Assembly: GCA_021324255.1 (NCBI GenBank)
Contig: JAJPJL010000031.1
Location: 1-64,000 of the forward strand
Reading direction: 5' to 3'
Length of the DNA: 64,000 nt
Source of the DNA: Bacillota bacterium
GTDB taxonomy: Bacteria; Sysuimicrobiota; Sysuimicrobiia; Sysuimicrobiales; Segetimicrobiaceae
The notes beneath the pieces were generated by a model. That model did no database searches and was not told the DNA's origin. It saw nothing but the letters and a program-made list of their open reading frames with translations. Shown here in pieces: positions 1 to 64,000 of this stretch. A program made the translations under genes and the position numbers. How positions within the stretch are numbered: the first letter of the stretch is position 1; each line of letters starts with the position of its first letter.

Positions 1-1
1 C

Positions 2-235
2 GATGCTGAGGACTGGGCTGCTCTTGACCATGCGTTTGGGGTCATCGTCAGGCGAGACAGCCGCCACCGGACCGTCTCCGCCCGCGCCTTTGCCGACGAG
101 GAGGAACTTCTGGCCGAGTGGGAAGCGACCAAGGCCGAACTGACGCCGACCGCCGAGGCGGTGGAGGCGTCCGAGATGAGCGACAGTACCGAGGGGCCGT
201 CGTCCGGACCGATGCCCCCGCGCGACGACCGGTAA
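2..235 (+). CDS. C-terminal part of an unknown protein (cut by window edge)
   Basis: The open frame enters from the left edge and ends at TAA 233-235, giving 77 visible residues. The visible part is acidic, with a short region around VIVRRDSRHRTVSA followed by a Glu-rich helix (DEEELLAEWEATKAEL) and a Pro/Ser-rich tail. No family is recognised. It is called as coding because this frame is open to the edge with a coding-like composition, and because the next convincing gene starts 250 bp downstream. Confidence 0.5.
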   Translation, partial: DAEDWAALDHAFGVIVRRDSRHRTVSARAFADEEELLAEWEATKAELTPTAEAVEASEMSDSTEGPSSGPMPPRDDR

Positions 236-272
236 CGAGCGGCTTCTGGAGCCGCACCGGCCGTGGCCCGGT

Positions 273-342
273 GTGCAAAGTGTCACAGACGGCGCATCCT
301 GGGGGCGTTCATACTTTCGGTAGGGCCCACGAAACAGGCCCT
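273..342 (+). promoter_or_regulatory. Candidate regulatory segment upstream of the glycosyltransferase gene
   Basis: The 250-bp gap before the glycosyltransferase carries GTGCAAAGTGTCACAGAC at 273-290. It closely resembles a stretch at 4291-4308 upstream of the holin-like gene. A 6-bp inverted repeat follows (AGGGCC 322-327, GGCCCT 337-342). No clear -35/-10 pair at normal spacing is visible, so this is only a candidate promoter or operator. Confidence 0.25.
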
Positions 343-485
343 CGGAATGAGCAGCTAGGCGCAGGCCGAAGCCGCGCTGCACCTCACCGGGCCTTGCGCA
401 CAAGTGTGGCGCAGGTCTCCGGAGCATATGCCGGTCTGTGCGGCGAGCATGGGGCCGGCGCGACGTCATGACGAGGCGAGGACGC

Positions 486-1604
486 ATGCGGATCGCCCAG
501 GTGGCGCCACTGGCCGAACGGGTTCCGCCGGATGGTTACGGCGGCACGGAGCGCATCGTCTCCGGGGTCACGGAGGAACTCGTCCGGCGCGGGCACGAGG
601 TCGTGCTGTTTGCCAGCGGGGACTCGACGACCAAGGCCGAGTTGGTGGCGTGCTGCCCGCGGGGGCTCCGCTTGGACCCGAGAGTGCGAGACCCGCTGGC
701 GTACACCACGATCGAACTGGGGAAGGTGAGCGATCGCGCCGGGGAGTTCGATCTCATTCACAACCACCTCGATTACGTCGCCTTCCCGCTCGCCCGCGCG
801 ACCCGGACGCCGGTGGTGACCACGTTGCACGGACGCCTCGATCTGCCGGAGCTTCCGGGCGTCTACGCGGAGTTCGCCGAGATGCCCCTCGTTTCGATCA
901 GCGAGGCGCAACGGCGCCCGTTGCCCCACGCCCGGTGGTTGGCCACCGTCTACAACGGGATCGATCTGCGGCACTTTACCTTGCGGGACCGTCCCGGGGG
1001 CTACCTGGCGTTTCTCGGGCGGATCTCGCCGGAAAAGTGCGCCGACCGGGCGATCGCCATCGCGCGCGCGGTCGGCATGCCGTTGCGCATCGCCGCGAAG
1101 ATCGATCCGGTCGACGCCGCGTATTTCGCCGCGAAGATCCAGCCGCTGCTCCGAGACCCGCTGGTGGAGTTCGTGGGCGAGATTGACGAGGTGCAGAAGG
1201 ATGCGTTTCTGGGAAATGCGTATGCGTATCTCTTCCCCATCAACTGGCCCGAGCCATTCGGGATCACGATGGTTGAAGCGATGGCGTGCGGCACGCCGGT
1301 CATCGCGATGCGCCACGGATCGGTGCCCGAGGTGGTGGCGGATGGACGCACCGGGATCGTCTGCCGATCCATGGCCGAGATGATCGCGGCGGTCTCGAAG
1401 GTCGGTGCACTCGACCGGCGCGCCTGCCGCGCCCACGTTGCGCAGCGGTTCTCGGTGGAACGGATGGCGGATGGCTACGAGGCGGCATACCGCCGCGTGC
1501 TTGCGGCGCCGGTCCGAGCGGCCCAATGGACGTCAGCCCAGCCGGTCCCGGCCGCGATGGCGGCCTCCGGCGGGGGCGGGGGCGCGCTCCGGGGCAGCGG
1601 GTAA
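486..1604 (+). CDS. Glycosyltransferase family 4 (GT-B fold)
   Basis: This 372-residue cytoplasmic GT-B enzyme should transfer a sugar from a nucleotide-sugar donor; the acceptor cannot be read. It begins MRIAQVAP and has the N-terminal glycine-rich acceptor-side loop (GYGGTER, about residues 18-24), YNGID near residue 155, and the donor-site E-x7-E region EPFGITMVEA near 256-266. The ATG at 486 is preferred over upstream ATGs at 438 and 468 because it follows GAGGCGAGG and begins exactly where the fold begins. The last ~25 residues are low-complexity Ala/Gly. It lies 330 bp upstream of a glycogen-debranching-type hydrolase on the same strand, a pairing that suggests alpha-glucan or glucoside metabolism. 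Confidence 0.88.
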   Translation: MRIAQVAPLAERVPPDGYGGTERIVSGVTEELVRRGHEVVLFASGDSTTKAELVACCPRGLRLDPRVRDPLAYTTIELGKVSDRAGEFDLIHNHLDYVAFPLARATRTPVVTTLHGRLDLPELPGVYAEFAEMPLVSISEAQRRPLPHARWLATVYNGIDLRHFTLRDRPGGYLAFLGRISPEKCADRAIAIARAVGMPLRIAAKIDPVDAAYFAAKIQPLLRDPLVEFVGEIDEVQKDAFLGNAYAYLFPINWPEPFGITMVEAMACGTPVIAMRHGSVPEVVADGRTGIVCRSMAEMIAAVSKVGALDRRACRAHVAQRFSVERMADGYEAAYRRVLAAPVRAAQWTSAQPVPAAMAASGGGGGALRGSG

Positions 1605-1739
1605 GCCGCGCAGGCCGCCGCCCTGCTGCGAGTCCACCGCCCGACCCTCGATCGGACCGCGGACGCTCTGGTGCACGACGATGTGCTCGAACCGCCTGAG
1701 CTCGCGGCGCTCTTGAAGGAGTCGGCAGCCGCCGGGTAA
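1605..1739 (+). pseudogene. Relic resembling the C-terminal tail of an FtsH protease
   Basis: Directly after the glycosyltransferase stop, in the same frame, 44 codons run to TAA 1737-1739. Their pattern (ALLRVHRPTLDRTADAL, then VLEPPELAALL) matches the last helices of FtsH-type M41 proteases: an LL..HR..LD..A..L segment followed by D/E-x-LE..EL..LL. No start codon, AAA domain or zinc site is present. It may be a decayed protease end, or a former C-terminal extension of the glycosyltransferase. The match is by eye only. The rest of the gap to 1934 shows nothing recognisable. Confidence 0.35.
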
Positions 1740-1934
1740 ATGTCGCGTTGCTCCAGCCGCCCGCCGCACGCGTCACGGCGGTGTGGCCGGCCGGGGTGTC
1801 CGTTCCCTCCCGGACGCGCACCGACGGCGTCAACAACGCTGCGCTCTCGTGACGATGCAGCAGGCTCGCCCGGGGAGATGCGGAACAGACCCCGCCCGTC
1901 CTCACCGCGCATCCTGGCAGCTGGGAGGTGACGC

Positions 1935-4142
1935 ATGCCCGTCGAAGTCAAGGTGGGCCCGCCCGTGTTGACAATCAATCAGGGCGGCATGTTCCTGGTG
2001 ACCGATCTTCGCGGCGAAGTCGACACGGACAGCGAGCTCGGCTTGTTCGCCGACGACACCCGCCTGATGAGTTTCTACCGGTTGTTCATCAGCGGGCAGC
2101 CGTGGGACTTGCTCACGTCGTCCGAAGTCAGTTATTACGCGGCGCGCATCGAAATGGCGAACCCGCACGTCATCACCGAGAGCGGAGAGATCGCCGCCCA
2201 CGACGTGGGGCTCCTGATCACGCGCACCGTGGCCGACGGCGTCCGGGAAGACCTCGACATCACTTCCTATGCGACCTCACCCGTGCGGTTCGTGCTCGAT
2301 GTGGCCGTGCGATCGGATTTCGCCGACTTGTTCGAGGTGAAGGCGCACACCTTCGTGCGGCGGGGCGGGACCACCAGCGTCTGGGACAAGCGGCGGCGAG
2401 AGCTGGTGAACCGTTATGCGCACGGTGATTTCGAGCGCCGGCTCACCTGCCGGATCGCCGAGGCCGACTCCTCCCCGGGCCACGCCAACGGCCGGATCGT
2501 GTTCGACGTGGCCGTGAAGCCGAACGCCTCCTGGCATGCCTGCATCGTCTATGCGGCGTCCGGCGGCGGCCGGCCGATAGTCCGCCCGCGCCGCGCGCGC
2601 CGCTCGGCGGGGCCTGGCGCCAGGCTGGCGGAACTCCAGATGCTCTGGGAGCAGCACGCGACCCGCTTCGCGTCGCCGAACGAACACGTCACCCGTGCGT
2701 TCGCGCAGTCGGTCGAAGACATGGGCGCGCTGCGTCTGTCCGAGCGGGACTTTGCGCCCGATGTGTGGTTCCCGGCGGCCGGCATCCCGTGGTTCGTCGC
2801 GGTGTTTGGCCGGGATAGCCTGCTCGTGAGCCTGCAAAACATGATCGTGCACCCGCAGTTCGCGCTCGGGACGCTCAAGAAACTTGCGCACTATCAGGCG
2901 ACCAAGATCGACGACTGGCGCGACGCTCAACCGGGGAAGATTCTGCACGAGCTCCGCGTGGGCGAGCTCGCGCACTTCAAGGCGACCCCACACTCGCCCT
3001 ACTACGGCACCGCCGACGCGACCATCCTGTATCTGATCGCGCTCCATGAAGCGTGGAAATGGCTGGGCGACGACGCGCTGCTCCGCCGCTACCGCGATGC
3101 GGCGGTGCGCTGCCTGGAATGGATCGACCGCTACGGGGACCTGGACGGCGATGGATTCCAGGAATACAAGACGCGGAGCACCCAAGGATACGAAAACATG
3201 GGGTGGAAGGACTCGGGCGACGCCGTCGTGTACGCCGACGGCACGCAGGTGAAGCAGCCCAAGGCGCTGTGCGAGCTGCAGGGGTACGTGTTCGACGCGA
3301 AGCTCCGCATGGCCGAAGTGTTTGAGGCGCTCGGCGAGGCGGCGCGCGCGGCGGCGCTCCGCCGGCAGGCGGCCGCGCTGCGGCGCCGTTTCGAGGACGC
3401 CTTCTGGTGCGACGACCTCGGATCGTACGCGTTCGGTCTGGACCCGGACAAGCGCCCCATTCGGACGATCGCGTCGAACGCGGGGCAGTTGCTGTGGAGC
3501 GGCCTCGTCAGCCCCGAGCGCGCCCGGCGGGTGGCGCGCCGGCTGCTCGCGGCGGACATGTGGAGCGGGTGGGGCATTCGCACCCTGTCGGAACGCAACC
3601 CCGCATACAATCCGTACAGCTATCAGCGCGGCGCCGTCTGGCCGCACGACAATGGGATTATCGCGTTGGGGTGCAAGCGCTACGGGTTCGTCGACGCCAC
3701 GAACCGGATCAGCCGCGCCCTGTTCGACGCCGCCGGGTGCTTTAAGGGGTATCGCCTTCCCGAGCTGTTCGCGGGATTACGCCGCGCGCCGGCGACCTTC
3801 CCCGTGCAATACGTCGGCGCGAACATCCCCCAGGCCTGGGCGGCCGGCAGCATCTTTCACGTCATCCAGGCGATCCTCGGCTTGAGGGCGGACGCGCCGG
3901 CTGGCCGGCTGTACGTCACGCCCACGCTGCCCGACTGGCTGCCCTCCGTCAAGTTGACGAACCTCAAGGTCGGGAAGGCGCGCCTCGGGCTTCGGGCGTG
4001 GCGGGAGGGGAAGGGGTGCCGGTGGGAAATTGACGAGCTGACGGGCGATCTCGATGTTGTCGAGGAAGCCTGGGCCCCGTGGGGCACGCATGCGCTCTCG
4101 GGGAGCCGGAAAGGCCACGCCGCACAGGCCGGGAGGCGGTAG
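1935..4142 (+). CDS. Amylo-alpha-1,6-glucosidase / glycogen-debranching-type glycoside hydrolase
   Basis: This 735-residue cytoplasmic enzyme matches the GDE_N_bis plus (alpha/alpha)6-barrel family that hydrolyses alpha-1,6 branches or related glucosides. The N-terminal beta domain is visible (TDLRGEVDTDSELGLFADDT, about residues 23-42). The barrel begins near residue 245, with FGRDSLLVSLQ near 290, WKDSGDAV near 425, and YSYQRGAVWPHDNG near 560. Those aromatic/acidic blocks are the family's usual active-site segments. The ATG follows GGGAGGTGACGC. There is no signal peptide. The exact substrate is unclear, because these proteins are often annotated as debranching enzymes without assay. Co-orientation with the GT4 gene suggests a shared glucan pathway. 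Confidence 0.9.
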   Translation: MPVEVKVGPPVLTINQGGMFLVTDLRGEVDTDSELGLFADDTRLMSFYRLFISGQPWDLLTSSEVSYYAARIEMANPHVITESGEIAAHDVGLLITRTVADGVREDLDITSYATSPVRFVLDVAVRSDFADLFEVKAHTFVRRGGTTSVWDKRRRELVNRYAHGDFERRLTCRIAEADSSPGHANGRIVFDVAVKPNASWHACIVYAASGGGRPIVRPRRARRSAGPGARLAELQMLWEQHATRFASPNEHVTRAFAQSVEDMGALRLSERDFAPDVWFPAAGIPWFVAVFGRDSLLVSLQNMIVHPQFALGTLKKLAHYQATKIDDWRDAQPGKILHELRVGELAHFKATPHSPYYGTADATILYLIALHEAWKWLGDDALLRRYRDAAVRCLEWIDRYGDLDGDGFQEYKTRSTQGYENMGWKDSGDAVVYADGTQVKQPKALCELQGYVFDAKLRMAEVFEALGEAARAAALRRQAAALRRRFEDAFWCDDLGSYAFGLDPDKRPIRTIASNAGQLLWSGLVSPERARRVARRLLAADMWSGWGIRTLSERNPAYNPYSYQRGAVWPHDNGIIALGCKRYGFVDATNRISRALFDAAGCFKGYRLPELFAGLRRAPATFPVQYVGANIPQAWAAGSIFHVIQAILGLRADAPAGRLYVTPTLPDWLPSVKLTNLKVGKARLGLRAWREGKGCRWEIDELTGDLDVVEEAWAPWGTHALSGSRKGHAAQAGRR

Positions 4143-4175
4143 CCGGCCCGACGCCCGCGTGGCCCACGGCGTGTC

Positions 4176-4241
4176 CGCGCTGCGTGAGCGCGTGGCACGA
4201 CCGAGCCGCGCGGATTTGGCCGGCGCGAGTTCGCGCGGCTC
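4176..4241 (+). terminator. Two GC-rich hairpins after the debranching enzyme
   Basis: The 300-bp gap after the hydrolase holds a 6-bp stem (CGCGCT 4176-4181, AGCGCG 4187-4192) and a perfect 10-bp inverted repeat (GAGCCGCGCG 4203-4212, CGCGCGGCTC 4232-4241) with a 19-nt loop. There is no T-run, so intrinsic termination is uncertain in this GC-rich background. Position just past the stop supports a 3'-end role. Confidence 0.35.
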
Positions 4242-4290
4242 ATCGCGGTCAAGGATCTGCTGCCGGCTGGGTGCGGGCGCGAAGCCCGGC

Positions 4291-4318
4291 GTGCAGAATT
4301 GCACAGACAGCGCGTGCG
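4291..4318 (+). promoter_or_regulatory. Motif shared with the region upstream of the GT4 gene
   Basis: GTGCAGAATTGCACAGAC aligns without gaps to 273-290, and the two 28-bp stretches agree at most positions, including CACAGAC. Both copies lie in intergenic DNA upstream of plus-strand genes. A TTGCAC/TTGCTA pair with 18-nt spacing can be drawn here but not at the other copy, so the role is unproven. Confidence 0.25.
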
Positions 4319-4444
4319 TGTCTTGCTACGCTTCACGTGGATTTCATCGTCCGGGCGCCGATCCATACCTGCGGGTGCGTCGCCCGAAGCGGTCGGGCGG
4401 CCCCAACGAGCCTGATCGGGCGGACTCGCGGAGAGGCGGCGGCG

Positions 4445-4897
4445 ATGTTTCAGCATCGGCCGGCTGACGGGAACGGGCAACGGTCGGGGATCCGTCCGAA
4501 GGACACTCCCGGGAGTGAGTCCACCTCGGCGATCCTGAAGCGCCTGCTCTCGCATCTCCGGATTATGCTTGCGGCGTACCGGCTCGCGGCCGGCCGCGAG
4601 GTCCGGTTGATGCTCGGGGATATCGTGGTCAGCGCCGTGTGGCTGGGCGCCGCCCTGGCCTTCGCGGTGTTCGCGGTCGGCCTGGCGATGGCGACCATCG
4701 TGCTCGCGCTGTCGCTCATCCTCCCGCCGTGGGCGGCAGCGCTGGCTGGGTTCGTGGGCCTGGCCGTTGTCGCGGCGATCGCGCTGTTCGCCGCGCTGCG
4801 GCAGCTGCGGCGGGTCCGGCGGCGGCTCGCCGGCCTGCTCCGGCTCGCTGCCGAGGAGGCACGGTGGGCGAAAGTCGAGATCCTCGGAATCAAGTAG
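4445..4897 (+). CDS. Holin-like small membrane protein (Phage_holin_3_6 type)
   Basis: This 150-residue protein has a polar N-terminus, a short amphipathic stretch (LRIMLAAYRLAAGREVRLML) and two long hydrophobic helices at about residues 62-87 and 90-115. A basic tail (RQLRRVRRRL) comes next. This layout matches the widespread actinobacterial/soil 'phage holin family' proteins, which are chromosomal and not necessarily phage genes. The ATG at 4445 follows GGAGAGGCGGCG. Its neighbour 31 bp downstream encodes another one-helix membrane protein, so the pair probably forms an envelope-related operon. Function is unknown. Confidence 0.7.
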   Translation: MFQHRPADGNGQRSGIRPKDTPGSESTSAILKRLLSHLRIMLAAYRLAAGREVRLMLGDIVVSAVWLGAALAFAVFAVGLAMATIVLALSLILPPWAAALAGFVGLAVVAAIALFAALRQLRRVRRRLAGLLRLAAEEARWAKVEILGIK

Positions 4898-4928
4898 CCA
4901 TCGTGCCGCTCAGACGGAGGGGTGTCTG

Positions 4929-5300
4929 ATGGGCCCAGGATCGCTGCTCGCACCCGAGACGCGGGACGAGCTGGCGTCCCTGGTCACTGTCCGGGAGGCG
5001 ATCGGGCGCGACGCGCGCGAGTTGCGGGCGCGGCGAACGGCCCTGGAGACCCGTGCGCAGCGCGGTCTGCCGTACATCACGCTCGCCGTCGTCCTGCTGA
5101 TAGCGAGCGCATACGTCTATCGACGGGTGGCGCATCGCGAACCGCCTCGCGTCAATCTCCGCGAGGACCGGAGCAGCGGTTACACAAGTTCGCAGAGGGC
5201 CGCAGGAAGTGCGGTTGGCACCTGGGGTCGCGAGCGACGCGGCAAGGCGCCGTCGTCGCTGCTCGACCGCGCAGGATCACCCACGATCAACACCCGGTAG
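4929..5300 (+). CDS. Small single-pass membrane protein of unknown function
   Basis: The product has 123 residues. It opens with a charged helical region (ETRDELASLVTVREAIGRDA and following Arg-rich residues, about 9-45), then one transmembrane helix (YITLAVVLLIASAYVY, about 50-65) and a polar, probably disordered tail. The N-terminal pattern recalls DUF3618-like proteins, but the match is too weak to name. The ATG lies after a strong GGAGGGG site. It is the second gene of the holin-like pair. Confidence 0.6.
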   Translation: MGPGSLLAPETRDELASLVTVREAIGRDARELRARRTALETRAQRGLPYITLAVVLLIASAYVYRRVAHREPPRVNLREDRSSGYTSSQRAAGSAVGTWGRERRGKAPSSLLDRAGSPTINTR

Positions 5301-5422
5301 GACGGGCGGTCAGCCAGCCAGCCGGCGGTTGCGCGACCGCAAGGATGAGTGCAAGCTGATTGGCCACAATGGCCATGACGATCCGGCGACGAGACGGACG
5401 GGGGCACACGGAGATGGATGGG

Positions 5423-5809
5423 ATGGAGGCGGACGAGCACGTCCCGGCGTACCTGCGCACCCATCAGTTGCAGGGCGCGCTGTTGCGGTTCGATATGGCG
5501 TCCGAGATCGACGCTCTTCGGGAGCAGGGGTCGCCCTCGGGGACCGGCCGCGCGGCAAAGACCCTGGTGAAGGAAGGGCCGATCAGGGTGACCCTCGTCG
5601 TCCTGCGGCAGGGCGCGGCCTTGGACGAGCATCATGCCGCCGGACCGGTCACGATCCAGGTCTTGCGGGGGATCTTCCGGCTCTCGACCAGCGCCGGCGA
5701 TACCGAGGCGCGCGCCGGCGAGCTGATTGCCCTCGATGCGGGTGTGCCGCATACGGCGCGGGCCGTCGACGATTGCGCGCTGCTGGTGACGGTGGCGATG
5801 GCCGGATAG
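5423..5809 (+). CDS. Small cupin-domain protein
   Basis: This is a single cupin beta-barrel of about 128 residues. The core is visible: RVTLVVLRQGAALDEHHAAG (first cupin motif, two adjacent His), then VTIQVLRGIFRLST, and RAGELIALDAGVPHTARA (second motif, with the conserved His before the last strands). Such proteins bind a metal or small ligand; no substrate can be assigned. The ATG at 5423 is chosen because GGAG lies 9 nt upstream. The ATG at 5414 abuts that site directly, and 5360 lacks one. It follows the membrane-protein pair after about 120 bp. Confidence 0.75.
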   Translation: MEADEHVPAYLRTHQLQGALLRFDMASEIDALREQGSPSGTGRAAKTLVKEGPIRVTLVVLRQGAALDEHHAAGPVTIQVLRGIFRLSTSAGDTEARAGELIALDAGVPHTARAVDDCALLVTVAMAG

Positions 5810-5901
5810 GGGCCGGCTCGTCCCGGCTCGCGGACGCGGTCGGCACGGCCAAGAGCGGGAGCAAGTCCTCTCGCCCGAGGCCCGGCTCCGCTTCTACCTA
5901 T

Positions 5902-6078
5902 TCACCTCAGGAGCGCTCCTGCTTGCGGAGGCTTAGACTTCGAAGATCTGCGCGCAGAGAGTCTTAAGAGGCGAAGCGCGAGGATCTCCATCCAGGCCGA
6001 GGGCAGCGCAAACACGATCCGTTCGTAGAGTCCGAGCCACGGATGTGAGGCGCGCCACGCACCGCTCCAGACCACGGA
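5902..6078 (-). pseudogene. 3' part of a DUF998 membrane-protein gene split by an IS110 element
   Basis: Read on the minus strand from 6078, the frame gives SVVWSGAWRASHPWLGLYER, then a hydrophobic helix and a basic tail, ending at the stop 5902-5904. The HPWLGLYERI block and following helix are the usual end of DUF998 proteins. There is no start of its own. It continues in frame from Gly codon 7692-7690 at the other side of the insertion sequence. The two parts together give about 249 residues. Confidence 0.8.
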
Positions 6079-6084
6079 TGAAAA

Positions 6085-6090
6085 TGTCAA
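6085..6090 (-). promoter_or_regulatory. Consensus -35 hexamer at the right end of the IS
   Basis: A perfect TTGACA lies on the minus strand a few bases inside the IS end and points outward into the DUF998 3' fragment. IS110 elements can build a promoter at the joined ends of the circular form. Here no good -10 at 17 nt is seen across the circular junction or in the flanking DNA, so only the -35 half is supported. Confidence 0.3.
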
Positions 6091-6211
6091 GACCCTGCTG
6101 CTGCGAGGAGGCGGGCGAGATGTAGAATGGAGTTGGACGCGGGTGACCCCCGAGCCAAAGAGCGGAGTCGGGGAATGCGACCTCCGCCGCACAGGCTGAC
6201 GCTTCGGCGTC

Positions 6212-7453
6212 TTATCGTCGCTTCCCACTTGGGGCACTCGCGTCCGTGCTTTGGGGTCGGGGCTGCCAGTGGGCCGTGAGCTGCTGATAGGCGCGCTCGG
6301 CCTGGATGCCCAGGGCCCGCTCCCGCCGGCGAGTTTCCTTCAGGTTATAGGCGTGAGTCGCACCCCGACGACCGCGGTGGGCTGGCGCACCAGCGCGCAA
6401 CTCCAGTTTCCGTAGCTTATTTGCCGTCAGCGATGGACGAGCGAACGCGTAGTCTTCTTCGCGCGTGAGGAGATGCCAGGCGAGAACCGCCAGCTTTCGT
6501 GCGACAGCGATGACGGCGATGTGCGGCCCGCGCCGGGCGCGAACACGTTGATAGAATGCCCGTAGCGGACCAGGTGTCTTCACTGCCACCCATGCTGCTT
6601 CGGCAAGCGCTCCCCGGGCATGGGCCCGACCTTGCTTAGTGATGGGACCGTACGATGCTGGTTGCGCGCCGGACTGACGCACTCGAGGATCCAGCCCCAA
6701 GTAGCCGACGAGCTTCACCGGAGATGAAAAGCGGTGGACGTCGCCGATTGCGGCCACGAGAGCAAGTGCCACAGTCGCGTCGACGCCAGGGATCGTCAAC
6801 AGATGGCACACGTCCCGTCGTTGCAGCGCCACAGCCGCAAGAGGAGCCTCCGCCACATGCAATTCCTCCGCGATTAACGCCAGCTCACGTAAAGTCGCGT
6901 GTATCGTCTGCTGTTCATGTGAGGGGAGCAAGGGCATGGCCTGCGCGGTTAGCCATTGCAGGCCACCTTTGCCGAACAGATCGCTCCGGGGGCACCCCAA
7001 CACGAGATTCCGCTGCAAGATGGCATGGACACGATTTTTGAGCCGGGTCTGCTGCTGGATCAGCCGTGCACGATGTGCGACCCGTTGCCGGAGCGTCTGC
7101 GTGTCGTTGTCCGGGAGCCAGACCTCGGGCAACCATCCACCCGCTAACAACCGGACCAGCACCTCAGCATCGACCTTGTCGGTTTTGATCTTCGCCTCAG
7201 CGATGGCACGTGTGCGCCGCGGATTGGAGACGACCACCCGTGCGACGTACTGCTCGAGCAGCCGCGCAATGGCATAGGTGTTGCAGGTGGCTTCCAAGGC
7301 GACTTGATCGCTCGGCGTTAAGGTGCGCGCAAAAGCATGCAGCGCTTCCGGAGTCGTCGGAATACGGCCGCGGTGGCTGACCTGTCCATCTTTCCATACA
7401 GCCACCTGAGCGAATTCGCGGTGCACGTCCAATCCGATATGCCGCAAGCGCAT
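6212..7453 (-). CDS. IS110-family transposase (DEDD/RuvC-like plus Transposase_20 domain)
   Basis: The 413-residue recombinase starts MRLRHIGLDVHREFAQVAV, with Asp of the first DEDD position in GLDVH. The second acid lies in LEAT and the last pair in KIKTDKVDAEV, all in the N-terminal DEDD domain. The C-terminal Transposase_20 domain is clear: LLTIPGVDATVAL, then GYLGLDPRVRQSGAQ with the Ser expected to attack DNA in this family. The start at 7453 follows GGGCGGG and is preferred over upstream Mets at 7462 and 7519, but all three are possible. The gene appears intact, so the element could be active. Confidence 0.93.
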   Translation of the reverse strand: MRLRHIGLDVHREFAQVAVWKDGQVSHRGRIPTTPEALHAFARTLTPSDQVALEATCNTYAIARLLEQYVARVVVSNPRRTRAIAEAKIKTDKVDAEVLVRLLAGGWLPEVWLPDNDTQTLRQRVAHRARLIQQQTRLKNRVHAILQRNLVLGCPRSDLFGKGGLQWLTAQAMPLLPSHEQQTIHATLRELALIAEELHVAEAPLAAVALQRRDVCHLLTIPGVDATVALALVAAIGDVHRFSSPVKLVGYLGLDPRVRQSGAQPASYGPITKQGRAHARGALAEAAWVAVKTPGPLRAFYQRVRARRGPHIAVIAVARKLAVLAWHLLTREEDYAFARPSLTANKLRKLELRAGAPAHRGRRGATHAYNLKETRRRERALGIQAERAYQQLTAHWQPRPQSTDASAPSGKRR

Positions 7454-7689
7454 CCCGCCCATCTTGATCGGGAGCCCGGCGGGTAACACGACACCAACGG
7501 ATCCGCGCTCGCAGCGCATCCGGGCCAGTCGCAGGGGCGGCCAACTACTAATACGAGCTCGCAGCTCATGGTACGTGAGCGGCCTGCCCGTCCTGCGTGC
7601 TCCCAGGTGCCCCTCACCCGGATGGTCTCACCATAACAGAGCGGTGGTGCTCCTACCGCTCACGCGTGAAAAGGCACCGCCATTTTCAT
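7454..7689 (-). ncRNA. Candidate bridge-RNA region in the 5' noncoding end of the IS
   Basis: About 236 nt lie between the IS end and the transposase start on the minus strand. Members of the IS110 family encode a structured RNA in a noncoding end that pairs with target and donor DNA. This stretch can fold locally: GAGCGGT and ACCGCTC form a 7-bp stem with a 9-nt loop, GGGTG/CACCT a shorter one, and GAGCT/AGCTC another. The assignment rests on family knowledge plus these stems. In the IS1111 subgroup the RNA is at the other end. Confidence 0.4.
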
Positions 7690-8262
7690 ACCAGGTACCA
7701 ATAGGACAACGGTCAGCATACCAGTTAACATGCCGACCGCCACGCTGAATCGAGCATAGCCGTGCCATGCGTGGTTGGACTTCACCTTCGCCGCGGTCGC
7801 CAAGCAGCTCGATGGCAGAAGTACCCCGAGCGCAGCGACTACACCGAGATGAATCACTCCGTGGAGGGTCCATGTTCCGGTGCGGTCCGTTGGAAATATC
7901 GCAATGGCCGTCAGCGCAAGGCCGCACCCGACCGCCAGGATATTGATCAGGCCCCACAGATGGCCGGGAGCAACGGCCCGCTGTAGGCCGATTTGAAAAG
8001 CGGCACTCAGCAGTCCAAACACGACGAAATTTACCGTCTGGATCCATCCGCTGGTACCCAAGGCGAGCAGGCTGATGTCGGACGCATACGGATTGTACGC
8101 AAACTGAGATTGTCCCAGGATGACGAGGACAGCCCAGAACAAGATCGGTCCGACGACGCCGGCGAGTGCAAGACTACGGTCGGAGACATAATGCCGAGAA
8201 AGAACGGAACGAAAGGAGAACACTCTCCTGTCCCGCGTTGACCCAGACACGAACCCCGACAT
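7690..8262 (-). pseudogene. 5' part of the DUF998 membrane-protein gene split by IS110
   Basis: The start at 8262 follows GGGAGGACAG. The product has about 191 codons up to the junction and shows five hydrophobic helices (for example SLALAGVVGPILFWAVLVIL and INILAVGCGLALTAIAIF). It carries the IFPTDR and THGVIHLGVV blocks typical of DUF998. After Gly at 7692-7690 the frame runs into the IS and stops after MKMAVPFHA. The last helix and tail lie at 5902-6078. The intact ancestor would be a six-helix membrane protein of unknown function. Confidence 0.8.
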
Positions 8263-8353
8263 CTGTCCTCCCGGGGTTGGGAGGACCATTCCTGCGGTGC
8301 TTCAGGGACCCGCCATGCTCATCATCGCGGAAGGCGGCTCCACCATCGCTCGA

Positions 8354-8731
8354 TCATGATCGCGCAACGCGCCGCTTCCGGCGCTTTGGCGGCGCGGGGG
8401 GCGCCGGCTTCCGTGCTTCACGCGCGGCCGTAAGGTTATCGATCGTGTCTCTGAGAATGCGCGCCATATCGCCGTACGTGGACGGTGGTGGATCCGACAA
8501 GGCGGCATAATACTGGGTGGCGGGCACGTTGCGCAGGAGGACGAGGCAGCCGTCGAGAGAGGCGCACAAGCGCCGCGCTCTATCGAGGGCTGTCAGGTCG
8601 GCCCATTGCTCCGCCATCGACGTTGGGACGTGCGAGAGAAGGCTCAGGTCGCCCAACGCTTCGTACCACGCAAAGCGGCTCCGCTTTTCAAGCACTTCAT
8701 CCAACAGGCGAGTCCAGTCGGTGGTACTCAT
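8354..8731 (-). CDS. Hypothetical protein
   Basis: The product has 125 residues, starting MSTTDWTRLLDEVLEKRSRF. It is mostly helical and soluble, with an Arg/Pro-rich C-terminus (PAPPAPPKRRKRR) that could bind nucleic acid or simply be disordered. No family is recognised. The ATG at 8731 has CGGAGATCCGG upstream, and reading further upstream gives unlikely protein. It is divergent from nothing obvious and stands alone between the split DUF998 gene and the transporter operon. Confidence 0.55.
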   Translation of the reverse strand: MSTTDWTRLLDEVLEKRSRFAWYEALGDLSLLSHVPTSMAEQWADLTALDRARRLCASLDGCLVLLRNVPATQYYAALSDPPPSTYGDMARILRDTIDNLTAAREARKPAPPAPPKRRKRRVARS

Positions 8732-8883
8732 GGCGTCCGGATCTCCGCGCGTCCGAGCTGGGTCCATGGCAACGCGCCACCTCCATGATACCATTTGCCC
8801 GTGACCGCATCGCACATTCTCGACTCACCCATCGGGGTGCCCATGGGGCCGGACGCCGACGATTGGGCTGGTTTCGGCACATC

Positions 8884-8946
8884 GACGAGGTAACCGATAG
8901 TGTCGCCAAGACGTGCCGGCACCTTGGGATCAGCCGGCAGACATAG
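8884..8946 (+). pseudogene. Fragment of an IS481/IS3-like transposase N-terminal helix-turn-helix
   Basis: Reading in frame to TAG 8944-8946, the peptide DEVTDSVAKTCRHLGISRQT has the form of the HTH that opens IS481- and IS3-type transposases (…V..TCR.FGISRQT…). The stop follows immediately, and no integrase core (DDE) is nearby. It is probably a leftover of an older insertion in the 228-bp gap upstream of the transporter operon end. The gap shows nothing else. Confidence 0.4.
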
Positions 8947-9043
8947 TAGCGCTAAAGCGCCTCAAGGAACGGATGGAATGGGTCAATCGTGTTTCGGTGC
9001 CAAGGCCGGAACACGGGGTCGTATGGGGGTCTTTCGCCGTGAT

Positions 9044-9916
9044 TCACCGCAACCGTGGGTCAAGAATATCCCGGAGCGCATCGCCGAGTACGTTAATTGC
9101 GAGAACCACCATGCCGATGGTGGCGCCGGGAAAGGCGGAGATCCACCACTCTGTCCGTAGGTAGTTGCGTCCGTCGCTGACCATCGTGCCCCATTCCGCG
9201 GCGGGCGGTTGCGCACCAAGGCCCAGGAAGCCCAGCGACGAACCGATGACGATCGCAACGGCGAACCCGACCGTTGCGATCACGATGAGGGCCTGAATGA
9301 CGTTCGGGAATACGTAGTCCTTAATGATCCGGTAGTCACGCGTCCCAATCGCACGGGCAGCTTCGATGTAGGATTGTTCTCGGACCACGAGAGTCGAGCC
9401 ACGAACGACCCGCGTATAGGCCGGCGCTTCGCCGATACCCACCGCAATCATGGCATTTGTCAGCCCGGGACCGAGGATTGCAATGACGACAAGCGCGAGC
9501 AGGATCCCGGGAAACGCCATGACGATGTCTACGACCCGCATCGTAACCGCATCGAGCGGGCCTCGATAGTACCCCGCGGCCAGTCCCAGCGGCACGCTGA
9601 TCAAAACCGATAGTGAGACGGACACGAGACCGAGGGTCAGCGAATTGCGGGCGCCATAGATGAGCCGGCTGAGAATGTCTCGGCCGAACTGATCGGTGCC
9701 CAGCCAATGTCGCGCGGACGGTGGTTGAAAGATCTCACTCGGCGCTACGGCGGTAGGGTCGTACGGTGCGAGCCACCTTGGCGCGATCAGCGGGAGCGAG
9801 AGGCAGAACACGATCACCAGGCTCAGCTTCGCCGCCGGGCTCAGGCGTTGCAAGAACGGCACCACGCGCGACCATCGACCGCGCTGCATCTGCGTTCGCG
9901 AGAGCGCAATGGCCAC
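9044..9916 (-). CDS. ABC transporter permease, DppC/OppC type
   Basis: This 290-residue inner-membrane permease belongs to a peptide/nickel/opine-type importer. Hallmarks are the N-terminal HWLGTDQFGRDILSRLIYGA block, the coupling EAA loop (EAARAIGTRDYRIIKDY near residue 195) and the SLGFLGLGAQPPAAEWGTM block near the end. There are about six membrane helices. The likely start is GTG 9916, five bases after the DppB stop. It is the last gene of the seven-gene operon. No DppD/DppF-type ATPase gene is in the window, so the ATPase must come from elsewhere. Confidence 0.92.
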   Translation of the reverse strand: MAIALSRTQMQRGRWSRVVPFLQRLSPAAKLSLVIVFCLSLPLIAPRWLAPYDPTAVAPSEIFQPPSARHWLGTDQFGRDILSRLIYGARNSLTLGLVSVSLSVLISVPLGLAAGYYRGPLDAVTMRVVDIVMAFPGILLALVVIAILGPGLTNAMIAVGIGEAPAYTRVVRGSTLVVREQSYIEAARAIGTRDYRIIKDYVFPNVIQALIVIATVGFAVAIVIGSSLGFLGLGAQPPAAEWGTMVSDGRNYLRTEWWISAFPGATIGMVVLAINVLGDALRDILDPRLR

Positions 9917-9921
9917 CGTGC

Positions 9922-10845
9922 CTACCCGTAACGGACGCGCGGATCGATGAAGCCGTAGAAGAGATCGGCGAGCAGATTGCTGAAGCTGTATGCGAGCGCC
10001 AGGATGAGCACCGCGCCTTGGACTTCGGGAAAGTCCTTCTGCAAGATCGCGAGGACCAGCATACGGCCCACGCCATCCCTCGCGAAGACCGTTTCTACGA
10101 CGACGGCGCCGCCCAAGAGCGTGCCGAACTGCACGCTGGCCACGGTGATGACGGGAATCAGTCCGTTGCGCAAGGCATGCCAGGCGAGGATCCGCCGCTT
10201 CGTGACCCCCTTTGCCCACGCAGTTCGGATGTAGTCTTGGCCGAGGACCTCCAGCATTCCGCTACGCACCAGTCGTGCCAGGATCGCGCCCGCGTACCAG
10301 CCGAGAGTGACCGCGGGCAGAACCAAATGCCGGAGCGAATGCTGACCGGTAATAGGGAACCACTCGAGCCTGACACTGAAGAGCCAGATGAGGAGTAAGC
10401 CGGTCCAGAAGGTCGGGAACGAAATCCCTAACAGGGCGAGGATCGAGACGCCGCTGTCCAGCCACGTATTGCGCGACGAAGCGGAGACGATGCCAAAGAA
10501 GACACCACCCGCCACCGCGAGCGCCATGGCGGCAATGGCGAGTTCCGCTGTGGACGGAATTGCCCGGGCGAGATCGCTCGCCACGGGGCGATCCGTCTTG
10601 AGCGACCGGCCCAGGTCACCCCTTGCGGCACCGTGCAGATACCGAGCCAGCTGGAAGGGGAGCGGTTGATCGAGGCCGAGCGCGTGCCGTACCTCTTCCA
10701 CCTGTGCCTTAGGTACCGGCGCGTCTCCGAACAACACCTGGGCCGGGTCGCCCGGGACGAGATGTACCATGAGGAAGACAATGACCAGGACTCCAAATAC
10801 GACGAGGATCGACTGGAGTACCCGGTGCAGGATGAAGCGAACCAT
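9922..10845 (-). CDS. ABC transporter permease, DppB/OppB type
   Basis: The product has 307 residues and the standard DppB pattern: an N-terminal helix followed by HLVPGDPAQVLFGDAPV, an Ig-like periplasmic part, GISFPTFWTGLLLI, and the EAA-type loop DYIRTAWAKGVTKRRILAWH near residue 205. The family ending GFIDPRVRYG is present. It partners the DppC downstream and receives substrate from the binding protein encoded upstream in the same operon. The start ATG is 3 nt after the isochorismatase-like gene, so the two are probably translationally coupled. Confidence 0.93.
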   Translation of the reverse strand: MVRFILHRVLQSILVVFGVLVIVFLMVHLVPGDPAQVLFGDAPVPKAQVEEVRHALGLDQPLPFQLARYLHGAARGDLGRSLKTDRPVASDLARAIPSTAELAIAAMALAVAGGVFFGIVSASSRNTWLDSGVSILALLGISFPTFWTGLLLIWLFSVRLEWFPITGQHSLRHLVLPAVTLGWYAGAILARLVRSGMLEVLGQDYIRTAWAKGVTKRRILAWHALRNGLIPVITVASVQFGTLLGGAVVVETVFARDGVGRMLVLAILQKDFPEVQGAVLILALAYSFSNLLADLFYGFIDPRVRYG

Positions 10846-10848
10846 CGG

Positions 10849-11595
10849 TCACCGCGTCCCAACGGTGAGCTCGCGGATCGTGTCCTCAGTGCTGGCGACC
10901 CGTCCGAACATTGCCGCAAAAGTTACGAGACTGCTCTCCTGAAGGTAGGGCGTCACGGCCGTACACGCGTCTTCTACGAGAAGCACATGATAGCCGCGAT
11001 CGGCAGCGTCCCGTGCCGTGGTTGCTACGCAGCATTCGGTCGACACTCCCGTTGCGATCACGGTCGTGACGTTCATGTTGCGCAGCATCTGGTCGATCGC
11101 GGTCGAGTTGAACGCTCCCATCGACGTCTTGTTGATGACCGTTTCGCCATCGATGGGCGCGATGGCTTCAACGATCGTACTCGCCCGACTCCCATGTCGA
11201 ACGAGCGGTCCGCGGGCCATCAGCGCCGCCAAATCGTCATCGATCTGGCGAAGCAGGGGGAGCCCGTCGCTCCGGTCTGGTCTCGTGAACCCGATGGTGA
11301 GGTAGACGATCGGCCGCGCGGTACGACGGAACACGGATTGCAGCCGTTGGATGTTGGGTACGACACGGGTGTGCACGCATCCATAGTAATAGTCGGCGAC
11401 CTCGGGCCGGTGCACTCGCAGGTACGGTCCCACGCCGTGGTCCGGATCGACGGAGCCGTACTGCATGTCGATGATGAGCAGGACGGATCGATGAAGGTCC
11501 AGGGAGAACCTCGGGAGCGGCAGCGGCCACTCTCGGAGGCGGGCGCGCCAATCTGCGGCGAGGCCCCTGTGGAGGGTTTCCTCCGTATCCGCCAT
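10849..11595 (-). CDS. Isochorismatase-like cysteine hydrolase
   Basis: This 248-residue cytoplasmic hydrolase has the family triad: Asp43 (LLIIDMQ), Lys156 (NKTSMGAF) and Cys189 (STECCV, preceded by the cis-peptide region GVST). Relatives cleave amides such as N-carbamoylsarcosine, nicotinamide, ureidoacrylate or biuret. The substrate here is not readable from sequence. The ATG at 11595 follows GAGGAT; an ATG at 11619 would overlap the binding-protein gene. Placed between a binding protein and its permeases, it probably hydrolyses an imported amide. Confidence 0.88.
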   Translation of the reverse strand: MADTEETLHRGLAADWRARLREWPLPLPRFSLDLHRSVLLIIDMQYGSVDPDHGVGPYLRVHRPEVADYYYGCVHTRVVPNIQRLQSVFRRTARPIVYLTIGFTRPDRSDGLPLLRQIDDDLAALMARGPLVRHGSRASTIVEAIAPIDGETVINKTSMGAFNSTAIDQMLRNMNVTTVIATGVSTECCVATTARDAADRGYHVLLVEDACTAVTPYLQESSLVTFAAMFGRVASTEDTIRELTVGTR

Positions 11596-11608
11596 CAGCG
11601 GATCCTCG

Positions 11609-13210
11609 CTAACGGGCAAGCGATGCGTCGTACAGCCATGGGAAAAACCCGATATTGTCGAACTCCAAATCGTTCACGTTTGCCGACTTGAGCGAAATGT
11701 TGTCCCAATCGTAGACGGCCACCATGTAGGCTTTCTCCATGACCATGTGCTGCACTGCTGAGAGGATCTGCACGCGCTTGGCGCTGTTGACCTCGACAGC
11801 CTGCTCGTCCAAGAGGCGATCCAAGGCGGGATCCTTCACAAAGGAGAAGTTGAACCCTCCTCCGCCGACATTCCGAGAATGGAGAAAGGCGCTAATGATG
11901 TCGGGATCGCTGCGGGGCGCCGGGAGCGGCGACATCAGGGTGACCGCCTTGCGTTGATTCTCGTTCACCGTCTGAATGGCGGCCCCCGTCGCAATGAAGA
12001 GCTTGACATCAATGCCGATCTGCTTCAGTTGCGCCTGCATGATCTCAGGCACGCCGTGCTCCCAGGAGCCAATAGGAATCGTCAAGCGCCGTCCATCCTT
12101 TTGTCTGATCCCATCCGGTCCGACCTTCCAACCTGCCCTGTCGAGCAATGCGCGCGCCTTGGCCGGATCGTAGTGATACAAGCCCGCCGTCTTATCGTAC
12201 CCGTATGTGTACGGCGTGAGCAGTCCGTACGCCGGCAGGAACGCCCCCACTTTTTCAAACGGCCCGAACACCGTCTTCACGATCGTTGGCCGATCGAGCC
12301 CATAACTCATCGCCTGTCGCACCGCGAGCTCGTTTGTTGGGGGCATGGTGACGTTGACGGCGAAGTCGAACGGCACCCCGGGAACGAAGCCGATGAGCGC
12401 CTTAAACCGCGGGCTCTTGGTGAGCCGATCGAAATCCTGCGCGGGCGCGTTATCAATCACCTGCGCCTCTCCATTCTCCAACGCCGCAACGCGCGTGCCG
12501 TCTTCGGGCAGCATGCGGAACGTTACACGTTCCAAATACGCGGGCCCGCTGTGGTGCAAGATCGGTGCCGGCCACCCGTACGCCGAGTAGCGCTCCAGCG
12601 TAATGTGATCGTTAGGGACCCACTCGACGAATTGGAATGGACCGGTCCCGACGGGGTGTCGCCCGAAATCCTGGTCACCATAGCGCTTCACGGCCGTGGG
12701 CGACACCATGCGGTAGTAGAGGCTCACGGCATCGAGGAAGGGTGCCCACGGCCGTTTGAGGTAAATTTTCACGGTACGAGCATCCACGACGGCGGCATGA
12801 TCGTAAAATCCGACGGCACATCCGCCGCACCGACTTGCCAGCTTTGGATCATGGGTGCGGTCGAAATTGAACTTGACCGCGGCCGCATCAAATGCCGTGC
12901 CATCCTGGAATTTTACGCCCGAGCGCAGCGTGAACGTGTAAACCTTGCCGTCGGGGGAGACGTTCCATGCGGTCGCGAGCCAAGGTTTGAAGCTCTGGTC
13001 TCGTTTGTCTCTGACGATCAACGGGTCGAAGATCTGGAAGAACACGATCTGGGACGGTCGGAGCCCTGACAGGTTCGGATCGAGGCGATCGGGCTCATCG
13101 CGAAGAGCGTAAACTAGAGTGCCTCCCTCATGCGGCGCCGCGGTCGCGGCCGTGAAGGACACCGATAACGCCAGCAACCATACCCCACACAAGACCCACG
13201 CTCTGCTCAT
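11609..13210 (-). CDS. ABC transporter substrate-binding protein (SBP_bac_5), copy 1
   Basis: The product is a 533-residue secreted binding protein. It has a classic signal peptide (MSRAWVLCGVWLLALSVSF… cut after ATAA, about residue 24), then the SBP_bac_5 fold: GGTLVYAL, WLATAWNVSPDGKVYTFTLR, and HPVGTGPFQFVEW. A loop near residue 145 contains CGGC, also present in the paralogue at 16170-17762. The ATG at 13210 follows GGGAGGGAGC. The two proteins are obviously close paralogues, with identical blocks such as AFLHSRNVGGGGFNFSFVKD. The ligand is unknown; nearby enzymes suggest an amide-bearing compound. Confidence 0.92.
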   Translation of the reverse strand: MSRAWVLCGVWLLALSVSFTAATAAPHEGGTLVYALRDEPDRLDPNLSGLRPSQIVFFQIFDPLIVRDKRDQSFKPWLATAWNVSPDGKVYTFTLRSGVKFQDGTAFDAAAVKFNFDRTHDPKLASRCGGCAVGFYDHAAVVDARTVKIYLKRPWAPFLDAVSLYYRMVSPTAVKRYGDQDFGRHPVGTGPFQFVEWVPNDHITLERYSAYGWPAPILHHSGPAYLERVTFRMLPEDGTRVAALENGEAQVIDNAPAQDFDRLTKSPRFKALIGFVPGVPFDFAVNVTMPPTNELAVRQAMSYGLDRPTIVKTVFGPFEKVGAFLPAYGLLTPYTYGYDKTAGLYHYDPAKARALLDRAGWKVGPDGIRQKDGRRLTIPIGSWEHGVPEIMQAQLKQIGIDVKLFIATGAAIQTVNENQRKAVTLMSPLPAPRSDPDIISAFLHSRNVGGGGFNFSFVKDPALDRLLDEQAVEVNSAKRVQILSAVQHMVMEKAYMVAVYDWDNISLKSANVNDLEFDNIGFFPWLYDASLAR

Positions 13211-13289
13211 GGCGCTCCCTCCCTTGCCGGTTGCGAGCGATCTGACCAACGATTCGATCGGGGACCCTGAGCCGCGCGCTTGGTCACCA

Positions 13290-13673
13290 TCACGAGGTTG
13301 GGCAGTTTCGTTCGTCGAGCAGGATCTTGAGGATGCGGAATGCCTCATTGATCGTGGCGAAGCCTGCGTACAGTCCCATTTGTTTCAACATGGCGATTAG
13401 CTTTTGCGGCGTGATCCCGATGTTGAGGGCACCGCGGAGATGCGACTCGAGGCCGGCCGCTCGTCCCAAGACCGCGAGCGCCGCGCACGTCAGAAGACTC
13501 CGTGTTTGGAGATCGAGCGTCGGATCACCGTAGATCTCGCCGTAGCCGTGCTCCAGGATGAAATCGGCAAACGCGGGATCGAGCGCACGAAAGTGAGCAA
13601 TACCGCCCTCTCGGTCGGGCCAGAGTTGCTTGCGGATCGCGAGCCCACGGTCCCGCAGATCAGACTCGGCCAT
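13290..13673 (-). CDS. Carboxymuconolactone decarboxylase-family protein
   Basis: The 127-residue helical protein matches the gamma-carboxymuconolactone decarboxylase group: LDLQTRSLLTCAALAVLGR, then ESHLRGALNIGITPQKL and a final helix. It lacks the CxxC of the AhpD branch, so a decarboxylase/lactone role is more likely than peroxidase. The start is well supported by GGAGGTGA just upstream. It lies 24 nt after the RraA-like gene in the operon and may act on a ring-cleavage or lactone intermediate. Confidence 0.85.
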   Translation of the reverse strand: MAESDLRDRGLAIRKQLWPDREGGIAHFRALDPAFADFILEHGYGEIYGDPTLDLQTRSLLTCAALAVLGRAAGLESHLRGALNIGITPQKLIAMLKQMGLYAGFATINEAFRILKILLDERNCPTS

Positions 13674-13697
13674 CGTTCACCTCCAACCCGTCACCGG

Positions 13698-14438
13698 TCA
13701 ACGCCGGGCGGTCCCTTCGCCATCGACGGCGAATCCTTGCTTCCCCAGCGAATCGACAATGGCGTCGATCCCGGTAACCTCACCGCGCTCCAGGATCGCT
13801 TGAAGCTTCGCGTGTCGCTGTTTCAGCTCGGTCACCTGGCGCAGCACCCAGGCTGCCGCTGCCGGCGGGATGGCCACGATCCCGTTCGCGTCGGCCACGA
13901 TGATGTCGCCTGGATTCACCACGACGCCGCCGCAGGCGACGGGGACATTGACCTCGCCCGGGCCGTCGAGCGGCGGCGTCGCCGTGGCTTGGGCGCGGGC
14001 AAACACGGGGAACCCCACGTTCTCGGCCTCCTCTGGATCGCGCGCGGCTCCGTCGATCACGGCCGCAGCCACGCCGCGCCGCTGCATGCCCTTGCTCACG
14101 TTACCGCCCCAGACCGCGAATGCGCAGATCCCCCAGGCATTGATCACCATGACATCGCCGGGGTGGGTTTGCTGCATGCCAAATTTGATGATGTTAAAGG
14201 CGCCGCGGGGTACTGCCACGGTTACGGCCGGACCCGCGACGCGTTGCCGTAGGGGATAGAGCGGCCGAATGCGGGGATCGATCGTGTGCGCCGCGTTCAT
14301 GGCATCTGAGAGGTCCGGTGGTGCGTATTCCGCGAGTTGATCAATGAGGTTGCGAGGAGGGCGACGAACCGTCCGGATGCCTCGAAACCCAAGTTGTCCT
14401 ACGGCGGGTGTCTGACCGGGAACGTCCATGGGTGTCAT
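13698..14438 (-). CDS. RraA-like / HMG (4-carboxy-4-hydroxy-2-oxoadipate) aldolase-type protein
   Basis: The product has 246 residues of the RraA/MenG-like fold: DLSDAMN, GDVMVINAWG, GMQRRGVAAAVIDGAARD (the Arg-Asp pair used for metal and substrate in the aldolases), VVVNPGDIIVADANGIVAI. Catabolic members cleave a 4-hydroxy-2-oxo acid to pyruvate plus another acid. Operon context favours this over RNase E inhibition. Its ATG overlaps the creatininase TGA (ATGA at 14435-14438), so translation is coupled. Confidence 0.85.
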   Translation of the reverse strand: MTPMDVPGQTPAVGQLGFRGIRTVRRPPRNLIDQLAEYAPPDLSDAMNAAHTIDPRIRPLYPLRQRVAGPAVTVAVPRGAFNIIKFGMQQTHPGDVMVINAWGICAFAVWGGNVSKGMQRRGVAAAVIDGAARDPEEAENVGFPVFARAQATATPPLDGPGEVNVPVACGGVVVNPGDIIVADANGIVAIPPAAAAWVLRQVTELKQRHAKLQAILERGEVTGIDAIVDSLGKQGFAVDGEGTARR

Positions 14439-15244
14439 CCCCCTTTACCTGGAGCGGCCGCGTCGGGTTCCATCCAAGGATCGACGGTGTGAAACCAACG
14501 CATGAATTCCGTGCAAAACCCCACGGCGTAGTTGAGCAACGCTTCGCCGCGCTGCGCGCTTGCCGGCGACGGGTCGCTGAGACTCCCGGTCTCGGGGGTG
14601 ATGTCGCGCATGTCCAGGGGGAGAGCCACACGGGCGTTGCGGAACAAGATGGCGCCGAGACCATCCGTGGGCATCCCGAACATCTGCTTTCGCCCGAAGG
14701 CCCCGGCCTGATCGAGGTGGACCAATTCCGGCCGCAGCGCCATCATGAGCGACCCCACGGGTTCGCCCCCGTGCCCGAGTTGAACGGTGTCTCCATACAC
14801 CTGCTTGATGAGTGTGGGATTTTGGATCACCTGCAGTGGCGACACGATTGGGATGAGTAGCCCGATGTGGCGCCGCACGCGGCGCGCCAGGAGTTCCAAG
14901 ATCGGGGCGTTGCCTGCATGACCGTTGAAGATGACGATGCGGCGCACTCCGTGGCGCAGGAGGCAGTTGATGGTATCGTTGACCACCGCACGCAGGGTTT
15001 GAGGATGCACCGTGATCGTGCCGGGATACTGGCGGAAGTATTCGGAGTAGCCAAATGGCAGCGTGGGGACCATCAGGTCGCCCGTGGCGTCCGCGGTGCG
15101 CCGCGCTATCGCATCGATGATCATGTAGTCCCCCATCGGCGCGTGGGGGCCGTGCTCTTCGATCGATCCTAGAGGCACAATCGCGGTTCCGCGTTCTGCG
15201 ATTGCGGTTCGGGCTACCGTCCAACTGACCTCGCCAAGATGCAC
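14435..15244 (-). CDS. Creatininase-family amidohydrolase, copy 1
   Basis: The 269-residue metalloenzyme shows the creatininase metal blocks: PLGSIEEHGPHAPMGDYM near residues 25-42 (Glu, His, Asp ligands), FNGHAGN near 108, and QLGHGGEPVGSLMM near 155. Family members open cyclic or linear amides (creatinine, mycofactocin precursors, riboflavin intermediates). The start is taken as GTG 15244 because AGAGGTGAT lies 8 nt upstream; the open frame upstream to 15310 runs through the promoter. It is the first gene of the operon transcribed away from the GntR regulator. Confidence 0.88.
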   Translation of the reverse strand: MHLGEVSWTVARTAIAERGTAIVPLGSIEEHGPHAPMGDYMIIDAIARRTADATGDLMVPTLPFGYSEYFRQYPGTITVHPQTLRAVVNDTINCLLRHGVRRIVIFNGHAGNAPILELLARRVRRHIGLLIPIVSPLQVIQNPTLIKQVYGDTVQLGHGGEPVGSLMMALRPELVHLDQAGAFGRKQMFGMPTDGLGAILFRNARVALPLDMRDITPETGSLSDPSPASAQRGEALLNYAVGFCTEFMRWFHTVDPWMEPDAAAPGKGG

Positions 15245-15281
15245 GAGCCGATCACCTCTCTGCGCTTGCGACCATATTTGG

Positions 15282-15310
15282 AGTATGATATTAGAAATAT
15301 AAGATATCAA
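15282..15310 (-). promoter_or_regulatory. Promoter with overlapping AT-rich palindrome (probable GntR operator)
   Basis: On the minus strand TTGATA (15310-15305) and CATACT (15287-15282) are spaced 17 nt and would drive the creatininase operon with a ~30-nt leader. The same segment forms an inverted repeat, TGATAT 15286-15291 and ATATCA 15304-15309. It stands out as AT-rich in GC-rich DNA. Position between the operon and the divergent GntR gene makes it the obvious operator. A plus-strand TTGACA at 15318-15323 may belong to the regulator's own promoter, but its -10 is poor. Confidence 0.55.
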
Positions 15311-15422
15311 ATGTGAGTTGACAAGGCGGGGCGAGTCCCTTCAAGCGGTACTGCGGTGCTAAGGTTTGCTATCGGAGGGGCGAACCAGACCCTATGGCCA
15401 TGCAGCATGGAGGCCGGAATCC

Positions 15423-16136
15423 GTGAAACGAACGACGCTTGAGCCGGTCTCGTCGCGGCGCCTCGGCGATCAAGTATACGCGCGCCTTATTGAGGCCATC
15501 GCCACGAATCAGCTCCCGGAAGGAACGCGAATCCAGGAGGACAAGCTTGTAGCCCAACTCGGCGTCAGCAAGACTCCCATACGCGAGGCGCTGAGACGCT
15601 TGCAGGCAGAGGGATTCATCGTCGCGGATGCTCATCGTACGCCGGAAGTCCGGCGGCTGCAGCGGGCTGACGTCATCGAGCTCTATGATCTGCGCGAGTA
15701 TTTGGAACGGCTGGCGGCTCGGCGCGCTGCGGAGCGGCATAGCGACGCCGTGCTGGCCGCGGTGGGCGATCTCCAAAGGCGGACCGAGGAGCGGTTCGCC
15801 ACGCACGGTATCCCGATCGAAGAGTCCGTCGAGTACAACCGGCAATTTCACCGGCTCGTGCTGGAAGCCGCCGGCAACACGCGCCTGCGGAACATGTACG
15901 AGCTGATGAGTGTTGATGTCCGGAGACTGGCGTATCGGAGCATCCGAGGAGAAGGCCGACAGCGGGTGGCGCTTGAGCAACACCGCGGGATTCTCGACGC
16001 GATCGTGGCCGGCAATGCGGCGACAGCGGAGGACCTCATCACGCAGCACATCCGGCGAGGCCGCGCGGATGTCCTCGCCCAATTCGGGGAGAATGCCGAG
16101 AGTGCAAGTGAACAGCGAAGCATGTCGAGGCAGTGA
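15423..16136 (+). CDS. GntR-family regulator (FadR/FCD type)
   Basis: The 237-residue regulator has an N-terminal winged helix (LGDQVYARLIEAIATNQLPE…, KLVAQLGVSKTPIREALRRL, about residues 12-70) and a C-terminal FCD domain. The FCD metal/ligand His residues appear in EYNRQFHRLV, EQHRGILDAI and ITQHIRRG. FCD-type GntR proteins usually repress uptake and catabolic genes until a carboxylate ligand binds. The start is GTG 15423 with GGAGG 10 nt upstream. Being central and divergent, it probably controls both flanking transporter operons. Confidence 0.9.
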   Translation: MKRTTLEPVSSRRLGDQVYARLIEAIATNQLPEGTRIQEDKLVAQLGVSKTPIREALRRLQAEGFIVADAHRTPEVRRLQRADVIELYDLREYLERLAARRAAERHSDAVLAAVGDLQRRTEERFATHGIPIEESVEYNRQFHRLVLEAAGNTRLRNMYELMSVDVRRLAYRSIRGEGRQRVALEQHRGILDAIVAGNAATAEDLITQHIRRGRADVLAQFGENAESASEQRSMSRQ

Positions 16137-16169
16137 TCGGAGACCGGTACGAAGACAAGGGGGACGCTG

Positions 16170-17762
16170 ATGAGGCGAATGTTGCTCGGCCTCGCGCTGG
16201 TCGCGGTCGCAGCCCTTCCGCAGGCCGGATTCACCGCGGCGGCACCGCACCGCGGCGGCACACTCGTCTACTCGCTGGACGGGAGTCCGGACAAGCTCGA
16301 CCCCAATTTGTCGGGCTTGCGGCCTGCGCAGATCGTTTTCTTCCAAATCTTCGATCCGCTCGTGGTGCGTGATCCGAAAGATAACACGATCAAGGCGTGG
16401 CTCGCGACCTCCTGGTCCGTGTCCCCCGACGGCAAAGTGTATACGTTTCATTTGCGCTCCGGTGTGAAATTTCACGATGGGTCGCCGCTGGACGCCGCTG
16501 CCGTGAAGTTCAACTTCGACCGGACGCACAACCCCGCACTCGGCACGCGATGCGGCGGATGTGCAATGGGGTTCTACGATGCGGCGGACGTCGTCAACGC
16601 GTCAACCGTGGCCATTCATCTGAAGGCTCCGTGGGCCCCGTTTCTCGATGCCGCGAGCCTCTTTTATCGGATGGTATCCCCCGCGGGTGTCCGTAAGGTG
16701 GGAGACCAGGATTTTGGGCAGCATCCCGTTGGCTCGGGGCCATTCCGCTTTGTGCAATGGATACCGAACGACCGGGTCATCCTGGAGCGCAATCCCGACT
16801 ACGGGTGGCCCTCACCGCTCTTCAAGCACCAGGGCCCCGCCTATTTGGATCGCGTCATCTTCCGGATCATCCCCGAACCATCGACGCGGGTCAATGCGCT
16901 GGAGACCGGGGAAGTCCAGGTTACGACGGCGGTAGCTCCGCAGGATTTTCAACGACTCGCGCACGATGCGCGGTTCAAGCCCATCGTCGGCCTGTCGCCG
17001 GGCTCACCGTACTCCTGGGCGATCAACGTAACGAAGCCGCCGACGAACGACCTCGCCGTCCGCCAAGCGATGGAATATGGCATCAACCGGGATCTCATTG
17101 CGCGCGTCGTCTATGGCCCGTTTCAGCCGTACGGCGCGTACCGGCCGGCGTACACCTTGCTGAGTCCGGTGACCTGGGGGTACGACAAGGCTTCAGGAAT
17201 CTATCACTATGACCCCGTCAAGGCCCGGGCGCTCCTCGACGCCGCGGGCTGGAAGCCCGGGCCGGACGGCATCCGGCGCAAGGACGGGCAACCCCTCGTG
17301 ATCGTGTTCAACGCCTGGGAGCATGGGATTCCCGAGCTCGTCCAAGCGGAGTTGCGGAGTGTTGGGATCGACGTCAAGGTGGGGATTTATGACGCGCTCA
17401 CGGTGAACGAAGACCAGCGCAAGGGTGAGTCAAATCTGTCGCCGCTTCCCGGCGCACGGACTGACCCGGATGTTCTTTCGGCGTTTCTCCACTCGCGGAA
17501 TGTTGGCGGCGGCGGGTTCAACTTTTCCTTCGTCAAAGATCCGGAGCTCGACAAGCTCTTTGACGCCGGCGCGACCGAGGTGAACCTCGAGAGGCGTAAG
17601 CAGATCTACGCTGACGCGCAGCGGTACGCGATGGAGAAAGCGTACATGCTGCCGATCACGACGCGGGACAACGTTTCGCTCGAGTCGGCCAAGGTGCAGG
17701 ATCTCCGGTTCGACGCCACCGGGTTCTTCCCGTGGTTGTACGATACGTCGCTCGCGCCTTAG
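16170..17762 (+). CDS. ABC transporter substrate-binding protein (SBP_bac_5), copy 2
   Basis: The product is a 530-residue binding protein with a signal peptide (MRRMLLGLALVAVAALPQAG, cleaved near FTAAA). It is strongly similar to copy 1: KLDPNLSGLRPAQIVFFQIF, WLATSWSVSPDGKVYTFHLR, RCGGCAMGFYD, HPVGSGPFRFVQW. The CGGC loop is kept. The start ATG follows AAGGGGGACGCTG. It is read together with two permeases and a GGT-like gene. The pair probably arose by duplication of one transporter, with divergence in ligand preference. Confidence 0.92.
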   Translation: MRRMLLGLALVAVAALPQAGFTAAAPHRGGTLVYSLDGSPDKLDPNLSGLRPAQIVFFQIFDPLVVRDPKDNTIKAWLATSWSVSPDGKVYTFHLRSGVKFHDGSPLDAAAVKFNFDRTHNPALGTRCGGCAMGFYDAADVVNASTVAIHLKAPWAPFLDAASLFYRMVSPAGVRKVGDQDFGQHPVGSGPFRFVQWIPNDRVILERNPDYGWPSPLFKHQGPAYLDRVIFRIIPEPSTRVNALETGEVQVTTAVAPQDFQRLAHDARFKPIVGLSPGSPYSWAINVTKPPTNDLAVRQAMEYGINRDLIARVVYGPFQPYGAYRPAYTLLSPVTWGYDKASGIYHYDPVKARALLDAAGWKPGPDGIRRKDGQPLVIVFNAWEHGIPELVQAELRSVGIDVKVGIYDALTVNEDQRKGESNLSPLPGARTDPDVLSAFLHSRNVGGGGFNFSFVKDPELDKLFDAGATEVNLERRKQIYADAQRYAMEKAYMLPITTRDNVSLESAKVQDLRFDATGFFPWLYDTSLAP

Positions 17763-17797
17763 GGATCGGCTGGCGGTAAGGGAGCGGCTGGCCGATC

Positions 17798-18721
17798 GTG
17801 GCATCGTTTATCGTCTACCGGCTGGGGCACAGCGCCGGCGTGATCCTCGGTGTGCTCGTGCTGGTGTCACTGATGATCCACCTGGTGCCGGGAGATCCGG
17901 CCCAGCTCATGGTCGGCGACGCCCCGGTATCGGCCGCGCAGTTGCAGGCGATTCGTCATAGTCTAGGGCTCGATCGTCCGCTCCCCGTGCAGTTAGGGAG
18001 CGATGCCGTGCGGTTCGTCCGCGGCAACTTGGGCCGGTCGTTACGGTCGGGCCGGCCGGTCATCGACTATCTCCGCCGGGCGTTGCCATCGACCATCTCT
18101 CTAGCGCTCGCCGCGATGCTCTTTGGGGTGCTGGTCGGCGTGCCGGCCGGGGTCATCGCCGCCGTCTATCGCGGCAGATGGGCGGACGCGCTCGCGACCG
18201 CGTTCGCCGTGGTCGGCATCTCGCTGCCGTCTTTCTGGACGGGCATTCTGTTCATTGTCCTCTTTGCGGTCGAACTTGGGTGGTTTCCGGCCACCGGACA
18301 GGGGAGCGGACGCGCGCTCGTGCTGCCGGCGCTCACGCTCGGCTGGTACCCTGCCGGAGCGATCGGCCGTCTATTGCGCAGCGCCATGCTCGAGGTCTTG
18401 CACAAGGAGTACGTGGGGGTGGCGCGGGCGAAGGGCCTGCGGGAAGGCGTGGTCGTGATGCGCCATGCACTGCGCAACGCCCTGCTGCCGGCCGTGACGC
18501 TCGCGACGGTGCAGTTTGGCGCGCTGTTGAGCGGTGCAATCATCACCGAGACGGTCTTCGCACGCGAAGGATTGGGGCGGCTCATTGTCGATGGGATCTT
18601 GCAACGCGACTTTCCGATTGTGCAGGGTGTCGTCCTGGTGATCGCCGTCATTTACACGCTCGTGAACCTGTCTACGGATCTACTCTGCGCATGGCTGGAT
18701 CCACGCATCCACTACGGTTGA
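17798..18721 (+). CDS. ABC transporter permease, DppB/OppB type
   Basis: This 307-residue permease with GTG start carries HLVPGDPAQLMVGDAPV, GISLPSFWTGILFIVLF, the EAA loop EYVGVARAKGLREGVVVMRH near residue 207, and ends LDPRIHYG. It partners the next gene, whose ATG overlaps its stop (TGATG, 18719-18723). It is paralogous to the DppB at 9922-10845, with matching order in the opposite orientation. No ATPase gene is linked. Confidence 0.93.
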   Translation: MASFIVYRLGHSAGVILGVLVLVSLMIHLVPGDPAQLMVGDAPVSAAQLQAIRHSLGLDRPLPVQLGSDAVRFVRGNLGRSLRSGRPVIDYLRRALPSTISLALAAMLFGVLVGVPAGVIAAVYRGRWADALATAFAVVGISLPSFWTGILFIVLFAVELGWFPATGQGSGRALVLPALTLGWYPAGAIGRLLRSAMLEVLHKEYVGVARAKGLREGVVVMRHALRNALLPAVTLATVQFGALLSGAIITETVFAREGLGRLIVDGILQRDFPIVQGVVLVIAVIYTLVNLSTDLLCAWLDPRIHYG

Positions 18722-19620
18722 TGAGCATGCGCCCAACCATCGCGATCGCGGGGCGTCCGGCACGCAGGGAACGGCGGGCGCGCGGTGGATGGGTGCGACG
18801 CACGTATCGACGGGCGAGCACGGCAAGTATCGCCGCCGCGGGCTTCCTCGTCGTCATCATCGCGATGGCTGTTGCACCAGACGTATTCACTAGATCCGAC
18901 CCGAACCAGATGGACCCGGTGGCCGTGTTGGGAGCCCCCAGCACGGCACACCCGTTTGGAACCGACGAGTTCGGCCGGGACATCCTGACGCGGGTGGTGT
19001 TTGGAGCACGCACCTCGCTCGGCTACGCTCTCTTGGCGACGGCGATTAGCGTTGGCCTGGGCACGAGTGCGGGCGTCACGGCCGGTTTTTACGGCGGCCG
19101 GTTCGACAACGCCCTCATGCGAGGCGTGGACATCCTCTTGGCGTTCCCGGGCATTCTCTTGGCGCTCATCGTCGTGACGCTGCTCGGACCTGGGCTGACA
19201 AACGCGATGATCGCGGTGCGCATCGGTCAGGCGCCCGCCTTCAGCCGGGTGGTGCGGGGTGCGACGCTTGGGGTGAAGAACAGCCAATATGTCGAGGCCG
19301 CGCGAGGAGTGGGCGCGTCGGCAGCCCGCGTGATCTGGCGGCATATCCTGCCTAACGTTCGCCATGTTGTGTTCGTCCTGGGGTCCCTCGGCTACGGCGC
19401 AGCCATCCTGATCGGCGCCTCGCTGAGCTTTCTGGGGCTGGGAGCGCAGCCTCCGGCCCCGGAGTGGGGCAGCATGCTGGAAACGGCGCGAGGATACCTG
19501 CAGAGCAGTTGGTGGATTGGGGTCTTGCCTGGAGCCGTGCTTGGCGCGACCTTGCTCAGCATCAACGTCGTCGGAGATCTGCTGCGGGATGTTCTTGACC
19601 CCAGCCTCAGACTCGAATAG
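18721..19620 (+). CDS. ABC transporter permease, DppC/OppC type
   Basis: The product has 299 residues. A basic, Arg-rich N-terminal extension precedes the first helix (STASIAAAGFLVVIIAMAVA). The family blocks are HPFGTDEFGRDILTRVVFGA, an EAA loop (EAARGVGASAARVIWRHILP), and SLSFLGLGAQPPAPEWGSM. Its start codon overlaps the DppB stop, so the two are co-translated. It completes the right-hand permease pair of the mirror-image cluster. Confidence 0.93.
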   Translation: MSMRPTIAIAGRPARRERRARGGWVRRTYRRASTASIAAAGFLVVIIAMAVAPDVFTRSDPNQMDPVAVLGAPSTAHPFGTDEFGRDILTRVVFGARTSLGYALLATAISVGLGTSAGVTAGFYGGRFDNALMRGVDILLAFPGILLALIVVTLLGPGLTNAMIAVRIGQAPAFSRVVRGATLGVKNSQYVEAARGVGASAARVIWRHILPNVRHVVFVLGSLGYGAAILIGASLSFLGLGAQPPAPEWGSMLETARGYLQSSWWIGVLPGAVLGATLLSINVVGDLLRDVLDPSLRLE

Positions 19621-19629
19621 GGGTGAGAC

Positions 19630-21258
19630 ATGAGAGCAGGCGCCATCGCGTGTCCTGAGCCGCTCGCGGCGGAGGCGGGCGAGCGGATCTTTGGCCGCGG
19701 CGGGACGGCGATCGAGGCCGCCGTCGCCGCGGCGATGGTTCAGGGCGTGACGAACCCGCTGGGTTGCGGCCTGGCCGGAATGGCGCACGTGATGCTGGTA
19801 CGGCAGGAATGGCCGGCTCCCCGCTTTTTCAATGCATCGGTCGCAGTTGGCTCACGTGCCGACCCCGGTATTTTCGAGGAGAGCTTCCTCGGTCGCAGTG
19901 AACGTGCCGGGCGGTACCTCGTGGAGGGCGATCGCAACCAGCTGGGGTACGCGTCCATCATGACGCCGGGGTTCGTGCGCGGGATGGAGGCTGTGCTGCG
20001 TCAGGGCGATGGTCGACTCGGGTGGTCGGAGCTCGTGGATTCCGCGGCGGGAATCGCCACGGAAGGCTTTCCTGTCTACCCGTACCTGGAGACCTACTAT
20101 ACGTTCGAAGGCCCCGACCGGCCCGGGTATCCGGACGTGTTCCGCAAGTTGAGCGGAGATGCAGCCGCGCGCGGGCGATATCTTCCGGGTGGGCGCGTCC
20201 CCCGTGTAGGAGAGCGCCTGCGGCAACCCGAGTACGGCCGGACGCTGGAGCGGATCGCGCGGGGCGGACCGGACGAATTGTACCGCGGCGAGGTGGCGCG
20301 CACCATGACCGCGGACTTCGAGGCGCACGGTGCGTTCGTCACCCTGGGCGATCTCGCAGCCTATGAGGTGCAGCCGATCGAACCGATCCGTGGCAGTTTT
20401 CGTGATCTTACGCTGTACTCGAGTCCGCCGCCAGGCCACGGCGTTGTGCTCCTGACGATGCTCAACGTGATCGAGCGAGTCGACCTGGCAGGCGTGACAT
20501 GGAATGGGCCGGACTATCTCGAAGCCGTGGCGTGGGCGACGCGGACGGCGTTCGGCGACTGCATGCCGTACCTCTCGGATCCCACGTTCGTGACCGTGCC
20601 GGTGCAGTGGCTGACGTCGAAACGGCGGGCCAGCGCTGCTCGCCAAGAGTTCGCCCTCGAAACGGGCCACGGCGGCGGTGCGCCGGCGGATGGGCACACC
20701 ACGCATGTCTCGGCCTGCGACACCACCGGTAATGTCGTGAGCATTACGCACTCCATCGGGTCCGTTGCCGGCGCGGGTGTGATGACCTCCGAACTGGGAT
20801 TCCTCTACAACAATTTCATGGGACACTTCAACCCGCTTCGCGGTTACCATAATTCGATCGCGCCCGGGAAGCGCATGGGGGGCGGCAGCCCGACGATTGT
20901 CTATCGGGGCAACACCCCGTGGATTGCGATCGGGTCCTCGGGCGGGAGCCGGCTCATCAGCGCCGTCTTTCAGACGTTGCTCAACGTCATCGTCTTCGAC
21001 ATGTCGCTGCAGGACGCCGTGGCGGCGCCTCGGATTCACAGCGAGTCTGGGCGCAAGATCTATGTAGAGCCGGCGCTCTCGGGGGCCGTCGCCGACGCCC
21101 TTCGACGCCGTGGGTACGAGATCGAGGTGACGCGTTACATGGGTTGCAACCAGGCGGTGGCGCTGACGCCCACGGGGCCGGCGGCGGCGTCGGATCCGCG
21201 AGGCGGGCAGGGGATCGGCTTGTGGCCGCGGGACCGGGGGGGCCGAGGAGAGGCATGA
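19630..21258 (+). CDS. Gamma-glutamyltransferase-family Ntn hydrolase
   Basis: The 542-residue proenzyme of the GGT family has the autoprocessing site at Thr357 (GHTTHVS), which becomes the N-terminal nucleophile of the small subunit. The conserved GGGSPTIV and GSSGGSR blocks follow near residues 417 and 437. There is no signal peptide, unlike typical secreted GGTs, so it should act in the cytoplasm on imported substrate, either as a gamma-glutamyl hydrolase or as an acylase. It starts 9 nt after the permease stop in the same operon, and its stop overlaps the next small reading frame (ATGA). Confidence 0.87.
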   Translation: MRAGAIACPEPLAAEAGERIFGRGGTAIEAAVAAAMVQGVTNPLGCGLAGMAHVMLVRQEWPAPRFFNASVAVGSRADPGIFEESFLGRSERAGRYLVEGDRNQLGYASIMTPGFVRGMEAVLRQGDGRLGWSELVDSAAGIATEGFPVYPYLETYYTFEGPDRPGYPDVFRKLSGDAAARGRYLPGGRVPRVGERLRQPEYGRTLERIARGGPDELYRGEVARTMTADFEAHGAFVTLGDLAAYEVQPIEPIRGSFRDLTLYSSPPPGHGVVLLTMLNVIERVDLAGVTWNGPDYLEAVAWATRTAFGDCMPYLSDPTFVTVPVQWLTSKRRASAARQEFALETGHGGGAPADGHTTHVSACDTTGNVVSITHSIGSVAGAGVMTSELGFLYNNFMGHFNPLRGYHNSIAPGKRMGGGSPTIVYRGNTPWIAIGSSGGSRLISAVFQTLLNVIVFDMSLQDAVAAPRIHSESGRKIYVEPALSGAVADALRRRGYEIEVTRYMGCNQAVALTPTGPAAASDPRGGQGIGLWPRDRGGRGEA

Positions 21259-21350
21259 TGGGCACGGATCGGCTGCGAGAACGGTTGGGCGAGGGCCAGG
21301 TTGCGTACGGCGTCATCATAGGGTGGGATGAGGGCGCCGGCCGCTCGTAG
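21255..21350 (+). pseudogene. Truncated start of a HpcH/HpaI-type aldolase
   Basis: The frame starts at ATG 21255, overlapping the GGT stop, and encodes 31 residues beginning MMGTDRLRERLGEGQVAYGV. The RLRERL..G..AYGV pattern is the opening of HpcH/HpaI (4-hydroxy-2-oxoheptanedioate) aldolases, and then the frame ends with no barrel. Probably a former operon member cut off by deletion. It could instead be a short coupled peptide; the match is short. Confidence 0.4.
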
Positions 21351-21584
21351 GCGCGGGGAACGCTGCGGGAGCGGGACGGTATCGTATTCGATCATGAGGT
21401 ACGTGTGAGGACATACACAGGGGGGAGCGGCCAATTGATAGGTGCTCGTGTCGGCACGTCCGTGTGATGCTCGCCGTCCAAGCGGAGCTCTTGGGGATTG
21501 GTGCATAAAACGGAGGCGTCCAGCACAGCCGCTGAGAATCGGAGGCTGGTCGTGCTCAGAGGGCAGACTGTCGGAGGCGATCCC

Positions 21585-23201
21585 ATGAGTCAGTGGCCCC
21601 GAACGTTGATCCGGAGTGGACTGACGGCGGTTCTCATAGGGTTCCTGTCCCTTGGTTTTTGGGCTCCGGCGTGGAGCCAGCAGCCCAAGACGCTCGTGAT
21701 CGCGATTGACGCTGACCCCGCCGGGCTGGATCCGCAGCAGGGGCAGAGTGCCGACACCGATTATGTCGTCTCCACCATCTTCGATGGAATCGTCGACTCC
21801 CGGCCCGGATCGAGCCTTGTCGGCCCCGGGCTTGCCCAGAAGTGGACGATCTCTCCAGACGGCAAGACCTATACGTTCGCCTTGCGACGCAGCGTCACGT
21901 TTCACGATGGCACTCCCATGAATGCGCGCACGGTGGCGGAGGACCTCGACCGTGCCATCAACCCGAACAACCCGTGTTACGTGCTCGGACGCAAGGGCGT
22001 CAGCACGTATGACGACTTCACGTTCGGCTCCACAAAGGCGGGCAACGTTGTCGCGATGAAGGTTGTGGACGATTACACGCTGCAGTTCACGTTACCGCAA
22101 CCCAACGCGCCCTTTCTCACCAACCTGGCCATGGTGCAAACGGGCATCATGAGCCCAACGGCGACCAAACAGTACAACTGCGATGCCGGCGGGCATCCAT
22201 CCGGCACGGGCCCGTTCAAGTTCGTGGAACACGTGGCGGACGATCACGTAACGCTCGAGGCGAATGCCGGGTACTGGCGAGGCCGGCCCAAAGTCGATCG
22301 CATCATCTTTCAGATCGTCCCGGAGAGTACGACGCGGTTGCTCAAGCTCCGTCAGAACGAGGTGCAGATCCTGAGTGATGTGCCCTCTAGCGATTACGAT
22401 CAGATCACCGGCAACCCGGACCTGCGTCTCTATAAGCAGCCCGGGCTCACGATCTTGGGGGTCGTCATGGCCAACGATGTTGCGCCCTTCAATGACAAGC
22501 GCGTGCGCCAAGCCCTCAACTACGCGGTGGACAAAGACGCCATCAATAAAGGACTGTACGGTGGTGCGACGACGGCCAGTCAAGGCATGCCCCCGGTCTT
22601 GTGGGGATACGACAAGGCGGTTCAGCCCTATCCGTACGATCCTCAAAAGGCGAAGGCGCTCCTCAAGGGGGCCGGATTCCGGAACGGGTTTTCCACGGAC
22701 ATGATGGTGTATTCCATCCCTCGCTCCTACAATCCGATCGGGGGCGCCAAGCTCGGCGAGGCCGTGCAATCGTATCTCACGAAGGTTGGCGTCAACGTAA
22801 AAGTCACGCAGTACGAATGGGGAGCATATCTGAACAAACTGCGATTCAGCCCGTGGACGGGACTGGGCATCTGGGGCTGGATCGGAGATAGCGGGGACCC
22901 CGACAACTTTCTGGGCGCGATGTTCGCGTGGGATCCGAGCACGAACAAGCCGGTCACCAACAACGTCGCCCACTACGATAACCCTCAAGTCAACACGCTG
23001 ATCCAGCAGGGACGCACCAGTACCGACCAGGCCAAACGCGCCCAAGCCTACATCCAAGCCAATCGGCTCATTCATGACGATGCGCCATGGCTGTTCATCA
23101 ACCATATGAACCAAGCGCGTGCGGCGAGAGCCAGCGTGAAGGGTCTCCTCTTGAACCCAGTCCAGATGTACTTCTACATGGAGCGTGTATCGCTCCAATA
23201 A
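21585..23201 (+). CDS. ABC transporter substrate-binding protein (SBP_bac_5), copy 3
   Basis: The 538-residue secreted binding protein has the signal sequence LIRSGLTAVLIGFLSLGFWA with cleavage near AWSQQ. SBP_bac_5 blocks are present (WTISPDGKTYTFALR, SGTGPFKFVEHV). It is clearly more distant from copies 1 and 2: no CGGC, different C-terminus. The ATG at 21585 follows GGAGG; the frame upstream to 21498 is unlikely protein. No permease genes are adjacent, so it may share the permeases of the neighbouring cluster or others elsewhere. Confidence 0.92.
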   Translation: MSQWPRTLIRSGLTAVLIGFLSLGFWAPAWSQQPKTLVIAIDADPAGLDPQQGQSADTDYVVSTIFDGIVDSRPGSSLVGPGLAQKWTISPDGKTYTFALRRSVTFHDGTPMNARTVAEDLDRAINPNNPCYVLGRKGVSTYDDFTFGSTKAGNVVAMKVVDDYTLQFTLPQPNAPFLTNLAMVQTGIMSPTATKQYNCDAGGHPSGTGPFKFVEHVADDHVTLEANAGYWRGRPKVDRIIFQIVPESTTRLLKLRQNEVQILSDVPSSDYDQITGNPDLRLYKQPGLTILGVVMANDVAPFNDKRVRQALNYAVDKDAINKGLYGGATTASQGMPPVLWGYDKAVQPYPYDPQKAKALLKGAGFRNGFSTDMMVYSIPRSYNPIGGAKLGEAVQSYLTKVGVNVKVTQYEWGAYLNKLRFSPWTGLGIWGWIGDSGDPDNFLGAMFAWDPSTNKPVTNNVAHYDNPQVNTLIQQGRTSTDQAKRAQAYIQANRLIHDDAPWLFINHMNQARAARASVKGLLLNPVQMYFYMERVSLQ

Positions 23202-23240
23202 CCGTTCGCACAGCACACGCCGTTGTCTGAGGAGGGAGCG

Positions 23241-24215
23241 ATGCCGACCGTGCGCATCGGGCCAGTCTCGGCCGGTCCGGGCGAAAAGGCATTTGGGTAC
23301 GTCGAGATGTTCGAATTGCCCGTGTCGGTGATGAGATTGCCCGTTTGGATCATCAATAGTGGAACGCCTGGGCCGCGCGTGGCGATGACGGCGGGGATGC
23401 ACGGAACCGAGTACGTGGGAATCGAAGCCGCCACCAGAATCGCCCGGGAGACGCAGCCGGCAGACATCCGCGGCACGCTCGTCGTGTTCCCTGTGGTGAA
23501 CGTGCTGGGATTTGAGGCAGCCGACGTCCTCGCCGTCCCGATCGACGGGCAAAACATCAATCGCGTCTTCCCCGGCGACGCACATGGTTCGCCCAGCTTT
23601 GTGCTGGCGCACTTTCTCTTCGACTCGATCCGTCGAGGGGCGGACGCCGTGATTGACCTTCACGGAGGGGATGCTGCCCAGGCGCTTCACCCGTTCAGTG
23701 TTTGCTATGAAACTGGCGACGCGAACGTCGATCGGCGCTCCATGGACATGGCGGAACTCTTCGACATGCCGTTCATATGGGCGATGGGGCCGCAACGCGG
23801 GCACAGCGGCATGATGATCAGCGAGTTGAGCAAGTGCGGAATCCCCGCGGCGATCGGCGAGGCGGGCGACCTCGGTACATGCCGGGAGGAAGACGTCCGG
23901 CTTCACCTACGAGGAATCACAAACATTTTGAGGTACCTGGGCGCCATCGAAGGCGTTCCCGAGCGGACGCTACCGGTGGCGCCCGAGGTGTTCCGGAGCG
24001 ATTTTCGCGTGGTTGCGCGTCGCGGAGGCGTGTTCAGTGCGCTCGTGCCTATCGGCACGCGTGTGCGGGCCGGCGATCTGCTGGGCGTCATCAAGAACAT
24101 TGCCGGGGATACCGTCGAGGAGGTCACCTCGCCTCATCCGGGCGTGATAACCTCGTTTCAGTCGGCCCGAGTGGTGCATCCCGGGAGCCGTTTATATCAC
24201 GGTCTCATGCCGTAG
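23241..24215 (+). CDS. Succinylglutamate desuccinylase/aspartoacylase-family (M14-like) deacylase
   Basis: The 324-residue zinc enzyme has GMHGTEYVGIEA (first His and Glu ligands, about residues 53-58) and VIDLHGGD (third ligand, near 137). The NINRVFPG block is typical of AspA/AstE relatives, and GEAGDLGTC near 215 lies near the catalytic Glu region. The C-terminal half looks like a lipoyl-type beta domain. Such enzymes remove acyl groups from amino acids or amines. A strong GAGGAGGGAGCG precedes the ATG. It lies 39 nt after the binding protein, so it may deacylate that protein's ligand. Confidence 0.85.
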   Translation: MPTVRIGPVSAGPGEKAFGYVEMFELPVSVMRLPVWIINSGTPGPRVAMTAGMHGTEYVGIEAATRIARETQPADIRGTLVVFPVVNVLGFEAADVLAVPIDGQNINRVFPGDAHGSPSFVLAHFLFDSIRRGADAVIDLHGGDAAQALHPFSVCYETGDANVDRRSMDMAELFDMPFIWAMGPQRGHSGMMISELSKCGIPAAIGEAGDLGTCREEDVRLHLRGITNILRYLGAIEGVPERTLPVAPEVFRSDFRVVARRGGVFSALVPIGTRVRAGDLLGVIKNIAGDTVEEVTSPHPGVITSFQSARVVHPGSRLYHGLMP

Positions 24216-24471
24216 ATTCTATCGGACGATCACGGGCCCTACGATCCTCTCGACCCTCCACCCGGCGCTGAACCAGGAGGAGTCGTCGCCCGGAGTAGTC
24301 TGCCTGGGCGTCGGCGTCTGCGGCGGCACGCCCGAGACCGTGAACGCATGGGCGTCACGGGGCCGTCGAGCGGGTTCTCGGTGCGCCGGGCCGTGAGCTT
24401 GGCTCGCAAGGCCAAAGAAAGTCGCGCGGCGCGGGGCGCGGGCGCTGGCGCCAAAAGGGGGGAACCCGAGG

Positions 24472-25290
24472 ATGTTCAACGTCTCGTACGACGGCAGCGG
24501 CAAAAAGGTCCTCTGGCAGGAATTCTGGCGCCACGAGTTCGAGGAGGCGTTGGCGCACGACCCGGTCGTCATCGTGCCCACGGGCTCGGTTGAGCAGCAC
24601 GGGCCGCACTGCCCGATGGACGTGGACATCACCGGTCCATTCTACATGGCCGTGGCCGCCGCGCGGCGGGTAGAGGAGTTCCCCGTGCTCGTCGCGCCGC
24701 CGGTGTGGAGCGGGTTCACGCACTACAACATGGGATTCCCGGGGACGATCAGTCTCAGGCTGGAGACCTATCAGGCGCTGCTGGCCGACGTGCTTCGGAG
24801 CATCTACGCCAATGGGTTTCCGCGCACCGTGGTCATCAACGGCCACGGCGGCAACACCGCGCCGAACCGGGCCGTAACCACCCAACTCGGCGAGGAAAAC
24901 ATCTTTCCGATCACGTTTAGCTACTGGCAGGCCGTCCGCGACGAGATGGCCGCGTGGTCCGAGGCGGACAACGGTCAGGTCGGCCACGGCGGCGAGTGGG
25001 AGACCTCGCTCCAACTCTATCTGCGCCCGCATCTGATCGATCGCAGCCGGATGGTCGCGGATGTGTTTCCAAACCCCTACAGCGACGCCCTCCGATCCTT
25101 CGCGGAATACGCCGAACGCCGGCGCGATACCGCGCTGCACACCGGGGTCATGGGCAACCCGCTCGTCGCCAGCGCGGACAAGGGCGAGCGGCTCTTCAAC
25201 GCGGTGGTCGGCAAATTGATCCGGCTCGCCAGAGAGATGCATCAGGCGCCGGTGCGGCAGTACAAGGAGTTTGGAAGCCACTGTCCGTGA
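24472..25290 (+). CDS. Creatininase-family amidohydrolase, copy 2
   Basis: The product has 272 residues. The metal blocks are PTGSVEQHGPHCPMDVDI near residues 41-58 (Glu, His, Asp), INGHGGNTAPN near 123, and VGHGGEWETSLQ near 172. It is only distantly similar to the creatininase at 14435-15244. GGGGG and CGAGG lie upstream of the ATG. The 256-bp gap before it shows no gene. It may belong with the third binding protein and the M14-like deacylase as an amide-hydrolysing unit. Confidence 0.87.
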   Translation: MFNVSYDGSGKKVLWQEFWRHEFEEALAHDPVVIVPTGSVEQHGPHCPMDVDITGPFYMAVAAARRVEEFPVLVAPPVWSGFTHYNMGFPGTISLRLETYQALLADVLRSIYANGFPRTVVINGHGGNTAPNRAVTTQLGEENIFPITFSYWQAVRDEMAAWSEADNGQVGHGGEWETSLQLYLRPHLIDRSRMVADVFPNPYSDALRSFAEYAERRRDTALHTGVMGNPLVASADKGERLFNAVVGKLIRLAREMHQAPVRQYKEFGSHCP

Positions 25291-25453
25291 CCGCCGTGGT
25301 GTTGATGATCGCCGGACGCGGGAGGCGCCCAGGACCGCCGCGGGCCGGCCATCCTTGAGGATCAGCGCCGGGGCCATCGTTGTGCAGCGGCCGCGTCCTC
25401 GGGGCGAAGGAATTCGGCCGGCCGGGGCGAGACCTGCCGCGTGTGATCAGGAC

Positions 25454-25477
25454 CACGCCGGAAACAAGGCCGGCGTG
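25454..25477 (-). terminator. Putative terminator hairpin at the end of the sdh operon
   Basis: A perfect 8-bp stem, CACGCCGG (25454-25461) and CCGGCGTG (25470-25477), with an 8-nt loop, begins three bases after the stop of the fused anchor gene. It also faces the end of the plus-strand creatininase gene, so it could end transcription in both directions. No T-run follows. Confidence 0.4.
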
Positions 25478-25480
25478 CAT

Positions 25481-26344
25481 CTACGGGCGCCAGCCCAGGA
25501 GGACCGCGAGGGCTGGCAACGACAGCGAGATCGTCAGCACCACGAGCGCGATGAATGACGGCGCCGCCATCCGCGATGCCCGCCGATCCAGCGCTTCGAG
25601 CAGCATCAGTCTCAGGCCGTCGAAGGCGTGGTAGACGACGGCCGCGACGAGGCCGGCCTCCATGGGGATGAGGTACGGCATGGCGTAGGCCGCCACCGTG
25701 CGATCGTACAGATCGGGGGCGAACGGAAACAGCGCGACGTCGAGCACATGCACGAGGAGAAAGCCGAGGACACCTGCGCCGGCGGTCCGGTTGATCGCAA
25801 ACATCCATTGCCCGGGATAGTTCCAGCGGCCGATCGGGTCCCGCCGCGCCAGCCGCATGCCCAGCGCCGCGCCGGCGGCGAGCACGCCGACGTAGGCGGC
25901 CGTCGCGATCGTCACCAGGCCGCCGGTGAGGAGCGACGGAATCCAGGTGTACGACGACAGCGGGCCGCGATCGCCGGGCGGTGCGGCCATCAGGATCACT
26001 GCGGTGCCGAGGCCGAGGAAGGCGGCGGTCACGGCACCCGCCGTGACATCCAGCGCCGTCCGGCTGAGCGGCCGCCGAGCGACATCGCGCAACATCGCGT
26101 GCGCGCCGACGACCCCGTGCGTGAGGGCGAGCAGCAGGAGCATCCAGTCGAACGCACGCCAGCCGGCGGCCGCCCACCGCGCGCCCACAAATGCTGCGGT
26201 CGCCGCCGAGGGGAGCGACGCGTAATGCATGACAAACAGGTGGACGAAGACGAGCGCGACTATGAGCACGCCGCTGACACGGAGGTAGTGCCAGGCGAAC
26301 GCCTGCCGTCCACGGGCCGGCCGGGCCCGCATCGTGGGCGTCAC
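25481..26344 (-). CDS. Fused SdhD-SdhC membrane anchor of succinate dehydrogenase/fumarate reductase
   Basis: The 287-residue integral membrane protein joins two anchor subunits. The N-terminal half looks like SdhD (WHYLRVSGVLIVALVFVHLF, then LALTHGVVGAHAMLRDV). The C-terminal half looks like SdhC (PIGRWNYPGQWMFAINRTAG, GFLLVHVLDVALF, VVYHAFDGLRLMLLE). His residues in these helices are candidate haem ligands. About seven to eight helices are visible. The GTG start lies 4 nt after the SdhB stop. It should anchor SdhAB and pass electrons to or from quinone. Two separate anchors, or one type-B anchor, are usual; a D-C fusion is not. Confidence 0.82.
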   Translation of the reverse strand: MTPTMRARPARGRQAFAWHYLRVSGVLIVALVFVHLFVMHYASLPSAATAAFVGARWAAAGWRAFDWMLLLLALTHGVVGAHAMLRDVARRPLSRTALDVTAGAVTAAFLGLGTAVILMAAPPGDRGPLSSYTWIPSLLTGGLVTIATAAYVGVLAAGAALGMRLARRDPIGRWNYPGQWMFAINRTAGAGVLGFLLVHVLDVALFPFAPDLYDRTVAAYAMPYLIPMEAGLVAAVVYHAFDGLRLMLLEALDRRASRMAAPSFIALVVLTISLSLPALAVLLGWRP

Positions 26345-26348
26345 CGTC

Positions 26349-27071
26349 CTATCGATGGACGGCGCCCTTTCTCAGCAACTGGATCGACAGCAGAGGATCC
26401 ACACCGACCGGGCAGACGGTGACGCAGTTACCGACGCTGTGACAGGCGAAGACGCCGCCGTCCGCCGTCACCCGGTGGAGGCGTTCGACCCCGGCCGCGT
26501 CCCTGGCATCGGCGGCGACGGTGTACGCACGGTTGAGCGCCGCCGGGCCCAGAAATTCGGGGACGATGGAGACAATCGGGCAGGCGGAGTAGCAAGCGCC
26601 GCATGCGATGCAGTCGATCTGCCGGTCCACGATCTCGCGCGCGGCGTCGCCCCGCGGCAGCACGGCCGGTTCGGACGCCGGATCGAATACCGAGGCGGCT
26701 TGGCCGATGTAGAAGGGGTCAACGGCGCGGTATTTCTCAAAGAACGGCCGCAGGTCGACGAGCAGGTCCTTGATCACCGGCAGCGATCGCAGGGGTTCCA
26801 CGGTTACCGGCGCGCGCAGGCGCTCGAGACGCCGCGCACAGGCTAAGCCTTCGCGGCCGTTGATGACCATGGCGCAGGAGCCGCACATGCCGGCCCGGCA
26901 CGAATACCGGAAGGCGAGCGTCGGGTCCTCGTTTTCAAGGACCCAGAAGAGCGCATCCAGCACGCTCATCATCGGGCCGGCGTCGACATCGTAGGCCTGC
27001 CACAGGCGCCGGCCGCCGGCCGCCGGGTCGAAGCGCCTGACGCGGATGGACACCGTCCGGCCGGCGGGCAT
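26349..27071 (-). CDS. sdhB: Succinate dehydrogenase/fumarate reductase iron-sulfur subunit
   Basis: The 240-residue subunit has the [2Fe-2S] set Cys58, Cys63, Cys66, Cys78 (YSCRAGMCGSC…GLAC). The C-terminal ferredoxin-like domain carries C154xxC157xxC160xxxC164 and C210…C216…C220P, fitting one [4Fe-4S] and one [3Fe-4S] or [4Fe-4S] cluster. The start ATG is 8 nt after the SdhA stop. It relays electrons between the flavoprotein and the fused membrane anchor encoded next. Whether the complex runs as succinate oxidase or fumarate reductase cannot be read from this subunit. Confidence 0.93.
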   Translation of the reverse strand: MPAGRTVSIRVRRFDPAAGGRRLWQAYDVDAGPMMSVLDALFWVLENEDPTLAFRYSCRAGMCGSCAMVINGREGLACARRLERLRAPVTVEPLRSLPVIKDLLVDLRPFFEKYRAVDPFYIGQAASVFDPASEPAVLPRGDAAREIVDRQIDCIACGACYSACPIVSIVPEFLGPAALNRAYTVAADARDAAGVERLHRVTADGGVFACHSVGNCVTVCPVGVDPLLSIQLLRKGAVHR

Positions 27072-27079
27072 CGGTTCGA

Positions 27080-28813
27080 TTACGCCGGCGCGACGCGCTC
27101 GGCGTCCCCGGGGGCGAGACGGGAGAGGCGCACCGGCTCGGGCCACGGCTCGCGGCCCGCGGCCTGATGGATGTTTACGAGCCAGCGGGCGTCGTCCCGC
27201 GCCGGATAGTCGCGGCGGGCGTGTGACCCGCGCGTCTCCGTGCGGTACCGCGCGGCGGTCGCCGTGAGGCGCGCCGCCACGAGCAGATTCTGCACGTCGA
27301 GGACCTGCTGCCACGTCAGGTTGGCCCGGGGGTCGGCCGGCGCGCCGGCCCGGGAGATCCGCTCCTCGAGCGCGCCGATCGTGTCCAGCGCACGACGCAA
27401 GCCCGGGTCGTCTCGCACCAACCCGACACGTTCCCACATGGTCCGCTGCAGCGCGTCCCGGATCGCAAACGGGTTGTCGCCGGACTCGCGGGACACCACC
27501 GGGCGGCCGAGCGGTGCCGTGGCTGCGCGATACGCCGCCTCCGCCTCGGCCGTGTCCGGGGCCGCCTCGCCCGCCGAGGCGCACAACTCCGCCGCCGTGA
27601 GCCCAGCCCGCATCCCGAACACGCAGGATTCCGCCACCCCGTTGCCGCCCAGGCGATTGGCGCCGTGGACGCCGCCGGCGTCCTCGCCGGCGACGAGCAG
27701 CCCGGGCATCGCGGTGCGGCAGTCCGGATCGATCCGCACTCCTCCCATGTGAAAATGCGCGGTGGGCGTGACCGGAACGGGCGCGCGCGCCAGGTCGTAG
27801 CCGACCTCCGCGCAGCGCCGGGCCATGCCGGGAAAATTGTCGAGGACAAAGCCGGCCCCGAGGTGGGAGGCGTCGAGCAGGACCCCGCCCGCGGCCGTTC
27901 CGCGCCCGGCCATGATCTCGAGGTAACTCGCCCGGGCGACGACGTCGCGCGTGGCGCGCTCCATGCGCTCCGGGTCGTAGCGCGCCATGAACCGCTCGCC
28001 CTGCGCGTTCAGGAGATGCGCCCCGGCTCCGCGCAGCCCTTCCTCGAGGACCATCCCCGACAGCCGCGACGCACCGGCGAGCAGGCCGGTCGGGTGGAAC
28101 TGCATCATCTCCATGTCCATGAGGTCGCAGCCGGCGCGGTAGGCCATGGCGTACCCGTCGCCGGTCTTCTCCAGCGACGGGGCGGAAAACGTGTACATTC
28201 GCGGTCCGCCGCCGGTCGCGAGCACGACGGCCCGCGCCTGGGCCAGGATGAACTCGCCCGTCGCTTGACGCAAGAGCAGCGCCCCGGCAACCCGCCCGCC
28301 CGGACGGTCGTGGAGCAGTGCCACGGCCCGGGTCTCGTCCAACCGCCGGATGTCACGGGCAAAGAGCTGGTCGTGCAGCCGGCTCATGATCTCGATGCCC
28401 GTGAGGTCGCCCCGGTGGACCGTGCGGTCGAAGGATTGGCCGGCGAACGCCTTCTGATGGATCCGGCCGTCCGGGCGCCGGTCGAAAAACACGCCGATCC
28501 TCGTTTCCAGCCGCCGAATGACTTCGGGCGCGCCGGAGACGAGCGCCCAGGCGAGCTCCTGGTCGTTGAGGAACTGACCACCGAGGATGGTGTCCCGGAA
28601 ATGCCGTTCGGGGGAGTCGCCCGGGTCGAGCGCCGCGTTGAACCCGCCCTGCATGAGACGGGTGCAGCCGCTCTTGCCGATCAGGCCCTTGCTGGCGACC
28701 ACGATGCGCAGCCGCGGTTCCGCATCGTACGCGTGCAGCGCAGCCATCAGCCCGGCGCCGCCGCTGCCGAGAATCAGCACGTCGCAGCGCAGCGTCTCCC
28801 ACGGCGAGGTCAC
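27080..28813 (-). CDS. sdhA: Succinate dehydrogenase/fumarate reductase flavoprotein subunit
   Basis: The 577-residue flavoprotein has the N-terminal FAD loop LILGSGGAGLMAALHA. FHPTG lies near residue 243, EEGLRGAGAHLLNAQGERF in the capping/active region, TAHFHMGG near 350 and AGGVHGANRLGGN near 375. At the site where most SdhA/FrdA proteins bind FAD covalently through His (S-H-T ahead of QGG), this protein reads GKSGCTRLMQGG with Cys50. FAD is therefore probably non-covalent. That variant is known in a subset of bacterial and archaeal homologues. It lies in one operon with fumarase-like genes upstream and sdhB downstream. Confidence 0.92.
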   Translation of the reverse strand: MTSPWETLRCDVLILGSGGAGLMAALHAYDAEPRLRIVVASKGLIGKSGCTRLMQGGFNAALDPGDSPERHFRDTILGGQFLNDQELAWALVSGAPEVIRRLETRIGVFFDRRPDGRIHQKAFAGQSFDRTVHRGDLTGIEIMSRLHDQLFARDIRRLDETRAVALLHDRPGGRVAGALLLRQATGEFILAQARAVVLATGGGPRMYTFSAPSLEKTGDGYAMAYRAGCDLMDMEMMQFHPTGLLAGASRLSGMVLEEGLRGAGAHLLNAQGERFMARYDPERMERATRDVVARASYLEIMAGRGTAAGGVLLDASHLGAGFVLDNFPGMARRCAEVGYDLARAPVPVTPTAHFHMGGVRIDPDCRTAMPGLLVAGEDAGGVHGANRLGGNGVAESCVFGMRAGLTAAELCASAGEAAPDTAEAEAAYRAATAPLGRPVVSRESGDNPFAIRDALQRTMWERVGLVRDDPGLRRALDTIGALEERISRAGAPADPRANLTWQQVLDVQNLLVAARLTATAARYRTETRGSHARRDYPARDDARWLVNIHQAAGREPWPEPVRLSRLAPGDAERVAPA

Positions 28814-28877
28814 GGGCGCCGCTCGCTCACGAACCGGCAGGGGTGACGGACGCGTCCCGCTCGCGCGCGCCGCGCGA

Positions 28878-29477
28878 TCACGGCCTGAGCCCCATCTTTG
28901 CGTAGATCGCCGCCAGTCGCTCCCGCGCGGTGCGGGCGACGTCCCGGTACAGGCTCGCGCCCTGCGAGTCCATGGCCACGGTGAGCGGCCCGAACGCGCG
29001 CACCCGGAACTGCCAGAGACACTCCGGCATCAGGTCTTTCCAGTAGACGCGCTCGATCGCTTCGACCTGCTCAGTCTCGACGGATGCCGCGCCGCCCACG
29101 ATCGCCAGGTAGGCGCCGCCGTACTCGGCGAACGCCGCGCTGCTGTCGTCCAGCAGGCCGCCCTTCCCGATGATCGCCCGCACGCCGTAGTCTCGTAACA
29201 GCCCGCGCGTGAACCGCTCCATGCGTGTGCTCGTCGTCGTGCCCACCGTCATCGGCTCGTACCCGCTCGGGGCGGCGGCGGACGGGCGCACGCTGGGGGC
29301 GACGTGGAGCAGGATGCCCCCGCGGAGATCCACGGGCGGCGCCTGCCCCTGGTCGAAGATCCGGATCAACGTGGCGTCGCGAAGGCCCCAGACGGTCCCG
29401 TCGAGGAGCACGGCGTCGCCCACGCGAAGGCGTCGCACATCGCCGTCGGACAGTGGCGCGCGCAGGCGGTGTTCCAT
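28878..29477 (-). CDS. Class I fumarase / L-tartrate dehydratase, beta subunit
   Basis: The 199-residue protein corresponds to the C-terminal domain of class I hydro-lyases: GDAVLLDGTVWGLRDAT, GTTTSTRMERFTRGLL, AIIGKGGLLDD, and ERVYWKDLMPECLWQFRV near the end. It pairs with the alpha subunit encoded 21 nt upstream. Together they interconvert fumarate and malate, or dehydrate tartrate. Linkage to sdhAB favours fumarase. The cluster-binding part is in the alpha subunit. Confidence 0.88.
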   Translation of the reverse strand: MEHRLRAPLSDGDVRRLRVGDAVLLDGTVWGLRDATLIRIFDQGQAPPVDLRGGILLHVAPSVRPSAAAPSGYEPMTVGTTTSTRMERFTRGLLRDYGVRAIIGKGGLLDDSSAAFAEYGGAYLAIVGGAASVETEQVEAIERVYWKDLMPECLWQFRVRAFGPLTVAMDSQGASLYRDVARTARERLAAIYAKMGLRP

Positions 29478-29498
29478 CTCGACGCGGGGCGTCCCCGC

Positions 29499-30395
29499 TC
29501 AGTATCCGATGTCTACCCGGCCGTCGGCATAGACGCGGGCGCGCCGGCGTTCCCCGCGCCAGCACTGCATGTTGACCGCGACCGGGTTGAGGGTGATGTG
29601 AGTCCACGCCGTCTCGATGTGCACGTCCAGCACCGTCGTGTCGCCGCCCAGCCCCATCGGGCCGATCCCCGTGCTGTTGATCGCGTCTCGCAACTCCACT
29701 TCGAGGGCGGCGATATCGGACTGCGGATGGCGTTGTCCCACGGGGCGCAGCGTGGCCTTCTTCGCCAGCGTCATGCAGAGGTCCGACGAGCCGCCGATCC
29801 CGACGCCGACGATGGTCGGCGGGCACGGACGGCCGCCCGCCTCCACGGCGGTATCCAGCACGAACTTCTTCACGCCCGCCAGGCCGTCGGCCGGCAGCAG
29901 CATCTTCAAAAACGACATGCTCTCCGAACCCGACCCTTTGGGCATCATCACGATGTCGATGTAGTCGATCGCCGTCGAGAACTCCACGTGAAACACCGGG
30001 ACGCCGTCGCCGGTGCTCGTGTGACGGTTCTCACGCCGGATCGCCGAGACGATGCTCGAACGGAGCGGCGTCTCCTCGGTCGCGCGTTCGACGCCCCGCC
30101 GCAGGGCCTCCAACATGGCCGCGCCGTCGACCGCGATCCCGCGTCCGATCGTGATCCAGAAGATGGGGATCCCGGTGTCCTGACAGACCAGCGTCTGCTT
30201 GCGGTCGGCGACGTCCACCGCGCGCAGCATCGTGGTCAGCATGCCGCGCGCGCCGCGGTTCGTTTCTCGGGCCGCCGCCTCGCGCAGGGCCCGGCGCACG
30301 TCGGGCGGGATGTCGATCTGCGCGTCCACGTAGAGACGGCGGCCGAGGTCCTCGAACAGGGCCTCGGCGTTCGGTAATGTCGAGACGGACGTCAT
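29499..30395 (-). CDS. Class I fumarase / L-tartrate dehydratase, alpha subunit
   Basis: The 298-residue [4Fe-4S] hydro-lyase subunit has three cluster Cys at 71 (LVCQDTGIP), 191 (RPCPPTIVGVGIGG) and 278 (NMQCWR). The conserved GSGSESMS and AKKATLRPVG blocks are present. The cluster would be oxygen-sensitive. ATG 30395 is preferred over 30449 because the fold begins shortly after it; the ribosome site is weak. It is the first gene of a fum-fum-sdhA-sdhB-sdhDC operon, a layout that couples hydration of fumarate with its reduction or formation. Confidence 0.88.
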   Translation of the reverse strand: MTSVSTLPNAEALFEDLGRRLYVDAQIDIPPDVRRALREAAARETNRGARGMLTTMLRAVDVADRKQTLVCQDTGIPIFWITIGRGIAVDGAAMLEALRRGVERATEETPLRSSIVSAIRRENRHTSTGDGVPVFHVEFSTAIDYIDIVMMPKGSGSESMSFLKMLLPADGLAGVKKFVLDTAVEAGGRPCPPTIVGVGIGGSSDLCMTLAKKATLRPVGQRHPQSDIAALEVELRDAINSTGIGPMGLGGDTTVLDVHIETAWTHITLNPVAVNMQCWRGERRRARVYADGRVDIGY

Positions 30396-30554
30396 GGCAT
30401 GCGCCCCGCGTCGTTTTGCAGCCGCCGTCGAACGCCGTGCGGGTCTCAAGATGTTACACGCGGGCCCGCGGAGGTCCTCCGCCCACGAGGCGATTGATGG
30501 CCGCGGATGCCGGCGCGCCGGCGGCGGCGGCGCCGAGCATGAAACGGTGGCGGT

Positions 30555-31724
30555 TCAAAGGGCCTCGGGCAACCCAAACCGCCGCAGCAGGGGGCGCGTG
30601 GTCAACCCCTGCGCGAGGAGCGTGAAGACCACCAGCCCGTAGACGGCCGCGGTCACGGTGTCCCGCCCGGGAAGCGATCGCGGAAGCGCCAGGACGAGCG
30701 CGATCGCCACGCCGCCGCGGAGCCCGCCCCACACGAGCACGTGTTGCCAGGCGCGAGGGATCGGCGTCAGGAAGCGGCCGCAGATCGTAGCCAGGCCGTA
30801 GACGCCGGCGGCTCGGGCCGCAAACGCCGCCAGCACGACCACCGCGATCACGCCGGCCAGGTCGATGAGGGGCTGCCACAGAATGGCCATACCGATAACG
30901 AGGAACAAGGCGGAGTTCGCGAGGTACGTGATGACCTCCCAGACGGTACGCAACGTCTCCTGCCCCGTGGTTGACAGCACTCGCGGCGCGCAGTTGCCCA
31001 AGACGATGCCGGCGGCAACGACGGCGATCACGCCGCTCCCCCCGATGGCGTCGGCTGCAAGAAACGCTGCGATGGCCAGCACGAGACTCCCGAGCAATTC
31101 CACCAGCGGTTCCCGGATGCGGCTGAGCCCGAGGCTCACCCCGAGCGCTACCAGACCCCCGGCGACGGCCCCGCCGCCGAGCAGCCAGATAAATTGCCAG
31201 ACGGCGCTTCCCAGGCCGGGGAGATGCGGGGCAGATGCGACGCTGAACAAGACGATCGCGACACCATCGTTGAATACGGCTTCGGCTTCAAGAATCGTGC
31301 CCAACCGCCGGTCCAGCGCCGCCTCACGGACCAGCGCGATCACGCTGACCGGGTCGATCGCCGACGCGATGGCCCCCAGCAGCAACGCGGTCCGCACCGG
31401 GAGATGCCAAATGAAGAGCGCGGCGCCCCCGATGACGACCGCAGCCAGCACGGTGCCGATAACGGCGAGCGAGCCGATCAGCCCGGCGTAGGTCCGCAGG
31501 TCGCGCAGGGGCAGGTGCAGGCCGCCATCAAACAACAACGGAACAATCAGCGCCAGGAACAGCGCCTCCGGCGTCACGGTGACGGACGGGCCGAGATGCC
31601 AGTGCCCGAGCGCGAGCCCGACGACCACGAGGGCAATCGTATACGGCACGCGGACGTACGCGGCCGCAAGCGAGATCCCCGCCGCGGCCAACAGGAACGT
31701 CAGCGCCATGTGCAGGCTATCCAT
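30555..31724 (-). CDS. Cation:proton antiporter, CPA1 family
   Basis: The 389-residue inner-membrane antiporter has about eleven to twelve helices. Family marks are AIASAIDPVSVIALV (the Asp of the transport site), EAEAVFNDGVAIVLFSV and VWGGLRGGVAIALVLAL. It should exchange Na+ or K+ for H+. There is no long cytoplasmic C-terminal tail. It is oriented with the fum/sdh operon and 159 nt upstream of it, so it may share transcription, though its own function is general ion homeostasis. Confidence 0.9.
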   Translation of the reverse strand: MDSLHMALTFLLAAAGISLAAAYVRVPYTIALVVVGLALGHWHLGPSVTVTPEALFLALIVPLLFDGGLHLPLRDLRTYAGLIGSLAVIGTVLAAVVIGGAALFIWHLPVRTALLLGAIASAIDPVSVIALVREAALDRRLGTILEAEAVFNDGVAIVLFSVASAPHLPGLGSAVWQFIWLLGGGAVAGGLVALGVSLGLSRIREPLVELLGSLVLAIAAFLAADAIGGSGVIAVVAAGIVLGNCAPRVLSTTGQETLRTVWEVITYLANSALFLVIGMAILWQPLIDLAGVIAVVVLAAFAARAAGVYGLATICGRFLTPIPRAWQHVLVWGGLRGGVAIALVLALPRSLPGRDTVTAAVYGLVVFTLLAQGLTTRPLLRRFGLPEAL

Positions 31725-31946
31725 AGTGGCCTGCGATCACCGCCGCAAGGAATCGCTACCGGTTCCGTGCGTGTGCGAGCCCTACCCCAAGCTGCACACG
31801 CGGATCGAAATCATGAGGTTCGCCGGGGATGGGTCAGTCCGCGGCCGGAGTGCGAGCGGTCGACAACCGTGGGCCGCTGGGCGCCCTCACCGGCAACTCA
31901 AGCGGCGAGCGTGTGAGCGCGGCGGCACTCGGCCGGAGCGATCGCG

Positions 31947-32199
31947 CTACGCTACCTGGGGTTCAATGTTTTGGTTCCACCGGAACAGGTTGCTGGGATC
32001 ATACCGCCGCTTAACCTCCGCGAGCCGAGCATGGCGTCTACGATGTCGGCTGTTCCAGCGCAGGCCGCTTGTCGATCAGGCCGTTGTGGATTCGGCGGGC
32101 GTCGTCATACCCGGAGTCTTCCGGGCGAAGCAGCACACCCGAAAACGTAGCGGCGAGCGACCTGAGACGATCTGGATTGATGATCTCCCGCGCCGCCAT
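31947..32199 (-). pseudogene. FAD-linked (berberine-bridge-type) oxidase with the middle deleted
   Basis: From ATG 32199 (GGAGGGACTGAAT upstream) the peptide MAAREIINPDRLRSLAATFS…LLRPEDSGYDDARRIHNGLI matches the very start of PCMH-type FAD oxidases. About 50 codons in, the frame changes. The sequence then encodes HARLAEVKRRYDPSNLFRWN to a TAG at 31947-31949, which is the characteristic BBE-domain C-terminus. Some 350-400 codons between them are absent, including the FAD-linking site. It cannot be functional. Confidence 0.75.
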
Positions 32200-32302
32200 A
32201 TTCAGTCCCTCCGATTCCGTGTGGCCGCGATGACCCAATGGCGGTCACGCTCGCAATTGTATACCTGTTCATTGGCCGCGTTCTATTACGCAGCGCGACC
32301 CG

Positions 32303-32680
32303 TCAGCGTTTCGCGAATTGCTCCGCGCTCATCACCTCGATGCCGACAAATGGTTCATCTCCCTCGACCCACGCGTCGTGCCCGGGCGGAATGACGTACG
32401 ACATGTTCTTCGTGATCGTCTTCTGCGACCCATCGTTCATCTTGATGGTGATGCGCCCGGAAATGGCATAGCCGGCGTGGGTCACTTGGCAACTCTCGGT
32501 TCCGACGACTGGTTTGATGCATTCCGACCATCGCCATCCGGGTTGAAGGACCATGCGGCCCATGGTGACGCCTCCTCCGAGGCGCACAATCTCGAGGCGC
32601 GTCTTGTTTGGCCCGCGGACTTCGTCAGGTGTGTCGTGCGACTTCGCGTCTAACTTGTCAATTCGGGTACCGTTCGTCAT
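32303..32680 (-). CDS. Small cupin-domain protein
   Basis: The 125-residue single-domain cupin has GRMVLQPGWRWSECIKPVVG (first motif region, with Cys/Trp in place of the usual His pair), then CQVTHAGYAISGRITIKMND and the second motif YVIPPGHDAWVEGDEPFVGI with its His. The changed first motif suggests altered or no metal binding. GAGGAGGTCGAC precedes the ATG. It sits between the oxidase relic and a small barrel protein that has a near-identical ribosome site. Function is unknown. Confidence 0.78.
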   Translation of the reverse strand: MTNGTRIDKLDAKSHDTPDEVRGPNKTRLEIVRLGGGVTMGRMVLQPGWRWSECIKPVVGTESCQVTHAGYAISGRITIKMNDGSQKTITKNMSYVIPPGHDAWVEGDEPFVGIEVMSAEQFAKR

Positions 32681-32879
32681 GTCGACCTCCTCGTGCTGTG
32701 GTGGCCGAGCATCGCCGCTCGTGTCGAGTTGGCCTCACTGGAAGCGACACAGCTGATTAGAGCCGCCTACTCTGAACGTCCCGCCCCCGGTGCCCGCGCG
32801 GGGACCAAGCCAAGCGGCTCGAGCATCGAGAGCCGGTCGAACATCAAGTTGAACGAGACGTGCTTACCGTCCGCGGCGT

Positions 32880-33158
32880 TCACACTGTGACCTCGCCCCA
32901 GATCGTCCCGGTGGCATGGGAATAGAGCGAGTCCAGCTTGATCGCCCGAAATTCGGGATCCCGATTGAGCGCATCGAAATGCGCGAACGATTCGATCTCG
33001 TAGATGAACAACCGGTTCGGTGTGCCGGACGTCATCGAGGCGTAGTATCGAAGATTGCGGCCGCCGTGCCGTTCGATGACGGCCTTCAACTTGCGAACCT
33101 CGGCCTTGACCTGCTCTTTGTGATCCGGATGAATGTGGAACGTATGGTGCACAATCAT
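32880..33158 (-). CDS. Small dimeric alpha/beta-barrel (ABM/NIPSNAP-like) protein
   Basis: The 92-residue protein MIVHHTFHIHPDHKEQVKAE… has the beta-alpha-beta-beta-alpha-beta rhythm of ferredoxin-like dimeric barrels. The strand pairs are LRYYASMTSGTPNRLFIYEI and a terminal strand TIWGEVTV, separated by the helix AHFDALNRDPEFRAI. Relatives include monooxygenases and EthD/NIPSNAP proteins; no active residue can be assigned. ATG 33158 follows AGAGGGAGGTCGACG. It is separated from the cupin by 199 nt that show no gene. Confidence 0.7.
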   Translation of the reverse strand: MIVHHTFHIHPDHKEQVKAEVRKLKAVIERHGGRNLRYYASMTSGTPNRLFIYEIESFAHFDALNRDPEFRAIKLDSLYSHATGTIWGEVTV

Positions 33159-33885
33159 CGTCGACCTCCCTCTTAGTGTCCTTGCCGACCGCTCGCGTGG
33201 CTGCATACGTGTGGCTGCGTGCCTATGGATCGCGCCAAGTGACCCGAATCAGCGGAACTCCGCTACGCGCGTTACGCTGTCCGGGATCTTGGAGATCAGG
33301 CGGGAGGTGCGAGGGTGTAGGGCCTTGGTTGCGCTGCTTCGCGCTGTCGTCCGCGGTCGGACGCATCCTTGAGACGGCTACCCGACCGATTCCCAACGTC
33401 GACGATACATCCGCACACATTGGCGCGGCGAGATGTCTGCGGCCTACGGACAGACTGTTGAGGCCTTGAACGGATCTGGTAGGCCGCTTTCGGCCATCCG
33501 TCGTAGTCGCCCTGAAGTCCCCGCCACAAACCCGCACTCGCCGTGGTGGAAGCGGCAGACCATGAAGGAAACGCGGCAATGCTGCCTGTGGGGGATGCCG
33601 GAACGGCATGGCTTGGCGCAAGCGAGGCCACGGCAATCGCGACCGCGATGGCGGAACACCCAAGACACCAGGGAACCCTGTACGAACCCAATCGCGCTCC
33701 CTATCGATCGCCGTTGGGCCGTAATTCGTCGGGACCGATGTTTCTCCCTCTCCGGGCGTCTCTCCGAATCGCCTCGAGCGCCACACGGTCGTTTCAGCGT
33801 CAATGCCAATCGAAGGAGTGCAAGACACAACGCGGAATCAGGACGGAGGGGGTACGCGCCTCGCGAGAACAGGCGGGTAAGCCGT
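33159..33885 (+). other. 727-bp stretch without a recognisable gene
   Basis: Six-frame reading gives only short or unconvincing frames. One minus-strand frame (33296-33691) begins with a hydrophobic, signal-like run but continues as low-quality Ser/Arg-rich sequence with no ribosome site. The region lies between two broken genes and is probably degraded DNA. No hairpin, repeat or RNA gene was noticed. Confidence 0.5.
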
Positions 33886-34619
33886 ATGCCGCGATTTCTG
33901 GCCTTCCTCATCATTGCCGTCACCGCGGCATGCCTCGCCATGTCGGCCTCGGCTGCCGGTTCGAGTGGCGCGCTCCCGCCGTTGCTCCAGCGTGATCTCG
34001 ATCAGTATCTTCGCGATCGCTCGCGGATCGAGCACATCTCGGCGATTTCGTTGAGCGGCGCTTCTTCCGGTCAAATCTCGGCCTGGGCGACACCTATTAT
34101 GCCGCCGCGCGCTATCCGGCCGCGGTGTACGAGCGGCTCGTTTCCGGATACTTCTTTAACCACGACGCGGATAATGCCTCGCTTGCGCCGCTGCTCGGCC
34201 GCGACGTGAGCCGCGACAGCGTCTCGTGGATGCAGGCTGCGGGCGGGATCGCGTCCACGCCTGAGGATCTCACGCGGTGGGCGCGCTTGCTGTACACGCG
34301 GAAGCTCCTCCCGCCCGCGCAGCAGCGGGAACTCCTGAGCCTTGTGTCGACCAAGACGGGGAACCCTATCGCCGACGTGAGCGCGCAAGACCCTCGCGGA
34401 TTTGGCTTGGGGGTCACGAAATTGACGATGCCGGCAACCGGCGCGATCTGGTTCTATGAAGGAACGACGCTCGGGAACCGCGTCGTGCACGTCTATTTTC
34501 CGCGTCAGGATGCTGTTATCGCGTTTGGGCTCAACAGCCAACCCGACGGCAACGAGGACCACGTCGGCGAGCTCGTTACCTCGATTTACCGGACGCTGCA
34601 CGGCGCCGGCGCGCTCTGA
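33886..34619 (+). pseudogene. Class C beta-lactamase-like serine hydrolase with internal deletion
   Basis: The 5' part (ATG 33886) encodes a good signal peptide (FLAFLIIAVTAACLAMSASA) and LPPLLQRDLDQYLRDRSRIE, the usual mature start of these secreted hydrolases. Near 34065 the meaningful frame changes. From about 34072 the other frame reads LGLGDTYYAAARYPAAVYER, VSGYFF, WMQAAGGIASTPEDLTRWA and onward to the TGA ending at 34619, the normal C-terminal third. The catalytic SxxK and YxN segments between are missing. A direct repeat TCTCGGC lies on both sides of the junction region. Confidence 0.75.
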
Positions 34620-34682
34620 CCATCCGAGCGGTAGGCGCAGGACCGGCGCATACGCGGGCGTTGCCGCGGGCGGCCCGGCCGG

Positions 34683-35693
34683 CTAGCGTTGCGGCCGGCG
34701 CGGGAGATCCCACAGGCCGCCAAAGTAGCGATTCCACCGCGGGTCGAAGAACTCGTCGCCCGCGCTTGGATACACCGTCATTTCCCCAAAGTACACTTTG
34801 CCGGCATCGTACATGTCGACTCGAAGGAAATCGAGTCCACGACCGAGCCGCTCGGCGTACTCAACCATCTCGTCGAGGTGCGGCGGGCGCGGCATGGAGC
34901 GCCCGATGGATTTCCACCTCGTCTTCATGTCCAGCCGGTCCCAACCCGGCGTGAACGCATCGTTCCGAACGTCGACGAAACGGCCGGTGATCGCATACAC
35001 CATGTGGACCTTTCCGCCGAACACGTAGAACTTGTAGTCCACCGGGACCGGTCCCGTACCATCATGAATGAATTCTTCCACGATGATGCGGGGCGCGATG
35101 TGCTTGTATGCCCACTCACGCTCCGCGTGGTAGTAGTTCCACCGCAGCCAGTTCGCGCACTTGACCAGGAGGTCGCGGCGGTCGAGGCGCGCCTTGTCGG
35201 GCACGAGACAGACCCACCCGCTCCCGTGGGTAGCCTTGACCACGAATTGGCTGGGAAGATCGTCCAAGGGAATATCTCCCGGTGTCTGCGTGGTCCAGTA
35301 GAGTTGCGGCAACACATGGTCCCCGATTCTGTCCCGGACGTAGGCGCGGACGGCGTATTTGTCCGTCAGTGTAATCAAGATCGGCCGCCGGTCGAAGACC
35401 ATCCGGTGGAGCACCTTCTCGCTGAACGTCCTCGGGGCGATGAGGTTGGGCACGACGCCGAAGGTCCGCTTGTGCCGGCGCACGACCGCACATGCGATCA
35501 ACATCGGCTCGGGCACCACCGCCTCGACCGTGCGCCTCAGAGCGCTTCGCGCCCGCACCTCAAGGCTCGATGCCGCAACGCCGGCGAGTGCGCCGTTCAC
35601 GCCGGAGGGTGCGCCGCGGTGCGGACGTGGGTGCGGCGCCTGCGCGGTACTGTCTCGTGCTCGCATATCGTGGACCACGGTTGCGGGGCGCAC
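34683..35693 (-). CDS. TupA-like ATP-grasp protein
   Basis: The product has up to 336 residues; the first ~70 are uncertain because no good ribosome site marks the start (ATGs at 35693 and 35666). The TupA-like ATP-grasp domain follows: LTDKYAVRAYVRDRIGD, FVVKATHGSGWVCLVPDK (nucleotide-binding Lys and Gly-rich part), IIVEEFIHDGTG, VDYKFYVFGGKVHMVY and FLRVDMYDAGKVYFGEMTVY (metal-binding acids). Relatives make peptide-like bonds in teichuronopeptide or capsule polysaccharides. The gene is isolated, so its product is unclear. Confidence 0.83.
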   Translation of the reverse strand: MRPATVVHDMRARDSTAQAPHPRPHRGAPSGVNGALAGVAASSLEVRARSALRRTVEAVVPEPMLIACAVVRRHKRTFGVVPNLIAPRTFSEKVLHRMVFDRRPILITLTDKYAVRAYVRDRIGDHVLPQLYWTTQTPGDIPLDDLPSQFVVKATHGSGWVCLVPDKARLDRRDLLVKCANWLRWNYYHAEREWAYKHIAPRIIVEEFIHDGTGPVPVDYKFYVFGGKVHMVYAITGRFVDVRNDAFTPGWDRLDMKTRWKSIGRSMPRPPHLDEMVEYAERLGRGLDFLRVDMYDAGKVYFGEMTVYPSAGDEFFDPRWNRYFGGLWDLPRRPQR

Positions 35694-35853
35694 CCGGCGG
35701 GTTTGTCCAACCCATGCATATTACATACCACGCAGACGCTTGTGGTGGAGTACACTTATCAAGGGGCGCGAATGGGGTACGGCCTCCTTCGTTCAGGGCT
35801 CTCCGGACAGATACGGAGCCGCGAGGCGTGCGTTTCTTGGGGGCGAGGCATAC

Positions 35854-35997
35854 ATGAGCCGCATTCGACGGACCAGAAAGCGGAGAACGTCCGGTAAGAC
35901 GCGCCGAAACAAGCTTGCCAAGGAGCGCCGGCGTAAGGCGATTCAGGCGGTAATTCTGTCGCGCCCGGAGGAGCCGCCGCCCAAGGCTACGCAATAG
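35854..35997 (+). CDS. Very basic 47-residue protein
   Basis: From ATG 35854 (GGGGGCGAGGC upstream) the frame encodes MSRIRRTRKRRTSGKTRRNK… and a short polar end. It has about sixteen Arg/Lys in the first thirty residues and resembles ribosome- or nucleic-acid-binding small proteins in composition only. The 160 bp before it include an AT-richer stretch (around 35710-35765) that may hold promoters for this gene and the divergent TupA-like gene. Confidence 0.45.
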   Translation: MSRIRRTRKRRTSGKTRRNKLAKERRRKAIQAVILSRPEEPPPKATQ

Positions 35998-36007
35998 GCG
36001 GGAGCCG

Positions 36008-36199
36008 GCAGCATGACGGTGTCGGCATTTCCTCGGCGTCCTGGAGCGCGTCGTGCACGGCGAGCAAAGGGGTCGCGGTGCCGAGCGGCCTGGTGACTAC
36101 TGCGACAAACTCCATGATCGCCTGATGAGGCACGCGGATCGAGTCCTCCGCGATTCCCCGCCTCAAGATCTCTGTCGCGACCCTCTGGCGCCCGTATCT
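36008..36199 (-). pseudogene. PIN-domain (VapC-like) remnant
   Basis: On the minus strand, RQRVATEILRRGIAEDSIRV and PHQAIMEFVAVVTRPLGTAT, then LLAVHDALQDAEEM, reproduce the middle of PIN-domain ribonuclease toxins: a helix after the first Asp, the S.Q...EF..VVTRP block with its Glu, and the next helix. The first motif (DTNVL-type) is absent and the frame degenerates after EEMPT. There is no start codon in register. It is a dead toxin fragment; no antitoxin is visible. The rest of 35998-36474 shows nothing recognisable. Confidence 0.5.
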
Positions 36200-36474
36200 G
36201 CTGGGAGACCTCACGCTCGCCGGCGGGTGACGCGGACGCAGGGCATGGCACGCGGCGGCCGGCGAAGGGAGTGCGGGCGCCGGAATGGAATTCTGAGTCG
36301 GGATCAGTCCAACCGGAAGCCACGTAGACGCCGCCACAGCTTTCGCGCGCCGGTCCCGGATCGCAGCCTGTCGTCGCGGCATCGGGTTTCGCGCGGTGAC
36401 CCGGCAAGCGCCGGGCGCCGGAGGGCGGCACGCGTGTCGGCGTGGCCCGGGGACAGGCGACGGAGGAACGGTTC

Positions 36475-39654
<3,180 letters not shown>

Positions 39655-39683
39655 CGGAGCGCGTCGCCCCGCGCCGCGCGAAT

Positions 39684-40127
39684 CTACGGGCAGGCCGGGA
39701 CCCGCTCCCAGAGTAACTGCACCGTGCGCTGCGCGCCGTCGATGAGCATCGGCGGCGTGCTCAGCCGGAGACGGTCGCCGACCCACTCGACCGTGCGGAC
39801 CTGGTCGCCACCGGCCCAGTTCGGGAAGAGACTCGCTTTCACATGGTGAACGACCGTGTTGCCTCGATGGTCGTAGGTGCCGCAGTATGACACGTAGGTG
39901 TCAAATGCCGCGATCTTTTCCTGGACGGCGCCCTTCAACATGTCCGCGGACGCAAACCGAGGGCGGTCGGGGCTCACCGTCGTGGCGGACATGAAGCCGT
40001 CCGGAGTATAGATGAGGTAGCCCGTGGCGTCTCGCCCCATGGGATAGGAAACATCACCGTCAGCGCTCCGAAACTCCCAGGAAACAAGCCTCCATGTCCC
40101 GACCAGAGAGCGCTCCGCCACCATCAT
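39684..40127 (-). CDS. Lipocalin-like domain protein
   Basis: The 147-residue protein has the Lipocalin_5 pattern: SLVGTWRLVSWEFRSADGDV at the start, GRDATGYLIYTPDGFMSAT, a helix, YVSYCGTYDHRGNTVVHHV, and a final strand LLWERV. No signal peptide. It would bind a small hydrophobic ligand; no enzyme role is known for most relatives. AGGAGGA directly precedes a double ATG (40127 and 40124); 40124 has the better spacing. It is convergent with the propeller gene. Confidence 0.8.
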   Translation of the reverse strand: MMVAERSLVGTWRLVSWEFRSADGDVSYPMGRDATGYLIYTPDGFMSATTVSPDRPRFASADMLKGAVQEKIAAFDTYVSYCGTYDHRGNTVVHHVKASLFPNWAGGDQVRTVEWVGDRLRLSTPPMLIDGAQRTVQLLWERVPACP

Positions 40128-40349
40128 TCCTCCTCGCGCTGAAGTCACCGGAGAGACACGAGCGCGTCCAACCGATTTCGTCTCCCCGGTGGGATTCCTG
40201 CTCGTTGCCCGATGCCGCCGATTGGTTCCCTTCGACGCACGGGCGGCGCCCCGACTTGTGCCGCACGGTGATGGCGCGTGCTCCCGGTCCGACCGTCCAC
40301 GGCGGCACATCGGTGACTAGCGCTCGAGGATCGGAAGCCGGGCCTCGCA

Positions 40350-40380
40350 GCACCCCGCGCGCGGCACGAGCGCGGGGTGC
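40350..40380 (+). promoter_or_regulatory. Perfect 11-bp hairpin between divergent genes
   Basis: GCACCCCGCGC (40350-40360) and GCGCGGGGTGC (40370-40380) are exact complements around a 9-nt loop. The hairpin lies in the 346-bp region between the lipocalin-like gene and the divergent DUF1275 gene, 93 bp before the latter's start. It is too strong to ignore, but the DNA is GC-rich and no T-run follows. It could be an attenuator, a terminator of a short leader RNA or a protein-binding palindrome. The rest of the gap shows nothing clear. Confidence 0.4.
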
Positions 40381-40473
40381 ACATGACGGACGCAGGCGGC
40401 CGTGTACCCTGGCCCGAACCAAGTGCGCACGCTCGACGCCGGCGAAACCGGCGGCGCGGGAGGGTGTGAGCGC

Positions 40474-41235
40474 GTGACGGCGGCAGCCTCGATCCGCTCG
40501 ACGCCAAGGCGACGAGTCGTGCTCTTGCTGAGCGGAGCGGCCGGCTACTTGGACGCCGTCAGCTATCTCGCGTTGGGTTTGTTCACCGCAAACATGACGG
40601 GTAACACGGTCCTGCTTGGTCTCTTCGCCGGCGAGGGCCGGTGGAGCGCCGCGGTCCGCGCCTTTCTCGCGCTCGCCTCGTTTTTCGCGGGTGCCGCCGC
40701 GGCGGCCGCGGCAACGAGGCGCGCCAGCCGTTTGGCAGGCGTCCTGGCCGCGGAAAGCGGCGTGCTGGTCTCAGCACTCCTCTATTGGGCGTTCGTGCTG
40801 GGGCACCCTCGCGATCCGGTGCGGGAGCCGGGCGTCTTCGCGTTGATCGCGCTGTTGAGCGGCGCGATGGGCGTTCAGAGCGCGGCCGTCCGACGGGTCG
40901 GAGAGCTCCGAATCTCCACGACCTATGTGACGGGTACCTTGACGAGCTTGGCCACCGACCTGGGCGCCGATGTGCTCGCGCGGCTTGGAGGCCGCCGCCG
41001 TCGAGGATCTCCGCAGGCCTATGATCCCGGCAGCCGGCTCCTCGCCGGTGTTTGGGGCTCGTATCTAGTGGGCGCGGTGGCGGGCGGGCTCGGGCAGTTA
41101 CGGTGGGGCGCATGGGCGGTGGCCGTTCCGGTCGCGATGCTTCTCGCCATGGCTACGTGGGACGCCGCGGGGACGGGCCTGTCCGGACGTGGCGCGCCGG
41201 CGGCCACCGATCCCGGCGGCGATCCCGGGCGCTGA
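40474..41235 (+). CDS. DUF1275 (YoaK-like) membrane protein
   Basis: The 253-residue integral membrane protein has six to seven helices. Characteristic DUF1275 sequences are GAAGYLDAVSYLALG, FTANMTGNTVLLGL and TTYVTGTLTSLATDL. Function of the family is not established. GTG 40474 has GGAGGG 9 nt upstream and avoids the Gly/Arg-rich stretch further 5'. A 6-bp GGCGCC hairpin begins at the stop (41236-41252). It is divergent from the lipocalin-like gene. Confidence 0.85.
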   Translation: MTAAASIRSTPRRRVVLLLSGAAGYLDAVSYLALGLFTANMTGNTVLLGLFAGEGRWSAAVRAFLALASFFAGAAAAAAATRRASRLAGVLAAESGVLVSALLYWAFVLGHPRDPVREPGVFALIALLSGAMGVQSAAVRRVGELRISTTYVTGTLTSLATDLGADVLARLGGRRRRGSPQAYDPGSRLLAGVWGSYLVGAVAGGLGQLRWGAWAVAVPVAMLLAMATWDAAGTGLSGRGAPAATDPGGDPGR

Positions 41236-41330
41236 GGCGCCGTGCCGGCGCCCCCGAACCAACCGGAGATGCCACGCTGCGGCCAGCAGGGGGGCGGGCG
41301 CGCAGGCGCATCCCGATCCTCTTGCGACCG

Positions 41331-41732
41331 CTAGAATGCTCCTTGGCGCCGCAACCACTTCCAGAACGCTACCGGCGCCTCCATCGTGCTCAAGCGGCCC
41401 TGACGCACGAGGGCCCAGTCGTCGAACTGGCGCGAATCCTTGATGTCGCGAAGCGTGACGCGCCGCTTCGCCCGCTTGAGGTACCGAAAGTCGGCGACCC
41501 ACGAGCGCGGGTCATTCCGGGCCGGCCGCGGCGTCGATACGACCTTGGCCAGCCCGACGACGGCCGTGTCCGGCTGCGAATGATAGATGATCACGGTGTC
41601 GCCGGGTTGCATCCGCTTGATCGCGTTGACGGCGGCCGGATTGCGGACACCATCCCACACGGTCGTCCCCTCGCGCTCCAGATCATCGATGGAGTACGTG
41701 CGCGGATCGGTCTTCGCGAGGAAGTACGCCAT
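41331..41732 (-). CDS. EVE (PUA-like) domain protein
   Basis: The 133-residue protein starts MAYFLAKTDPRTYSIDDLER and contains the EVE blocks TVWDGVRNPAAVNAIKRM, GDTVIIYHSQ and VVGLAKVVSTPRP. EVE domains bind modified bases in DNA or RNA, and many occur near restriction or RNA-modification genes; none is linked here. GAGAGGTGACGGCG gives a clear start at 41732. It probably acts in nucleic-acid modification reading or housekeeping. Confidence 0.88.
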   Translation of the reverse strand: MAYFLAKTDPRTYSIDDLEREGTTVWDGVRNPAAVNAIKRMQPGDTVIIYHSQPDTAVVGLAKVVSTPRPARNDPRSWVADFRYLKRAKRRVTLRDIKDSRQFDDWALVRQGRLSTMEAPVAFWKWLRRQGAF

Positions 41733-41943
41733 CGCCGTCACCTCTCAGCCGGCGCAACTCGTCTCGACATCCCGGCGGACGCACACGGGACGGCCGTGGA
41801 ATCGCCGCGCTACCGCGCAGTTCCCGATCGGCCGGAGCTTCCCCTCGCAGCGCGCCGTCGCGGCGGGCGTCCCGCGGCTCCGAGGTCCCAAGTGCCGGCA
41901 TGACTCTCCGGAGCGCCGGCAGCGACCGCCCGGACCGGCGCGC

Positions 41944-42882
41944 CTACTCCCTTGTCTCGCCCGTCCCCCGGCCCGGCCGGCCTGTGCCGGGAAGCGGCGT
42001 CAGGGTTCGTTCGAGTTCCGCGCGCAGGTGCTCGAACTTCGGCGGAAGCGAGAGCCGCTCACCCAGATGCTCCGCCGGCTCATCGGTCGCGAACCCGGGG
42101 CCGATCGTCGCAATCTCAAAGAGGACCCCGCTTGGCTCGCGGAAGTAGATCGAGCGAAAGTAAAAGCGGTCGATGATCGGGGTCGGATGGCCGCCGCCCT
42201 GGAGCACCCGCTCCCGCCAGGCGGGATGGTCTGTCATGGACGAGGCCCAGGCGACGTGGTGCACCGTGCCCGCCCCGCCCGCGCCGCGGGACGTGTTTTG
42301 ATCATAGGCGTAGAATGCCCCCCGCCGTTCGCCCCGCACCTCGAAGCGCCCGTCATCGTGCGGAGCGAAGCCGAGCGTTTGCTCGAGGAACCGCCGGCTT
42401 CGCCCGGGATCCGCGCTGTAGGCGCGCACGCCGTCGAACCCCTGGAGCGCCAGTTCGACGGGGATCTCCGGATGGCGGGCCCGAAGCGCGGCATCCTCGG
42501 TGCGCACGGCACGAAGCTCGAGTCCGAGCCCCTCGGGGTCCTCGAAGCGCAGATTCTCTCCGTCGCGCGCGGTAGCGATGCCGTCGTGCCGCAGCCGGTC
42601 TTCCCAGAAGCGCAGCGCGTCGGCCGAGGCGACGCGCCACGCGATCCGGTGCACCATTCCCGCGCCGGCGCGGCCGCGCTGGGTCCCCGGGTACTCGAAG
42701 AACGTGAGGTCCGCGCCGGCGCTGCCGTGCTCATCGGCGTAGAACAGGTGATAGACGGTCGGATCATCCTGGTTCACCGTTTTCTTGACCAGCCGCAGGC
42801 CGAGCAGCCGGGTGTAAAAGTCGACGTTTCTCGGCGCATCCGCCGTGACCGCGGTGACGTGGTGAATCCCGTCGAGTCTCAT
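41944..42882 (-). CDS. VOC-superfamily ring-cleaving dioxygenase
   Basis: The 312-residue enzyme has two tandem vicinal-oxygen-chelate modules. Starting sequence GIHHVTAVTADAPRNVDFYT gives the first His; the second module has TVHHVAWASS and ends with the metal Glu in GVLFEIATIGPGF. PTIIDRFYFRSIYFREPSG-like sequence near the end is typical of the MhqO/LinE-type glyoxalase-family dioxygenases acting on hydroquinones or similar aromatics. AAGAGGTGC precedes the ATG. It is divergent from the PEP mutase-like gene. Confidence 0.87.
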   Translation of the reverse strand: MRLDGIHHVTAVTADAPRNVDFYTRLLGLRLVKKTVNQDDPTVYHLFYADEHGSAGADLTFFEYPGTQRGRAGAGMVHRIAWRVASADALRFWEDRLRHDGIATARDGENLRFEDPEGLGLELRAVRTEDAALRARHPEIPVELALQGFDGVRAYSADPGRSRRFLEQTLGFAPHDDGRFEVRGERRGAFYAYDQNTSRGAGGAGTVHHVAWASSMTDHPAWRERVLQGGGHPTPIIDRFYFRSIYFREPSGVLFEIATIGPGFATDEPAEHLGERLSLPPKFEHLRAELERTLTPLPGTGRPGRGTGETRE

Positions 42883-42981
42883 GGGTGCACCTCTTGGGAA
42901 GCGGGTTCTAACGCGGCAACGCGTGTCCCTGTCGGCGCCGTCCGGGAGGCATTGCGCGGCGGGCCGCGGAAGAGAAGGGGT

Positions 42982-43824
42982 ATGCCCACGGTTGTCGAGA
43001 AACGCCGTCTGTTTCGCGAGCTTCACCGGTCCGGGTGCTTTGTGATCCCCAATCCCTGGGACGTCGGGACCGCCCGTTACCTGCAGCACCTCGGCTTCAA
43101 GGCCCTCGCGACCACGCGCTCGGGCGCCGCGTTCTCGATGGGGCTGCCGGATGCCGACTGGGCCCTGACGCGCGATCCGATGCTGGAGCATATCCGTACG
43201 ATCGTGGACGCCTCCGATGTGCCGGTGAACGCCGACTTCGAGTCGGGGTACGCGGACGATCCGGACGGTGTGGCCGAAAACGTGCGCCTGTGTGTGGAGA
43301 CGGGCGTCGCCGGGCTGTCGATCGAGGATTCCACGGGAGACGCCTCGAGCCCGTTGTACCCGTTCGACTTCGCCGTGGCCCGCGTCCGGGCGGCGCGCGC
43401 GGCCATCGACGGCGCCGGCGGCGATGTCCTGCTCGTCGGCCGGAGCGAGGGGTTCATCGCGGGACGGCCGGATCTCGACGAGACCCTGCGCCGGCTCACG
43501 GCGTACGCCGAGGCCGGCGCCGATTGCCTGTACGCGCCCGGGATCCGCACGCGCGAGCAGATCGCCGCGGTGGTCCGTGCGGTCGCGCCGAAGCCGGTCA
43601 ATCTGCTGATCGGTGGAGCGATCGGGCTCACGGTCAAGGACGCGGCGGAGCTCGGCGTCCGGCGGATCAGCGTGGGCGGAGCCCTGGCCCGTGCCGCGTG
43701 GGGCGGGTTTATGCGCGCAGCGCAGGACCTGGTGGCCGGACGGTTTGACGCCCTCGCGGAGGCCGCCTCCGGGTCGGACCTCAACCGACTGTTTACCGAG
43801 GATCTGCGGCGACGGACACGCTGA
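42982..43824 (+). CDS. Isocitrate lyase / PEP mutase superfamily enzyme
   Basis: The 280-residue TIM-barrel enzyme carries VIPNPWDVGTARYLQHLGFK, NADFESGY (Asp85, Glu87, metal region) and GLSIEDSTG, followed by VGRSEGF. The PKKCGH-type catalytic loop of true isocitrate lyase is absent. It belongs to the broad 'PEP_mutase' group that includes oxaloacetate decarboxylases, 2,3-dimethylmalate lyase and carboxyPEP mutases. AAGAGAAGGGG lies before the ATG. It is 14 nt upstream of the M81 peptidase gene and so probably co-transcribed. Substrate: a 2-hydroxy or 2-oxo dicarboxylate, by inference. Confidence 0.85.
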   Translation: MPTVVEKRRLFRELHRSGCFVIPNPWDVGTARYLQHLGFKALATTRSGAAFSMGLPDADWALTRDPMLEHIRTIVDASDVPVNADFESGYADDPDGVAENVRLCVETGVAGLSIEDSTGDASSPLYPFDFAVARVRAARAAIDGAGGDVLLVGRSEGFIAGRPDLDETLRRLTAYAEAGADCLYAPGIRTREQIAAVVRAVAPKPVNLLIGGAIGLTVKDAAELGVRRISVGGALARAAWGGFMRAAQDLVAGRFDALAEAASGSDLNRLFTEDLRRRTR

Positions 43825-43838
43825 AGAGGGGTGGAGCG

Positions 43839-45317
43839 GTGCGTATTGCGGTCGGCGAAGTCTCGCACGAGACGAACACGTTTTGCCCCGCGCTGACGGA
43901 ACTGGATGAGTTTCGCGCCCGGGAATGGGCGTTCGGGCAGGACATCGTCCGGCGGCACCGGTGCGTCCGCAGTTACCTGGGGGGCATGCTGGCGGCCGCG
44001 GACCGTCTCGGCATCGAGGTCGCCCCGACGTTCGCCACACAGGCGACGCCGTCCGGGACGATCAGCCGGCATGCCTACGAGGCGATCCTGAGCGCGCTTT
44101 TCGGCGCCTTGCGCAAAGCGGGTCCGGTGGATGCGATCTGCCTGGCCCTACACGGCGCCGGCGTGGCGGAGGATGCCGATGACCTGGAGGGTGATCTGCT
44201 GGGGAAGCTCCGCGCCGATGTCGGGCCGACCGTGCCGGTCGTCGTGACGCTCGACCTGCACGCCAACGTGACCCTGGAGATGGCGCGACACGCGACCGCG
44301 CTCCTCACCGTGAACTGCTATCCACACGTCGACGCGTACGACCGAGGCGCCGAAGCGGTCGAGCTCGCGCAGCGCATCGTGAACGGCCGCGCGCGGCCTC
44401 GGATGCATCTCACCCGCATCCCTATGCTCGTCCCCACGACCGCCACGAGCCTGAGCCCGCTCAAGGAGGTGAACGAGCGCTGCCGGGGGTGGGAGGCCAA
44501 ACCCGGTATCATCGATTGCACGTTTGTGCACGGGTTCGCTCACACCGACATTCCGCCGATCGCAGCGTCCGTGATCGCGATCGCGGATGGCGCCGCCGCC
44601 GCCGCCCGCGAGGCGGCCGAGGACGTGGCGTCGTACGCGTGGGAGGCGCGCGGGGCCTTGCTGCGGCAGACGCTCGGCCCGGCCGAGGCCGTGCGCCAGG
44701 CCCTGGCGCTCGAGGGCCGCCCGGTCGTGATCAACGAAACCTCAGACAACCCGGGCGGCGGCGCGCCGGGCGACGGCACGCACCTCCTGCGAGCGCTCCT
44801 GGAGGCAAATGCGCCGGACACGTGCTTCGGCTTCATCTACGACCGCGAGACAGCGGCCCAAGCGCATGCCGCGGGCGCCGGCGCGACCGTCCGCGTCCGC
44901 CTCGGCGGCAAATCGGACCGGATGCACGGCACACCGATCGAGTCCGAGGCGTACGTGGTGTCGCTGACCGACGGCCGATTCATTCGGCGGTCGCCGATGG
45001 GGCGCGGCGCGCAGGTGGATCTCGGCCGGATGGCCCGGCTCCGTATCGGCGCCGTCGACGTGCTGGTGTCGTCGGTGCGCGAGCAGACCCTCGATCCGGA
45101 GGTGTTTTTGCTGCACGGCATCGACGTCCCCCGCTGCAAGATCGTCGCGCTGAAGTCGAGCCAGCACTTTCGCGCGGGGTTTGAGCCGCTCGCCGCGCAC
45201 ATCCTGACGGCCGACTCCCCGGGGCTGACCACGCTCAACCTCGCCTCGTTCCCGTACCGCCGCGTGACGCGTCCGGTCTGGCCGTTGGATGCGGACATGA
45301 CGTACCGGCCGGCCTGA
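43839..45317 (+). CDS. M81-family (MlrC-like) metallopeptidase
   Basis: The 492-residue enzyme has GEVSHETNTFCPAL at the N-terminus, LDLHANVTLEMA and CYPHVDAYDRG (probable zinc ligands), and a C-terminal domain with NPGGGAPGDGTHLLRALLEA. MlrC finishes degradation of linearised microcystin, but most homologues sit with peptide transporters and have unknown small-peptide or amide substrates. The GTG start follows AAGAGGGGTGGAGC. It is convergent with a dipeptide-type importer, which is a likely partner. Confidence 0.88.
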   Translation: MRIAVGEVSHETNTFCPALTELDEFRAREWAFGQDIVRRHRCVRSYLGGMLAAADRLGIEVAPTFATQATPSGTISRHAYEAILSALFGALRKAGPVDAICLALHGAGVAEDADDLEGDLLGKLRADVGPTVPVVVTLDLHANVTLEMARHATALLTVNCYPHVDAYDRGAEAVELAQRIVNGRARPRMHLTRIPMLVPTTATSLSPLKEVNERCRGWEAKPGIIDCTFVHGFAHTDIPPIAASVIAIADGAAAAAREAAEDVASYAWEARGALLRQTLGPAEAVRQALALEGRPVVINETSDNPGGGAPGDGTHLLRALLEANAPDTCFGFIYDRETAAQAHAAGAGATVRVRLGGKSDRMHGTPIESEAYVVSLTDGRFIRRSPMGRGAQVDLGRMARLRIGAVDVLVSSVREQTLDPEVFLLHGIDVPRCKIVALKSSQHFRAGFEPLAAHILTADSPGLTTLNLASFPYRRVTRPVWPLDADMTYRPA

Positions 45318-45398
45318 TCGGGGCAGCCCCAAACGGCGGGTCCGGAGGCCCGTTGCGCGGGCGTCGGGGCCGGCGCGGGCGCGCTCCGGCGAGGCGGG

Positions 45399-46274
45399 TT
45401 AGGAGCGGCGGGGCCGCAAGAAGCCCGACAGCCCGTCGCCAATCAAGCTAAAGGCGATGCCGACGACCGTGATGGCGAGGCCGGGGAACGCCGGCAGCCA
45501 CCAGGCGGTCATCACGTATTCGCGCGATTCCGCGATCATCGCGCCCCATTCCGGGATGGGCGGCTGGACACCGAGGCCGAGAAAGCTCAGGGACGCCCCG
45601 GCGAGGATGTTGAGCACCACGGCCGACATCGCAAACACGACGGCGGGGCCGATCACGTTGGGGAGCAGATGGCGCGCGATCACGCGCGCGTCGCCGCAGC
45701 CAATGGCCCGTGCCGCGAGCGCGTACTCGAGCTGCTTGGCGACGAGGATCTCGCCCCGGATCAAGCGCGCGAAGGCGACCCAGCCGACGAGGATCAGCGC
45801 GTAGTACATGTTGATGAGCCCCGGCCCGAGCACGGCGACGATCGCGATCAACAGCACGTAGAACGGAAACGCCACCTGCACGTCGATAATCCGCATGAAC
45901 AGCGTGTCCATGACCCCGCCATAGTAGCCGGAGACCGCGCCGACGCCGACGCCGATCAGCAAGGGGATGAACGTGCAGATGAGACCCACGGCGAGGTCGA
46001 TGCGCGTGCCGTAGAGGATGCGCGACAGCTGATCGCGCCCGAATTTGTCCGTGCCCAGGAGGTGCGCCGCGCTCGGCGGCTGCACGGCGACGCCGTAGTT
46101 CTGCTTGATCGGGTTGTACGGGGCGACGACCGGCGCCAGCACGGCGACCGCCAGGACGCCAAGGACCAGGGCGAGCCCGACGACCAGCGAGGGACTCCGC
46201 AGCCACCCCCGCACGGTGGAACGCCGGGCGGGTCGCGTCCCCACGGTCCCCGCCGCCCGCTCCTGGACGATCAT
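45399..46274 (-). CDS. ABC transporter permease, DppC/OppC type (third system)
   Basis: The 291-residue permease has HLLGTDKFGRDQLSRILYGT, an EAA loop (LAARAIGCGDARVIARHLLP) and SLSFLGLGVQPPIPEWGAM. Its start is 18 nt after the DppB stop. It belongs to a three-gene operon (binding protein, DppB, DppC). As with the two other systems in the window, no ATPase genes follow; the next gene is convergent. Confidence 0.92.
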   Translation of the reverse strand: MIVQERAAGTVGTRPARRSTVRGWLRSPSLVVGLALVLGVLAVAVLAPVVAPYNPIKQNYGVAVQPPSAAHLLGTDKFGRDQLSRILYGTRIDLAVGLICTFIPLLIGVGVGAVSGYYGGVMDTLFMRIIDVQVAFPFYVLLIAIVAVLGPGLINMYYALILVGWVAFARLIRGEILVAKQLEYALAARAIGCGDARVIARHLLPNVIGPAVVFAMSAVVLNILAGASLSFLGLGVQPPIPEWGAMIAESREYVMTAWWLPAFPGLAITVVGIAFSLIGDGLSGFLRPRRS

Positions 46275-46292
46275 GTCCGGGGCGCGGGTCCG

Positions 46293-47231
46293 CTAGAGTG
46301 AGATCCGCGGGTCGATGAACGCATAGGCGACGTCGGTCAGCAGGTACACGACGGACACGAGCACGGCGTAGACGAGCGTGAAGCCCTGGACGACCTGGTA
46401 GTCCCGGCCGAGAATCGCGGACACCATCTCGCTCCCCATGCCGGGCAGCGCAAACACCGACTCGATGATCACGGAGCCCCCGACGAGGAAGCCGATGTAC
46501 AGCCCCAGCAGCGTGACGGTCGAGATGACGGCGTTGCGCAGCACGTGGCGGGTCACGATGCGCCGGGCCGGCAGACCTTTGGCGCGGGCGACCACGACGT
46601 GTTCGGCGGTCAGCGTGGCGAGGATCGAGTCGCGCAGGTTGCGGGTGAGCACCGCGGAGACGCCGAGCCCCATGGTCAACGCGGGGAGGAACAGATAGTA
46701 GACGTGCTCCGCGAACGTCCGGCCGCCGCCGCCCACCGGGAACAGGCCGAGCTTCACGCCGAAGGCGATCAACATGAGGATGCCCACCCAGAAGCTCGGC
46801 GTGGAGATCCAGAACACCGAGAACCCCCGGATCGCTTGATCGAGCGGCCGGTCACGCTGTAGGGCCGCCGCGGTTCCCAGCGGCACGGTGATCAGGGCGG
46901 CAAGCACCATCGCGTACGTGACGAGAAAGAGCGTCAACGGCAGCCGTTGCCGGACCAGGCTGGCGACGGGCACGCGAGCGAGCACGGACTCCCCGAGATC
47001 GCCGCGGGCCGCGCCCGCGATGAAGATCGCGAACTGCACCGGCACGGGACGGTCGAGACCCAGCTGGTGTCGCAGCTGCTCGACCGCGTCGGGCGTGGCC
47101 TGGATGCCGAGCATGGTCACCGCCGGATCGCCGGGGATGAGCCGGATCATGTAGAACACGAGCACCGCGAGCACGGCCAGCGTGACCATCATCTGGCCGA
47201 GCCGCCCCGCGATGTACCTGCGGCGGTTCAT
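46293..47231 (-). CDS. ABC transporter permease, DppB/OppB type (third system)
   Basis: The 312-residue permease has RLIPGDPAVTMLGIQATPDA, WISTPSFWVGILMLIAFGVK, an EAA loop (EHVVVARAKGLPARRIVTRH) and the end AYAFIDPRISL. It lies 31 nt after the binding-protein stop. Sequence differs clearly from the two DppB copies near 10 and 18 kb, so this system is not a recent duplicate of them. Confidence 0.93.
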   Translation of the reverse strand: MNRRRYIAGRLGQMMVTLAVLAVLVFYMIRLIPGDPAVTMLGIQATPDAVEQLRHQLGLDRPVPVQFAIFIAGAARGDLGESVLARVPVASLVRQRLPLTLFLVTYAMVLAALITVPLGTAAALQRDRPLDQAIRGFSVFWISTPSFWVGILMLIAFGVKLGLFPVGGGGRTFAEHVYYLFLPALTMGLGVSAVLTRNLRDSILATLTAEHVVVARAKGLPARRIVTRHVLRNAVISTVTLLGLYIGFLVGGSVIIESVFALPGMGSEMVSAILGRDYQVVQGFTLVYAVLVSVVYLLTDVAYAFIDPRISL

Positions 47232-47262
47232 GGCCGCTCCGAGGACCGCGCGGGCGCCTACC

Positions 47263-48819
47263 TCACCGGGCCAGCCACGTCTTCCAATAGAGCGGGACGC
47301 CGAGCGGGGTGCGGTAGAAGTCCCGGACGTGAGGGGTGAGGTAATTCACCGACGGCGTGTAGTACAGGGAGATCGTCCCGCCGACGTCGGTGTTGTAGAT
47401 GAGCTGGATCTGATCGTACAGTTGGCGGCGCTTCGCGGGATCGAGCTCTTCCGCCGCCGCCTTGACCATCCGGACGGCCTGGTCGCTCGGCTGGTAGCCG
47501 GTGTTCATCCGCGGATCGACGAAAAAGAACTGCACGAGCTGGTCCGGATCCATCATCCCGTTCGTCCACTGGTATCCGGAGATCGCTTCGTAGTTGCTCT
47601 CGTACCACGCGGCGGCGAGCGCAGAGCCGTCGACTTCCTGGATCTGGACCTGCAGGCCGATCTCGCCCCACATCTGCTGAGCGAGCACCGCGTTGTCGCG
47701 GCCGATTTGGCTCCCGCTCGGCAGTTGCAGCGTGATGCCGCTGCGCCCGTTGGGGTACTTGGACTCCCGCATCAGCTGCTTGGCCTTGGTCAGGTCGTAC
47801 GGCAGGCTCGCGCGGGGGTTCCAGTATAGGCCGCTCTTCGGCATGAAGGAATTCGCCGGAATGGCCAGACCCGCGGTCGCGCGGTCCACAAACACCTTCC
47901 GGTCGAGGGCGAGGCTCATGGCCTGGCGGACCTTCACGTCGTCGAACGGCGGCCGGGTGAGCTGGATGACCATGAAATAGACCTGCTGCTGGGGGAACGT
48001 CAGGAGCTGGCCGCGCGGATCGCGCTTCAACGCCGGGACCTGGCTGAACGGGATCGCCTCGGCGCCGCCGAGGTCGCCGGCCTGGATCTGCAGCACCTTG
48101 GTCGTGTCCTCGGGGACCTGCTTGATGATCACGCCGTCGAGGTACGGGTACGGCTTGCCGTCCGGCGCCGCTTCCCAGTAGCGGGGGTTGGCGTCGAGGG
48201 TGAGGTGGTCGTTGGCGACCCATTCCCGTACCATGAACGGCCCGGTGCCGATGGGCTTCGTCAGCTCCCGCTGCCCGGTCGACGTCACCTGGTCCTTTGG
48301 AAAGACGGCGTTGGAGATCATGGCGAGGCGCGCGAGGATGCTCGCGACCGGCGCGTTCAGGACGATCGCCACCCGTTTGTCGTCGAGCTTGGCGATCGTC
48401 TTGACATCGGCGAGGCTCCATTTGTAGACGCCGAGCGCCCGCGAGCGCTCCAGCGAGGCGATCACGTCGTCCGCCGTCACCGGCCGCCCGTCGTGAAACC
48501 GCGCGGCACCGCGCAGGAAGAAGGTGTACGTCAACCCGTTGCCGCTCACGGACCAACGCTCCGCGAGCGCCGGCTCGACGGCGGTCGCGGTGGGGTTGGC
48601 GCGCACCAGCCCCTGCGCGATGTTCGAGATGATGATGCTGTCGGTCCGCGCCTGCGTCCATAACGGATCGAGCCGCAACGGGATCGTCGTGTACGCCCAG
48701 GTCAGGGTGCCGCCGCGCCGGACCGATGCCGCTTCGGCGACGGCCATGCGACGCCGGCCGCCCAGCGCCGCCAAGCCCGCCCCCGCCAACGCCGAGCTCA
48801 GGAACGCACGTCGCTTCAA
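47263..48819 (-). CDS. ABC transporter substrate-binding protein with Tat-like signal (third system)
   Basis: The 518-residue SBP_bac_5 protein starts at a TTG (48819) with AGGAGGTG five bases upstream; the frame upstream lacks a good start. The signal is twin-arginine-like (LKRRAFLSSALAGAGLAALG). SBP blocks are ERWSVSGNGLTYTFFLRGAA and PIGTGPFMVREWVANDHLTL. Tat export would imply folding before secretion. It is followed by DppB and DppC. The ligand is probably a peptide or amide, perhaps handled by the M81 enzyme. Confidence 0.9.
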   Translation of the reverse strand: MKRRAFLSSALAGAGLAALGGRRRMAVAEAASVRRGGTLTWAYTTIPLRLDPLWTQARTDSIIISNIAQGLVRANPTATAVEPALAERWSVSGNGLTYTFFLRGAARFHDGRPVTADDVIASLERSRALGVYKWSLADVKTIAKLDDKRVAIVLNAPVASILARLAMISNAVFPKDQVTSTGQRELTKPIGTGPFMVREWVANDHLTLDANPRYWEAAPDGKPYPYLDGVIIKQVPEDTTKVLQIQAGDLGGAEAIPFSQVPALKRDPRGQLLTFPQQQVYFMVIQLTRPPFDDVKVRQAMSLALDRKVFVDRATAGLAIPANSFMPKSGLYWNPRASLPYDLTKAKQLMRESKYPNGRSGITLQLPSGSQIGRDNAVLAQQMWGEIGLQVQIQEVDGSALAAAWYESNYEAISGYQWTNGMMDPDQLVQFFFVDPRMNTGYQPSDQAVRMVKAAAEELDPAKRRQLYDQIQLIYNTDVGGTISLYYTPSVNYLTPHVRDFYRTPLGVPLYWKTWLAR

Positions 48820-49126
48820 CGCCCCACCTCCTGGCGAGCCGCAGCGGCTGCTCAACACGCCCGCGCCTCCCGGCCTCGAACTTCGAGGGCGCGGAGGCCT
48901 GAGCCTGCCCGTCCGCGTGCCGCAAATCCTTCACCCGCGCCGCCTGAATCCTTCCACCGACACCGCCGGCTGGTCAGGCATGCGGGCACGCTTCGCTAGA
49001 TCCTCTCTGGTTTTTCGATAGATACCACTTCGGCGCACTCGCGCAGCCCCGCGATTTTCGCGCCCTGCGGCGTCGGGTGGTACACGACGGCCGGATGGTA
49101 CAATGCGGGCGACGAGGAGGGGGCGC
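48820..49126 (+). promoter_or_regulatory. 307-bp divergent region between the binding-protein and dehydratase genes
   Basis: No gene is visible. TACAAT at 49099-49104 is a good -10 hexamer about 23 nt before the dehydratase ATG, though no convincing -35 stands 17 nt upstream. The region from about 49000 is locally AT-richer (CTGGTTTTTCGATAGATACC). Promoters for both genes must lie here. Confidence 0.35.
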
Positions 49127-50395
49127 ATGCGCATCTCCGCGATCCGGGTCACGGTCGTCGCCGTGCCGGACCTTCCGCTTCGCAACGTGATCGGCTGCCA
49201 CCAGCCGTACGCGCTGCGCAACGTGATCGAGGTGGAGACCGACGAAGGTCTCACCGGTCTCGGCGAGATGCCGGGGGGCACGCAGCTGCGGGCCGAGCTC
49301 GAGGATGCGGGGACGCGCCTGCTCGGCGCCGATCCATTTCGCCGGGCGCGGCTCCGCGCGCTGTTCCCGGACCGGCCGCGGGTGCAGAGCGCCTTCGAGG
49401 TCGCGTGTCTCGATCTCATCGGCAAAGCGACCGGCCGCTCCGTCGCGGATCTACTCGGGGGCGCGCTCCGGGACCGCGTGCCGCTCTCGGCGTATCTCTT
49501 CTTCAAGTTCGCCACGCCGGAGGACTGGCTCGCGACCCCGGCCGGCACGCCGGCCCCTCGCGGACCGCTCGGGATGTTTGGGTGGAGCGAGGCCGTCCTC
49601 ACCCCGGAGGCGATCGTCGCGGAAGCCGAGGAGTTCGTCCGGCGCTACGGGTTCCGCGTGCTCAAGCTGAAGGGCGGCGTGCTGGCGCCCCACGCCGAGG
49701 TCGAGGCCCTGCGGCTCCTGCGGGCGCGCTTTGGCGGCGCGTGGGGCCTCCGGATCGATCCGAACGCGGGGTGGACGCCCGCAGAGGCCGTGGATCTCCT
49801 CCCGGCGCTGGAGCAGATCGGGCTGGAATACTACGAGGATCCGGTCGCCGGCGTCGAGGCCATGAGCGACGTGGCGCGCCGCACGCGGATGCCGCTAGCG
49901 ACGAACATGTGCATCACGGGATTCGCCGACCTGCCCGAGGCCGTGGCGCGGCGGCCGGCGCGGGTCATCCTGGCCGATCATCACTGGTGGGGCGGCGTGG
50001 AGGCGCTGGCGCACCTGGGCCGGATTGCCGAGGTCTTCGGGTTTGGGCTCTCGCAGCACTCCAACACGCACTTGGGTATCTCGTTTGCCGCCATGCTGCA
50101 CGCCGCGGCCTCGATTCCGCAGCTGACGTACGCGAGCGACACGCACTATCCGTGGCAGCACGGCTGGGACATCGTCAACGAACCGTTCGAGTTCCACGTG
50201 GCGGACGGATCCGTCGCCGTGCCCCGCGGTCCCGGGCTCGGCGTCACCCTCAACGACGACGCGCTCCGCCGGTTCGCCGAGATCGCCCGCGCCGTCCCCG
50301 CGGAGCGCCGCGACGACGACGCGGTCATGCGGCGGTGGTTCCCGGAGTGGGTTCCCAAGGACGACCGGGGCGGCATGCGGCGTCTGATTACGTAG
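49127..50395 (+). CDS. Enolase-superfamily dehydratase, glucarate dehydratase-like
   Basis: The 422-residue enzyme has the K-x-K pair Lys180/Lys182 (VLKLKGG), metal-ligand blocks Asp211/Asn213 (RIDPNAGW) and Glu237 (YYEDP), Asn260 (ATNMC), and the Asp/His dyad regions ILADHHWWGG near 285 and SQHSNTHLG near 310. The dyad and ATNM block are those of glucarate dehydratase and close relatives, which dehydrate aldaric acids. GACGAGGAGGGGGCGC precedes the ATG. It is divergent from the third importer. Confidence 0.88.
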   Translation: MRISAIRVTVVAVPDLPLRNVIGCHQPYALRNVIEVETDEGLTGLGEMPGGTQLRAELEDAGTRLLGADPFRRARLRALFPDRPRVQSAFEVACLDLIGKATGRSVADLLGGALRDRVPLSAYLFFKFATPEDWLATPAGTPAPRGPLGMFGWSEAVLTPEAIVAEAEEFVRRYGFRVLKLKGGVLAPHAEVEALRLLRARFGGAWGLRIDPNAGWTPAEAVDLLPALEQIGLEYYEDPVAGVEAMSDVARRTRMPLATNMCITGFADLPEAVARRPARVILADHHWWGGVEALAHLGRIAEVFGFGLSQHSNTHLGISFAAMLHAAASIPQLTYASDTHYPWQHGWDIVNEPFEFHVADGSVAVPRGPGLGVTLNDDALRRFAEIARAVPAERRDDDAVMRRWFPEWVPKDDRGGMRRLIT

Positions 50396-50409
50396 CGGCC
50401 GGCCCGAGC

Positions 50410-50640
50410 TTATTCCACCTTCACGCGGCGCAGCCGCCGGGGGCGCCCGGCTCCCTCCGCGCGGGAGATCACGTGGTCCAACACGTCGCGGACCGCGAGC
50501 AGGACTTCGCGGCGCGCCTGACGGAGGTGCCCGAGCGCCGTGGATGGGACCAGGTCGCCGAGCGCCCGCGCGACCCGGGTCCCGTCGGCGCCGCGATCGC
50601 GGTGCGGTCTCGGCCGCCGGTTCTGCCGCTTAGTGGTCAT
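50410..50640 (-). CDS. Small basic protein overlapping the ArsA-type ATPase gene
   Basis: The 76-residue protein begins at ATG 50640, inside the last codons of the ATPase gene, so translation is probably coupled. The N-terminus is Arg-rich (TTKRQNRRPRPHRDRGADG). A helix LRQARREVLLAVRDVLDHVI follows, then a basic end. The helix is amphipathic and could mediate membrane or partner contact. No family is recognised. Tight linkage implies a role with the ATPase. Confidence 0.6.
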   Translation of the reverse strand: MTTKRQNRRPRPHRDRGADGTRVARALGDLVPSTALGHLRQARREVLLAVRDVLDHVISRAEGAGRPRRLRRVKVE

Positions 50641-51814
50641 GTCTGCCCGCCTCCTTGGCGAACGTGATGAGTAGCCGGTTGTGCTCCACGCGCGCGCCCG
50701 TGGCCACGAGCGACGAGAGCGTGCGGGGCAGCGTCAGGTTGCGCTTGTAATCCCCCACGCGGACGATGAGGTCGGCGCCCTTCTGCGAGACGTCGACGGC
50801 GCCCTTGGCGACAAACGGCGCGGCGAGGGAGAGGACATAGCGTCCGTCCCGGCGGTGGATCCGCTGCGGCGCATCCGCGTAGAGGCGCGCCACCGGGTCG
50901 CGGTCGCCGTAGAGCGCGCGGGCGGCGCGGGTGAGCGCGGCGCGGCCCACGACCTCGCGCTCGGCGAGGGGTAGCTCGAGGATGGGCAGCGGGGCGAAGC
51001 TGTCCTGTACCAGAGCGCGGTAGCGCCGCTGCGCCTCGATCCAGGGCCTGAGGAAGCCGCCGTCGGCATCCACGGGCAGGGCCCGGTTGATGATCACGGC
51101 GTCGATCCCATACCCGAAGAGGCTGAAGTACGTGTACGCGCGTTGCGCTTCCTTGATGACCATCTTCTCCAGGTTCAGCACGATGCGGATCGACGTCGTG
51201 CCGGGGTCCGCGAGGAGACCGTGCATCTGGTCCACGTTGAGGACGAGCTCCTTCACCGCGTCGAAGACCTCGTCGCCGGGCAGGGGGATTTCGACGAATC
51301 GCTGAACCACGGGCCGCGTGACCCGCACGACCGCCCGCTGGATCGGGAACAGCTTCTCCAGCCACCAGCGCGCCATCTCCGGAAAGCTCAGGAGCTGCAT
51401 GGTCTCCCCGGTCGGCGCGCAATCCACGACGATGACGTCGAACCGGCCGTCGCGCGCGTGCGCGGTGAGCTGCATCAGGTTGGCGATCTCTTCCATCCCC
51501 GGCAGGTTCGCGAGCTCGTCGGCGACCACATCATCGAGCCCGTGCGCACGCATCACCGACGACAGGTACCGCCGCAGCACCCCCCAGTACTGTTCGAGCT
51601 GGCGGATGGCGTCGATCTCCTGGGCCCACAGGTTCGGCCCGATGCGCCGGATCTCGGGGCCGATCGCGGTCTCGAGCGAGTCGCCGAGGCTGTGGGCGGC
51701 GTCGGTGCTGATTACCAGCGTGCGGTGCCCGCGCGCGGCGGCGGCCAGGGCGGTCGCCGCGGAGACCGTCGTCTTGCCGACGCCACCCTTACCGGTGTGA
51801 AGGATGATGCGCAT
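50630..51814 (-). CDS. ArsA/Get3-type ATPase with C-terminal HSP20-like domain
   Basis: The 394-residue cytoplasmic ATPase has the deviant Walker A GKGGVGKTT at residues 8-16, then STDAAHSLGD and VVDCAPTGETMQLLSFPE. The last ~70 residues (LAAPFVAKGAVDVSQKGADL…) look like the ArsA_HSP20 alpha-crystallin-like domain. There is no ArsB, ArsR or ArsD gene nearby, so arsenite pumping is unlikely; a Get3-like targeting or chaperone role is possible. ATG 51814 begins exactly at the fold (MRIILHTG); 51832 is an alternative. Confidence 0.87.
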   Translation of the reverse strand: MRIILHTGKGGVGKTTVSAATALAAAARGHRTLVISTDAAHSLGDSLETAIGPEIRRIGPNLWAQEIDAIRQLEQYWGVLRRYLSSVMRAHGLDDVVADELANLPGMEEIANLMQLTAHARDGRFDVIVVDCAPTGETMQLLSFPEMARWWLEKLFPIQRAVVRVTRPVVQRFVEIPLPGDEVFDAVKELVLNVDQMHGLLADPGTTSIRIVLNLEKMVIKEAQRAYTYFSLFGYGIDAVIINRALPVDADGGFLRPWIEAQRRYRALVQDSFAPLPILELPLAEREVVGRAALTRAARALYGDRDPVARLYADAPQRIHRRDGRYVLSLAAPFVAKGAVDVSQKGADLIVRVGDYKRNLTLPRTLSSLVATGARVEHNRLLITFAKEAGRHDH

Positions 51815-52007
51815 CTCGGTGGCCTCGTTCATCACGCTACCATGGGTGGCCGCGGGTGTCCACACGCACGCCGTCCCTCGGTGCCTCGGTCCGGCCGAGG
51901 GCCGGTCGGGGGCTGTCCAGCCGCGCGCCGGAACGGTATGATCGGGGCATGTCTCGCGCCGGGCCCGGCGCGGGATGGGACGCTGCATGTGATGGGAGTG
52001 CGTCGGA

Positions 52008-53747
52008 GTGAACGACCGGCGGGAGCATTTTTGGTCCGATCTGTGGCGGATCGTCAAGCCGTACTGGTCGTCCGAGGAACGGTGGTGGGCGTGGGGACTG
52101 CTGGCCGTCGTGACGGCGCTGAACGTCGCGTCGGTCTACATCAGCGTCCGGTTCAACGTCTGGAACCGGGACTTCTTCAATGCGATCCAGGGGCTGGACT
52201 GGCCGGCGTTCCGCCGGCAGTTCGTCATCTTCGGCGGGCTGGCCGCGGCGTCCATTGCCGGTACGGTGTATCAAATCTACCTGCAGCAGATGCTGCAGAT
52301 CCGGTGGCGGCGCTGGCTGACCGGCCGGTATCTGGACCGCTGGCTCGCGGGGCGCGCCTACTATCACCTCCAGGTGCACAGTGACGGGGCCGACAACCCG
52401 GACCAGCGCATCGCCGACGATATCGATCTGTTCACGCGCCAGTCGCTCGATCTCGTGATCGGCCCCAACGGCTTCTTCAACGCGGGGCTGACGCTCGTGT
52501 CCTTCCTCGGGATCCTGTGGGCCCTGTCGGGCGCCGTCCGCATCCCGCTCGGCCGCGCCGGCGGCGTGCAGGTGCCGGGGTACATGGTGTGGTTCGCGCT
52601 GGCGTACGCGGTCGGGGGCACCTGGCTCGCCTTTCGCATCGGCCGGCCGCTGGTGAAGCTGAACTTCGATCAGCAGCGCTATCAGGCCGATTTTCGGTTC
52701 AGCATGATGCGCCTGCGCGAGAACGCGGAGTGTGTCGCGCTCTACGGCGGCGAAGGGCGCGAGCGGCGCACGTTTCTCGGCCGCTTCGACCACGTCGTCG
52801 CAAACTTCTGGAAGATCATGAAGCGCACGATGCAGCTCAACTGGTACACCAGCGGCTACAATCAGGTGGCGATCGTGTTCCCGTATCTCGTCGCGGCGCC
52901 GCGCTTCTTCGCACGACAGATCACCTTTGGGGTGTTGCAGCAGACGGCCAACGCCTTCGGGCAGGTGCAGCAGTCGCTCTCGTTCGTCGTCAACGCCTAC
53001 ACCTACGTCGCGGAGTGGCAGGCCGTCGTGCAACGGTTGGCGCGGTTCGAGCGGCGGGCGAGCGAGGTGACGGCCGCCGCCGGCGCGCCGGCGGCCATCC
53101 ACGTCGCCCGCGAAGGCGACGGCGTCGCGGCTCTGGACCTCGACCTCGGCCTGCCGGACGGCACCGCGCTCCTCCGCGGCGTCGACCTTCGCGTCGCCCC
53201 CGGGGAGTGGCTGCTGATCTCGGCGCCGTCCGGCGCCGGCAAGAGCATCCTGCTCCGCGCGGTCGGCGGGATTTGGCCGTTTGGCCGCGGCGTGGTCCGG
53301 GTGGGGGGCGGCCGCACGCTCTTTCTCCCCCAGCGCCCCTACGTGCCGCTCGGCAGCCTCCGCACGGCGCTCCTCTATCCGAATGAGGACGACCGGGCGC
53401 CGAGGGAGCGCCTCGTCGCCGTGCTCGCCGCGGTCGGCCTGGGTGCGCTGGCGGACGACCTGGACACGGTGGACCGGTGGGCGGATCGCCTATCGCTCGG
53501 GGAGCAGCAGCGCTTGGCGTTTGCCCGCATTTTGCTGAGCGAGCCGGCCATCGTCTTCCTTGATGAGGCGACCTCCGCGCTGGACGAGGCGGCGGAGGCA
53601 GCGCTCTATACGTTGCTGCGCAACGCGTCGTGGGGGCCGACCGTCGTGAGCGTCGGCCACCGGAACACGCTGGCCCGATTTCACGACCGCGTCATGCACC
53701 TGGCGGCGCCCGGCGAGCGGGACCGCATCGACACGGTGGTGGGATAG
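52008..53747 (+). CDS. SbmA/BacA/YddA-like ABC transporter (fused permease and ATPase)
   Basis: The 579-residue half-transporter has an N-terminal SbmA_BacA-type membrane domain (YISVRFNVWNRDFFNAIQGL, NPDQRIADDIDLFT are diagnostic). The ABC domain has Walker A SAPSGAGKS near residue 405, signature LSLGEQQRLAFAR near 494 and Walker B IVFLDEATSALD near 516. It would work as a homodimer. Relatives (YddA, vitamin B12 transporter Rv1819c) move peptides or cofactors. GTG 52008 follows GGGAGTGCGTCGGA. It is divergent from the ArsA-type gene. Confidence 0.9.
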   Translation: MNDRREHFWSDLWRIVKPYWSSEERWWAWGLLAVVTALNVASVYISVRFNVWNRDFFNAIQGLDWPAFRRQFVIFGGLAAASIAGTVYQIYLQQMLQIRWRRWLTGRYLDRWLAGRAYYHLQVHSDGADNPDQRIADDIDLFTRQSLDLVIGPNGFFNAGLTLVSFLGILWALSGAVRIPLGRAGGVQVPGYMVWFALAYAVGGTWLAFRIGRPLVKLNFDQQRYQADFRFSMMRLRENAECVALYGGEGRERRTFLGRFDHVVANFWKIMKRTMQLNWYTSGYNQVAIVFPYLVAAPRFFARQITFGVLQQTANAFGQVQQSLSFVVNAYTYVAEWQAVVQRLARFERRASEVTAAAGAPAAIHVAREGDGVAALDLDLGLPDGTALLRGVDLRVAPGEWLLISAPSGAGKSILLRAVGGIWPFGRGVVRVGGGRTLFLPQRPYVPLGSLRTALLYPNEDDRAPRERLVAVLAAVGLGALADDLDTVDRWADRLSLGEQQRLAFARILLSEPAIVFLDEATSALDEAAEAALYTLLRNASWGPTVVSVGHRNTLARFHDRVMHLAAPGERDRIDTVVG

Positions 53748-53778
53748 GGCAGGACGGCGGCCGGCAGGTCGTTCGAGG

Positions 53779-53961
53779 CTACGAAGCTTTGCCGGCGGTC
53801 TCGCGCGACAGGCGCCGGGGTACCGCGGGACGTCCGACCCGCTTGTCCCGGCCGGTGCCGTGGTACCGCCGGGCACAGTCGGTCGAGCAGAATTCGTCCC
53901 CGTGTTGGACGGCCAGCCGCGGCCGTTTGCCGCCGCATGCCTTGCAACGCGCTCGCTTCAC
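53779..53961 (-). CDS. 60-residue zinc-ribbon protein
   Basis: The product begins at GTG 53961 with VKRARCKACGGKRPRLAVQH and continues with EFCSTDCARRYHGTGRDKRV and a basic tail. Cys6, Cys9 plus the FCSTDC pair form a probable treble-clef or zinc-ribbon site, similar to small zinc-finger proteins common in GC-rich soil bacteria. Role unknown, probably nucleic-acid or protein binding. It is convergent with the ABC transporter gene, 31 bp apart. Confidence 0.65.
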   Translation of the reverse strand: MKRARCKACGGKRPRLAVQHGDEFCSTDCARRYHGTGRDKRVGRPAVPRRLSRETAGKAS

Positions 53962-54075
53962 GATAGGCGCTCCGGCGGACGCCGCACGGACGGAGCTGGC
54001 ATCCGCGATCCGTCGTTGTTCATGCCCGTTCCAGCATCCCGCTAGACGCGCCGCGATGCCGGCACCGCGCGCCGA

Positions 54076-55194
54076 TCACGCCGGTTCGTCGCCCACGCTG
54101 AACACCGGCGCGCCCAAGGCGCCTGCATCGACTTCGATGCCCAGGCCGGGCGCGTCCGGCGTCGCGCCAAAGCCGGCGGACGATCGGGGCGCGTGGCCCG
54201 CGACGTGCTCGCGCACCCAATCGTTCATGAACGACGTCGTCAACAGGGATTCCGGACGCGTGCTCGCGGCGAGGTGACTGATCGCCGCGGTCACGATGTC
54301 GCCGCCCCACATGTCCTCCACCGTGACCGCGATGCCGAGCGCCTGCGCCAGATCCCGGAGGAGCTTGGCCCGCGTCAGACCGCCCACTCTGGCGATCTTG
54401 AGGTTGACGGCCTCCATCGCGCCGGCCCCGGCGGCCCGAAGCAACGACGGCACGTCGGTGATGATTTCGTCGAGCACCATGGGGAGCGTCGTGAAACGGC
54501 GTACCTGCAGGCACTCCTCGAGGCTGGCGCACGGCTGCTCGAGATAGAGGCGCGGACGCGGCGCGAGCGCGCGCACCGCCACGGCGGCATCCCCCAGGGT
54601 CCAGCCGCCGTTGGCGTCGGCGATGACGACGTCCGTATGATCGGTGGCCGCCAGGACGCGTTCGACGCGGTCTCGATCCGCGAGTGGGTCGCCGCCGATC
54701 TTCAGCTGAAACCGATGGAGCCCCTCCGCCCGCCGCGCGCGGACGTAGTCCGCCATCTCCTCCGGCGCCCCCATCGGCACGGCGATGTACAGCGGGTAGC
54801 GGCTGTGATGCCGTCCGCCGAGCAGCGTCGCGATCGGGTAGCCCGTCGATCTGCCCAGGAGATCCCAGCACGCCACGTCGAGGGGGCTCTTTGCGTACGC
54901 GTGGCCGCTCAACGCGGCGTCCATGGCGCGGTGTACGAGCGCCAGGTTCGTGGGATCCACCCCGAGCACCGCCGGCGCGAGCTCGCGCAGCGCCGTCCGG
55001 GCGCCCTCGGCAAAGGCCGGCAGGTACGCTGGGCCGAGCGGGCACACCTCGCCCCACCCCGTGAGGCCGTCGTCGGCGGTCACCCGAACCACCGTGCTGG
55101 ACAGGCCGGCGACCGTCCGGCCGCCGGACATCACGTACGTCCCGTGGAGATAGTGCAGGTCGTAGGCAAACACGTCCACGCGCGCGATCTTCAT
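54076..55194 (-). CDS. Enolase-superfamily enzyme, cis-3-hydroxyproline dehydratase / muconate-lactonizing type
   Basis: The 372-residue barrel enzyme has Lys165 (FQLKIGGD; the second position of the usual KxK is Gly), metal ligands Asp193 (ADANGGW), Glu219 (LEQP) and Asp242 (LDEI), and Lys266 (AVNLKIARVGG). The EDMWGGDIVTAAISHLA block near the end fits the cis-3-hydroxy-L-proline dehydratase and hydroxyproline-betaine epimerase branch. Specificity needs assay. The gene is single; its GC-rich 5' flank holds a tandem repeat. Confidence 0.86.
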   Translation of the reverse strand: MKIARVDVFAYDLHYLHGTYVMSGGRTVAGLSSTVVRVTADDGLTGWGEVCPLGPAYLPAFAEGARTALRELAPAVLGVDPTNLALVHRAMDAALSGHAYAKSPLDVACWDLLGRSTGYPIATLLGGRHHSRYPLYIAVPMGAPEEMADYVRARRAEGLHRFQLKIGGDPLADRDRVERVLAATDHTDVVIADANGGWTLGDAAVAVRALAPRPRLYLEQPCASLEECLQVRRFTTLPMVLDEIITDVPSLLRAAGAGAMEAVNLKIARVGGLTRAKLLRDLAQALGIAVTVEDMWGGDIVTAAISHLAASTRPESLLTTSFMNDWVREHVAGHAPRSSAGFGATPDAPGLGIEVDAGALGAPVFSVGDEPA

Positions 55195-55239
55195 ACGACG
55201 CGTGTATACGCGGGGAGGAACAGCACTCCTGCCGCGCGG

Positions 55240-55279
55240 CGGTGCGCAGGAGCGCGGTGCGCAGGAGCGCGCGGTGCGC
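55240..55279. repeat. 15-bp tandem repeat, two perfect copies plus a partial third
   Basis: CGGTGCGCAGGAGCG occurs at 55240-55254 and again at 55255-55269, followed by a partial copy (CGGTGCGC at 55272-55279). It fills the space between the divergent dehydratase start and the 3' end of the small gene ending at 55281. It looks like a young slippage repeat. Confidence 0.8.
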
Positions 55280-55280
55280 G

Positions 55281-55505
55281 CTAGTGGCGCTCGGCTTCCC
55301 AGGTCGTGTGGAGCGTCACCCCGGCCAGGGTCTCGGCTTCCTCGCGGGATGCCGCCTTTCCCATGCCCAGGACTTCATAGTCGGAACCGCCCACCAGGAG
55401 CCGGAGCACCCTCCAGTCCCACGTCCCATCGCCGTCCGCGTCCAGCTCCGCGGTGATGCCGTACACCCAACCGCCGTGCGTGAAGACTTCCTGAAACGGC
55501 CGCAT
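55281..55505 (-). CDS. Hypothetical protein of 74 residues
   Basis: ATG 55505 follows GGAGGCGGATGCG. The product MRPFQEVFTHGGWVYGITAE… reads as one small beta-rich domain: an acidic loop (LDADGDGTWDWR), strand RVLRLLVGG, and a helix SREEAETLAGVTLHTTWEAE. The DADGDGTWD stretch resembles a calcium-binding loop, but one copy alone is weak evidence. Upstream sequence in the same frame (from about 55570) might extend it. No family recognised. Confidence 0.6.
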   Translation of the reverse strand: MRPFQEVFTHGGWVYGITAELDADGDGTWDWRVLRLLVGGSDYEVLGMGKAASREEAETLAGVTLHTTWEAERH

Positions 55506-55617
55506 CGCATCCGCCTCCGCGTGTGTCGTGCGGGCGCCGTGAAAGTCCTCGATCAGCCGGCCACTCGGTGTATAAACATGTGTACCCCGGCTCGCGGGAC
55601 GGTAAACGCGTTCGATG

Positions 55618-56202
55618 CTACGGGCGGGCGAATGGGACGGCGTAGCTGTAGGGACCGAACTCCGCCGGCTCCGCGGGTCTGAGCCCCGCGCGCGCGAGGC
55701 GCTCCCGTACCGACGCCGCCGGGACGCGGACATCCAGGGGCGGGCCGATCGGGCTCTCGCGCGGAGCCCAATCGACCACAAGGCCCCGGCCTCCCGGACG
55801 GAGCACCCGCGTAACCTCGCGGAAGAACACGTCGGGCGCCTCGAGCTCGTGCACGAGAAAGGCCAGGAGCACGCGGTCGCAGGCGCCCCCGGGGAGCGGA
55901 AGCCGCGATTCCTCGGATTGGGCGGGGAGCACGTTCCGCAGCCCGGAGGCGGCGATGCGGTGCCGCAGGTGTTGCAGCATGTCCCCGGCGATATCGAGCG
56001 CCGCGACGCGGCCCGCGGGCAGGATGCGCTGCGCCATCGGCACGGTGAAGAAGCCCGGGCCGCAGCCGATGTCGGCTACAAGCTGACCGTGCTCCAATTT
56101 CAGCAGGGAGAGCGCCTCATCTCGCGGATGGATCCCCGCTCGCTCGTCCGCGAGGAGGCGGGCGGCGTTGGCCGGATCGAACTTCCAGAAGCGGTGCGTC
56201 AT
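55618..56202 (-). CDS. Class I SAM-dependent methyltransferase
   Basis: The 194-residue Methyltransf_11-type enzyme has ADIGCGPGFFTVPMAQ (motif I, about residues 43-58), AALDIAGDML (motif II acid), LAFLVHELE, and VTRVLRPGGRGLVVDW. The N-terminal FWKFDPANAARLL is typical of a soil-bacterial group next to UbiE-like enzymes. The substrate is unknown. It lies 31 nt downstream of a small membrane-protein gene, as the third gene of a short minus-strand operon. Confidence 0.85.
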   Translation of the reverse strand: MTHRFWKFDPANAARLLADERAGIHPRDEALSLLKLEHGQLVADIGCGPGFFTVPMAQRILPAGRVAALDIAGDMLQHLRHRIAASGLRNVLPAQSEESRLPLPGGACDRVLLAFLVHELEAPDVFFREVTRVLRPGGRGLVVDWAPRESPIGPPLDVRVPAASVRERLARAGLRPAEPAEFGPYSYAVPFARP

Positions 56203-56233
56203 GGCCGGATGGCGGAGCGCGCGACCGTGGCGC

Positions 56234-56422
56234 TCACCAGAACCGCCAGACGTGGTCGACGAAGTAGCCGGCGAGCACCCGCGTCATGTAGAGAATGAGC
56301 CTCATGAGGAGGTAGCTCGCGACGACGAGCTTGAGGAAATACACGGCGGCGCGTCCCCACTCCGATTCGCGCCGCCGGAGCGGCCCGATCCACGGGCACG
56401 GGCGAACCGCCGCCTTAGGCAC
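56234..56422 (-). CDS. Small single-pass membrane protein
   Basis: The 62-residue product starts at GTG 56422, overlapping the previous gene's stop by 8 bp. It has a basic N-terminus and one long hydrophobic helix (AAVYFLKLVVASYLLMRLIL, then YMTRVLAGYF), ending VDHVWRFW. No family recognised. Overlap with its upstream neighbour supports expression. Confidence 0.5.
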   Translation of the reverse strand: MPKAAVRPCPWIGPLRRRESEWGRAAVYFLKLVVASYLLMRLILYMTRVLAGYFVDHVWRFW

Positions 56423-56651
56423 TGCCCGTCGAGGAACGCCGGGCCTCGCTCTCGACCACCTGCAGCATGTACTCGTGCGGAAGCAGCCCGGTGTCGCGCG
56501 CGCGCTGCTTGTAGTAGGCGAGGGCGGGCGGCGACAGCCGCAGCACGCGCAAGAGCTCGCACGAGTCTTCGAAGGCGACCCGCCGGGCGAGACCCTCCGC
56601 CGTGGTGACGTTGCGCCGTTCAGGTCCCGACCAGTGCGCGTTGTCGGGCAT
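56415..56651 (-). CDS. Hypothetical protein of 78 residues
   Basis: ATG 56651 follows GAGAGGCGGGGAG. The product contains GPERRNVTTAEGLARRVAFE, then CELLRVLRLSPPALAYYKQR and HEYMLQVVESEA. It is a helical soluble protein; the second half resembles short DNA- or protein-binding helical bundles only loosely. It is the first gene of the operon leading to the small membrane protein and the methyltransferase. Confidence 0.6.
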   Translation of the reverse strand: MPDNAHWSGPERRNVTTAEGLARRVAFEDSCELLRVLRLSPPALAYYKQRARDTGLLPHEYMLQVVESEARRSSTGSA

Positions 56652-57114
56652 CTCCCCGCCTCTCAAGCCCCCGTGAGGTCGCGTGCCGCCATGCTGTTGC
56701 GCTTACCGGCGGTGGGCGGCGTGGGTTTCCCGTGACGGGCCGCGTGGAGGCCGCGTGTATCCTACGACTTGCGCGCCCTTTTGGCCTTGCTCCAGCGCGC
56801 CCGCGCGCCCTTTCTGCCGATTTCCGTCAATCGCCGAGGGGACAGACGGGCGGCTCGTGCCTTGCCGCCTCGCCGGCCCAGGGCGACCGCTGCAGGGTAT
56901 CTCCGCTTGGTCGTCACGCGCACATTCTAGGCTAGCGCCAGGAATACGTCAACGAGCAACCCGGATCGGGCGACACGGGCGCCCTCCCGGCGGGTTTACA
57001 GCCCGGCAGCGCGCGCGGACCACGCGGGAGGAGCGCGGGCGCCGGGGGCGGAAGAGCGCGGGAGCGGGCGGCGGAGCGAGTCTCGAGGGTGGACAACGGG
57101 AGGGTGCGCTGACC
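56652..57114 (+). other. 463-bp gap upstream of the AsmA-like gene
   Basis: No gene is supported. The frame that extends upstream of the AsmA-like start through this gap is Arg/Pro-rich and without a ribosome site. A short AT-richer patch (around 56915-56955) may hold a promoter, and GGGAGGG at 57098-57105 is the AsmA-like gene's ribosome site. Nothing else was seen. Confidence 0.5.
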
Positions 57115-59229
57115 GTGGAATCCCAACAACGCTGGTATCGGCGGCGGTGGGCGCGCGCCGGCGCGGCGGTGCTGGCGGCCGGGCTCGCCGCCGCCCTCGC
57201 GGTGCCGTGGCTGGTGCCGATGGACCGATTCCGGCCGCTCGTGGTGCAGCTCCTCAAGGGCGCCACGGGCCGCGATGTGCGCATGGACGCGCTCCGCCTG
57301 TACGTGCTCCCGTCGCTTCACATCCACGCTCAAAACGTGCGTGTGGCAAATCCCGCAGGGTTCCCCGCGGGGGACGCGCTTACCGTCAAGGCGTTGGATG
57401 TGGGGGTGACGCTGCGGGGACTGTGGTCGCGCCGGATCGAGGTGACCCGCGTCGCGTTGAGCGGTGTCAAGCTGACGTGGCTCACCGCCCCCGGCGGGCG
57501 AACCAATTTCGATCTGGCCCCCGCCGGCCGCCCGGCAGCCGGCAGGGGAGGGGCCACGCCCGGGGCGCCGTTCATTCGGGCCGGCACGGTCGGCCGGATC
57601 ACTATCCGAGGCCTTGCCCTGGCTTCGGCCACGGTCGACGCGCGCAGCGGGCGCATCATCCCAGGGTTCGCGCTCAGCGGGCTCGACGCGGACATTACCG
57701 GAGTGGACCCCGCGGCGGCCGGATGGCTGCGCGGGCTCCGGCTCGCCGCCGCGCTCAAGGGCGTCCGGCTCCAGGTGGCCGAACTCGCGAAGCCGATTGT
57801 CTTCGAAAGCGGGCAGCTCACGGTTGCGCACGGCGCGGCCGCAGCCACGTTTACCGCGACGCTCGACACGTTGCATGTGAGCGGTACCGTCAAGCTACCC
57901 ACCCTCGATCCGCCGTTCGCCACATTCACGCTGCAGGCGCCGGCGCTGGACGTTGACCGGGTCGTCCGGCTCATGACCCGCGAGGCCGGCAACGCGGTTG
58001 CGGCGCCCCCGGGGCCGCGACGGCTGTTTGCCCGTGGCGCCGTTACGGTCGGCCGGCTCGCGCTCGCGCCGTTCGAGGCGACACAGGTCAACGGGCGGCT
58101 GAGCGTGTACTCGGATCGTGTCCGCGTCGACGGGTACCGGCTGGCGGCGTATGGCGGAATCATCGAGGGGACGGCGGCCGTCGACTATGCGGCCGCGGCC
58201 GCCCCGGCGACGATCACCGCGCGAGCCCGCGCGTTGAACATTGCGCGCGTCGCCGCGGCGCTGGCCCCCGGCGCGCCGGTCGCGGGAAACCTCGACGTCG
58301 GCGCCACCATTACGGCGCTGCTCGGGCGGCCGCAAGGGCCGCTCGTCGCGGGCGGTGGGACCTTTTCGGCGCCCGGGGTGACGCTGTTGCCGGTGGCGCT
58401 CACTGACCTGAGCGGCCGGTTCAGCCTCCGCGGCACGCGAATCCGCGTCGATCGCTATCGATTCGCTGCGTACGGTGGTGTCGCCCAGGGCGCGGCGTTG
58501 CTCGACTACGGCGCCCCGGGGCTCCCGCTGAGCGGCACCGTGCGCGCGACCGGCATCGACGTCGGCGCCTTGGCCCGTACGCTCGCGCCCGGGACGCCCC
58601 GGATCACGGGCGGGCTGGACGGCGCGTTTGCCCTGGCCACCGCGTTGGGACGGGACCCGATCGCGGCGCTCACAGGCGACGGTGCGTTTGCGATACGGAA
58701 CGGATCGTTTCCGGGCCTCGATCTCAACAACCGTTTGGGGGGCCTCACGCAGCTGGCGCAGGTCCTGCGCCTCGGCGCGCCGTCCGGCAGCACGCGATTC
58801 CGGTATTTCGGCGGTGATCTCCATCTCGGCGGCGAGCGCGGCGCCAGCCGGGACCTCAAGCTGGTCGCGGACACGTTGAGCGGCACCGCGCATGGAAGCT
58901 TTGGATTCGATAGAACCCTCGACTACGCGGGGACCGCGGTCATCGACACGCAGGCATCCGGCGGCTCGCCGGTGGGCGCCGCCATGTCGCTGGCCGGCAA
59001 GGCGCTGGGGCAGGCAGTGCCCGCGGCCGCCGGCATCACCGGCGCCCGCGTGCCGTTCAGCGTGCGCGGCCGTTTTGACAGTCCCCAGTTTGCTCTGGCC
59101 GGCACACCGCAGGTATTGCGGGGTCAGGCCGGGTCGCCGCCGGCCGCCCGGCCGCCCGGGCCGCTTCAAATTCCCCAGCTGCCTCAAGTGCCCGGGTTGC
59201 CGTCCAACCTTTTGAACCTCTTCCACTGA
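57115..59229 (+). CDS. AsmA-family envelope protein
   Basis: The 704-residue protein has one N-terminal membrane helix (AGAAVLAAGLAAALAVPWLV) and then the AsmA start LKGATGRDVRMDALRLYVLP. A long repeating beta-strand body follows, in which similar segments recur (for example VDGYRLAAYGGIIEGTAAVD and VDRYRFAAYGGVAQGAALLD), giving the groove architecture of bridge-like lipid-transfer proteins. The C-terminus has the AsmA_2-type LDYAGTAVIDTQ and a Pro-rich tail. It is anchored at the inner membrane facing outward. Presence of AsmA suggests a diderm envelope. Start GTG 57115. Confidence 0.83.
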   Translation: MESQQRWYRRRWARAGAAVLAAGLAAALAVPWLVPMDRFRPLVVQLLKGATGRDVRMDALRLYVLPSLHIHAQNVRVANPAGFPAGDALTVKALDVGVTLRGLWSRRIEVTRVALSGVKLTWLTAPGGRTNFDLAPAGRPAAGRGGATPGAPFIRAGTVGRITIRGLALASATVDARSGRIIPGFALSGLDADITGVDPAAAGWLRGLRLAAALKGVRLQVAELAKPIVFESGQLTVAHGAAAATFTATLDTLHVSGTVKLPTLDPPFATFTLQAPALDVDRVVRLMTREAGNAVAAPPGPRRLFARGAVTVGRLALAPFEATQVNGRLSVYSDRVRVDGYRLAAYGGIIEGTAAVDYAAAAAPATITARARALNIARVAAALAPGAPVAGNLDVGATITALLGRPQGPLVAGGGTFSAPGVTLLPVALTDLSGRFSLRGTRIRVDRYRFAAYGGVAQGAALLDYGAPGLPLSGTVRATGIDVGALARTLAPGTPRITGGLDGAFALATALGRDPIAALTGDGAFAIRNGSFPGLDLNNRLGGLTQLAQVLRLGAPSGSTRFRYFGGDLHLGGERGASRDLKLVADTLSGTAHGSFGFDRTLDYAGTAVIDTQASGGSPVGAAMSLAGKALGQAVPAAAGITGARVPFSVRGRFDSPQFALAGTPQVLRGQAGSPPAARPPGPLQIPQLPQVPGLPSNLLNLFH

Positions 59230-59233
59230 AGCG

Positions 59234-59899
59234 GTGGCCGAGCGCGCGCTCCTGTCGTGGAGCGGGGGCAAGGACAGTTGTCTTGCGCTGACGGAGTTGC
59301 TGGCGGACGGTGGATGGACCATCGCCGCGCTGCTCACGACGGTCACGGAGGGGTTCGAGCGGGTAAGCATGCACGGCGTGCGGGTCGATCTGGTCCGGCG
59401 GCAGGCCGAGGCGTTGGATCTGCCCCTCGACGTCGTGACCATCCCGCAGCAGGCGTCCAACACGGCCTACGAAGCCGCCATGGCGCGCGCCCTGACCCGG
59501 CATCGCGCGGACGGCGTCGCCGCGGTCGCGTTTGGGGACTTGTTCCTCGAGGATATCCGGCGGTACCGTGAGGAGCGCCTCACGGGCACGGGGCTGCGCC
59601 CGCTGTTTCCCGTCTGGCACCGCAACACCCCCGATCTCGCGCGCGAGTTTATCGATCGCGGGTTCGAAGCGATCCTGACCTGCGTGGACACGCGCGTGCT
59701 GCCGGCGACGTTCGCGGGGCGCGCGTTTGACCATGCGCTCCTCGCGGACCTGCCGGCGCACGTCGATCCGTGCGGCGAGAACGGTGAGTTCCACACGTTC
59801 GTGTGGACCGGCCCCGCGTTCCGGCGTCCCGTGCACGTACGGCGCGGTGAGGTGGTGCGGCGGGAGGCGTGGATGTTTTGCGATCTGCTCCCCGCCTAG
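59234..59899 (+). CDS. Dph6-like PP-loop ATP pyrophosphatase
   Basis: The 221-residue protein has the PP-loop LLSWSGGKDS at residues 6-15 and the Dph6-type blocks VSMHGVRVDLVRRQAEAL, AVAFGDLFLEDIRRYREERL and DPCGENGEFHTF. Eukaryotic and archaeal Dph6 amidates diphthine; bacteria lack diphthamide, so this homologue adenylates another carboxylate, possibly a cobalamin or nucleoside precursor. GTG start 4 nt after the AsmA-like stop, so coupled. Its stop shares a CTAG with the convergent gene's stop. Confidence 0.85.
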   Translation: MAERALLSWSGGKDSCLALTELLADGGWTIAALLTTVTEGFERVSMHGVRVDLVRRQAEALDLPLDVVTIPQQASNTAYEAAMARALTRHRADGVAAVAFGDLFLEDIRRYREERLTGTGLRPLFPVWHRNTPDLAREFIDRGFEAILTCVDTRVLPATFAGRAFDHALLADLPAHVDPCGENGEFHTFVWTGPAFRRPVHVRRGEVVRREAWMFCDLLPA

Positions 59900-60870
59900 G
59901 GGGCCTCCGGCGCCGGTATCTGCGCGCGGCGGCGCGGACGCCGTCCACGCACCCGCTCGGCAACGAGGTAGGAGCCGATCACGGCGACCACCGTGATGAC
60001 CTGCGCCGTGAGGCTCTCCAGGCTGTTGTACAGCGAGAACCAGACGTTCATCCACGCCGGTAGGTCAAACGACAACAGCCTCGTCGTGGCGATCCAGTGC
60101 GCCTGTTGCATTTCCTGGACCGTCTCCCCAACCATCACGACCAGCACCGCGCCGAGCAGTATGCCGGTGAGGACGAGCATCTTGCGGTACGGCAGACGGC
60201 GGTGCGACAGAAAATTGAGCGCGGCCACCATGAGGGTGAGCCCCAGGCCGAGGAGGCTGCCGAGCAGGACGACGCGGGCGCCGACCTGGAGCCTGAGGCT
60301 CTGCAGGAAGAGCACCACCTCGAAGCCTTCCCGGTACACGGAGGTGAATCCCAGGAGCGCAAGCCCGCGGAAGACGGCGGCGGAAGACGCCGCCGGGTCG
60401 CGCAGCAACGCGCGTTCGCGCTCGGTCTGATGGCTGATCCAGCCGGTCCAGTAGACTCGATGGAAGAACCAGTTCATGATCACGAGCAGGACGAGCACCG
60501 CCAGGAGCCCCGTCGCCGCCTGGAGGTCGAGCTCCGGGGCGTTGACGCCGGACAAAATCGCGACCACGATGAACCACGTCGCGAGGGTGGCGAGGAAGGC
60601 GGCACCCGCGCCGGCCGCGACCGGACGCACCCAGCGGGATTGCGACCGGGAAAGGCTCGCCGTGATCGCGGACAGCACGAGGATCGATTCGAGCCCTTCG
60701 CGGAACACGAGCACGCCGGTGTCTGTGATGGCGGCGGCGCGGCTCAGGTGCTTCGCGGCCGGGTCCGGAGATCCGCCGGCGGTCACCGCTTGCCAGACGA
60801 TCACGCCGATCACCGACAGCGCGGCCAGCCCGAAGAGAGCCGTGCCCCAGCCGAACCCGCGACGCGACAT
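59896..60870 (-). CDS. FTR1-family high-affinity iron permease
   Basis: The 324-residue membrane protein has seven helices and the two ferric-binding motifs: REGLE at residues 57-61 and REGFE near 178. It would carry Fe(III) across the membrane in EfeU/FTR1 fashion; no EfeO or EfeB partner is next to it. The start ATG lies in a 179-bp region shared with a divergent Fur-family gene, which likely controls it. The stop codon overlaps that of the PP-loop gene. Confidence 0.9.
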   Translation of the reverse strand: MSRRGFGWGTALFGLAALSVIGVIVWQAVTAGGSPDPAAKHLSRAAAITDTGVLVFREGLESILVLSAITASLSRSQSRWVRPVAAGAGAAFLATLATWFIVVAILSGVNAPELDLQAATGLLAVLVLLVIMNWFFHRVYWTGWISHQTERERALLRDPAASSAAVFRGLALLGFTSVYREGFEVVLFLQSLRLQVGARVVLLGSLLGLGLTLMVAALNFLSHRRLPYRKMLVLTGILLGAVLVVMVGETVQEMQQAHWIATTRLLSFDLPAWMNVWFSLYNSLESLTAQVITVVAVIGSYLVAERVRGRRPRRRAQIPAPEAP

Positions 60871-61049
60871 GCCGCGACATCACGCTCCGGACGAAATTGG
60901 CTTCGCGATTTGCCTAACCGATTCTATAGTGATATCGTCAAGAATAGCCGTCAAGCGCGCGATTCGTCCGTGCGCATGGACACGTTGCGGGACAAGGCTC
61001 CGCGCGCGCTTGTGGATAACTGGCATCCGTAAGAGAGTGACGAATTCAC
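60871..61049 (-). promoter_or_regulatory. Divergent promoter region between FTR1 and the Fur-family gene
   Basis: The centre is AT-rich (60909-60947). It contains ATTCT (60921-60925) and AGAAT (60941-60945) as a short inverted repeat, TATAGT at 60925-60930 as a plus-strand -10 candidate, and two TTGACG copies in direct repeat on the minus strand. No match to a full 19-bp Fur consensus is visible. It is a plausible but unproven operator. Confidence 0.35.
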
Positions 61050-61478
61050 GTGGGGCGTTTTTCGACAACCGGGGCGATCGCTAAGTTTCGATCACGGGGC
61101 CGCAGCATCACCGCCCAGCGAATGGCGGTGTTTCGCGCGCTCGAGCGGGCCGAGGATCACCCCACGGCCGAGGAGCTCCACACGGCGCTGCGGGATTTGG
61201 TGCCGGGGTTCGCCCTCAAGACCGTGTACGCGATCCTTCGCGAGCTCGCCGATCTCGAACTCGTGGAATCGATCCCCGTCTCCCTCGGCGCGACCCGGTG
61301 GGAGCCAAACACGGACCCGCACGGCCACCTGGTGTGCGACAACTGCCGGCGCGTCCTCGACCTTCCCGTCGATCCCACCGTCCTGATGCCGCTCGTCCGG
61401 CGCGCGGGCCGCAGGTTTACGCTGAGGGGAGCCTCACTGATCGTGCATGGGCGCTGCGATCGCTGCGCCGGCGGTTGA
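61050..61478 (+). CDS. Fur-family metal-dependent repressor
   Basis: The 142-residue regulator has a winged-helix N-terminus (SITAQRMAVFRALERAEDHP, then LKTVYAILRELADLELV) and a dimer domain with HGHLVCDNCRRVLDL and HGRCDRC. The two CxxC pairs form the structural zinc site of PerR/Fur-type proteins, and the His residues contribute the regulatory site. Whether it senses Fe(II) (Fur) or peroxide (PerR) is not decidable here; divergence from FTR1 favours iron. GTG start 61050. Confidence 0.9.
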   Translation: MGRFSTTGAIAKFRSRGRSITAQRMAVFRALERAEDHPTAEELHTALRDLVPGFALKTVYAILRELADLELVESIPVSLGATRWEPNTDPHGHLVCDNCRRVLDLPVDPTVLMPLVRRAGRRFTLRGASLIVHGRCDRCAGG

Positions 61479-61545
61479 CTCCCGCGCGCCCGCAGGCGAC
61501 GTTCCACAGGGACAGATATCGCCCCCCCAGTTCCGGCCGCGTTTC

Positions 61546-62340
61546 TTACGCTCGACTCCCCACGGCCACATAGTGAGGGTGGTGCAATCCGGCGCCCCAC
61601 AGAGCCGGGTCCATAAGCGGCGTCACGGTGAGATCATGAATGCCCTGGGCCCGAAGCAGCGCGACCAATCTGTCGGCTGTCAACCCGGCGGGGAACGGGA
61701 GCTCGGTTGTTGCGCGTCGATATCTCAGGTAGCGCAACTTCGCCGGGATCATCGCCAGTTGTCGTTCTTTCACCCCGTAGTAGAGAATTCGCAACACGGC
61801 CCGTATCGACTCCGCCGGCGACGCTGTTGTCCGTGGCGGGTCCGCGGGAGGTGCGGCTGTTGGTTGACTGTACTCTTCGATGAGCGCAAGGCGGCCACCG
61901 GGTCGAAGGACGCGCAGCCATTCCCTGACACCGGCTTCGGGGTCCGGAAGGAACCGTATCACATGGCGTGAGATCACGAAGTCGTAGGCCGCATCCGGAT
62001 CGCTCAGAGCCGCGGCGTTCTCCAGACGAAAACGAACCATTAAGCCGGCCTGTCGAGCTTTCCGGCGAGCGATCCTGAGCATTCTCGGCGCGAAGTCCAC
62101 TCCCGTGACATCGTGCCCGATTCCGGCCAACATGAGGCTGAGGACGCCCGTGCCGCAGCCTACATCGAGCACGCGCAGCGGCGTATCGCCAACGATCCTT
62201 GACAAGAGGCCGACCCACGCCGCGTGCTGCTGCGGGCTGTGCATCCCATGGTCTGGATCGGCATCGAAGGTGGGCGCGCGGTCATTCCAGTGAGCTCGGA
62301 TGAGCTTCAAGAGCTTGGGCGCCCGAACGCTCGATGTCAT
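61546..62340 (-). CDS. Class I SAM-dependent methyltransferase, tandem copy A
   Basis: The 264-residue enzyme has LRVLDVGCGTGVLSLMLAGI (motif I), VTGVDFAPRMLRIARRKARQ (motif II) and FVISRHVIRFLPDPEAGVRE, then EWLRVLRPGGRLALIEEYSQ. It is a close paralogue of the neighbour at 62455-63264, colinear along the whole length. Substrate unknown; the group is annotated generally as class I methyltransferase. ATG 62340 is chosen by alignment with copy B. Confidence 0.87.
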   Translation of the reverse strand: MTSSVRAPKLLKLIRAHWNDRAPTFDADPDHGMHSPQQHAAWVGLLSRIVGDTPLRVLDVGCGTGVLSLMLAGIGHDVTGVDFAPRMLRIARRKARQAGLMVRFRLENAAALSDPDAAYDFVISRHVIRFLPDPEAGVREWLRVLRPGGRLALIEEYSQPTAAPPADPPRTTASPAESIRAVLRILYYGVKERQLAMIPAKLRYLRYRRATTELPFPAGLTADRLVALLRAQGIHDLTVTPLMDPALWGAGLHHPHYVAVGSRA

Positions 62341-62454
62341 GTCGATACACCGAACGTGCTCGCATCGGTGTGCGCTGTCGGAGGACACCGACTCACGCAT
62401 GCTCGGCGGCGCCCGATCGAAGCATCCGCCGCGCGGAGGAAGCCTGTTGCGCGG

Positions 62455-63264
62455 TCAGTCGGGCCGATCACTCGGCCGCCGGGCAACCGCGAGATACCGG
62501 ATGTACTGCGGTTGTTCACCCCACAGCACGGGATCCATAAGCGAAGTGATCGTGATGTCACGAAATCCTTGCTCTTGGAGGAGCACGGTGAGCTGGTCTG
62601 GCAGCGGTCCCGCGAAGAACGGCAAGCCCGCCCGCACCCGCCGGTATCGCAACTCGCGCAGCTTTGCGGGGATGGATGTCAGCCGTCCTTCCTTGGCCCC
62701 GTAATAGAAAATCCGCAGCACCCTCCGGATGGACTCTCCCGGCGATGCGCGCATCGGCGCCGGATCTCCGGCGTCGTCGGACTTCGAGGCCCAGCTGCTT
62801 TCGATAAGAGCGAGGCGGCCACCCGGCCGAAGAACGCGTAGCCATTCCCTCACTCCTCCCGCGGGGTCTGGGAGGAACCGTATCAAGTGGCGCGCGATTA
62901 CGAGGTCGTACGTGGCATCGGGATCACTCAAGGCCGTCGCGTTCCCGAAACGAAAGCAGATCGCCAGGCCGGCTTTCTGGGCCTTTTGCCGTGCGACGCG
63001 CAACATTTGCTGGGCGAAGTCGATGCCGGTGACGGTGTGCCCCATCTCGGCGAGCGTCATGCTGAGCACTCCGGTGCCGCAGCCGACATCGAGCACGCGC
63101 TGGGGGTTCGGCCCGACGACGCTCGAAAGCACGGCGGTCCATGCTTGCCGCTGTTCTGTACTATGTATGCTGTGGGTCGATTTGGTGTCGAATGTCCGTG
63201 CGCTCTCGTTCCAGTGGGCGCGCATGAGTTTCGTGAGCTTCTGATCTGCCGAATTCGGCGCCAT
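62455..63264 (-). CDS. Class I SAM-dependent methyltransferase, tandem copy B
   Basis: The 269-residue enzyme has QRVLDVGCGTGVLSMTLAEM, VTGIDFAQQMLRVARQKAQK and LVIARHLIRFLPDPAGGVRE, near-identical in layout to copy A. The two differ most in the variable insert before the C-terminal VLRIFYYGAKEGRLTSIPAK. GGAGGCGGGTCGTTTG precedes ATG 63264. A tandem duplication with divergence suggests two related substrates. Confidence 0.87.
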   Translation of the reverse strand: MAPNSADQKLTKLMRAHWNESARTFDTKSTHSIHSTEQRQAWTAVLSSVVGPNPQRVLDVGCGTGVLSMTLAEMGHTVTGIDFAQQMLRVARQKAQKAGLAICFRFGNATALSDPDATYDLVIARHLIRFLPDPAGGVREWLRVLRPGGRLALIESSWASKSDDAGDPAPMRASPGESIRRVLRIFYYGAKEGRLTSIPAKLRELRYRRVRAGLPFFAGPLPDQLTVLLQEQGFRDITITSLMDPVLWGEQPQYIRYLAVARRPSDRPD

Positions 63265-63691
63265 CAAACGACCCGCCTCCGTCGTCTGGACACAGCCATG
63301 CCGCTTCAGAACAACTACGATAAGTGTATCTCCGCATGGGTTTGTCGTATACACGTCCTTTGTGCTGAGGCGAGATCCTCTCTTCGGTCGACGGAACGGC
63401 ACCCTGTTCCGCGCATAGACAACACGGCTCCAGATTGCCACGTTGGCCGACCATACGTTCGACTGATTCTCTCGCGAAGTCCGCTTCGCGCGGCTGTGCT
63501 CCGCTGCTTCGGGTCGCGGAAGGCAGTCATCCTCGTTGGACGGCGCGCCGTGAGGCCCTTGTGGCCCTTCGATGGTTCATCGTCGAGAGAGGGGTAGATA
63601 TCCTTCGATCGGCCGGTGGCGAGATTACCCCGTCGATCGTACAGTGATGCCTAACTACATTGATAGGGTACCGTGACATGGAGCCTTTGGG
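63265..63691 (+). other. 427-bp gap with one strong hairpin
   Basis: No gene is supported. CGCGAAG (63473-63479) and CTTCGCG (63484-63490) pair perfectly around TCCG, a stable UNCG-type tetraloop in RNA, but no T-run follows. An AT-richer patch just upstream of copy B (about 63310-63360) may hold its promoter. Confidence 0.4.
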
Positions 63692-64000
63692 ATGACGATC
63701 CGGGCGGCGGGCGAGCCCGTACCTCGGTCCGGGGTCGTCGCGATCTGCGGTGGCGGAAACGGCGCCTACACGCTCGCGGTCGTCGCCTCCCGGAACTTTG
63801 ACGGCGACGTCGTGTGGCTGCGGGGCTCTCCCGAGAAGGCGGAGCAGTTGCGCCGGGTCGTGTTCTCGGACGAAGGTCTCCGTTCCACGGGGGTGGTCGC
63901 CGGCCGCGCCGACCGGGTGCGCATCGTTTCGTCGGATCCGGCGGACGTCATTCCCCAGGCCGACCTCGTGTTGATTTCCGTTCCGGCCTTTGCGCACGCC
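63692..64000 (+). CDS. Opine (octopine/nopaline) dehydrogenase-like protein, N-terminal part (cut by window edge)
   Basis: 103 codons from ATG 63692 run off the right edge. The start encodes a short leader and then VVAICGGGNGAYTLAVVASR, a GxGxG-type Rossmann NAD(P)-binding loop. VVWLRGSPEKAEQLRRVVFS and ADLVLISVPAFAHA follow, the latter being the usual end of the first Rossmann half in the NAD/NADP octopine/nopaline dehydrogenase family. Ketopantoate-reductase-like relatives are an alternative. GGAG lies 10 nt upstream of the start. Confidence 0.7.
   Translation, partial: MTIRAAGEPVPRSGVVAICGGGNGAYTLAVVASRNFDGDVVWLRGSPEKAEQLRRVVFSDEGLRSTGVVAGRADRVRIVSSDPADVIPQADLVLISVPAFAHA

Follow-up and report, generated by a model that had tools for sequence, protein, structure and literature searches.

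The closest described counterparts of the locus reported here are the ABC importers of the Dpp/Opp/Gsi type, whose binding proteins (SBPs) are of the SBP_bac_5 family. In one of these binding proteins, DppA, residues R355 and D408 presumably anchor the dipeptide. Enzymes comparable to those encoded beside the importers occur in the GGT family, which includes the oxamate amidohydrolase HpxW, and among biuret hydrolase, N-carbamoylsarcosine amidase and RutB. In the MsiK-type arrangement, sugar importers without an ATPase of their own are served by a shared one. The host of the locus belongs to Ca. Sysuimicrobiota, an abundant uncultured soil phylum. A paper on this phylum (PMC11604079, 2024) cites earlier reports that its members express genes for peptide and amino acid assimilation; the words 'ABC transporter' are absent from its text, and a literature search found no published description of the cluster analysed below.

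The window, the 64-kb stretch of DNA that was analysed, is contig C72 of a 3.7-Mb genome (G000; 142 contigs, approximately 95% complete). Named relatives of the same family are G004 (Bacillota MAG Centralia_MAG_233) and G007 and G008 ('Terrabacteria group bacterium ANGP1' MAGs); ANGP1 is placed by NCBI in Ca. Segetimicrobiaceae, Ca. Sysuimicrobiota. A first-pass annotation had described two importers facing away from one GntR regulator, each with its own hydrolases, and every gene that it named was recovered at its coordinates and on its strand (Table 1). An RraA-like aldolase and a CMD-family ORF had been overlooked on the left. Pfam matches group SBP_bac_5, DppB and DppC genes in each arm, and the regulator carries both a GntR HTH and an FCD domain. 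The CMD-family ORF is without a counterpart in the G007 cluster, with no G007 homology across 13290-13673. Rfam and tRNA scans gave no match.

Table 1. Features of the twin-importer cluster, in window coordinates
Feature	Position	Strand	Basis and remarks
Left DppC-type permease	9044..9889	-	PF00528; left-clade DppC in tree; start uncertain
Left DppB-type permease	9922..10845	-	PF00528 + PF19300; tree
Isochorismatase-like cysteine hydrolase (Iso)	10849 to about 11595-11619	-	PF00857; start inferred
Left SBP (SBP_bac_5)	11609..13210	-	PF00496; tree; N-terminus resembles signal sequence
CMD-family ORF, 127 aa	~13290..13673	-	PF02627; translation
RraA-like / class II aldolase family protein	13698..14438	-	PF03737
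Creatininase-family amidohydrolase (Crn)	14435..~15242	-	PF02633; start inferred from G004
Divergent control region, predicted	15243..15420	.	22-bp AT-rich block at ~15284-15305
GntR/FCD regulator	15421..16136	+	PF00392 + PF07729; GTG start inferred
Right SBP (SBP_bac_5)	16170..17762	+	PF00496; tree; N-terminus resembles signal sequence
Right DppB-type permease	17798..18721	+	Domain match; tree
Right DppC-type permease	~18718-18721..19620	+	Domain match; tree
GGT-family Ntn-hydrolase	19630..21258	+	PF01019; no signal sequence seen

Several other genes of the window were observed around the cluster. An IS110-family transposase gene (6212-7519, -) adjoins the left arm in a lower-GC stretch, and a further DppB/DppC pair lies at 45405-46886 (-). 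Downstream of the cluster, 21498-25290 (+) encodes a third SBP (SBP3), an AstE/AspA-family deacylase (DoeB-like, below the cut-off) and a second creatininase-family protein; neither the G004 cluster nor that of G007 was found to have this set next to it.

The relationship of the two arms was analysed with homologues from family-wide searches and a phylum-wide search (43 genomes). In the IQ-TREE phylogenies the left (L) and right (R) proteins form sister clades, with support of 100/100 for the SBP, 100/99 for DppB and 99/98 for DppC; the trees sample the best hits within the phylum, and a closer outsider to L or R is still conceivable. Placement of the arms in unrelated transporter clades, the outcome that would have spoken against the first-pass annotation, was thus seen in none of the three trees. 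Its description of the arms as closely paralogous holds for the SBPs, which are 64% identical where the next best match in the genome reaches 42%, and is weaker for the permeases (DppB 54%, DppC approximately 50%). Judged on percent identity, a protein on contig G000:C45 (54%) is a closer match for the left DppC than is its counterpart in the right arm (50%); the tree nonetheless pairs the two arms. Two nearby importers are in themselves unsurprising because the genome has 67 DppB-type permeases; chance would not be expected to make neighbouring importers each other's closest relatives in every one of the three trees. The phylogenies give good support to a single duplication of the SBP-DppB-DppC cassette. 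Since the L and R clades each span several genera, this duplication would predate the genera or have spread among them. A contig scan with the right SBP returned only three close records, from genomes also present in the family search, and one distant match, and relatives on plasmids were all below 60% identity (best 40% among the matches listed).

The same layout was looked for in other genomes. An identical mirror order was found in the closest relative, G004, of the same genus (g1), where a single blastn alignment covers 9053-21331 of the window (approximately 12.3 kb) at 78% DNA identity; the G004 flanks are unrelated, with no window ORF matching at E 1e-30 other than importer genes. In G007 (genus g4) the genes form a one-strand run, Crn-RraA-SBP_L-Iso-B_L-C_L-SBP_R-B_R-C_R-GGT, with GntR divergent upstream, and the partial contig of G008, also of g4, has the same tandem junction. 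Inverting the segment of GntR plus left arm converts one order into the other, so that a single inversion suffices and the mirror shape need not stem from an inverted duplication. Of the inverted duplication proposed earlier, the duplication is borne out by the sister arms, while the tandem g4 layout makes the inverted origin no more than a possibility. In G001 and G002 (g2) the right arm and GGT are kept, RraA is divergent and no GntR is adjacent; G001 is without the left arm, and G002 has an additional left-type cluster approximately 21 kb along the same contig. No cluster member was detected in G003, G005, G009, G010 or G011 at the thresholds used.

The earlier view that each arm carries its own, different enzymes proved misleading. 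In G024, which represents a different family of the same order, a GntR gene and a single left-type importer precede GGT, Crn and RraA genes, and close relatives of all four enzymes of the window accompany this one importer (GGT 58%, Crn 69%, RraA 68% and Iso 74% identity). The left-type locus of G002 likewise encodes, next to its L-type SBP, GGT (53%) and Iso (67%), together with more distant RraA-like (39%) and Crn-like (35%) proteins. Because of these single-importer loci, the enzymes of both arms look like one set partitioned over the arms, as judged from gene neighbourhoods, and not like two pathways. Quick trees of the enzymes were small and partly unsupported.

In the mirror and tandem layouts alike, all cluster genes adjoin one GntR control region. 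Within the ~180 bp of this region, the 22-bp AT-rich block is identical in the window and G004; its strong conservation is confined to these two close relatives, and similarity to G007 and G024 falls within the shuffle range. A perfect palindrome, TGATAT-N12-ATATCA, overlaps the block in the window, and 18 of 100 shuffles gave at least one match at two or fewer mismatches. Promoter and terminator scans were overall at chance level. The right arm is probably co-transcribed with GntR, because the gap between GntR and the right SBP gene is only 33 bp, and one GntR switch over both arms is plausible.

The 64-kb window and the scanned cluster loci of relatives yielded no ABC ATPase, whether DppD/DppF or other. 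The genome has 67 BPD_transp_1_N (DppB-type) hits versus nine oligo_HPY hits, and the other family members (11 relatives examined besides G000) have 23 to 90 versus 5 to 22, counts from which ATPases lacking the oligo_HPY domain and of low similarity may have escaped. A DppD-type query of the genome gave nine Opp-like matches, some of them weak. This excess of permeases over ATPases suggests that ATPases are shared.

The residues expected for ligand recognition are altered in both the binding proteins and the enzymes. The positions of the DppA anchors are not kept in any L or R SBP and are both kept in SBP3 (21498), the DppA reference being the 8z1z chain, which is apparently mutated at both positions. 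Common to the L and R SBPs are a WEHG motif, read as WERG in the sequence from G023, and an [ST]P-x-P...R-[ST]-DP motif, a signature absent from the other SBPs in the comparison. An AlphaFold prediction for the right SBP (12 cluster members) was poor, with a pLDDT of 54, and pocket residues were for this reason placed by sequence only. In the GGT-like protein the small subunit still begins with the catalytic Thr (TTH motif; HTTH). The D433 position of GGT is His in all cluster members, and at the R114 position the G024 protein and that of the second G002 locus have no nearby Arg, while the alignment of the window protein is ambiguous there. In the creatininase-like protein NGHAGN stands where creatininase has NGHYEN, and the metal ligand E122 is not kept. 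The isochorismatase-like protein has a conserved catalytic-Cys region, and its top-ranking sequence matches in the PDB comprise a cysteine hydrolase, an amidase and biuret hydrolases; it scores 91.5 bits against the BiuH model NF050097 (cut-off 370) and also misses the RutB cut-off. The RraA-like protein, which falls below every NCBIfam equivalog cut-off, carries G-x20-R-D-x2-E, the aldolase motif described in the literature.

These changes bear on two specific readings of the locus. Uptake of glutathione or gamma-glutamyl peptides by a Gsi-type importer, followed by GGT cleavage, would fit the GsiC/GsiD-like permease scores and the presence of a GGT-family enzyme. All of these scores lie below equivalog cut-offs, including that of the GGT-like protein against TIGR00066 (288 bits, cut-off 357.85), and the gamma-glutamate contact residues of GGT are lost, which makes this reading improbable. 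A creatinine degradation cluster of creatininase and N-carbamoylsarcosine amidase is suggested by the adjacent creatininase-family and isochorismatase-family genes, and it is more improbable still: the creatininase-like protein reaches 103 bits against TIGR04448 (cut-off 235), E122 is lost, no creatinase-family gene is among the cluster genes identified, and the genome has 13 creatininase-family genes, several of them close to other Dpp-type importers. Taken together, the lost DppA anchors, the changed GGT contacts, NGHAGN and the sub-cut-off enzymes argue against ordinary dipeptides, gamma-glutamyl peptides and creatinine as substrates and favour a different amide-type compound. Both SBPs likely bind related amide-type organic nitrogen compounds other than ordinary free dipeptides, although ligands might still differ between the arms in spite of the common signature.

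Two further readings concern the history of the locus. An inverted duplication around GntR could have produced the mirror as the original layout, with the tandem g4 order arising through a later inversion. The arms are sisters in all trees, and the RraA gene divergent from the lone right arm in G001 and G002, together with the mirror in g1, mildly favours the mirror as the older order, a mirror ancestor needing fewer changes. Set against this are the tandem order in g4, the lone left-type importers with GGT in G024 and G002, by which the duplicates may have arisen or been acquired elsewhere and joined later, and the absence of an inverted-repeat scar, the arms having no genes in common outside the transporter genes; an inverted origin is a possibility that we hold only tentatively. 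Alternatively, two independent importers with different ligands may have been joined by horizontal transfer, the position of GntR alone suggesting one system. In neither G001 nor G002 does the right arm have GntR beside it, and in G001 the left arm is missing as well; the right arm can therefore work alone. Moreover, the distribution of the cluster across family and order is patchy, its GC content is approximately 62-64% against 69-70% in the flanks (G000 and G004), and G024, of another family, nests among members of family f1 within the left clade. These observations make horizontal transfer of the cluster likely. Independence of the two importers is nevertheless doubtful, given that the SBP signature is common to both arms, that the same two arms stand together in two genera and two layouts, and that enzymes of both arms accompany a single importer in G024.

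We consider it probable that the locus is a GntR/FCD-controlled uptake-and-hydrolysis cluster of Segetimicrobiaceae in which one cassette was duplicated once, the sister importers being served by a shared enzyme set and the layouts lying one inversion apart. The best reading of its putative role is the scavenging of an amide-type organic nitrogen compound. On this account, duplication of the SBP-DppB-DppC cassette would predate either the divergence of the genera or the spread of the cluster, the sister importers would have remained together with their common enzymes, and the mirror and tandem orders would be rearrangements of the same gene unit. Related amide-type nitrogen compounds would be captured by both SBPs and imported through permeases whose ATPases are encoded at other loci of the genome. 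Amide bonds would be cleaved in the cytoplasm by the GGT-like, creatininase-like and isochorismatase-like enzymes, and the RraA-like enzyme would split or decarboxylate the keto acid so formed. A carboxylate intermediate may then bind the FCD domain and lift the repression of both arms.

The twin-importer cluster is real and conserved, and it is ordinary in kind; inverted duplication is one of two candidate histories for it. It illustrates that an importer cassette can duplicate while the enzyme set stays common, and that genes can change their order yet stay at one control region. For the Sysuimicrobiota, it points to a candidate nutrient class and to an unusual surplus of peptide-type permeases over ATPases. 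A more specific proposal, advanced here with caution, is that the sister importers, with the four hydrolases/aldolase linked to them, constitute a transferable unit that scavenges an undescribed class of amide-type nitrogen compound from soil; a few shared ATPases would then power its permeases, as they would most of the family's several dozen Dpp-type importers that have no ATPase.

Compared with Dpp/Opp/Gsi-type importers, the cluster has SBP_bac_5 proteins and DppB/DppC-type permeases by Pfam, but it is without ATPase genes and DppA anchors and stays below every NCBIfam equivalog cut-off. Its GGT-like protein resembles the GGT family, including HpxW, as an Ntn-hydrolase with the catalytic Thr motif, but differs in the missing gamma-glutamate recognition residues and in having no visible signal sequence. 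The likeness of the isochorismatase-like protein to biuret hydrolase, N-carbamoylsarcosine amidase and RutB lies in its catalytic-Cys region and best PDB matches, whereas its scores are far below the equivalog cut-offs. As in the MsiK-type arrangement, the importer cassettes have no ATPases and the genome has few of the type that would match them; here, however, the permeases are of the peptide/nickel type, approximately 67 of them to about nine ATPases that would be shared.
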